A stretch of DNA of 30,874 nucleotides from a virus (IMGVR_UViG_3300021961_000396:1-30874); one strand, 5' to 3'; positions 1 to 30,874 are shown, counted from the first letter of the stretch. A program made the numbers and translations. The notes: generated by a model not told the origin, from the letters alone.

Positions 1-1
1 T

Positions 2-1144
2 GGTATGAGTGGTGCGATTATCAACGTCATCCACAAGTCATCAGGGTCAGGTAAATCAACCACGCTGTACATGTGCAACAGCATTTGGGGCAATCCGAAG
101 AAGCTGGCGTCAATCTGGAAAGACACGCCCGCATCAAAAATCCACAGGCTCGGCGTACTCAACAATCTGCCTAACACCGTAGACGAAATTACAAACACGT
201 CGGCTATGGAGTTCTCTGACTTGGCTTACAGCCTGTCGCAGGGACGTGGCAAGAACCGTATGAAGGCGCAGTCCAATGAGATGCGGATCAACAATACAAC
301 ATGGAACGCAACTACTTTGGCGTCGGCTAACGCTAGCTTTTACCAAAAGCTGGGTGCCCTGAAGGATACGCCAGACGGTGAGTCCATGCGGTTGTTGGAG
401 TACGAAATCAAGCCTAGCGCCGTCATCGACTTGGCTACCGGCAAGAGCATGTTTGACCACCAGCTATTCGAGAACTACGGGCATGCGGGTGACATCTACG
501 CTAAATACTTGGTGGACAATCTTGAGTCATGTATTGAGTTGCTACGTAATGTTCAAGCCCGTATCGACAGAGAAGTGAAGTTCACATCCCGTGAGCGGTT
601 CTGGTCGGCAGTATGCGCTTGCAACATTGCAGGGGCGCTGATCGCTAAGAAGCTGGGGTTGATAGACTGGGACATAGCCCGGATTTACAACTGGATGCTT
701 GGCATGTTGTCTGGTATGCGCGAAGAAATCAAACCGCCAGAGGCATCCCCACTGACGGTGTTGGGTGAGTTCATGGGCAACTACATCAACAACTCTTTGG
801 TAGTGAACGACGAAGCTGATGCACGGAGTAACATGCCTGCGATGCCGACTATGGAGCCAAGGGGTGAACTTGTGGTGCGGTATGAGCCGGATACCAAGCA
901 CTTGTACATATCAGCGAAGCACTACAAAGAGTACTGCGTCAAGTTCCAAATCAACTACAAAGACTCACTCAGGGAGCTGGGCAAGATTGGGGTGTTCAAA
1001 GAAGCAGTCAACAAACGCATGGCTAAAGGGTTGAAAGTTGTGCTACCCCCAGTACGTGCACTGCTGTTTGACGCATCAGGATCGGATTACTTGCAGATTG
1101 GGGCGCTGGAAGATGAAGATCGAGACGGTGACGTACAGGATTAA
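2..1144 (+). CDS. DUF927-type helicase/primase-associated ATPase, 5' partial
   Basis: The reading frame is open to the left edge, so the true start lies outside; the ATG at 5 is internal. The visible part matches the C-terminal ATPase half of DUF927 proteins, found in phage and plasmid replication modules. A P-loop (SSGSGKST) begins near residue 12, with Lys where the first Gly of GxxxxGK[ST] is usual. The family phrase for S-x-WG-x-P follows, then a Walker B-like VDEI near residue 60 and the SQGRGKNR segment typical of the family. The probable role is ATP-dependent DNA unwinding or priming in phage replication. It is on the opposite strand from the virion genes, as expected for an early/replication module. 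The family assignment is by recognition of motifs; the helicase role is known-family inference. Confidence 0.8.
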   Translation, partial: GMSGAIINVIHKSSGSGKSTTLYMCNSIWGNPKKLASIWKDTPASKIHRLGVLNNLPNTVDEITNTSAMEFSDLAYSLSQGRGKNRMKAQSNEMRINNTTWNATTLASANASFYQKLGALKDTPDGESMRLLEYEIKPSAVIDLATGKSMFDHQLFENYGHAGDIYAKYLVDNLESCIELLRNVQARIDREVKFTSRERFWSAVCACNIAGALIAKKLGLIDWDIARIYNWMLGMLSGMREEIKPPEASPLTVLGEFMGNYINNSLVVNDEADARSNMPAMPTMEPRGELVVRYEPDTKHLYISAKHYKEYCVKFQINYKDSLRELGKIGVFKEAVNKRMAKGLKVVLPPVRALLFDASGSDYLQIGALEDEDRDGDVQD

Positions 1145-1307
1145 CTGGGCCAAGTTCCATAAAGGCACATCTTTTTTTGTACCCTGCATAGATGATGCCG
1201 CCGCTCGAAAACAAATAGCCCGTGTTGCAAAAAGACTAGGGCTAAATGTGGTATCGAAAGTCGTCATAAACGACGGTGTAAAAGGGTTACGTGTATGGCG
1301 CGAGTGA
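1113..1307 (+). CDS. Small basic protein of unknown function (64 aa)
   Basis: The open frame begins upstream inside the DUF927 gene, but the ATG at 1113 is the best start because GGA (1108-1110) lies just before it; the predicted protein starts MKIETVTYR. It overlaps the end of the DUF927 gene by 32 bases, so the two are probably translated together. The product is small and positively charged, with an amphipathic helix rich in Ala, Arg and Lys in the middle (AAARKQIARVAKRLG) followed by a short strand-like tail. The length and shape would fit a small nucleic-acid-binding or accessory protein, but I recognise no family. Its stop at 1307 lies just before a strong -10 box. Confidence 0.6.
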   Translation: MKIETVTYRINWAKFHKGTSFFVPCIDDAAARKQIARVAKRLGLNVVSKVVINDGVKGLRVWRE

Positions 1308-1310
1308 GAC

Positions 1311-1316
1311 TATAAT
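1311..1316 (+). promoter_or_regulatory. Perfect -10 box (TATAAT) before a candidate small RNA
   Basis: TATAAT matches the sigma-70 -10 consensus exactly and sits four bases after the stop codon of the 64-aa gene. The region about 17-18 bases upstream (TTACGT near 1287-1292) is only a weak -35 match and there is no TGn extension. Transcription would begin near 1322-1324. It points into a gene-free stretch that ends in an intrinsic terminator, so it would make an RNA of about 80 bases. Promoter activity is inferred from sequence only. Confidence 0.5.
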
Positions 1317-1321
1317 TGAAG

Positions 1322-1406
1322 CACTAGCAACGCGGTTGCTGGTCTTTTGTCTCCTTGTTGCGACCTCCTCCCGCAACTTAGCCCCCGCCGATGCGGGGGT
1401 TTTTTT
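1322..1406 (+). ncRNA. Candidate phage small RNA with three hairpins and an anti-Shine-Dalgarno loop
   Basis: This is the only intergenic stretch in the window of note (about 100 bases, 1308-1404), and it carries no plausible gene. Downstream of the TATAAT box there are three clean stem-loops. The first pairs AGCAAC (1326-1331) with GTTGCT (1335-1340) around a 3-base loop. The second pairs GTTGCG (1357-1362) with CGCAAC (1372-1377) around the loop ACCTCCTCC (1363-1371). The third is the terminator at 1382-1399 followed by seven T. The second loop contains ACCTCCT, the anti-Shine-Dalgarno sequence at the 3' end of bacterial 16S rRNA, so the RNA could pair with ribosome binding sites. The 5-base cores GCAAC/GTTGC occur twice each, so alternative foldings are possible. 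Stems and loop are seen directly; the RNA and its function are inference. Confidence 0.5.
1382..1406 (+). terminator. Rho-independent terminator at the convergent junction
   Basis: A perfect 7-bp GC stem, CCCCCGC (1382-1388) with GCGGGGG (1393-1399), closes a CGAT tetraloop and is followed directly by seven T (1400-1406). It ends rightward transcription from the replication side. The T tract runs into the stop codon of the giant minus-strand gene (1405-1407). On the minus strand the hairpin has no T tract after it, so it is not an obvious terminator for the late operon. Confidence 0.9.
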
Positions 1407-4400
1407 ATTTCTCGCGGATAAGAGGCAGAATCAAAGGGGCGTTTCGTTCGTTCATATTGAAGCCACCAGTCTCTTGTTTAATTGCCCGCTGTTCAAAGCG
1501 TCCTTCCAAAGAGCGCTCGATGTCTTCGTCCTTAATTCGGAAGAACTTGTGCTTCTGATTAAACTTCTCTACGTCTTCAACAAGAAGACGCTTAAACTCT
1601 TTCATGTCGTCGGCTACATACGCTCTGTACAACCGAGTGTAAATACGGTTCTTCTCGTACTGGATAGCCTGCTCAACAGCTCGCTGGGTAAAAGTTCTGT
1701 ATCCCTGCTCCGTCAACTCCAACGGACGGAAACCAATCGCTTGAGCCAAAAGTTTTCCAAGCTCCACTTGGTCGGCTGGAGTAAGCACGGTACCCTCCCA
1801 GTCAACAATGCCTTGCTTAGAGTACTTTTCTGCGTACATAGGGGCACGTAAGGCAGCGGGAGCTATCTTCTCCCCGAATTTCTGCACGTCGCCGACACGT
1901 AAAGCATCAATGCCTTTAACAAAACTTGTAATCATATTGACCGCTGGGCCCATACGATCAATCAAAGCGTTCTGCCATTCAGCTTCTAGCGTAGCTTCTG
2001 CTTTGTTCTCCCGTATAAACATGCCGTTCATACTGAGACGAGATGAGAAGTCAACACCGCTAAGCGCAGACAAAGGCCCGTAGTCAATAATCATGTCCAA
2101 GGGCACGTCGTTAATCTTTATGTGCCCAACCTGCGAAGGTAGCCAAATCTTGCGGACATAGAAGTCAAAGTCCATGTCTTTGTATTCTTCGGGGAAGTCA
2201 TCATCGTCCTTGGCTTCATCAAACAGTTGGTTCAAAACACCCAGCATCATGGTGCCGAGACCGAACGGCAGACCTGCAGTACCTGCAACAATCCACAGCG
2301 AAGCCATAGACGACGCCCAGAGTTTGAACGCAAGCATCTTGCCTTCTTTGTTGGCTTTTAAGAACGGGATAGACCGAGCAAAGTTTTTGACGAACCAGCC
2401 AGTCATCTGCACTGGGAACATCATGAACTGGAACATCAAGCCACCCAACGGACCGCGCATAAAGGGTGGGCGGGCATACGCGGCGTAGTTACCCATAGCG
2501 TCGGATACATGGAACGCCGCTTCTTCAACAGCAGCTTCGTGATTACCGTGCTTTTTGTACGCCAAACGATAAGCAGTGAGCGCCAACATTTCACGAGCTA
2601 GCTGCTCCGTTGCCTGCATCATCTTGCCCGGAATCTGAACAATTTGTTTAGCCGACTGGGAGAACGAGCCTTCTAAAGACTTCAACGGTACTTTACTAAG
2701 TTCAGTTATTTCTGCGGCTAACGTAACTCTAACCACGTCATGGCGAAGCAGCTTTTCCATAGCGTTGCGCTCACGGTCGTTTATTTGAACCGCTTTGCTA
2801 CGTGCGAGGCTAGGCGCGGTTATGGTAACGGAGCCGTCGTCGTTCTTCTTAAACACGCTATATTGATTCCAAACCTTTGCCAGTTTAGATATTTCAGCCG
2901 TCGCGTTAGTAAACCCATAGTTAGCGCCCAGCGTATTAAAGCCGGTAATGCCAAGCTGGAACATCTGCAGCATTGGGGAGGCAATCGCGCTCAAGTAGTA
3001 GATGAACGAGCTCTGGTTCAAAAACGAAACTGTCTGCCGTAAGAACTTCTGCTCGGGGCTTTCGTTAAACGTATTCAGGTTGTAGTCGGTGCGGTTGTCA
3101 AACTCTTCAGCCAGTACTTGCAGCGCGATGTCGTTCCCAGCGGCTTTCATACCAGCCGAAGCAGCGCGGCGCAGTTCTGGGCCATACTTGATACGTGACA
3201 GTTGGAAAGCGTTGTGCGTTGCAGCTTCCACAAAACTACGTAAGAAGTCTGTTGAATAGCCGGTAATACCTTCGCGGTGCAGGAACTGTTTACGAATACT
3301 CTGGTCAGGTAACGTTGCTAAGTACGTTTGATAAACGTCATCTTTTAATTTCTCTTTAGCGTCGGCATCGGCTGAGTCCATTGCATCTATGGCGTTGAAT
3401 ATATCCTGCAATGTTTTGGCCATATTGTCGCTAAACAACTCGCCGCGTAAACCATTTATCTTGTTACCAATTTTTGCGTACGATTTAGTCCCCTCTTTCT
3501 GGTCGAGGAAAGCATCTACGGTCATGTTACGCGCTTTTGCAAACTTCTTTACAGCTTGGTCACGGGCAAACTCCGACTCAAACGTAAAGAACTTCCGGTC
3601 CTTTCCTGTGCCGATCCGAATCCAGTAATCACCAAAACGTTTCAGGGGGAAGAACGGATAAATCTTGGCCCCCGTCTCGTACATCGCCTTTATCTTTTCC
3701 AGAACGTTCGCTTCCTCTTTGGCTGAAAGACCTAAATTATTGACGCGATCATCCAAGAAGCGGGTGTACATCTGGGTCATGCCTTGGAAATAATCCCGCA
3801 TGCGGATGTATTCGCGTTTACCTTTTTCGTCCAGCGCAGCGTACAACTTGTTAAGTTGTGGGCTAGAAAAGTTTGTAGACGGGTCTATATTCAACAGGGT
3901 TGATTGCAGTGCTAACCGAGTAAACGCAGACATAGCCTTTGGTCTGCCTTGGAAAGTTCTAAACGTGTTGTCCAGAGTTTCCTGAGCGCCCAACAAAATG
4001 TTGTCAGCCATAGAGTTCATCTTACCAACTGTAGCCGCGCCGTCTGCAACAGACTTAAGCCCCATGCGTTCAGCTATCTCAGCCAATAGAGGTAAAGTAA
4101 GAACCTTGGCTAAATTTCTTCTACCTTTGTTGGTCGCTGTGGTAAACACAGTCTTTAAACTCTCAACGGCGGCACCACTGCTGCGTAAATCTACACTACC
4201 TAAAATGCTGTCCTTTACTTTGCCTGAGTCTTCGCTTTCCTCGTAGCCTTTAGCCACACTATCTTGCTCCTTGGCAAGATTCTTCATGTCGTTTCTAGTT
4301 TTTCTCTCCCGCTTATTAGCGTTTGAAGACATTTCGGCTGCTATTGCAGCCTGTATAACCTTCCTAGAAGACCGAGTACTGATACCAGCGTCTATAGCAG

Positions 4401-7400
4401 AAACCAATTCTGTCAGAGCAGTGACTTGATTTTTTGTAAACTTAAACAACTCACGCACCAACTCAACAAACTTGCCATAAGCGGTAAGATTTGAACGGTC
4501 AGGTGTAAAGCTGTTTAAGAAGGTTTCAAATACTGGTTCGCTTAGTGCATACGCAATAAACTCTTCAGGCTTGTTAGGGTTAAATACATCTCCCCCAGAG
4601 CTGTCTACTATGTCAGCTACCGCTGCGGTTAAAACTTTGTCTCCAGTACCAAACTTGGCTGAAACCGCAAATTCAACTGCAGCCGCACGCTGTAGGGCCT
4701 GTATGTCGGCGTAGAAATCCCTTTCCGCTTTGGATGCTAGTATGCCAAGCGCATCGCCAGCTTGCACAACTAAAATTTTGCGATCTAATGCCGCATGCAA
4801 AGCCTCATGCAAGACAGTTATGGCGTTAATACCTTGTAGGGCGTCCCCCCAACTAGAACCGCGTACATAAGTTACAGCACTAATTTTGCCGTCATCTAGT
4901 ATTTTTGTTTCTGTGATCCCTATAGCGTCCGCGTTCTTACCAGCAAATTTATCTGCTGCAGGGTCGCCTTTTTCTACAACAACAAATCTGGCATTGCCGA
5001 CAGCGTTGGAGATACGCTTTGCAATCAACCTCATGAGCGGAGTAGGGGCTGTATCCGCAACAATCTTAAGTGCTTCTTTAACTGTAGTGGCGTTATTAAA
5101 CTTACCGTTAACAGTAGCTATGCGTCGATCTCTACCCGCAGCTTCTTTTTTAGCGTCACTCTTAGCTTTACTAAGGATAGCGTTTGTTCGCTTTTCAGCC
5201 GCCGCTTGACGAGCTTCTTCCCTCATCGCTTTAAACGCACGTTTAGCTCTCTCGAACACGTCTGCGCTAATTATTGGATTGGGTTTATCCCTAAATCCGG
5301 TTTTTGGATCAATAGCATATAAGAGCTGCCCCAAACGCCGACGATGAATGTTATTGGGCATCCCTTCGTACATAAATAACATTTCGGCTATTAATTTTTC
5401 TTCTTGCCCCTTTAACTTCTCTATATAGTTGCCTACTGCAGCGCTAGCTTTGCTACTGCCAGATTCTAGCGTAGCGGCTAGTGCGTCTTCTCGACCACCG
5501 TCGTCTCTATAAAGTTTGGTAAACCGCTCCCTAAACTCCTTAACGACTCTGGTATAGTAGGTGTTATCCGAAACAACTTTCTTTCGTGCTTTCTTTTGTT
5601 CGGCGCGTTCTGGTGTGCCTTCTTCGGTAAGCGGTGGTCTACCACGACGACCCTTACGTTTAGCACGTTGTCTTTCGGCTTCTGCAGCAGCAGCGTCGTA
5701 TTTAGCTCGTGCTTCAGGACTAAGATCATTAATGATGTCCTCTATGGTACGTGATAGTTTTGCGGTGGGTTGCGGTTCACCTTCACTTTCACTTTTACCT
5801 GCGTCTTCAAACAGATCACGCTGGGACTTACTGGTTTTTTCTGTTAGCGACTGTCCCGCTCTGCGACGCCGTTGCTCTGCTTGTAGTTCATTGATTTCAT
5901 TTTGAATAACAGCAGCTTCTGCCGTACCATCACCAGCCGCGTCTAGCTCGTCCATCCGACGCTCAATAAGCCGTGTGAGTTCTGTGTTGCTTACATCAGT
6001 TGGTGCAGCTCTGGCAGGGATTGTGGTCGTAGTGGTTTTACCATCGCGCTCAATAGTGGTGGTAGCTGTAGACCCCGGACTAAACTGCCCTAATGCTACT
6101 TCTGGCATGTTAGCTGTCAAGTCCACTGGAGCGCCTAAATCAATTACATCAGCGGCTTCTTGCCCAGCAGTAACTTCTGGAGCTACCCCCATACCCGTAA
6201 CATCCGCAGCGGGGGTTTCTGTTTCACGTTGCGCTTCACGCTCTGCGGCTTCTAGTTGGTCATTTAGATCATCTAAGGCTCGTAGCGTAGCTTCTTCTTC
6301 TGAATAGCCAGCGCCTAAATATTCGTCGTAAAAAACGGCAAATTGATTACGGGCATCAACACGGGCTTTTTCTTTTTGGCGAACATCTTCGTCTTCAGCG
6401 ACTTGGTACTCAATATTGGCTTGGGCCTGTGCTTGGGCATCTTTTTCGTCGTATCCCAACTTTAAAAGCCTATTGAACTCAGCTTCAACAGCGGCCTCTC
6501 GCTCTTCTGGCGTTGCAGGAACGGGGGTTGTAGGTCTTAATTTAGCCTGTAATTCGTCGTACTCGGCTTGCTCTTCTTCTGTTAGTTCCCGACCAAAAGT
6601 CCCCTCTGAAACTACCGGTACGCCGTTTTCGTCACGGACGGTTTCGCCTTGTTCATCAGTAGCAATTACTGGATTACCGGTAATGATGCTGTCTAGTTCA
6701 GCTAACCGAGTGCGCTCCTTAAGCTCAGCTTGTGCGCGAGCCATGTCTTCTTTAAGAATGTCCGCATCTTCCATTGCTCGGAGAGTCTGCCGAGCCTGTC
6801 TAACTTCAAGGGCACCTGCACCTGCACCAAGGGGGGCACCTGCGCCAGCTTCCAGCACACCAGAAGTCACTACGCCTCGCATAGTAGGTACATCAAACCC
6901 TTCGCGCTGCAGTGCAATGTTCTGAGCTAGCTGTTCATACCCACCTTGTGCGCCTTCGCCAAGAGCTTCTGCCCCTGCAGTTAGTGCTGCCTGCCCCGGC
7001 ATAGTCCGTGCGGCTGTTTTTGCAACTTCTTCTTTAGCAGCTTCGGCTGTAGCTCTCTCGGCGGCTTCTTTACCTAAGCTCTTCTTTAAAGTGGCGTTAA
7101 TCCTGCTACGGAAAAACGATTTACCCAGACCTGTAATTTCGGCAAGCGCGTTAATACCGCCACCAGCAATAATCAAGTCTAAGTTTTCACCGGCATAGCT
7201 TTGAGCGGCTTCGGCTCTTGCAGCAGCTTCTTCTTCGGGTACGTTCTTTTGCTTCAGCGCCCCCTTAACTGCGTCATACACCTCACCTTTAATCAAGCCC
7301 ATACCGGTACCAAGACCAACAGTACCAGCCGTAACACCAGCAGCCAAAGCGCCACCGCCTGTGGCTATAGTAAGAGCGCCAGCAGCCAAAGTTGGTACCG

Positions 7401-7992
7401 CAGTACCAAGAGCTTGAGAAATCAAATCTATGGGGGCTACGGCAAGAGCTTCAAGACCCGCCAGTACTTGATCGCCTATACCCTTGTCTTTAGCGTCTTC
7501 CCAAATACGACTGACTTCAGCCGCATCGCGTTTAGCTTGAGCGCTTAGTAAACCAGCTAAGTGAGTATCCGCTTTCTCAAGAGCCTGCGCCGCTTCGCTA
7601 CCAGCGCCGAACATATCGACACCAGCTTTTGCAATCATCAACGCGCCACGCTGGAACTGCAACGGTACGTCTGCTACAGACCGCCAAAAAGTTTGGTTGT
7701 CGGCTTGCTCTTGTGAGGGTAGCGCTTCTTCGCCCGGTTTAGCAGCGGGCTGTGTTACAAACAAATTAGGCTGAGCGCGTTTTAGGTTTTCAAGCGCCTG
7801 CTCTCTGGGTACATCCGCAGGGATGTCGTTGATGACTTGACCACTTGGGGTAGTTATGGAATACGGTGAGGTCGGCTTAGAGAACAACTCTGGCCGACGC
7901 ATTTGCAACTGACGTAAAGCCTCTGCCTGTGGTACATCATCAGGGATGTCGTTGATAACCTGCCCGCTAGGAGTAGTCAAAGAGTAGGGCAT
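1405..7992 (-). CDS. Giant polyvalent virion/ejection protein (2195 aa) with HExxH metallopeptidase-like site
   Basis: This is the last gene of the late operon and probably a DNA-ejection/internal virion protein. Two tandem copies of a motif with core PSGQVINDIP open the protein (residues about 3-37 and 43-77). A Gly/Ala-rich hydrophobic stretch that could cross a membrane lies at about 180-230. A long charged, Glu/Lys/Arg-rich coiled-coil middle follows. A zinc-protease signature HEALH is at residues 1062-1066, with a PEEFIAY segment at about 1142-1148 whose Glu could be the third metal ligand, as in gluzincins. The C-terminal third (about 1640-2150), with FQFMMFPVQM near 1855 and a hydrophobic SLWIVAGTAGLPFG segment near 1895, resembles domains (LPD38-like) seen at the ends of large polyvalent phage proteins. 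It follows the 949-aa virion gene after 12 bases. Domain names other than the visible motifs are from memory. Confidence 0.8.
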   Translation of the reverse strand: MPYSLTTPSGQVINDIPDDVPQAEALRQLQMRRPELFSKPTSPYSITTPSGQVINDIPADVPREQALENLKRAQPNLFVTQPAAKPGEEALPSQEQADNQTFWRSVADVPLQFQRGALMIAKAGVDMFGAGSEAAQALEKADTHLAGLLSAQAKRDAAEVSRIWEDAKDKGIGDQVLAGLEALAVAPIDLISQALGTAVPTLAAGALTIATGGGALAAGVTAGTVGLGTGMGLIKGEVYDAVKGALKQKNVPEEEAAARAEAAQSYAGENLDLIIAGGGINALAEITGLGKSFFRSRINATLKKSLGKEAAERATAEAAKEEVAKTAARTMPGQAALTAGAEALGEGAQGGYEQLAQNIALQREGFDVPTMRGVVTSGVLEAGAGAPLGAGAGALEVRQARQTLRAMEDADILKEDMARAQAELKERTRLAELDSIITGNPVIATDEQGETVRDENGVPVVSEGTFGRELTEEEQAEYDELQAKLRPTTPVPATPEEREAAVEAEFNRLLKLGYDEKDAQAQAQANIEYQVAEDEDVRQKEKARVDARNQFAVFYDEYLGAGYSEEEATLRALDDLNDQLEAAEREAQRETETPAADVTGMGVAPEVTAGQEAADVIDLGAPVDLTANMPEVALGQFSPGSTATTTIERDGKTTTTTIPARAAPTDVSNTELTRLIERRMDELDAAGDGTAEAAVIQNEINELQAEQRRRRAGQSLTEKTSKSQRDLFEDAGKSESEGEPQPTAKLSRTIEDIINDLSPEARAKYDAAAAEAERQRAKRKGRRGRPPLTEEGTPERAEQKKARKKVVSDNTYYTRVVKEFRERFTKLYRDDGGREDALAATLESGSSKASAAVGNYIEKLKGQEEKLIAEMLFMYEGMPNNIHRRRLGQLLYAIDPKTGFRDKPNPIISADVFERAKRAFKAMREEARQAAAEKRTNAILSKAKSDAKKEAAGRDRRIATVNGKFNNATTVKEALKIVADTAPTPLMRLIAKRISNAVGNARFVVVEKGDPAADKFAGKNADAIGITETKILDDGKISAVTYVRGSSWGDALQGINAITVLHEALHAALDRKILVVQAGDALGILASKAERDFYADIQALQRAAAVEFAVSAKFGTGDKVLTAAVADIVDSSGGDVFNPNKPEEFIAYALSEPVFETFLNSFTPDRSNLTAYGKFVELVRELFKFTKNQVTALTELVSAIDAGISTRSSRKVIQAAIAAEMSSNANKRERKTRNDMKNLAKEQDSVAKGYEESEDSGKVKDSILGSVDLRSSGAAVESLKTVFTTATNKGRRNLAKVLTLPLLAEIAERMGLKSVADGAATVGKMNSMADNILLGAQETLDNTFRTFQGRPKAMSAFTRLALQSTLLNIDPSTNFSSPQLNKLYAALDEKGKREYIRMRDYFQGMTQMYTRFLDDRVNNLGLSAKEEANVLEKIKAMYETGAKIYPFFPLKRFGDYWIRIGTGKDRKFFTFESEFARDQAVKKFAKARNMTVDAFLDQKEGTKSYAKIGNKINGLRGELFSDNMAKTLQDIFNAIDAMDSADADAKEKLKDDVYQTYLATLPDQSIRKQFLHREGITGYSTDFLRSFVEAATHNAFQLSRIKYGPELRRAASAGMKAAGNDIALQVLAEEFDNRTDYNLNTFNESPEQKFLRQTVSFLNQSSFIYYLSAIASPMLQMFQLGITGFNTLGANYGFTNATAEISKLAKVWNQYSVFKKNDDGSVTITAPSLARSKAVQINDRERNAMEKLLRHDVVRVTLAAEITELSKVPLKSLEGSFSQSAKQIVQIPGKMMQATEQLAREMLALTAYRLAYKKHGNHEAAVEEAAFHVSDAMGNYAAYARPPFMRGPLGGLMFQFMMFPVQMTGWFVKNFARSIPFLKANKEGKMLAFKLWASSMASLWIVAGTAGLPFGLGTMMLGVLNQLFDEAKDDDDFPEEYKDMDFDFYVRKIWLPSQVGHIKINDVPLDMIIDYGPLSALSGVDFSSRLSMNGMFIRENKAEATLEAEWQNALIDRMGPAVNMITSFVKGIDALRVGDVQKFGEKIAPAALRAPMYAEKYSKQGIVDWEGTVLTPADQVELGKLLAQAIGFRPLELTEQGYRTFTQRAVEQAIQYEKNRIYTRLYRAYVADDMKEFKRLLVEDVEKFNQKHKFFRIKDEDIERSLEGRFEQRAIKQETGGFNMNERNAPLILPLIREK
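7762..7986 (-). repeat. Tandem duplicated N-terminal motif of the giant protein
   Basis: Two copies of about 35 residues, 40 residues apart, share Y-S-(L/I)-TTPSGQVINDIP-x-DVP, then an Ala/Leu-rich helix and a x-P-x-LF end. The DNA copies have drifted at many third positions, so the duplication is old and kept by selection on the protein. Similar 'P-G/D-G-x-I-x-x-I/V-P' motifs occur at the starts of other large phage virion proteins. The role is unknown; capsid targeting or packing is one possibility. Confidence 0.75.
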
Positions 7993-8004
7993 TATTTATC
8001 CTTG

Positions 8005-10854
8005 TTATTGCTTCATGGCATCTTTGTAGGACATACCTCCCTGTCCACCTGTAGGGGCTCCACCAGCACCGCCGCCAGTAGGAGCACCTGTAGGAACGTT
8101 ACGACCCCTCATTAGAGCTCCGTACCGCTTATCAATTTCATCTTGTATTGCAGCGGCTCTATCTGTCGGGTTAAGTTTTTCCAGCGACATACTAAATTTG
8201 CTAGCGCGTTCCTGCGCTTCCTTATATACCTGTTCAACTATGTCTTGGCGAGCGGCGAAATCAACTGCTGGAGTAATTTGGCCCGGAGGTGTTTTGTAGG
8301 TGAATGCTTCGGTTACTTCAGCAGCCTCATCTCGCAGTCTACGACCTTGTGCCCGAACAGCCGGATCAGAGCTAGCCAGCATGGTAGTAATACGAGCCTG
8401 CATTGCATCGCGGCTTTCTGGTTTTGCAGCCTCTCGCGCAGCGGCTTGCTGTTGCTCGTATGTAGACAACGCAGTGGCATGTTGACGTGTGGCAATGGTC
8501 ATAGCGGTAGATGTAGCCGTGTTAACCGCCGCCCTAGCATCTTCCATATCCATTTTGCCCTGTGCTGTCTTCGTACCAGCAAGCGCTTTAGCTAACTCGA
8601 ATTCGGCTTTAGACAGAGCAGCATCAGCCGCACGTCTGTCTTTAGCGTTAGCAATCTTATCACCACGGCGCTGATCCATGATGGTATCAATAGAGTCCTG
8701 CAGCTTCTCTTTGGCAATATCAATCTGTTCAATTTTTGCGTCGTACGCTTTACCGCCCTTACCAACAGCTACACCCAAATCGCTCAGGAAGTTGCTAGTC
8801 GGCGAAGTGAGAAGCGTAACGCTAACGTCACGGATAAATGAGAGTTTTGCATCGTCTCGTTTTTTACCCATGCCTTCTAGGCGTTCTTTAGCACGTTTCT
8901 CTTTCTCTACTCCATACTCACCAGCCGCTGTTATATCCTTTTCAAGCTGATCCCTTGATTTTCTCTCTGCCGCTACAAGGCTTGTACCAGCAGTTTCTAG
9001 TGCTGCCAAGCCTTGCATTGTTGTCTCTCTGCCGGGGGCCTGAGCCTTTTCCAGCATGCTCATGTATCCTTCAGCGGTGTAAGGAGAAACAAACGCAGGA
9101 GCAGCGCCCGGTGTGTAAGCTGGGCGACCGTAGTCTACCCCCGGTGCCTTACCATCTACCTCCGCTCTTTTCAAAGCGGCTTCGTCCATATCTTCTTGCG
9201 TAAGTGTCTGAGGTGGAACGTATCTGACGTTTTCGCTATTTTTTAGTTCTTTGCGTTGCGCGTCAGTCAATACAGTACCGCTTTCCGGTATAGAAGCTAA
9301 AACGGGTCTTTTATCATCGGGAGCTTGCGAAGCACTTTGTTGAGCCGCTGAAGCAGCTTGCGGTGAGGGCCTATCGTAGGGGGTTTGCAGGGGCTCACGA
9401 TTAAAAAACGGGCTAGGTGGGATCATATTTTCTTCCCCCCGCGCTTGCAAAAGGCGCTGACGTTCTGCTTCACGCTCAGATTCTTTTTTAGCTTCGCGCT
9501 CTTTACTTAGTTGCAACTCAAGCTCAAACATGCGGGCACGATAGTCAGCAAAACTCTCACCTTCTCGGCGCTTACGGGGATCACCTTGAACACCTTCGGG
9601 AGGAGTGCCTTCTGAGTACCCAATAATCCCACCACCTGCGGCAGAAACCATATCTTCGGGTACATCTAAGCCACCGAGGCCCATCTCCATCAGGGCTTCT
9701 TGCGCTACGGTAGTCTGTGGCTGCGGCTGTTGTCCGGCTTGCGCCATTTGAGCAGCTCGATTAAGTTGCGCGTTTTTCTGTAGTTGTTCTTCTACTTGGA
9801 GTTTGGCGAGCTTAGAAATGTCCGTAAGACCCATCAAACCCTGTAGTTGCTTGTTGTCGTAACCTTCAAGTGTTTTAGCACGTTGAGCAGGATTTAAACC
9901 GGAGATGCCCGTACCTGAAGCAAAACTTGGAACTGAACCGCCTTCGGCAGCACCAAAAATCTTAGAGCCGTAGTACGCTGTACCGGCAAGACCAGCCATT
10001 TGAGACAGTGGGTTAGGGCCGGGCTGAGAATAAATACTTGTAGCAGTCTGACCGACTGGGATACCGCGAACCATGTCAGCCATGAAGCCAAGCTGCTGAT
10101 ACGGATACTGTTGTTGACGCAAAAAGTCTTGGTAACCAAGGTCGAGCTTGGATTGATCCATAGCACGCTGCTGCTCGCCAACACCCATCTGGGCTTGCAG
10201 AATGTCCTTCTCTTGCCCAAACTGCGTAGCACCAAGTTGTCCGAGCATTTGACCAGCTTGAATTCCTTGGCCTGCACCACGAAGACCGAGGTCCGCTTGA
10301 AATTGTTGAGCTTGACGGGCTTGTTCAAACGCAGACTGTAGACCACGGCCTTGAATATCACCCAACTGTTGTTGCAGGTTGCGACCTGCTTCGGCCTCCA
10401 TAATGGCTTGGCGAGAGCCGCCAAAAGCACCTGACTTTACTGCCTGTGCACCTCGTTGAGTACCTGCAATACCAGCTTGACGCATTGCTTCGCGCTGCTG
10501 AATATCAACAACGTTTTGCATGTATGGGGACATGTACGCCTGCATAGAGCCCGGATCAGTAGCCATTTGGCCATACTGAGCACCAGCGCCAAGAGAAGCC
10601 AAACCTCCCGCACCAGTTATTCCAGTAGCCATCTCCATTTGAGGCGCTACATCCATACCCATTATTTTTTCTTGGGTCTGCGTCTGCGTAGGAGTAAACT
10701 CAGCGATACGCTCGCCTTCATAGGGCTTGTACGGTTCGTCCGTAATAGCAGCCGTTTTAGCTAGGGTTTCCTTAGCGTACTCCCTAGCCCACGCTGGTAA
10801 CTCTACCGTTTGTGTTTGACTTGTTTGCGAAGAACCACCACCACCACTAGACAT
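8005..10854 (-). CDS. Gln/Ala-rich virion protein, probable ejection/internal core protein (949 aa)
   Basis: The N-terminal 300 residues are very rich in Gln, Ala and Gly and contain a segment MSPYMQNVVDIQQREAMRQ near residue 110, a phrase that recurs in structural proteins of environmental podoviruses. A low-complexity Gly/Ser start (SSGGGGSSQTSQTQT) precedes it. The middle is disordered and proline-rich (about 400-580). The region 600-880 is Lys/Glu/Ala-rich with strong coiled-coil character. The end is Gly-rich (GAPTGGGAGG). There is no catalytic motif. Its place between the GNAT-like gene and the giant gene matches T7 gp14/gp15 internal core proteins, so an ejection role is inferred from position and composition. 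The gene starts 2 bases after the GNAT-like gene's stop. Confidence 0.7.
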   Translation of the reverse strand: MSSGGGGSSQTSQTQTVELPAWAREYAKETLAKTAAITDEPYKPYEGERIAEFTPTQTQTQEKIMGMDVAPQMEMATGITGAGGLASLGAGAQYGQMATDPGSMQAYMSPYMQNVVDIQQREAMRQAGIAGTQRGAQAVKSGAFGGSRQAIMEAEAGRNLQQQLGDIQGRGLQSAFEQARQAQQFQADLGLRGAGQGIQAGQMLGQLGATQFGQEKDILQAQMGVGEQQRAMDQSKLDLGYQDFLRQQQYPYQQLGFMADMVRGIPVGQTATSIYSQPGPNPLSQMAGLAGTAYYGSKIFGAAEGGSVPSFASGTGISGLNPAQRAKTLEGYDNKQLQGLMGLTDISKLAKLQVEEQLQKNAQLNRAAQMAQAGQQPQPQTTVAQEALMEMGLGGLDVPEDMVSAAGGGIIGYSEGTPPEGVQGDPRKRREGESFADYRARMFELELQLSKEREAKKESEREAERQRLLQARGEENMIPPSPFFNREPLQTPYDRPSPQAASAAQQSASQAPDDKRPVLASIPESGTVLTDAQRKELKNSENVRYVPPQTLTQEDMDEAALKRAEVDGKAPGVDYGRPAYTPGAAPAFVSPYTAEGYMSMLEKAQAPGRETTMQGLAALETAGTSLVAAERKSRDQLEKDITAAGEYGVEKEKRAKERLEGMGKKRDDAKLSFIRDVSVTLLTSPTSNFLSDLGVAVGKGGKAYDAKIEQIDIAKEKLQDSIDTIMDQRRGDKIANAKDRRAADAALSKAEFELAKALAGTKTAQGKMDMEDARAAVNTATSTAMTIATRQHATALSTYEQQQAAAREAAKPESRDAMQARITTMLASSDPAVRAQGRRLRDEAAEVTEAFTYKTPPGQITPAVDFAARQDIVEQVYKEAQERASKFSMSLEKLNPTDRAAAIQDEIDKRYGALMRGRNVPTGAPTGGGAGGAPTGGQGGMSYKDAMKQ

Positions 10855-10856
10855 AA

Positions 10857-11279
10857 CTATTCCCCTAAGAATTTCTGGTACACAACTTCTTGTACCTCAA
10901 AACCGTGTTTCTTAGCAGTCATTCGCCAACCCGGGCGTCCGACGAATTCGATACCAGAACAACTTGCATCCTTGGCAAAGCGCTCTAATACCCCAAACAT
11001 CTCATCTTCCACATGTTCCATGTGGTTAGGTTCGCCCGCACAATACTGAACTGTCAGCATTTTGCACTGCGGATATTGTTTTACTTCTACTATAACGTGC
11101 CCATAGATTGTATTGCCTTCGTGTGCAACAAACAAATACATTTGGCCATTTAGTATGAACCGAATTATGTCGTCCACCTTTGCCCTGCCACGAGTCCACT
11201 CTTCTGACTTCTGTAGATAGGGTAAAAGGGCAGGGAGCACGTAGCTGACCTGCCCGGGGTAGACGAGAGACATTTCCAT
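10857..11279 (-). CDS. GNAT-fold protein resembling T7 gp13-type virion protein (140 aa)
   Basis: The product has the pattern of a compact GNAT-like acyltransferase fold: strand-rich YLFVAHEGNTIYGHVIVEV at about 48-66, a helix at 88-103 (EDEMFGVLERFAKDA), then GIEFVGRPGWRMTAKKHGFE at about 109-128, where GR-x-GW and the following helix plus GF are typical of phage GNAT-like proteins. The acetyl-CoA loop (Q/R-x-x-G-x-A) is not convincing, so it may be catalytically inactive. T7 gp13 (internal virion protein A) is a similar GNAT-like protein in the same genomic position, between nozzle and core genes. The start overlaps the 666-aa gene's stop (TAATG), showing translational coupling. Confidence 0.65.
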   Translation of the reverse strand: MEMSLVYPGQVSYVLPALLPYLQKSEEWTRGRAKVDDIIRFILNGQMYLFVAHEGNTIYGHVIVEVKQYPQCKMLTVQYCAGEPNHMEHVEDEMFGVLERFAKDASCSGIEFVGRPGWRMTAKKHGFEVQEVVYQKFLGE

Positions 11280-13279
11280 TAGGCACGTACCATCCTGTCA
11301 GGGTTGACAGTGCGCTGTTGCTTATCCGTACCATGAGCAGCTCTACGGACACGGGACATCAAGTCGTACAACTTCTTAGCACCCTTTTTAACGTCTCCGC
11401 CACCCAGTCGGCGAACTGATTCGGTAGGCACATAAGCCTCGTCCTTGGCTACCCGTGCTGGCTGTCTACCCTCAATAGAGGTGGGGATAGAGTCACTCTT
11501 GCCATCGCCCGGACCGTCAATCTTCTCGGCACGGGGGGCACCGACTTTGGTGAGCATCTTATTCAGAGCCATCAGACCAGCATCGTTACTGCCGTTACCT
11601 AAAGCTGCGAGCACGTCGGCGGGGATAATAAACGAATCTTCCTTCAGGCCACCTTGCTTGTAACTTAAAGAGGCAACACCGCCAGCAGCAAGATCGGCTT
11701 CACCACCATAATTAGAGTAAGAAGCGGAGCCTTGAGTACCTACACCGGCGGTATATCCACCATTTGTAGAATCACTTGTAACTACAGGAGCCTGTCCGGG
11801 CCCACCGGGGGACACTACACGCATGTCGTTCATACCAACTACCGGTGCTGGGTCTTGGTACCCACCCGTCAGTGCGGGGAGGATACCGTTGGTAATACTT
11901 CCACCCAGTGCTGGGTTATTACGCTCAATACCTAACGTAGCCGCAACCCCAGCAATCGTAGCGCCTAGCGGGTTCATTCCAGCCAAACCTAATGCAGTCG
12001 GCAGCATCCTTGCCATGCTGCGCTGACCCTCAGTAGCTTGAGGTTTCTCTACTTGCGGACCTTCAACCCCACGGGGTACCATTTCGGGGATACCGCCATA
12101 TTGATAGCCGGGAATCCGTCCACCTTGAGCAGCGGTAACTTCACGACTCTGGCGTGGGCCATATCTAACTTGTCGGTATAAACGCTCCGCCGTAGTACCG
12201 GGCCTGTCGGCATATTGGGCATCGATCTCCTGCTTAGACAACTGCCCAGAACTAAACTCAGGGTAGTAGTATTGCGCGGTATCTCCTTTAACTTTATCTG
12301 GTTCACCTTCTGCCATAAGAGCAGGGGTTGCAGCCATAGCTATATTGCTTACATTCCCTTTGAGGAAATCACCAGCAGCCCCACCAGACGAGGTTATGCT
12401 TTTCAAACCACCGCCCATTTGAGAGAAAACATCTCCGCCGGTAACAGTACCGGAACCACTACGGATAGCTTCCATCATACTGGGAGTTGGCTGGACAGCG
12501 GCGGCAACGGGAGCAGTAGATTGCTGCAGGGCCATTTGTTGAGCTATAGCGGCGTCGCCTGCGCCAGAGGCAACAGAAGCAGCGGGAGCAACGGCGGAAG
12601 CGACGGGAGCCGGTCCGTAAACGTTAGGCATAGCGGATATTTTCAACCGCTGAGCTGCGGCTATATTTTCTGCCCCATACGGAAGTATTTCTGTCTGAAG
12701 ACTTCTAATACCCCCAACAACAGGTTCACCACCAAGAATAGGATTAGTAACCACACCCGAAGTGGCAGCGGGAGTAATAGACTGCCGCATGGCCATTTGT
12801 TGAGCCATAGCGGCGTCGCCTGCGCCAGAGGCAACAGAAGCTGGATTAACTGCACCAGCGGCAGTAACAGCAGGGGTAGTGGCAGCGGCGGTAGTACCTG
12901 CCCCCATCAAAGATTCACCGAGACCGAAACCGCCATAAGCGCCAAGGCCAGCCATTAGACCTTGCTTCATATCTCCAGTGATAGCTCCGGTCAAACCACC
13001 AACCAACAGACTAGCAGTAAGAGGGTTAGCCAAAGCTGCAATACCAGTACTAGCAGCGATAGCGGGCATAGCCGCACCAGCCAAAGCGGGTAGCAAAGCA
13101 GCCAAGAAAAATGCTTCGGGTTGCCCAGTTTCTGGGTTGATAGATAATGAACCACCGTTTGCTTCGGCCATGCGTTGGAGCGCAGCGACCTCACCGGGGG
13201 TCATGTGAACGAGCATGGAATCACCGTTTCGGCCTTGTGACCGAACGGCTTCCGCAATGGGGTGTAGGCTCATGTTCAT
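11279..13279 (-). CDS. Ala/Gly-rich virion protein with conserved 'GRNGDSMLVHMTPGEV' start (666 aa)
   Basis: The first 60 residues hold a motif I recognise from environmental podovirus structural proteins: GRNGDSMLVHMTPGEV, a Leu-rich helix, then NGGSLSINPETGQPEA. A long hydrophobic Ala/Gly/Leu segment (about 56-130) could insert in a membrane. The centre is low-complexity Ala/Ser/Val with two copies of a block VASGAGDAA(M/I)AQQMA(M/L). The C-terminal 150 residues are more polar (SFIIPADVLAALGNGSNDAG, DSIPTSIEGRQPARVAKDEAYVP) and look folded. It is probably a virion or ejection protein because it lies between nozzle and core genes. No clear ribosome binding site precedes the ATG at 13279 or the alternative at 13273. 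Confidence 0.65.
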   Translation of the reverse strand: MNMSLHPIAEAVRSQGRNGDSMLVHMTPGEVAALQRMAEANGGSLSINPETGQPEAFFLAALLPALAGAAMPAIAASTGIAALANPLTASLLVGGLTGAITGDMKQGLMAGLGAYGGFGLGESLMGAGTTAAATTPAVTAAGAVNPASVASGAGDAAMAQQMAMRQSITPAATSGVVTNPILGGEPVVGGIRSLQTEILPYGAENIAAAQRLKISAMPNVYGPAPVASAVAPAASVASGAGDAAIAQQMALQQSTAPVAAAVQPTPSMMEAIRSGSGTVTGGDVFSQMGGGLKSITSSGGAAGDFLKGNVSNIAMAATPALMAEGEPDKVKGDTAQYYYPEFSSGQLSKQEIDAQYADRPGTTAERLYRQVRYGPRQSREVTAAQGGRIPGYQYGGIPEMVPRGVEGPQVEKPQATEGQRSMARMLPTALGLAGMNPLGATIAGVAATLGIERNNPALGGSITNGILPALTGGYQDPAPVVGMNDMRVVSPGGPGQAPVVTSDSTNGGYTAGVGTQGSASYSNYGGEADLAAGGVASLSYKQGGLKEDSFIIPADVLAALGNGSNDAGLMALNKMLTKVGAPRAEKIDGPGDGKSDSIPTSIEGRQPARVAKDEAYVPTESVRRLGGGDVKKGAKKLYDLMSRVRRAAHGTDKQQRTVNPDRMVRA
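12530..12841 (-). repeat. Near-identical 51-base direct repeat pair inside the 666-aa gene
   Basis: Bases 12530-12580 and 12791-12841 differ at one position and keep the same reading frame, giving the repeated VASGAGDAA(M/I)AQQMA block. More diverged similarity extends about 25 bases to the lower-coordinate side of each copy. The near identity at DNA level suggests a recent duplication or gene conversion. Recombination between the copies would remove 261 bases, an exact multiple of three. Confidence 0.85.
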
Positions 13280-13296
13280 AGCGTTATTTTAGTGGG

Positions 13297-13947
13297 TCAA
13301 GGGGGTGTAGGCAATGGGTCTGGGACTGGCGCAATAAAGTTTACTGCTAGTACTGAAGACGGTATGCCGGGGTGAGGCGTAGAGGCCGCTTCGGCGGTTA
13401 GGGTGACGTTTATATCCGATACCGCCCAATAGATTTGTAAGTACTGGCCCGCCAGCATGTCAATGTTGAAGCTCCAGCTAATTTCTTTGTATTCGTTGTT
13501 TAAACTCAATGTATACGCACGGGTAGAGTAGCCAATAGTTGTTCCACTACGAACTAGCCAAATCCATACGGTTTTTGAGCTAGCGTTTGTGCTTTTAAGT
13601 TGCCCTGTGTACTGGAAGTTGTAGACACCACTGATATCTATTTCTATCTTAGACGTATCAATTGTGTTCCTATCAACGGCGTTATGTAAGTACGTAGTGT
13701 TAAAAACTATGGCCTCACCAGTATTGATAGCCGCTAGGGTCTGTGAGGCTGTGTTAAAAAACAAGCCGTTGGGGCAGTCTATATACTGCCCGCCATTAAC
13801 CCCAGTGATGGCGCTCGTAATATTACTAAGTCGGTTAAAAAACAACCGGAGTATGTTGTTATGCTGATCTTGGTATTGTCTGGAATAGGCATCATCCGCC
13901 GTCGGCAAGCGAGGCGGGGCCAAACCATCAAGCAAAACTCTAGCCAT
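13297..13947 (-). CDS. Jelly-roll/C1q-like small virion protein (216 aa)
   Basis: The N-terminal 40 residues (ADDAYSRQYQDQHNNILRLFF) form a helix likely used for trimerisation or virion attachment. The remainder is rich in beta strands with the phrase SKIEIDISGVYNFQYTGQL and an N-terminal FNTASQTLA segment, a pattern seen in small phage C1q/TNF-like sandwich proteins. The C-terminus is short and proline-rich (PVPDPLPTPP). It starts on the stop of the nozzle gene (TAATG), so it is made with the tail machine. A role as a tail-associated decoration or fibre-like protein is inferred; the fold call is from sequence pattern only. Confidence 0.6.
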   Translation of the reverse strand: MARVLLDGLAPPRLPTADDAYSRQYQDQHNNILRLFFNRLSNITSAITGVNGGQYIDCPNGLFFNTASQTLAAINTGEAIVFNTTYLHNAVDRNTIDTSKIEIDISGVYNFQYTGQLKSTNASSKTVWIWLVRSGTTIGYSTRAYTLSLNNEYKEISWSFNIDMLAGQYLQIYWAVSDINVTLTAEAASTPHPGIPSSVLAVNFIAPVPDPLPTPP

Positions 13948-15938
13948 TAGCGCCGTCCATCTTGTTTCAAGTCAATACTTGGCACACCAAGTTGCCACTG
14001 GGTTCCAAGCGTGTTTGACTCGATCTTAAACGCCATCTGACGACCACGTACTCGGATTGGCAGTTGGTTTGTAAACTGCTGCACCGTATATTGACGAGTA
14101 GCCGAATAGTTATTGGCGCTTACAACATCTCCAGTCACGGGCGTTCCATAAGCACTGCCGGGGTACTGTCTAGGGGTCAAACTTACTGTCACTTCGGGGG
14201 CTACCGCAGTAGAGCCGTCAAACTTAATATCAGGCAGCATGCGCCAGCCGTACTGGAAGCTATAACCGTCTTGAAGGTTAAAGTCGGCGGAAGTAATGTA
14301 AGCAGTCATGGCGCTACCGTCGGCATCGACGCCACTCTCGTGGTTATACAAATTGCCGTTTGTACCAGCAAACCCAGCCGCAACCGGATTGTTACGTAGC
14401 GGGGTATCTAACCACGCTGTGCGGTCTAAAGTGCCGTAATACCAAACTTTTTCGGAGTAGTTAAATACAACATACCGGTCAATAATGTCTGAGCTTTCAG
14501 AGCAGTAGAACCACCAAATTTCATCAAAGCCTTCGTTTGTAGTGGCAAAAATTTGATAGTGTTGGTTCTTGTTAATGTTGTAGAACACCCATTGCCACAG
14601 CGGACACGGAAGCGTCTGAACGCGACCATCGTACACATAAAACTTATCCTCACCCATCCAGAAGGTAAGGTTAGCAGCGGTTGTTACTGCGTTAGGGCCA
14701 GTAATAGATATGTTAGAACCTACCTGCTGGAAACCCCATACGTAGGGAGCGCCAAGGTACTGCATAGAGTAGACGGCGGCATCGGTAAATACCAAAATTT
14801 CTTGCCGCTGCGCTTTAATAGCAACGATTTCAGAGCCTGCGGATAGCGTAAAACTACCTGCCTGATTGGTAATTCCAGGTGTCCAAGTACCGTAATCTTC
14901 TTGGTCTGACCAACGTACAAGCAACGGGTTCATATCAGATGAACCGTAATCATTACACCCGAAGGCAATTACAAAACGTGACGAGTCAGATACATGGACG
15001 AAGTTGCACTTACTTGGGCAGTTGGCATCTGTCTGCCAAAACGCTGCTGTAGTACCCTGACTGTTAGTGGCTGTGTTTGTATTAGCAGACGAAAGAATCT
15101 GAGCGCGGTTATATACGCCGGGGGATTGGCATAGCCACAAGTATAGAGGGCCACCGCGAGGGTTAATTAACAAATTCTCGCCGTAGTTAGTCTGACTCCA
15201 CAGGCGCATATTAACGCCTATACCGGAAGCAGCGGACTCGCCCCAACCAGTATCTGAAAAACCTGCTGTCGCACCGCCCCACCCACCAGCACCGAAACCA
15301 GTAGCTGTAGCATACGTTGCGTTACCTGTATTAATTTGAAACGCTGCGGTAATTGAAGTACCACCACCCGGAGAGCTAGCAGCGTCGGTGGCATTTGCCG
15401 TAGCGGAAACCGTTATTGTTAAGTTGTTAGAATCAACATAGGTTACTTGGTGTTCCGCATTAAGTACATCAGCGGTTATATTACCCCCAAGTCCAGCAGC
15501 GCCACTAAAAGTAACAAAATCCCCGGTTTGGGCGTTGTGCCCAGTAATCTCTACATTTATAACTGCTGACCCGTTAGTAGCAGTAAAGCAGTTGTCCGTG
15601 ACGGTAGATGTAAACGTAGCACGTATTGGGGTAACGTCATATAAATTACCGTCGGTTGAATCTTGTATATAGAACTTAAGATGAGTCCCCATACCCAACA
15701 GATTAGCGCCAAGAAGCGTAATCCAGTTCCACAGAGAACGACACACGCCCCAGAAAGTACCTGTAGGTGGTGCTAACGTAGACTCAAGTGGTCCACTATC
15801 CTTCGACCACCCACCAATTTTTTCGGGTAAACCACCGCGAAACCGCACTTTGTCGCACTCAAACCAACTACCTTCATTAGAGAGAGTAGTTGAGTTTCGA
15901 CTTACGCCCGGCTGAAATTTAAGTGCTTGTAATGGCAT
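13947..15938 (-). CDS. Tail nozzle / DNA-stabilisation protein (P22 gp10 / T7 gp12-like, 663 aa)
   Basis: The N-terminus has the widespread podovirus pattern: hydrophobic LKFQPGVSRNSTTLSNEGSW, then CDKVRFRGGLPEKIGGW (residues about 28-44), as in proteins annotated as packaged-DNA stabilisation or tail-hub proteins. The body is strand-rich with repeated W/Y-anchored blades (for example RFVIAFGCNDYGSSDMNPLLVRWSDQ and FWMGEDKFYVYDGRVQ), consistent with the beta-propeller of P22 gp10 and T7 gp12. A Thr/Ser/Ala-rich insert (about 115-205) interrupts the propeller and could be an added surface domain. In the virion it would close the portal-tail channel. The gene starts 2 bases after the endolysin stop. 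Confidence 0.75.
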   Translation of the reverse strand: MPLQALKFQPGVSRNSTTLSNEGSWFECDKVRFRGGLPEKIGGWSKDSGPLESTLAPPTGTFWGVCRSLWNWITLLGANLLGMGTHLKFYIQDSTDGNLYDVTPIRATFTSTVTDNCFTATNGSAVINVEITGHNAQTGDFVTFSGAAGLGGNITADVLNAEHQVTYVDSNNLTITVSATANATDAASSPGGGTSITAAFQINTGNATYATATGFGAGGWGGATAGFSDTGWGESAASGIGVNMRLWSQTNYGENLLINPRGGPLYLWLCQSPGVYNRAQILSSANTNTATNSQGTTAAFWQTDANCPSKCNFVHVSDSSRFVIAFGCNDYGSSDMNPLLVRWSDQEDYGTWTPGITNQAGSFTLSAGSEIVAIKAQRQEILVFTDAAVYSMQYLGAPYVWGFQQVGSNISITGPNAVTTAANLTFWMGEDKFYVYDGRVQTLPCPLWQWVFYNINKNQHYQIFATTNEGFDEIWWFYCSESSDIIDRYVVFNYSEKVWYYGTLDRTAWLDTPLRNNPVAAGFAGTNGNLYNHESGVDADGSAMTAYITSADFNLQDGYSFQYGWRMLPDIKFDGSTAVAPEVTVSLTPRQYPGSAYGTPVTGDVVSANNYSATRQYTVQQFTNQLPIRVRGRQMAFKIESNTLGTQWQLGVPSIDLKQDGRR

Positions 15939-15940
15939 AG

Positions 15941-16405
15941 TTAGGCTACGAGTCCGGGCAAGTACACCGTTTTACCATCTTTTTTGGTAGCAGTAAGCAC
16001 TTGCTTTTTGTTGTCCGCAGGATTAAAGCTCACATGCACCCAGCCTGAGTCGGGGACGCCGGGGGTGTAGAACTCCAGAATAACTTGGCGAAACTGCATG
16101 TGATCCACAATCCATTGCGCTAAATCTGCGTTGGCAATGCCGGGAATCTCAATGTCCGCCGCCATACCCTTGCAGTGATCTGAAGTTTTAGAACCTCCAA
16201 CTTTCGCGTTTACATCTGGGTGGCGGAAGCCCGAATTGACTTTAACGCCCATACCATAATGCTCACGCACAGGTTGGAGCACATTTTCGCATAGAGCGGT
16301 CATGTTGGCAATCTCTTCTTCACCGGGAGTATTGTCCATATCTAGGCGTAAGGCTGTATCGCTCTTGGTCATCTCCGCTAGGCTGAAGTTTCTCGTTAGT
16401 TGCAT
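15941..16405 (-). CDS. Peptidase M15 endolysin (D-Ala-D-Ala carboxypeptidase-type, 154 aa)
   Basis: The protein has the Peptidase_M15_3 layout: an N-terminal FSLAEMTKSDTA segment, then SGFRHPDVNAKVGG at about 58-71, SDHCKGMAADIEI with the zinc ligands His77 and Asp84, and GWVHVSF with the third ligand His124. The family cuts peptide cross-links in peptidoglycan. There is no signal peptide, so it needs the holin encoded just upstream for release. Its length is normal for the family and the domain is complete. An AAAGGAAACTGGA ribosome site precedes the ATG at 16405. The start lies 86 bases inside the preceding small gene, in another frame. Confidence 0.92.
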   Translation of the reverse strand: MQLTRNFSLAEMTKSDTALRLDMDNTPGEEEIANMTALCENVLQPVREHYGMGVKVNSGFRHPDVNAKVGGSKTSDHCKGMAADIEIPGIANADLAQWIVDHMQFRQVILEFYTPGVPDSGWVHVSFNPADNKKQVLTATKKDGKTVYLPGLVA

Positions 16406-16595
16406 TTCCAGTTTCCTTTAGTAGCACCTGAATACAGGTCACATCGTACGCCCGAACGTCCGGGTCTTGTTGCATTTTCTGGGCAGCTTTGCGGTTGACC
16501 GCTTCGCACTCATGCAGATACCGCTCGACGTAAGAATAGTGAAAGGCACACTCACCACTCACCAAACACACGAAGGCGGTGGGTATCCACAACAC
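16320..16595 (-). CDS. Small Cys-containing protein of the lysis cassette (91 aa), overlapping the endolysin
   Basis: A GTG start (TAGTG, overlapping the holin stop by one base) opens a short hydrophobic segment (LWIPTAFVCLVSGECAF). Cysteines are at positions 10, 16, 30 and 54, which would suit a periplasmic disulfide protein. Residues 21-45 form a charged helix. The last 30 residues are polar and are encoded within the endolysin gene in another frame. Similar small proteins often stand between holin and endolysin in phage genomes, but I know no tested function. An Rz1-like or antiholin role is possible and unproven. The overlapping C-terminal part may be dispensable. Confidence 0.6.
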   Translation of the reverse strand: MLWIPTAFVCLVSGECAFHYSYVERYLHECEAVNRKAAQKMQQDPDVRAYDVTCIQVLLKETGNATNEKLQPSGDDQERYSLTPRYGQYSR

Positions 16596-17005
16596 TACTT
16601 CTTACCCTTCATGTCGATGATCTTCTCCAACGTGCGTCCGCCAAAGTAAAACGACATAATAAGCATGCCCCACTGCCCAAGCAACTCGACATAGGCTGGA
16701 TTGGCATCCTTACCGAAAGCTGACATCATGGCAAAAGTGAAGTAGCCCAACAGAATGGCGCACAGCGTCATGGGCCGGATGTTCTTAGACAGCCAGCTAT
16801 CGCTCGCCATATCCGCCTTCAGACGATCTGTCAGGTTGTTCTGCTCAGTTTCGTACAGCTTGGTGTCATTAGCCATCTTTGCCAGCTCACCGTCTTGCTG
16901 CATCTTGAGCAGCTCTGCTTGGGCCTTGGCCTTGGCTTCGGGGTCTGGGATTAGCTTATCGACGAGCTTGCCGCCGATTTCCAATAGTCCTGCGAGTGGA
17001 ATCAT
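16595..17005 (-). CDS. Holin of the GTA three-TM family (136 aa)
   Basis: The protein resembles the 'holin of 3TMs, for gene-transfer release' family. A hydrophobic/amphipathic start (PLAGLLEIGGKLVDKLIP) is followed by DPEAKAKAQAELLK and an amphipathic helical region to about residue 65. The family signature DSWLSKNIRPMT lies at about 69-80, followed by two membrane segments (about 80-97 and 107-124) and a basic tail. It would form holes in the inner membrane that release the M15 endolysin. It begins on the stop codon of the previous gene (TAATG). Confidence 0.85.
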   Translation of the reverse strand: MIPLAGLLEIGGKLVDKLIPDPEAKAKAQAELLKMQQDGELAKMANDTKLYETEQNNLTDRLKADMASDSWLSKNIRPMTLCAILLGYFTFAMMSAFGKDANPAYVELLGQWGMLIMSFYFGGRTLEKIIDMKGKK

Positions 17006-17244
17006 TACTCGGCCTCCTTCTTGTTGCTTTTGGTGCCTACCATGATGCCAGACAGCGCACCAACAATGAAAGTAGCAATTGGGTTGACCAGTTTAAAAAA
17101 CTCCGCGTCGTTGGGAGCCTGACCAACCATAGGTTGCGTTACAAAAACAAGAGAATAAAGCACCACGCCGACAATACCGACCAGTGTAAGCGCCATCGTA
17201 ACGCCAACAACAAAGCGCAGCCACTCATCTAAACTTGGTTTCAT
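17005..17244 (-). CDS. Small two-TM membrane protein of the lysis cassette (79 aa)
   Basis: The frame is open further upstream, but the ATG at 17244 is preferred: GTGGAG lies about 9 bases upstream and the ATG overlaps the lipoprotein stop as ATGA. After a short polar start (KPSLDEWLR) come a long hydrophobic segment (about 10-34, VVGVTMALTLVGIVGVVLYS) and a second one (about 55-72, LVNPIATFIVGALSGIMVG), then a basic tail (TKSNKKEAE). Size and topology fit a holin or antiholin-like partner of the neighbouring 3TM holin. There is no specific family match. Confidence 0.65.
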   Translation of the reverse strand: MKPSLDEWLRFVVGVTMALTLVGIVGVVLYSLVFVTQPMVGQAPNDAEFFKLVNPIATFIVGALSGIMVGTKSNKKEAE

Positions 17245-17465
17245 TTGTGTATCTCCACAAGGTAGTCGGTGCAAGTGCCATCAGCCACACATTCAGGCGG
17301 CATACATTCGGGTTTACCCTGATTTGCAGGGTCTTGGCATGGGTAGCGGTATTGGTCAGAACATCCAGCGATTGCAAATATTGCGGCTACCAACATAAAC
17401 CCCGCCATAAACCACAGGACTCTAACCGTAATGTATTTCGCTATAAACAATACAGTTGCTTTCAT
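17241..17465 (-). CDS. Small outer-membrane-type lipoprotein, possible o-spanin (74 aa)
   Basis: The ATG at 17465 overlaps the previous gene's stop (ATGA), with GGAAG 11 bases upstream; an upstream in-frame ATG at 17483 is less likely. A basic start is followed by a hydrophobic signal (about 12-34) and a lipobox AIAGC with the lipid-attached Cys35. The mature part is about 40 residues, rich in Cys and Pro (PCQDPANQGKPECMPPECVADGTC), with four further Cys. The size and position, before holin and endolysin, suit an Rz1-like outer-membrane spanin subunit. The high Cys count is unusual for Rz1, so this is a candidate only. Confidence 0.65.
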   Translation of the reverse strand: MKATVLFIAKYITVRVLWFMAGFMLVAAIFAIAGCSDQYRYPCQDPANQGKPECMPPECVADGTCTDYLVEIHK

Positions 17466-17938
17466 ACACCGTTTTGCTTCCATTCAATCGCCGTGGCGAC
17501 CATACCCCAAATCGCCCAAATACCCAGACCCAAAACGACCGCAAGCAGGCAGTACATCATCACGTCTTTGCGGCGCTGGGCTTGGAAAATGATCTCGCGC
17601 TCGCGCTTGAGCTTAATCTGGCGCTGCATTTGCAGCAGCTCTTCAAACGCCTGCGGACCATAACGCAGCTTGACCATAGACATCAACTCTAGGTGTTGCT
17701 TACGTACAGCTTCCCGGCGTTGGAGCTGCTCCATTGCCTCTTGTTCGACAGACTTGCCGCTGCCGATGCGTTTGAAGATACTGGGTTTTTTGTTGTCGAG
17801 CGCGTTGAGTTCGCTGACTTTACCCATCCATGCGCCGATTTGACCGAGCACATCCTCGACTTCACGACCAGCTTCGACCAGCTTCTTGACTGTATTAAAT
17901 GCAGCCGTAGCCGCCATAAAAAGACTAATCGGGTCCAT
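17462..17938 (-). CDS. Coiled-coil membrane protein with C-terminal TM segment (158 aa)
   Basis: The start MDPISLFMAATAAFNTVKK, a following helix ending in GAWMGKVSEL, then an EQEAMEQLQRREA... coiled coil (about 63-122) are familiar from small proteins of aquatic phages placed just before lysis genes. A single strong membrane segment lies at about 126-149 (MMYCLLAVVLGLGIWAIWGM), leaving a short C-terminal tail. The topology is the reverse of a classical Rz i-spanin (N-terminal anchor), so I do not call it a spanin. It could organise the lysis complex at the inner membrane. It follows the oxygenase gene after 3 bases. Confidence 0.65.
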   Translation of the reverse strand: MDPISLFMAATAAFNTVKKLVEAGREVEDVLGQIGAWMGKVSELNALDNKKPSIFKRIGSGKSVEQEAMEQLQRREAVRKQHLELMSMVKLRYGPQAFEELLQMQRQIKLKREREIIFQAQRRKDVMMYCLLAVVLGLGIWAIWGMVATAIEWKQNGV

Positions 17939-17941
17939 TTT

Positions 17942-18424
17942 TTACCTGTATCCTTGCGGTTTTGTAGCCCAAGGGTTAATGGCAACAGCAACGCGAGTCC
18001 CAGTAAAATCGGATACCCCGTGTTCAATATTTGGTCCAAACACTATCATTCGATTTGTTTTGGGATTGATGGCTACATCTTTTGTCATAAACTTGCCGCC
18101 GATTAGTGATTCAATACTTGCGTAAAAAACAATGCTACATATCGGCGTTGCCACCTCACCTGTGCGCCTGACCAAAACTTCATCCATATCTATATGCCAA
18201 TCAGTTTTTGTGCCGTCGTGCGCCCACTGCTCAACGCCGCTCATCCCAGACAAATCAAATACGCGAGAGGCTACGTTCAAAATACTAGACACAGGTGACT
18301 TTAATTCCATAAATTCGTCAAGCGTGCCGTCAATCCAACGCAACTGATGATAAGCAACGTCTTCAAAGTGGTCCTGCATTACCCACAGGCTTTGCTCATC
18401 CAAAACATTATCTGCAATTAACAT
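17942..18424 (-). CDS. 2-oxoglutarate/Fe(II)-dependent oxygenase A (160 aa)
   Basis: The protein has the full metal and cosubstrate set of the prolyl-4-hydroxylase-like group: HID (His77, Asp79) in WHIDMDE, the distal His135 in NIEHGV, and Arg144 in GTRVAVAINPW for 2-oxoglutarate. Strands such as ICSIVFYAS and NRMIVFGPN fit the double-stranded beta-helix core. It is short but complete. Such enzymes hydroxylate or oxidise proteins, nucleic acids or small molecules; the substrate cannot be read from sequence. Its start overlaps the end of a second oxygenase gene by 7 bases, so the two are probably made in matched amounts. It sits directly before the lysis cassette. Confidence 0.85.
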   Translation of the reverse strand: MLIADNVLDEQSLWVMQDHFEDVAYHQLRWIDGTLDEFMELKSPVSSILNVASRVFDLSGMSGVEQWAHDGTKTDWHIDMDEVLVRRTGEVATPICSIVFYASIESLIGGKFMTKDVAINPKTNRMIVFGPNIEHGVSDFTGTRVAVAINPWATKPQGYR

Positions 18425-18978
18425 TTGTTAAGAATCACGGCCAAAGTTAGTCGGTATTGAGGCGCTAAATGAGACTGCGGGCGAATTGTGTGCGGTATTT
18501 TTGCATCAAACGCAATTAAGCGGTTGGGCGTATAGGCGTTTGCAAACACAACATCTTTGCCAGTTTCTTCATAAAACAGCGTCTCACCGTGCCAACCGTC
18601 TTGCCATTCCAAATTTACGTAGTACAGCAAAACTTTGTCTTCTGGGTGAGCATGAATAAAATTGGCATCGGATGCGGTAGACAGGTTAAGAATGCACTTT
18701 TCTACTTTGTGCCCCACCATCTCTTGCGCCACAGGCGTGTTCGCCAGACGTTCTAACACGCCCAAACGCTCAATGTCTTCCGCAGAATAAGCAGAGTGCA
18801 GGCTTTGGTACTGAGATTTTTCTGGTGTTAAATTGTCAGCCCACCCAATCCGAAACAGTGACGCTTGGGCAAAAGCCATCACAGCATAACGGTACTGCAA
18901 ATCAAACACGTCGTCATAGACTCGCAGGGTGCGGCCGTTGTCAGTCTGAAACTCTTTCGTAAGCGTGCATGAAAACAT
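18418..18978 (-). CDS. 2-oxoglutarate/Fe(II)-dependent oxygenase B (186 aa)
   Basis: The C-terminal half follows the P4H-type pattern: a His-rich metal site HAHPED at 109-114 (His111-x-Glu113 or His109 as ligand set), the common phrase KVLLYYVNLEWQDGWHGETLFY at about 115-136, PNRLIAFDAKIPHTIRP with distal His163, and Arg176 in YRLTLAVIL. The HxD Asp seems replaced by Glu or shifted, which is worth noting for activity. It is clearly different in sequence from oxygenase A, so the pair is not a simple recent duplication. The gene starts 39 bases after desaturase 1, the widest gap in the operon, and has only a weak AAAGAAAG ribosome site. Confidence 0.82.
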   Translation of the reverse strand: MFSCTLTKEFQTDNGRTLRVYDDVFDLQYRYAVMAFAQASLFRIGWADNLTPEKSQYQSLHSAYSAEDIERLGVLERLANTPVAQEMVGHKVEKCILNLSTASDANFIHAHPEDKVLLYYVNLEWQDGWHGETLFYEETGKDVVFANAYTPNRLIAFDAKIPHTIRPQSHLAPQYRLTLAVILNKC

Positions 18979-19017
18979 CTGTTCGTACTTTCTTTTTAAG
19001 TGGTTGTTTTCACCATT

Positions 19018-19803
19018 TTATTTGGTATTTGGCGCTTGTAGTAACAATCCAACAAGCCTTGACCAATAGTCTGTCACACCGCTTGATGAATAGTCAAGCA
19101 ACTGCCCGTGCTTGTGGTGATGCTTGTGTAAGAATATAGGGTTAACAAAACGCGCCAAAAACAAATTGTCAACAGACTTGTCTAGTCCCTCTATTTTAGG
19201 GTTGTGCGAAAATGCGTTTACAAAAAGGGCGTTATGGATTGATAGCTGACAGGCAATCAAAAAAGCACAACTTATAAGAGGCGACAGCGCATACAGAGAC
19301 ACGTGAAAGACCCAAGGCACAAGCCACTCATATTTGCGGAACGTAAGCATCCAAGGGTAGTCTCGCATTAAGTCTTGAACGCGCAACACATCTTTTGGGG
19401 TTGGTCTGTATGTGGCAATCCAGCCAATATACGCATGAAATCGACCATGCAGTGGCGTGTGCGGGTCCTTGTCTGTGTCTGAATATTTATGGTGCGCCCT
19501 ATGGATCATTGCCGAACTAAGAGGGTCGCCATAAAAGGCTATTGAACCAAAAAAGGCGCACAGGTATGGATAAAAACGCCGCGCCTTAAAAGCTCTGTGG
19601 GCAAACAGTTTGTGATATCCAATTGCTTGTCCAAGTTGGTGCACGGGGTAATACAACAAAGCGCCGCACAAAACAACAAACAACCACTGGTCTGACTCAA
19701 ACAACGTGTAAAAAACCAAAAATGGGAGCAACGGCAACACCACAAACATTTTTAGTAACGTTACGCTACGCAAAAGTACCTTGGTTTTTGACGTTGAAGA
19801 CAT
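19018..19803 (-). CDS. Membrane fatty-acid desaturase 1 (acyl-CoA/acyl-lipid type, 261 aa)
   Basis: Three His boxes of integral-membrane di-iron desaturases are present: HKLFAH at 64-69, HRAHH at 101-105 followed by KYSDTDKDPH, and HKHHH at 226-230. Asn191 and the SHNP segment near 200 match the region of the fourth site in SCD-type enzymes. Four hydrophobic segments (about 18-35, 39-57, 78-95 and 162-188) fit the usual two hairpins. The enzyme would introduce a double bond into membrane acyl chains, using O2 and host electron carriers; no fused cytochrome b5 or ferredoxin is present. Box 3 lacks the usual GE-x-x-H-x-x-HH lead-in, so regiospecificity cannot be told. The gene starts 20 bases after desaturase 2. 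Confidence 0.88.
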   Translation of the reverse strand: MSSTSKTKVLLRSVTLLKMFVVLPLLPFLVFYTLFESDQWLFVVLCGALLYYPVHQLGQAIGYHKLFAHRAFKARRFYPYLCAFFGSIAFYGDPLSSAMIHRAHHKYSDTDKDPHTPLHGRFHAYIGWIATYRPTPKDVLRVQDLMRDYPWMLTFRKYEWLVPWVFHVSLYALSPLISCAFLIACQLSIHNALFVNAFSHNPKIEGLDKSVDNLFLARFVNPIFLHKHHHKHGQLLDYSSSGVTDYWSRLVGLLLQAPNTK

Positions 19804-19823
19804 TTGCGTAAGTAACTTCTACA

Positions 19824-20546
19824 CTAAGCGGTTCGTTTTTTTATCATCCTGACAACCAATGATCCCAAATCAAAGTGATACCATTTAGACGAAAATTTCC
19901 AAGACCTTGCGCGGTTGTGATGCGATCCATGCAACCACTCACCTGATGACGGCAGGATAAACTCCATAAACCACCAGTCTCGCGGCTTGTCTCCCATGTG
20001 GCTAAATGTGTTGTGGCAAGCGCCAACAAAATGCGCCATGCCGACTGCTGGCAAATAACCAAAAACAAAAAACTCTGGAGATATTGCAAAAATTGCAAGA
20101 GCCATAACAGCCCAAATTCCAACGTAATACTTGTCGATGAAAAGTTGTAGCGGGTCTCTTAACATCCTGCGGCACAATATTGTTTTCATTGGCACATTAC
20201 GGTAGCTCTTTCGGAGCATTGTTGTCATGGTCATTGGTTTTTCATGCGGGTCTTTGTCTGAATCGGGATATTGATGATGCGTAGCGTGCGTTACAACCCA
20301 TTGCAAAGCACTGCTGTACATAAACAGAACGCCGTATAACGCAAAAAAACTATGCCAGAAACGATTGGTTTCAAAAGCGCCATGACAAAAAAGCCTGTGG
20401 TATCCAACGCTAACAGTGAACGTGCCAACCACGTACATGGCAATCGCATACGGGAATAAAGACGTATTTACAAACAACGCATACAAAAAGGCAACAACGC
20501 CAATGTGATAAGCAATTGTTGCCATCCAGTCTTTATGTCTAAGCAT
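19824..20546 (-). CDS. Membrane fatty-acid desaturase 2 (acyl-CoA/acyl-lipid type, 240 aa)
   Basis: The three His boxes are complete and closer to the standard Delta-9 pattern: HRLFCH at 50-55, HATHH at 87-91 with QYPDSDKDPH after it, and GEWLHGSHH with HGSHH at 206-210. CHNTFSH at 178-184 supplies the conserved Asn/His region. Hydrophobic segments at about 10-45, 66-82 and 142-175 suit a four-helix membrane enzyme. It is shorter than most bacterial homologues (about 300-400 aa) but lacks no core motif. Its similarity to desaturase 1 is limited outside the boxes, suggesting old divergence or separate acquisition. The start overlaps the stop of the upstream small gene (TAATG), with AAGGAG before it. 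Confidence 0.9.
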   Translation of the reverse strand: MLRHKDWMATIAYHIGVVAFLYALFVNTSLFPYAIAMYVVGTFTVSVGYHRLFCHGAFETNRFWHSFFALYGVLFMYSSALQWVVTHATHHQYPDSDKDPHEKPMTMTTMLRKSYRNVPMKTILCRRMLRDPLQLFIDKYYVGIWAVMALAIFAISPEFFVFGYLPAVGMAHFVGACHNTFSHMGDKPRDWWFMEFILPSSGEWLHGSHHNRARSWKFSSKWYHFDLGSLVVRMIKKRTA

Positions 20547-21049
20547 TACCGCTCCTTGTTAAACATCAGCCCATAAGTTTTTGTTATTGCAGTAAATTGA
20601 GTTCCCTCGGTCACCACTTTATACGTTTTTGGCCCTTGAACAGCATCGCCGCCATTGACCGTAAACTTGCCCTCTGCCAAAAAAAGCAAAGCGCCAACAT
20701 CAAACGTGGCGGTGTCGCCAGCTTCAATAATAGTTTTTGTCACTTCTGGCACTTCGCCGCCGTTAGCAACCGCGTGCGTACACCACCATTTTGTGTCTGA
20801 TTCTACTTTCCAAATGTATTTACCAGCAGGTAGTGACAAACTCAAATCGGTAAGGTCGCCTGCGGCTCTGCCGCGAACGTTGCTTTCGCTTACTACATTT
20901 CCAGCCACCCAGTACGCAATTGTTTTGGCGGCGGCAAAACTTGTGTCAGTAGGCACAACCACGCTGTACCTGTAACCAGCAGGTAACTCTTTGTAAAAAT
21001 AAGTCCAACCAAATATGGTGTGGCGCTTAAATTCCATTATTGGACTCAT
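20546..21049 (-). CDS. Small beta-rich protein of the metabolic cassette, possibly cupin-like (167 aa)
   Basis: I recognise no firm family. The second half is strand-rich with repeated turns: GKYIWKVESDTKWWCTHAVANGG, EVTKTIIEAGDTATF, VGALLFLAEGKFTVNGG, then KTYKVVTEGTQFTAITK. That series would fit a single-domain beta-barrel such as a cupin, but a full His/Glu metal set is not seen. It is coupled on both sides: its ATG overlaps the stop of the 100-aa gene (ATGA), and its stop overlaps the start of desaturase 2. It may be tail-associated rather than metabolic, since it also borders the receptor-binding genes. A later ATG at 21037 is possible. Confidence 0.55.
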   Translation of the reverse strand: MSPIMEFKRHTIFGWTYFYKELPAGYRYSVVVPTDTSFAAAKTIAYWVAGNVVSESNVRGRAAGDLTDLSLSLPAGKYIWKVESDTKWWCTHAVANGGEVPEVTKTIIEAGDTATFDVGALLFLAEGKFTVNGGDAVQGPKTYKVVTEGTQFTAITKTYGLMFNKER

Positions 21050-21348
21050 ACGTCTTCCGCTTTCAACACAAACACTGTATCTGCCAGCACATTTTCAGGC
21101 TGAACTTCAACTGTTGGCACAATTGTGCCGCTTGATCCAACGGCTGGAACCGATATCGGACGCTTTAACGTCTCCCAGTATTGTACTGGCGCATACATCG
21201 CAATTACATCTTCCAGCGATTCGCCGTCAAAAGGTATGCGTGCGCCAATATGTTGAGTTGGATGACCGTCTGCCTCGTAGACAACAACCATGCAACGCGC
21301 CTCTGTATCAACAGATTCAATTGAGTATGTATATTCTATGCTCATCAT
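21046..21348 (-). CDS. Small protein next to the adhesin, candidate tail-fibre accessory (100 aa)
   Basis: The frame is open upstream into the adhesin gene, but AAAGGA just before two consecutive ATGs (21348 and 21345) marks the true start; 21345 would give slightly better spacing. The product opens with MSIEYTYSIESVDTEARCMVV and has a central ADGHPTQHIGARIPFDGESLEDVI segment, a pattern seen in small phage proteins beside tail-fibre genes. It is mostly beta, with no membrane segment or signal. A role as assembly chaperone or small tail component is inferred from position only. Confidence 0.6.
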   Translation of the reverse strand: MMSIEYTYSIESVDTEARCMVVVYEADGHPTQHIGARIPFDGESLEDVIAMYAPVQYWETLKRPISVPAVGSSGTIVPTVEVQPENVLADTVFVLKAEDV

Positions 21349-21356
21349 TTTTTCCT

Positions 21357-22217
21357 TTATCCAAGTGTGCCGTATCTTGTTCCCGTTGCCAACCAAGTCA
21401 CATAAGACTGTCCTGATGTGGCCGCGCCGCCACCGCCACCCGCGCCGGGATCGCCAGCGCCATAAGCCTTTGCACCAGCCGATCCGCTAGAACCCCAGCC
21501 GCCACCCGCGCCACCAACACCAGAAGTATTGCGACCAGCGCCACCAGAGCCAGCGGCACTTACTGTGCCAGCATTACCAGCGTAAGCGCCACTTGTGCCA
21601 CCAGATGAGTTTGTTAAGCCAGACCGACCGCCGCCGCCGCCACCGCCATAGTCGTAGCCAATGGCCTTACCTATGGTGTATACCGATCCACCGCCACCGC
21701 CACCGCCACCGCCGCCACCAGCAATGGTCCCATTGTTTTCAATACTTACAGGAACAGAAATTAACAGGGCAAGACCACCGACGCCACCGGGCTGTCCGGG
21801 CGGTGAGTTATATGCGTATCCACCGCTACCGCCATTACCGCCGTCACCGACCACAGTGCCGTTGTTTACAAACTTAACGCCGCTTGGGAATGCGCCGTTA
21901 ATTGTCAGGGCTGGCGTACCTGTACCCGTACTGCTTATGTAAATGCCAGAGTCTAATGTGGCAACAAGCGATGTGGATTCATCCCATCCAGCGGCTACTG
22001 CAAGCGACCGTAAGTTTGCGTCAGTGGTATTGCTTGCAATGGTGAAAGCAAATTCACTAGACTTTCCATAGCCGTCAGACATGGAAATCGCCCCGCTTGC
22101 TACTCCAAACAAACCACGTACAGCAGCATCATTCAGACTAATTTGAGCCGTACCAGATAAGCCAAGTTCGACGTTAACGTCATTGAACGATATTGCGCCA
22201 GAACTAGGTAATGCCAT
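21357..22217 (-). CDS. Poly-glycine receptor-binding adhesin (286 aa)
   Basis: The N-terminal 52 residues (ALPSSGAISFNDVNVELGL ... MSDGYGKS) form a conserved attachment module, with the SISLND-like phrase repeated once. A small strand-rich region follows (53-118). From 119 to 265 the protein is dominated by glycine, including an unbroken run of 11 Gly (167-177), one of 7 (191-197) and a near run at 259-264, separated by short variable loops. This layout resembles the polyglycine-II sandwich of T-even gp38 tip adhesins, where the loops between Gly runs contact the receptor. A strong AAGGAGG site precedes the ATG. Receptor binding is inferred from composition and position. Confidence 0.7.
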   Translation of the reverse strand: MALPSSGAISFNDVNVELGLSGTAQISLNDAAVRGLFGVASGAISMSDGYGKSSEFAFTIASNTTDANLRSLAVAAGWDESTSLVATLDSGIYISSTGTGTPALTINGAFPSGVKFVNNGTVVGDGGNGGSGGYAYNSPPGQPGGVGGLALLISVPVSIENNGTIAGGGGGGGGGGGSVYTIGKAIGYDYGGGGGGGRSGLTNSSGGTSGAYAGNAGTVSAAGSGGAGRNTSGVGGAGGGWGSSGSAGAKAYGAGDPGAGGGGGAATSGQSYVTWLATGTRYGTLG

Positions 22218-22228
22218 TTTTTACCTCC

Positions 22229-22945
22229 TTAAACAGTACCGTAGGCCGTGATGTTACCGATAACTGTTAAGTTACCAGAAGAATCTAGCTTACCAACATT
22301 AGTACCGTCATAGCTAAAAAGAAGATCAGTCCCGCTGGGCGTAATACTCCAACCACCCGAGTTCGTAATGTTGTTAGCACTCGCAGCGTTTCCAGTAATT
22401 GATATATCCCATGTACCAGATGCGCCTGTACCGGTTGGAGATGGAACATCGGTACCAATTACCAAGCCAAGGTTTGTTCGAGCGTCAGACGCTGTTGAAG
22501 CACCTGTACCACCCGAAGAAACCGGTATATGCGTTGTAACCTCGGTAACATTAGTCCCATCGACATACAAAAACATCGACTTACCATTGGGCACCGTAAT
22601 GCCAGAACCACCGGAGGTTTTAACAATAATGCTTTGACCGCCAGAAGTATTATTCTGTACTACATAAGGTTTCTCAATTGTTGGCACAACCAAATTACGC
22701 GTAGCTGTAAGGCTACCACTGGATGTAACGTTTAACACCAAATTACGAGCTACCTGTGTGGCATTTGAATCTGAAAGTGTTAAAGTTAAGTCAGCATCCG
22801 ACGTAAAGTTCGGGTTACCGTAACCGACAATGGCTTCTTCTAGCGCTGTGCCAAGGTTAGTATTAGTAGTTGTACCCCAAGTACCAGCTTGTTCACCTGT
22901 GGCAACAAGCTCAATCTTTAGGTTAGTAGAGTAATTCGATGCCAT
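22229..22945 (-). CDS. Tail-fibre-like protein (238 aa)
   Basis: The start KIELVATGEQAGTWGTTTN, the middle VSSGGTGASTASDARTNLGL and the end phrase IGNITAYGTV are common in tail-fibre proteins of environmental phages, where GGTG-x-ST-x-x-AR-x-NLG repeats mark trimeric shaft segments. Only one GGTGASTA repeat is present, so this is a short fibre or an adaptor between fibre and baseplate. It is rich in Thr, Ser, Gly and Asn, with no Cys. It lies between a repeat protein and the adhesin in one fibre cluster. AAGGAC stands before the ATG. Confidence 0.7.
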   Translation of the reverse strand: MASNYSTNLKIELVATGEQAGTWGTTTNTNLGTALEEAIVGYGNPNFTSDADLTLTLSDSNATQVARNLVLNVTSSGSLTATRNLVVPTIEKPYVVQNNTSGGQSIIVKTSGGSGITVPNGKSMFLYVDGTNVTEVTTHIPVSSGGTGASTASDARTNLGLVIGTDVPSPTGTGASGTWDISITGNAASANNITNSGGWSITPSGTDLLFSYDGTNVGKLDSSGNLTVIGNITAYGTV

Positions 22946-22954
22946 TTTTTGTCC

Positions 22955-23593
22955 TTACGTTGGAATTTGTGTCCAACTAGGGGTCTGACTTGTATCAACC
23001 AGCCCCCATACGTTAGTGTATCCAATAACACCTAAACCGTACACCCCCGCTACGGATACTATAGAGGCACCGGTTGCCGAAGCAGTACCAAGAGCCGTTG
23101 TACCTACAAGACCCGTTACTGATATTAAACTAGACCCGGTAGCCGTTGCATTACCAAGCGCAGTCGTACCGACAAGTCCAGTAACCGAAATAATGTTGTT
23201 GGTAACAAGACTAATGTTCCCCAGCGCAGTGGTAGCCGCGAGCCCGGCAGTGGGCGCATTAGCATCGGCGGTAACAGTTATCGCGCCAAGCGCCGTAGTA
23301 CCAGCAACACCCGTCTCAGCAATTACGTTGTTGGTAACAAGACTAATATCCCCAAGCGTAGCCGTACCACTAACACCGGTCAGAGATACATTAGCCTCTG
23401 CATAAATAGAGACAGTACCTGTCTGTCCTGTACCCTCAACCCCTGTCTGAGCCAGAATCTGGTCAGTAACGAAATCAACAGTACCAACCGTACCGGTTGC
23501 TTCCACCCCCGTAACAGCAACGAGCGCATTAGGCGACTCAATTATGGACGTTGCAAACGGGGCTGCGGCAAACGGGTACTGGGCGTAAGCCAT
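22955..23593 (-). CDS. Repeat-rich structural protein (212 aa)
   Basis: After MAYAQYPFAAAPFATS the protein consists of about eight imperfect repeats of 20-22 residues of the form (V/L)TGV-x-GTTALG-(N/D)(I/A)-x-(V/A)T, each giving two short strands and a Gly turn. Such a pattern suggests a beta-solenoid or stacked-strand fibre. At DNA level two copies of a roughly 30-base segment (near 23194 and 23321) are close to identical. The last 30 residues (GYTNVWGLVDTSQTPSWTQI) break the pattern and contain Trp. It is translationally coupled to the S74 fibre (TAATG), so it is likely a tail-fibre partner. I know of similar repeat proteins in aquatic phages, with no tested role. Confidence 0.65.
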   Translation of the reverse strand: MAYAQYPFAAAPFATSIIESPNALVAVTGVEATGTVGTVDFVTDQILAQTGVEGTGQTGTVSIYAEANVSLTGVSGTATLGDISLVTNNVIAETGVAGTTALGAITVTADANAPTAGLAATTALGNISLVTNNIISVTGLVGTTALGNATATGSSLISVTGLVGTTALGTASATGASIVSVAGVYGLGVIGYTNVWGLVDTSQTPSWTQIPT

Positions 23594-25935
23594 TACTCGC
23601 CTTTCAGGGCTTTAATCTCTGCGCGAAGTTCTTTTATGCCTTCAATAAGCAACGGGACTAAACGTTCATAACGCACAGTCAAGTACTTCTCATCAATAGG
23701 CGCGGGGGCAACAACTTCAGGCATAACGGCTTGGACTGACTGAGCGGATACACCTACTTCACGGACAACTTCGTAACCTAAATCCTGCGCTGTTTGGTTT
23801 GCCTCGTAATAGAAGCCAGCAAGGGAATCAATCTTATCAAGCGCGTTTCCAATATTACCCAACTTGGTTTTAAGTCGGTCGTCAGAGTAATACGCCGTGA
23901 TGTTGTTTGTAGCGCGAATCTCACCAGCCGTACCAGAAGCCGCAGTACCAACACCAAATGAATTGACTTGATAGTTATTGCCAGTGTTTAGTGCGTTTGC
24001 TGTGGTGGCTGTTGTGGCGGTTGTGGCGGTTGTGGCGGTTGTGGCCGTTGTGGCAGTAGCGGCATTGCCAGAAGTATCCTGATTACCTGCTGAGTTAACC
24101 CCGGGCAAGTTGATGTTAGCGGTACCATCAAAAGATACACCACCAATTGTGCGGGCAGTTGCCAACGCAGTGGCGGTCGAAGCGTTACCCGTCAGCGCAG
24201 CCGTAATAGTTCCAGCAGTGAAGTTACCAGAAGCATCGCGGGCAACGATAGTAGAAGCTGTGTTTGCGTTGGTAGCGTTACTGGTTACCGTAAAGGTCGA
24301 GCTACCTGACTGATCTGCCGTAAACGTAGCTGAACCAGACAGCCCTGTGCCTGACACCGCCATTGTCAGCGTGCCATTGTTTGGGGCGGGTACTACTGCC
24401 CATGACGTAGCTGACCCGTTTGTGGTCAAGTACTTACCGGAGTTACCGGTTTGAGACGGAGCTAAATTATTAAACCCACCATCTGCCGTCGAAGAGTTCG
24501 TACCGCCATTAGCAATAGGCAATATGCCGGAGACGTGGGTAGTCAGCGCTACCTTACCCCAACTAGGAGCCACGCCAACACCACCAGAGAGGAGTGCGTT
24601 GCCTGTGGCGACATCGGCTAGTTTGCTTAGGGTCGTTGAACCAGACGCGTAAACAATGTCACCAATTGTGTAGCTAGTAAGTCCAGTACCGCCATAAGCA
24701 GCGCCAATAGTGCTAGCGTTCCAAGTACCGGCAGTAAGAGTACCAACGCCAGTAATTCCAGTATAAGAACCAGAAATCCGAGCGGAGGATAAAGTACCTG
24801 AAGAAATGTTGGACGCATCTGTGGTGTCAGTAGTTGCGGAAGCCGCCAACGCAGTCCAAGTAGGCGCAGCAGAAGCTGAACCGGTACCTGTCTGAGTCAG
24901 GTATTTCGCTGTTGTAGTCGTGTTGCCCGCCAGCCTCGCAAGTGAGTCGCTTGCATTAGAGTACAGAACATCGCCAAGCGTATAGGTGTTAGTGCCGGTA
25001 CCGCCGTTGGTCTCGTCGATCGTTCCGGTAATAGAAATAGTCTGACCGGTAACGTTAATGTTCGTGCCGCCGGTATAAGCTGGAGTGGCAGCAAACTGGG
25101 AGAACGTGATGTTTGTAGTGCCGAAGGTAATCGTACCTGTAGTCGTCAGCACATACGACTCACCCGCCCCGGTATCACCTTGTTGTACATAGAATGAATC
25201 ACCCGCCCCAAAAGAATCCGGGTCGCTTGGGCCGTAAGAATCCGCGTCAGTTGCACGGGTAAGTACCCAGTTTGTTGAGCCAGAGCCAACATCCGTAACC
25301 GTGTAAACGCCGTTCTGTGTAGCATCGGCCTGTTGGTAAATCAAAACACGGTCGGCTACATTTAGTGTGATCCCATCAATAACAAGCGCTGCTTGCGTAC
25401 CTGCATTGGTAAGCGTAGCTCCAACACCAGCAGTGCCGTTGTTGTACGTAACAGTCAACGCAATGGGGGATTCAACCCGAACCGGGTCGTGGTAGTGCAG
25501 CGCAGCGGAGGTGGCGTTATCTACATAGCCTTTTGTCGCCACATCGAGGTCAGCAGACGGGCCAGTACCAACCGTAATCTTGCCACCAACCGTTACGTTA
25601 TTAGAGCCATCTTCAAAGACCGCCTTCTCGGCTGGCTGGGCGATAAACACCTCTTTAGTGCCAGCGTTGAAAGAAACCGCTAAGTCGGAATTACTAGAGG
25701 ACAGGATAGTATCCCGACTCAAAGTCGTACCACTTAGAGTAAACGTGCCTAATCCAACTTCCCACTCAGTCTCGTACCCCGGTGCAGTATTGTGGATGGT
25801 GTAATACACCGTATCCCCATCACTAATGGTAGAAGCAAAAGTTTGGAAGCCTACATAGGCCCCGGCGAGCGTAATAGTGCCCGTACCCGTCGTGGACGAG
25901 GACTCACGGACGCGGTCTTTGAGTGACAGGGCCAT
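23593..25935 (-). CDS. Tail fibre with C-terminal Peptidase_S74-type intramolecular chaperone (780 aa)
   Basis: The N-terminal 140 residues (VRESSSTTGTGTITLAGA, YVGFQTF) are a common virion-attachment module. The shaft contains GGTG-x-x-(S/T)YT-x-GD(I/V)-x-Y repeats (about residues 310, 415 and 475). A Thr/Ala stretch near 625-650 is encoded by 9-base repeats. The last 97 residues start with SDDRLKT at 684, the S-D-x-R-x-K signature of the S74 chaperone, where the chain is cut before the Ser after trimer folding. The domain goes on with DLGYEVVREVGVSAQSVQ and a C-terminal helix (YERLVPLLIEGIKELRAEIKAL). The mature fibre would therefore end near residue 683. An AGGAGG site precedes the ATG. 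Confidence 0.88.
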   Translation of the reverse strand: MALSLKDRVRESSSTTGTGTITLAGAYVGFQTFASTISDGDTVYYTIHNTAPGYETEWEVGLGTFTLSGTTLSRDTILSSSNSDLAVSFNAGTKEVFIAQPAEKAVFEDGSNNVTVGGKITVGTGPSADLDVATKGYVDNATSAALHYHDPVRVESPIALTVTYNNGTAGVGATLTNAGTQAALVIDGITLNVADRVLIYQQADATQNGVYTVTDVGSGSTNWVLTRATDADSYGPSDPDSFGAGDSFYVQQGDTGAGESYVLTTTGTITFGTTNITFSQFAATPAYTGGTNINVTGQTISITGTIDETNGGTGTNTYTLGDVLYSNASDSLARLAGNTTTTAKYLTQTGTGSASAAPTWTALAASATTDTTDASNISSGTLSSARISGSYTGITGVGTLTAGTWNASTIGAAYGGTGLTSYTIGDIVYASGSTTLSKLADVATGNALLSGGVGVAPSWGKVALTTHVSGILPIANGGTNSSTADGGFNNLAPSQTGNSGKYLTTNGSATSWAVVPAPNNGTLTMAVSGTGLSGSATFTADQSGSSTFTVTSNATNANTASTIVARDASGNFTAGTITAALTGNASTATALATARTIGGVSFDGTANINLPGVNSAGNQDTSGNAATATTATTATTATTATTATTANALNTGNNYQVNSFGVGTAASGTAGEIRATNNITAYYSDDRLKTKLGNIGNALDKIDSLAGFYYEANQTAQDLGYEVVREVGVSAQSVQAVMPEVVAPAPIDEKYLTVRYERLVPLLIEGIKELRAEIKALKGE
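24002..24055 (-). repeat. Nine-base tandem repeat in the fibre gene
   Basis: About six copies of a 9-base unit (TGTGGCGGT on the + strand, with minor changes) encode a run of Ala-Thr-Thr triplets in the fibre. Units are multiples of three, so copy number can change without a frameshift and would lengthen or shorten the linker just before the S74 domain. Confidence 0.85.
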
Positions 25936-25947
25936 TTGCCCCTCCTA

Positions 25948-26370
25948 TTAAGCGATACGGATAATAGCGTTGGAAGCGTCAGCCGCCGGGAACTGGATTG
26001 TAAAATCACCAGCCGTAGACGTTTTGTCGCTTCCAAAATCGAGGACTGCCACCGCCTTGTTGGCGTTAGTGCTGTTGTAAATCAAAGCACCGCGAGCAGT
26101 AATTGACGCAGTAGACCAAGTGGTGTTACTGAAAGAAATGTAAGCAGTTGTACTGGACGAAGTCGGCGTAACTGACACAGTCAGTGTGTTTCCACCTGCG
26201 GTGTAACCAGTACCTGATGTTTCGTTTGTCGCTGAGTACGCAGTAGTAGTTGCATCCAGCGTAGCTGAAGACGTGTACAGCGCGATCTTAAATGTGTCAA
26301 CTCCAAAATCGTGTTCGCCGTCGAGCAAATCAACTTTAAAGCTGGTGCACATTGCTTGGGTAATAGCCAT
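25948..26370 (-). CDS. Conserved phage structural protein (140 aa)
   Basis: The sequence begins with CTSFKVDLLDGEHDF and contains TFKIALYTSSATLDATTTAY and TNETSGTGYTAGGNTL, a set of phrases common to a family of small virion proteins in podo- and siphoviruses of aquatic bacteria. The rest is a Thr/Ser-rich beta sandwich. It lies directly after the adaptor and before the fibre, so it may be a tail or head-decoration protein. The role is not settled for the family as far as I know. An AGGAG site lies 6 bases before the ATG. Confidence 0.7.
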   Translation of the reverse strand: MAITQAMCTSFKVDLLDGEHDFGVDTFKIALYTSSATLDATTTAYSATNETSGTGYTAGGNTLTVSVTPTSSSTTAYISFSNTTWSTASITARGALIYNSTNANKAVAVLDFGSDKTSTAGDFTIQFPAADASNAIIRIA

Positions 26371-26387
26371 TTTAAGCTCCTGTCAAA

Positions 26388-27038
26388 TCAAGTTATTGGA
26401 ACACGTACCTGACCAGAACGGTACGAGTCTTGCCTTTCAAGCCCATCTCCAAGCCGTTTAGCTAGTTGAAGTGCCTCGTTGTACTTAGCATTGTATAGCT
26501 GCAGTAAGTCAGACTCACCTTTCATAAAGGTGTAAGCCTCGACCAAAGAGCCGTACAACAGTACGGAATCAAAATTATCTCCAAGCCACGACGTACCGGC
26601 AGTAACAATCGAGTTCGGATAGTAGTAATAGTGCATCTCTACCGTGTAGTTAGCGTCGGGAGTTGGACCAAGAATAAAAGTCAACTCGTCTGGATTGCTA
26701 GACTGAGGGCCAAAAATTGCATAGTATTTTGGAATTCCGGTAGAGGTAGGGCTAGGGTACGCTTGACGTATAAAGTTAGTGTCTTTATTAAGCAAGTACT
26801 CGTAGTTACCCGACCCATCAATTACTGCCAAAGAATGACTTGACAGGAAATCGTTCGGACAGTTTAAGTATTTGATTCCAGTAGTGGTTGTACCGGTTAC
26901 GTTTTTGCGTAAAGACGGGAACTGAATTGAGTTGTAGATACGCTGCTCGGCTTGCTCAACAAATGTAGCAAGCTCTGTTGCACTGAAAGTATTTTCAGTG
27001 TAGTCCTGTATAGCAGTCGTCAACTCAGAGTAGTTCAT
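26388..27038 (-). CDS. Head-tail adaptor-like protein A (216 aa)
   Basis: The protein begins NYSELTTAIQDYTEN, followed by FVEQAEQRIYNSIQFPSLRKNVTG and the phrase CPNDFLSSHSLAV. It has a helical C-terminal part (LVEAYTFMKGESDLLQLYNAKYNEALQLAKR). This strand middle plus helical hairpin at both ends is the usual layout of podovirus adaptor proteins between portal and nozzle (T7 gp11, SU10-type adaptors). It overlaps the preceding zinc-ribbon gene by one base (TAATG). The family call is by pattern, and the pairing with a second adaptor-like protein nearby is notable. Confidence 0.62.
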   Translation of the reverse strand: MNYSELTTAIQDYTENTFSATELATFVEQAEQRIYNSIQFPSLRKNVTGTTTTGIKYLNCPNDFLSSHSLAVIDGSGNYEYLLNKDTNFIRQAYPSPTSTGIPKYYAIFGPQSSNPDELTFILGPTPDANYTVEMHYYYYPNSIVTAGTSWLGDNFDSVLLYGSLVEAYTFMKGESDLLQLYNAKYNEALQLAKRLGDGLERQDSYRSGQVRVPIT

Positions 27039-27250
27039 TACATAACTCCGCCGCTAGCCCACGGCACGGAAGTAGCCCAAATCTTAACGCTCTGCTTGGC
27101 CTGCCAAGGCTCGCCGCAATTGGTGCAAACGCCAGTAGACTCTTCAGCAGCGCTAACTGGATCGTTGCAATGGACGCACACGACTTCAATCTCGTGAGTC
27201 GGTTCAATAGCGCCGCTCTTTAGCTGTCTAGATTCTATAAGTGTCTTCAC
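27038..27250 (-). CDS. Mini zinc-ribbon protein A (70 aa)
   Basis: Two CxxC knuckles (Cys25/Cys28 in CVHC and Cys42/Cys45 in CTNC) are 13 residues apart and would bind one zinc as a ribbon. The start codon is GTG at 27250, inside the overlapping stop of the 53-aa gene (GTGA). The tail KQSVKIWATSVPWASGGVM has two Trp and is likely a short surface tail. Such mini ribbons occur within virion operons of related phages. The role could be DNA or protein binding during head-tail assembly; there is no direct evidence. Confidence 0.7.
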   Translation of the reverse strand: MKTLIESRQLKSGAIEPTHEIEVVCVHCNDPVSAAEESTGVCTNCGEPWQAKQSVKIWATSVPWASGGVM

Positions 27251-27408
27251 GCCATTGGTCCTCGGGCCATAGTGCCTTTAGTAGCAGCGCCCGTGCCGCG
27301 AATCTTGACACCGGAAGTTTTAACCCCAGTTTCAGGATACCCAGCCGTCTTAGGGACGGGTACCGGCTTAGGTTGTTGATACTTATTTAAGTCTGCTGTT
27401 TTTTTCAT
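27247..27408 (-). CDS. Small basic Pro/Gly-rich protein (53 aa)
   Basis: The ATG at 27408 has a full TAAGGAG ribosome site just before it. The frame runs cleanly to a TGA at 27247-27249, overlapping the GTG of the next gene. The product starts MKKTADLNKYQQPKPVPVPK and ends VKIRGTGAATKGTMARGPMA. The Lys/Arg/Gly-rich end is reminiscent of the RGKT(R/K)GRMC tails of two upstream genes, though not the same. It has no predicted fold and may be a disordered virion component. The tight packing and strong ribosome site make it a real gene. Confidence 0.75.
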   Translation of the reverse strand: MKKTADLNKYQQPKPVPVPKTAGYPETGVKTSGVKIRGTGAATKGTMARGPMA

Positions 27409-27417
27409 ACTAACTCC

Positions 27418-27753
27418 TTACGATGTGGATACCGTAACAGTGCCAACTGTACCCGAAGATTGCACTCCATACAAGGGGCCCCAGCCCCATTCTATGTCTC
27501 TAGACGCCGTCGGCGCTCCTGTGTACTCAAGAGAACGATCTGGGCGTGGATTCATAATCGCCTGTGGATCAACCACAGGGTATTTACCAACTTTATACTG
27601 CGGTTGATCTGCTTCCCAACACTCCGTACAAACCTGAAGATTAGTCGGAGCCTCGTTAACTACCAACTCTTTAAGTGTCTTACGCTTATAGCGGAACCCA
27701 CACCGGTCGCACTCGGCGATGGTGTGTTTACCTTGGGCGTATTTAGAAGACAT
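27418..27753 (-). CDS. Zinc-ribbon protein B (111 aa)
   Basis: Cys15/Cys18 (CDRC) and Cys42/Cys45 (CTEC) make a treble-clef or ribbon zinc site, with a basic stretch between (RYKRKTLKEL). The C-terminal 60 residues are low in charge and include DRSLEYTGAPTASRDIEWGWG and a Thr/Val/Gly tail (GTVGTVTVSTS) that looks like the repeat units of the 212-aa structural protein. So a zinc domain is joined to a tail-like segment. It lies between adaptor-like protein B and the 53-aa gene in the virion operon. The function is unknown. Confidence 0.7.
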   Translation of the reverse strand: MSSKYAQGKHTIAECDRCGFRYKRKTLKELVVNEAPTNLQVCTECWEADQPQYKVGKYPVVDPQAIMNPRPDRSLEYTGAPTASRDIEWGWGPLYGVQSSGTVGTVTVSTS

Positions 27754-27759
27754 TAGGGT

Positions 27760-28452
27760 TTACCCTATAGTCATGTACCGTGGTACAAGTTGGAACGTAG
27801 CTTTTTCTCTATCTTCAGTAGCAGCAAGCTCCCACGCTTCGTCATACTGTTGTTTGAGTAAGTCAATACGTCCAAGTCCGTTTGGTAACTTTAGCGCCAA
27901 GTAATACGCTAGACCTGCTGTCAAGCAGTTTAAAAACCGGAACGGCACGTCCATTGTATTTACACCGTTGCCAGCATCTTGGATACGACGTAAACGCCAG
28001 TACACCAGTGTGTACGTCTGGGCTGTATCTGGGATAGGCCACAAGCTGACCGATGGAGCGCTTTCCTGACGATCAATGTATATCTGTACGGGTCTACCCT
28101 GAGTTAATTTGTTCGGTATGCTAGCGTATGTAGATACACTAATGCGTGAAACACTCAAATCAGCTTGGCTAGCCGAAGACCCCGCGTCCGTACGGATTAC
28201 GTGTTCTAAAAGATCAACTGTATCAGCCGGTAGAGTATAGGTGCCTGTGCCCGGAGTAAGTACTTGCGACCCCTGCTCAACTGTCCACAGGTTAATGCCC
28301 CGGTTAGACCAGTCAGTGAACATAAGATTCAGGCTGCGCCGTGCAGTGCGAAGGTCATAGCCGGTACGTAACTCAGAACCAGCACGCTCAAACGCCTCCT
28401 CGACCAATTCGGCCAAGTCCATATTGAATATTGCGGTGCCTGATGTAGCCAT
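27760..28452 (-). CDS. Head-tail adaptor-like protein B (230 aa)
   Basis: The N-terminal helices (DLAELVEEAFERAGSELR, DLRTARRSLNLMFTDWSNRG) followed by TGTYTLPADTVDLLEHVI are widespread in podovirus adaptor/tail-tube proteins. The middle is strand-rich with VSLWPIPD and TYTLVYWRLRRIQ. The C-terminal part is helical (LNCLTAGLAYYLALKLPN, LLKQQYDEAWELAATEDRE). This helix-strand-helix layout fits adaptors like T7 gp11 or P22 gp4. It starts on the stop of the DUF5872-like gene (TAATG). Either this or adaptor-like A is probably the main portal-nozzle ring. Confidence 0.68.
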   Translation of the reverse strand: MATSGTAIFNMDLAELVEEAFERAGSELRTGYDLRTARRSLNLMFTDWSNRGINLWTVEQGSQVLTPGTGTYTLPADTVDLLEHVIRTDAGSSASQADLSVSRISVSTYASIPNKLTQGRPVQIYIDRQESAPSVSLWPIPDTAQTYTLVYWRLRRIQDAGNGVNTMDVPFRFLNCLTAGLAYYLALKLPNGLGRIDLLKQQYDEAWELAATEDREKATFQLVPRYMTIG

Positions 28453-28697
28453 TATTTACCTCGATTCCTGTGCGGAGCAACCTTCTTAGCTATTCCTTGG
28501 GGTTGCTTGACGAACTGCTGTCCAGCAGCTTTGCCTTTGCGTTTTGCACGAGTTGTAGCAGCGTACTCCGCAGGGCTAAGAGCTTTGATAGCAGACTCTG
28601 GCAAGTATCTTTCACCTGTTTCAGAAGATTTTTTACCACTCTTGGTTCTCCATTTCTGGGCTGTCCAAGCCTTTAACGACTGCTGCGGCTTCTTCAC
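28452..28697 (-). CDS. Small basic DUF5872-like protein (81 aa)
   Basis: The pattern QSLKAWTAQKWRTKSGKKS, then GERYLPESAIKALSPAEYAATTRAKRKGKAAG and a Lys-rich end (PQGIAKKVAPHRNRG) matches a small protein family seen in aquatic phages and large viruses that I know as DUF5872-like. It is strongly basic. The start ATG overlaps the stop of the previous gene (ATGA). It may bind nucleic acid or a virion component; nothing in the sequence proves either. Confidence 0.65.
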   Translation of the reverse strand: MKKPQQSLKAWTAQKWRTKSGKKSSETGERYLPESAIKALSPAEYAATTRAKRKGKAAGQQFVKQPQGIAKKVAPHRNRGK

Positions 28698-29068
28698 TTT
28701 TTCATTTTCCGCAGTGTCTGGGCTAGACGAGCACGTTGACCCATCTTACCCGGGGCTTGTGCTGCCTTGGCAAGTTTTTTAGCTGGGATAGTTTCACCAG
28801 CCTTAACACCCATAGACTTACGCAGCGCACCCGGCTTTTTGATAGCGGACTGAATCCACTTACCGCTTTTAGCCTTCACTTCTTTTTTATTAGAAGACAT
28901 CTTCTCGAACATAGCCAGCGTATTCGCAAGGTCCGAACTTTTACTCTTCGGAGCTTTCATACTACCGGGTAGCCTTAGCTTAGACCCAGACGACTTTCTA
29001 GTCGGTATGATTTCGCTAGGATCGATGTCTTTTCGGACTTTACTGCGGTAATCGTATTTTTCAGCCAC
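28694..29068 (-). CDS. Lys-rich small protein (124 aa)
   Basis: Two GTG codons could start it. The one at 29068 (AEKYDYRSKVRKD) has GGTGG five bases before it and overlaps the previous stop by 8 bases; the one at 29077 would add three residues. The product is very basic, low in aromatic residues, with Lys/Ser/Ala blocks and a helical end (KMGQRARLAQTLRKMKK). It belongs to the run of small basic genes upstream of the adaptor genes. No family is recognised; packaging with the DNA is a possibility from charge alone. Confidence 0.6.
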   Translation of the reverse strand: MAEKYDYRSKVRKDIDPSEIIPTRKSSGSKLRLPGSMKAPKSKSSDLANTLAMFEKMSSNKKEVKAKSGKWIQSAIKKPGALRKSMGVKAGETIPAKKLAKAAQAPGKMGQRARLAQTLRKMKK

Positions 29069-29444
29069 GATAGCCACCGCCTTTCTCTTTGTACTTTTTA
29101 GCTAGCAACTGCGCCTTACGGGCTGACCATTGACCAGCGGCTGTACCCTGAACTGCCTGCGCCTTAATTGACTCAAACAGCTTTTTACGCATACTAGGCT
29201 TGGTGTAGTTACCAGCTTGATTTACTTTTGACTTGACCTTACCGCCCTTTTTAGCCTCTACGACCTTGTCGCCTTCGTCTTTAGGGGGGTAGTACGGCAT
29301 CTTGCGCTGACCCTTAGGTGGAACAAAACGCCATTCATCATCGCGGTGACCTTCTGGGCCGTTTTTTTCGGTGGTTTTCACCCGGCCTTTATTGCTAAAG
29401 GCAACCGGCTTCATAGCCCGACCCATACCGCGACAATTCATCAT
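29061..29444 (-). CDS. Lys/Gly-rich small protein (127 aa)
   Basis: The frame is open 16 codons further up, but ATG 29444 (or the next ATG at 29441) is chosen: GGAAGGA lies about 9 bases before it and it follows the previous stop at once. The product has an N-terminal MMNCRGMGRAMKP, a DDEWRFVPPKGQRKMPYYPP segment and a Lys-rich helical end (MRKKLFESIKAQAVQG, SARKAQLLAKKYKEKGG). It is strongly basic. I know similar small proteins in aquatic phage operons without a known role. Confidence 0.62.
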   Translation of the reverse strand: MMNCRGMGRAMKPVAFSNKGRVKTTEKNGPEGHRDDEWRFVPPKGQRKMPYYPPKDEGDKVVEAKKGGKVKSKVNQAGNYTKPSMRKKLFESIKAQAVQGTAAGQWSARKAQLLAKKYKEKGGGYRG

Positions 29445-29445
29445 G

Positions 29446-30075
29446 TCAGCACATCCTTCCTTTGGTCTTACCACGCTTGGCGATACCATCACGAGATTTA
29501 ACTGAACCGCCTTTTTTCATACGAGGCGCTGCAGCAAGGGCGGTACCGGGCATCCCGGGTTTCTGCATGGACGGGTTCATGGCACTGGGAGGTGGCATCT
29601 GAGGCATCCCGGGTTTCTGCATAGACGGGTTCATGGCACTGGGAGGTGGCATCTGAGGCATCGGGCCTTGTTGAGCACTAGGACGCATTTGACCGCTTGC
29701 GACTGCTTGACGCGCTAAATCCATTGCTGCCATAGGTCCACTTTGACGAGCACGCTCAGGTCCCCCCGCAGGAGGCCGCATTTGACCCATTGCGGCTGCT
29801 TGACGCGCAGGCATCGGGCCTTGTTGAGCACGTTGAGGTCCGCCAGCAGGAGGCCGCATTTGACCCATTGCGGCTGCTTGACGCGCACGCTCAGGTCCCC
29901 CCGCAGGAGGCCGCATTTGACCCATTGCGGCTGCTTGACGCGCACGCTCAGGTCCGCCAGCAGGGAGGGGCCCACGTTGAGCGGGGCGCGGAGCAGGTTG
30001 TGTACGTGATGAGCGATTGCTTCCAAATCCACCACGCCCACGACCACGGTTACTACTTCTTGGGTTAAAAGCCAT
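29446..30075 (-). CDS. RG-rich repeat protein with C-terminal RGKTKGRMC tag (209 aa)
   Basis: The protein starts with an RGG-like segment (NRGRGRGGFGSNRSSR). Residues 38-132 are repeats built on PPAGGPERARQ and AAAMGQMRP, and residues 140-175 hold two copies of PQMPPPSAMNPSMQKPGM. The end (MKKGGSVKSRDGIAKRGKTKGRMC) shares the MKKGG-x-V phrase and the terminal tag with the gene just upstream. The whole chain looks disordered, with high Arg, Pro, Met and Ala. Such chains often bind nucleic acid or form condensates, but no function is known here. A GGGGG ribosome site precedes the ATG. Confidence 0.68.
   Translation of the reverse strand: MAFNPRSSNRGRGRGGFGSNRSSRTQPAPRPAQRGPLPAGGPERARQAAAMGQMRPPAGGPERARQAAAMGQMRPPAGGPQRAQQGPMPARQAAAMGQMRPPAGGPERARQSGPMAAMDLARQAVASGQMRPSAQQGPMPQMPPPSAMNPSMQKPGMPQMPPPSAMNPSMQKPGMPGTALAAAPRMKKGGSVKSRDGIAKRGKTKGRMC
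29551..29658 (-). repeat. Two 54-base tandem repeats
   Basis: Copies at 29551-29604 and 29605-29658 are almost identical (one visible base change) and encode the 18-residue unit PQMPPPSAMNPSMQKPGM twice. The near identity indicates recent duplication by slippage or recombination. Confidence 0.9.
29680..29964 (-). repeat. Array of about 57-base repeats
   Basis: Four imperfect copies of a unit coding for (P)PAGGP-x-RA-x-QAAAMGQMRP, three of them nearly identical at DNA level; one has an insertion coding for QQGPMP and one is diverged. All changes keep the frame. The array probably varies in copy number among relatives and may be misassembled in short-read data. Confidence 0.85.
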
Positions 30076-30086
30076 GATTTACCCCC

Positions 30087-30416
30087 TTAACACATACGAC
30101 CGCGAGTCTTGCCACGAACAGCAACGCCATCAATTGAGCCGCCGTGCGCGTACTTCATTGTGCCGCCACCCATCATCTTCTTGGGCTTTTTCTTTTTATG
30201 CTCGCTGTCTTTCATCATCTTGCCGTCGGGCATACGATGCATGCCTTTGGGCACCTTGCCGCCTTTTTTCATACCGTAACCGCCACCGCTCTTTTGGTAC
30301 CCTTCTTCTTCCATATCGTTTGCACGGTCACGAAGAGCGTTGGCACGCTCTGTCGCATTAGGGCCACCTGCGGCTTCAATTTCATCCGCTTTCTTACGCA
30401 TTTGGTTGGGGGTCAT
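30087..30416 (-). CDS. Small basic Met/Lys/Gly-rich protein with C-terminal RGKTRGRMC tag (109 aa)
   Basis: The N-terminal 35 residues form a charged helical hairpin (QMRKKADEIEAAGG, ATERANALRDRANDMEEEG). Then comes GMKKGGKVPKGMHRMPDGKMMKD, a Lys-rich part, and the end HGGSIDGVAVRGKTRGRMC. The end matches that of the following gene in DG-x-A-x-RGKT(R/K)GRMC. Terminal tags of this type recur in small proteins of aquatic phages, and their job is unknown. AAGGA stands 6 bases before the ATG. Confidence 0.7.
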   Translation of the reverse strand: MTPNQMRKKADEIEAAGGPNATERANALRDRANDMEEEGYQKSGGGYGMKKGGKVPKGMHRMPDGKMMKDSEHKKKKPKKMMGGGTMKYAHGGSIDGVAVRGKTRGRMC

Positions 30417-30425
30417 GGTAGTTCC

Positions 30426-30674
30426 TTAGCTATTAGAGCTTTTTTGCTCTCGAATAAATACATCTATCTTGTTATCTAGTCGATCAAGCCGGTCGATAAC
30501 GCGGTTAATGTCGTGATGGACATCTGCTTTAGTCACGTACTCTTTGGCGATTTCCTCGCGTGTACGGTTAACCAGTATCGTAATACGGCCTAATTCAGCG
30601 GCTTTTTCACGTAATACCCATCCGACCAGTGCAATAACACCACTCAGAATCAGGTTCCAAAGCATCATGTCCAT
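30426..30674 (-). CDS. Small membrane protein with coiled-coil tail (82 aa)
   Basis: A membrane segment (about residues 4-21, MLWNLILSGVIALVGWVL) is followed by a heptad-like coiled coil (TREEIAKEYVTKADVHHDINRVIDRLDRLDNKIDVFI). This one-helix anchor plus coil layout is common in small phage membrane proteins, some annotated as holin-like or DUF2730-like. GGAAG lies 7 bases before the ATG at 30674. It is far from the main lysis cassette, so a head or membrane role other than lysis is possible. Confidence 0.62.
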   Translation of the reverse strand: MDMMLWNLILSGVIALVGWVLREKAAELGRITILVNRTREEIAKEYVTKADVHHDINRVIDRLDRLDNKIDVFIREQKSSNS

Positions 30675-30675
30675 T

Positions 30676-30874
30676 TCAACACTTCCACGCTCTAAGACTC
30701 TTGTTTATACGGCTGTTCGGGTCTTTGGCTGTCTTGGAACTCGTCAGCTTGGACTTCATCCCAGACATTCTGGCGCAGAAGGACTTTCGCCGTGCTGCGT
30801 CTTTGTCGGTCTTTGGATTTGGAGCGGGGGCCTTCAGGCCCGGCTTGCCGGGGTTCGCCTTGTTGTAGGAGGCT
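30676..30874 (-). CDS. DUF6321-like small basic protein, 5' partial
   Basis: The frame is open to the right edge (30874), so the start lies outside. The visible 65 residues include NKANPGKPGLKAP, then RRKSFCARMSGMKSKLTSSKT and NSRINKSLRAWKC, a strongly conserved pattern I know from small proteins of aquatic phages and giant viruses (DUF6321-like). It is basic and ends in Trp-Lys-Cys. It joins the run of basic small proteins. Its stop is one base before the next gene's ATG. The function is unknown. Confidence 0.7.
   Translation of the reverse strand, partial: ASYNKANPGKPGLKAPAPNPKTDKDAARRKSFCARMSGMKSKLTSSKTAKDPNSRINKSLRAWKC

Follow-up and report, generated by a model that had tools for sequence, protein, structure and literature searches.

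Desaturase and oxygenase genes next to a tail-fibre adhesin form a recurrent phage cassette

We describe a block of two desaturase and two oxygenase genes that directly follows the tail-fibre adhesin and its small companion genes in a podovirus-like late operon. The block represents one version of a cassette that recurs among phages, with similar sets in dozens of uncultivated ones. The window, that is, the whole stretch of DNA analysed, is a 30.9 kb virus record from IMG/VR (IMGVR_UViG_3300021961_000396:1-30874). The common reading of desaturases in phages is that they came from the host and keep membranes fluid. The genes described here look instead like long-established phage genes with a fixed place next to the receptor-binding tip, where they are accompanied by oxygenases of the Fe/2OG type and by U167, a conserved partner that is so far undescribed. 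A joint function of the cassette genes is likely. We tentatively propose a phage-specific 'host-recognition' cassette, which would oxidatively modify acyl chains of the host envelope at a late stage and in connection with the use of the receptor. Such a cassette would tie lipid-type chemistry to host recognition, and it poses a testable question: whether the target belongs to the host (its envelope) or to the phage (its tip).

The structural genes of the window lie on the minus strand, and their nearest relative is Phage DSL-LC04, with 75% identity for the endolysin and 34% for the 'stabilization protein'. The first-pass annotation had placed four genes for O2-dependent iron enzymes between the receptor-binding and the lysis genes, as a single coupled block; the open reading frames, all on the minus strand, agree with this. 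The order is adhesin, U116, U167, D1, D2, O1, O2, with holin and endolysin downstream. U167 and D1 overlap by 1 nt, D1 and D2 are separated by 20 nt and D2 and O1 by 39 nt, and O1 and O2 overlap by 7 nt. The features are:

23593..25935, minus strand: long tail fibre with a C-terminal S74 chaperone (PF13884 2e-9; tail-fibre PHROGs)
22229..22945, minus strand: tail-fibre protein (phrog_31104 4e-23; other tail-fibre PHROGs)
21357..22217, minus strand: Gp38-like glycine-rich tail-fibre adhesin, 286 aa (PF05268 9e-12; phrog_2056 1e-16)
21046..21396, minus strand: U116, small protein without annotation, located between adhesin and U167 (its start, TTG, was set by the ORF finder)
20546..21049, minus strand: U167, small unannotated protein (pairing with a desaturase)
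19824..20546, minus strand: D1, predicted integral-membrane di-iron acyl desaturase, 240 aa (PF00487 above cut-off; SCD1 profile 2e-14; His boxes)
19018..19803, minus strand: D2, second desaturase, 261 aa, of a different phage desaturase clade (SCD1 profile 5e-13; AF2 model)
18418..18978, minus strand: O1, Fe(II)/2OG oxygenase-superfamily protein, 186 aa, HxH variant (phrog_274 2e-9; NF052475 5e-12, below cut-off)
17942..18424, minus strand: O2, predicted Fe(II)/2OG oxygenase, 160 aa, HxD...H...R (PF13640 6e-5, below cut-off)
17462..17938, minus strand: small protein lying between cassette and holin, hydrophobic towards its C-terminus (phrog_32327 1e-9; homologues hold the equivalent place in L010-L020)
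16595..17005, minus strand: holin, GTA_holin_3TM (PF11351 2e-11; phrog_3427 3e-23)
15941..16405, minus strand: M15 endolysin (PF08291 7e-18; phrog_894 4e-43)

Elsewhere in the window there are two SU10-type adaptor proteins (26388-27038 and 27760-28452) and a 2195-aa protein without a Pfam match (1405-7992), a homologue of which (40% local identity) is found in contig L022 near a U167-desaturase cassette.

The identities of D1 and D2 are firm. D1 scores 31.5 bits against the Pfam FA_desaturase model, above the cut-off of 29.7, and the profiles built for both proteins match SCD1 (D1 at 2e-14 with alignment A6, D2 at 5e-13 with alignment A1). D2 has no Pfam match and is likewise below detection in NCBIfam; its AF2 model, made for D2 only, has a pLDDT of 85 and TM scores of 0.68-0.72 to SCD1. 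The His boxes are complete in both, as had been noted at first pass, and read HRLFCH, HATHH and HGSHH in D1 and HKLFAH, HRAHH and HKHHH in D2; the strict three-box pattern (HX3-4H, HXXHH, HXXHH) is passed by 94 of 108 phage homologues. Judged by sequence for D1 and by the model for D2, both adopt the stearoyl-CoA-desaturase fold and are integral-membrane enzymes, for which acyl desaturation is predicted. They match the membrane di-iron fold and the three His boxes of stearoyl-CoA and acyl-lipid delta-9 desaturases (PF00487; SCD1; the NCBIfam DesA family), but are shorter (240-261 aa) and form separate phage clades.

The identity of O2 is also firm, and that of O1 moderate. Against PF13640 (2OG-FeII_Oxy_3) O2 scores 24.3 and O1 17.2 bits, both under the gathering score of 27, and O1 is matched at 5e-12, below cut-off, by the NCBIfam 2OG oxygenase family NF052475. 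The earlier call of two 2OG/Fe(II) oxygenases stands for O2, whose canonical triad is complete (WHIDMDE, H135, R144) and is conserved in contig L017 and in S-SCSM2R, whereas O1 departs from the textbook HxD...H arrangement and is assigned to the superfamily only. In O1 the motif is HAHPED, with HxH replacing HxD and the distal H and R retained; HxH is common to O1 and its homologues in L017 (72% identity) and S-SCSM2R. Relatives of both proteins also occur in Synechococcus phages. O1 and O2 are dispensable in at least one genome, because contig L018 (4571-4831) carries an 86-aa in-frame deletion fusion of the O1 start to the O2 end, in which both active sites are lost; D1 and c1 remain there.

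The Fe/2OG-type partners found in the cassettes comprise O1, O2, an Asp_Arg_Hydrox-like protein and the family c1. The last has no Pfam or NCBIfam match, was not found in 50,697 isolated phage records, and is, according to its model, of the Fe/2OG double-stranded beta-helix fold. Its fold resembles FIH/AspH protein hydroxylases, but small-molecule halogenases and hydroxylases score equally in VIA-align, and the tied Z thus assigns no substrate class to c1. A desaturase lies at most 2.5 kb from c1 in 21 of 26 records, a proximity that is due in part to sampling. The list of fold matches includes BesD, HalB and WelO5 with tied scores. There are c1 paralogues (L017:4973-5683, L014:10738-11448, L006:5815-6516 and others), one with HxG (THMGHKR/THKGHKR) and the other with HxD (IHSDSKR); known 2OG halogenases have HxG as their ligand set.

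A search for relatives that carry each gene singly and in unrelated places came out negative: D2 is found beside a D1-type desaturase, and D1 behind the adhesin with oxygenases downstream. Homologues of D1 in viral contigs were found through an alignment-based search, D1 as a single query giving no confirmable match there. The close ones (57-63% identical; L008-L020) retain the order Gp38-U116-U167-D1, followed, where the contig continues, by one or two copies of c1; L017 has Gp38-U116-U167-D1-c1-c1-O1-O2. D2 homologues are 61-66% identical in L003, L004, L006 and L007, with a more distant one in L025, and adjoin a D1-type desaturase in all five fully mapped cases. The cassette desaturases are single or in tandems of 2-4 (among 85 records, two in 14, three in four and four in one), usually with Fe/2OG-type oxygenases. 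The tandem of four, at L141:9333-12456 in one viral contig, is next to c1.

The order adhesin-U116-U167-desaturase is kept in relatives and spans podo-, sipho- and myovirus-like contigs as well as a Bradyrhizobium prophage-like region. Among the 85 distinct viral records, U167 is followed by a desaturase within 60 nt in 48 of 49 cases, which, as these records were found via their desaturase or c1, points to a fixed order and is not proof that U167 never stands alone. In the 49th case (L123, from the same prophage as L050) the desaturase PH_L123_7875_8606 overlaps the end of U167. Of 19 records examined, 12 have a match to U167, with a single copy in each. U167 has no family match of note and no solved structural relative by sequence. 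Searched for without the desaturase, it gave no match in isolated phages nor, by single sequence, in viral contigs, and samples of 297 and 398 bacterial genomes held none but the known prophage. By eye U167 is cupin-like, which we do not claim as an identity.

One scenario is that the block is loose moron cargo, four unrelated enzymes gathered in a variable region and having no joint function. The content downstream of D1 indeed varies among close relatives, with D2, c1, O1 and O2 coming and going. The near-constant U167-desaturase pairing and the recurrence of the same few families across phage types speak against this scenario, as does purifying selection, and we consider it very improbable. 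Where synonymous change can be estimated, dN/dS is 0.03-0.20 for D1, D2, O1, O2 and c1, and all four genes of the block are under purifying selection; loss of catalytic residues was looked for in homologues, and the residues are conserved. Because a similar set occurs in dozens of uncultivated phages, chance pick-up is unlikely, and the cassette probably alters either host surface lipids or the tail tip itself.

A second scenario, put forward in the first-pass annotation on the grounds of late expression beside the holin, is a general remodelling of the membrane (fluidity, permeability) before lysis, which would help the holin or release. Holin and endolysin do lie downstream of the cassette in the window and in close relatives (L012, L015, L016), and the cassette places membrane enzymes in a late operon. 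In other relatives, however, the cassette is followed not by lysis genes, as far as models that recognise only some of these can tell, but by the terminase (L008, L010, L013; named by eye), by a radical SAM gene (L006, L007) or by tail genes including the tape measure (L050, in the Bradyrhizobium prophage-like region). That the adhesin/U167 side is constant and the downstream genes vary favours a tie of the cassette to host recognition over one to lysis; the proposed link to lysis is weakened, and we regard it as improbable.

Fatty-acid desaturases are on record for sea-ice phages and cyanophages (PMC7300359; reportedly also Roitman et al. 2018). Those of sea-ice phages have three His boxes, were modelled on SCD1 and have been suggested to make membranes more fluid in cold brines (PMC7300359). 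By the same token, the desaturases described here could be auxiliary metabolic genes that preserve membrane fluidity in the infected host under cold or saline conditions. The two sets are alike in being phage-borne and SCD1-like; however, the sea-ice phage and cyanophage genes are reported as auxiliary genes exchanged with hosts, whereas those of the window have no close counterpart among the sampled host genes and are part of a cassette linked to the adhesin, which also includes U116/U167, a second desaturase and oxygenases. An auxiliary role would also leave unexplained the fixed place behind the adhesin, the pairing with U167, the tandems of 2-4 and the oxygenases, and it seems to us scarcely probable. 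In a quick maximum-likelihood tree whose cellular desaturases are a sample of bacterial ones only, the cellular sequences are separated from 106 of the 108 phage ones (support 82). Close desaturase matches in genomes are on contigs carrying phage genes, and D2 was not found in bacterial genomes.

D1 and D2 belong to distinct phage clades, both well supported: the window's D1 is placed with podovirus-like relatives in which D2 is missing, and its D2 with siphovirus-like contigs. The different relatives imply that the pair was assembled from a shared phage gene pool, with no recent tandem duplication. The block had been thought more A+T-rich than its surroundings and hence separately acquired. 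Its GC is indeed lower (0.44-0.47, compared with about 0.50), but its GC3 (0.44-0.49) is like that of the rest of the window, and the low GC is due to amino-acid content. Codon use deviates modestly (z 2.9 for D1 and 3.6 for D2), and several structural genes deviate too. Recent acquisition, as a conclusion from base composition, is rejected because GC3 is equal; what the gene trees do show is shuffling within the phage gene pool.

Some features of the cassette are known from other phages. The hypervariable host-recognition cluster of pelagimyophages contains many enzymes, and its genes are reported as potentially modifying the surface of the host and preventing coinfection (PMC7029224). This tail-fibre region, in pelagimyophages and cyanomyophages, includes desaturase, Asp/Asn hydroxylase-like, acetyltransferase and MoaA-like genes, akin to the window, in which variable enzyme genes likewise lie inside the tail-fibre region, directly after the Gp38 adhesin. 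In the isolated Pelagibacter phage Mosig, an Asp_Arg_Hydrox gene adjoins FA_desaturase and a second is located by the tail fibres; the Mosig desaturase is ~25% identical to D1, and the window cassette is compact by contrast. Cyanophage 2OG-Fe(II) oxygenases (PF13640), of which one phage has 24 without assigned function (PMC9602691), are scattered, whereas O1 and O2 are paired and coupled to desaturases. In agreement with the first impression, no description of desaturases paired with two oxygenases was found in the literature searched, nor of the U167-desaturase unit or the four-gene arrangement; the papers listed for radical SAM plus tail fibres included nothing relevant, and NCBIfam 'FlmC' as a pathway lead gave no relevant paper. 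Defence-system models produced only generic 2OG and radical-SAM matches.

As to the substrate, the enzyme types put host-envelope acyl chains first, with somewhat less than an even chance, and the phage adhesin next, as a doubtful second. For the envelope, the cassette would be made late from the structural operon, and the desaturases would insert into the inner membrane and, with host ferredoxin-type electron donors, add double bonds to host-envelope acyl chains (phospholipid or lipid A precursors). The oxygenases would add hydroxyl groups to that component of the envelope or to one next to it. Most likely the effect would fall on the receptor surface matched by the adhesin, more than on lysis timing; for example, progeny may be kept from re-binding debris, or competing phages may be blocked. 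Against the envelope as target, no lipid-transfer, LPS or CoA gene is present within the block, and O1 and O2 are reduced to a fusion in L018. Other substrates that bear acyl groups are in principle conceivable for SCD1-like folds.

It is conceivable, though doubtful, that the enzymes modify the phage's own tail tip (the adhesin, U116 or U167), either by hydroxylation or through an acyl chain that is attached and tailored, with the desaturases finishing the acyl group. The putative target would be encoded immediately upstream in the operon, and the constant linkage is to the adhesin and U167. The likeness of c1 to FIH/AspH protein hydroxylases points in the same direction, but a fold likeness shared equally with small-molecule enzymes is no proof of substrate. 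A further argument comes from sister cassettes with adhesin-type proteins that end in CxCxC...K (L050:3560-3793 and 3806-4024, L006:1206-1847, L007, L027-L029). These add a GNAT-like protein, so named by eye and matching no family, and a radical SAM/SPASM enzyme whose nearest matches, below cut-off, are PapB-type ranthipeptide maturases. Of 10 Cys-tail records seven have a radical SAM gene, whereas the 31 Gp38 records have none; these counts ignore relatedness. Cys-tailed mini-adhesins combined with these two enzymes resemble a RiPP-type maturation of the tail tip; the combination supports enzymes acting on the tip in this sister form, and peptide-maturation enzymes fit adhesin modification better than they fit the envelope.

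In the window, on the other hand, neither a radical SAM maturase nor a Cys-rich tail was found with family models and a Cys-tail scan, and there is no GNAT; moreover, membrane desaturases of the SCD1 fold are known for acyl substrates. In its fullest form, the argument for the tip is that an oxidative enzyme line of desaturases and Fe/2OG oxygenases matures the receptor-binding tip by an acyl group, hydroxyl or cross-link on the adhesin, U116 or U167, and that in the sister cassettes a radical-SAM maturase and a GNAT-like enzyme act on the CxCxC...K tails. We consider this unlikely; if true, it would be a tail-tip chemistry without description in the literature searched.

A sister cassette is also present in a sequenced strain, Bradyrhizobium hipponense aSej3, one contig of which (L050, L143, L144) includes a prophage-like region with terminase, portal, tail and tape-measure-like genes recognised by eye. 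At the tail-fibre position this region has U167, a desaturase, GNAT, rSAM and hydroxylases, so that experiments on the cassette would be possible if the prophage is inducible. Finally, in the myovirus-like contigs L033-L040 (e.g., L033:12025-13946 and L040:8542-9423), desaturases lie near PP-loop (SGGLDS, AsnB-like), radical SAM and c8 oxygenase-like genes.
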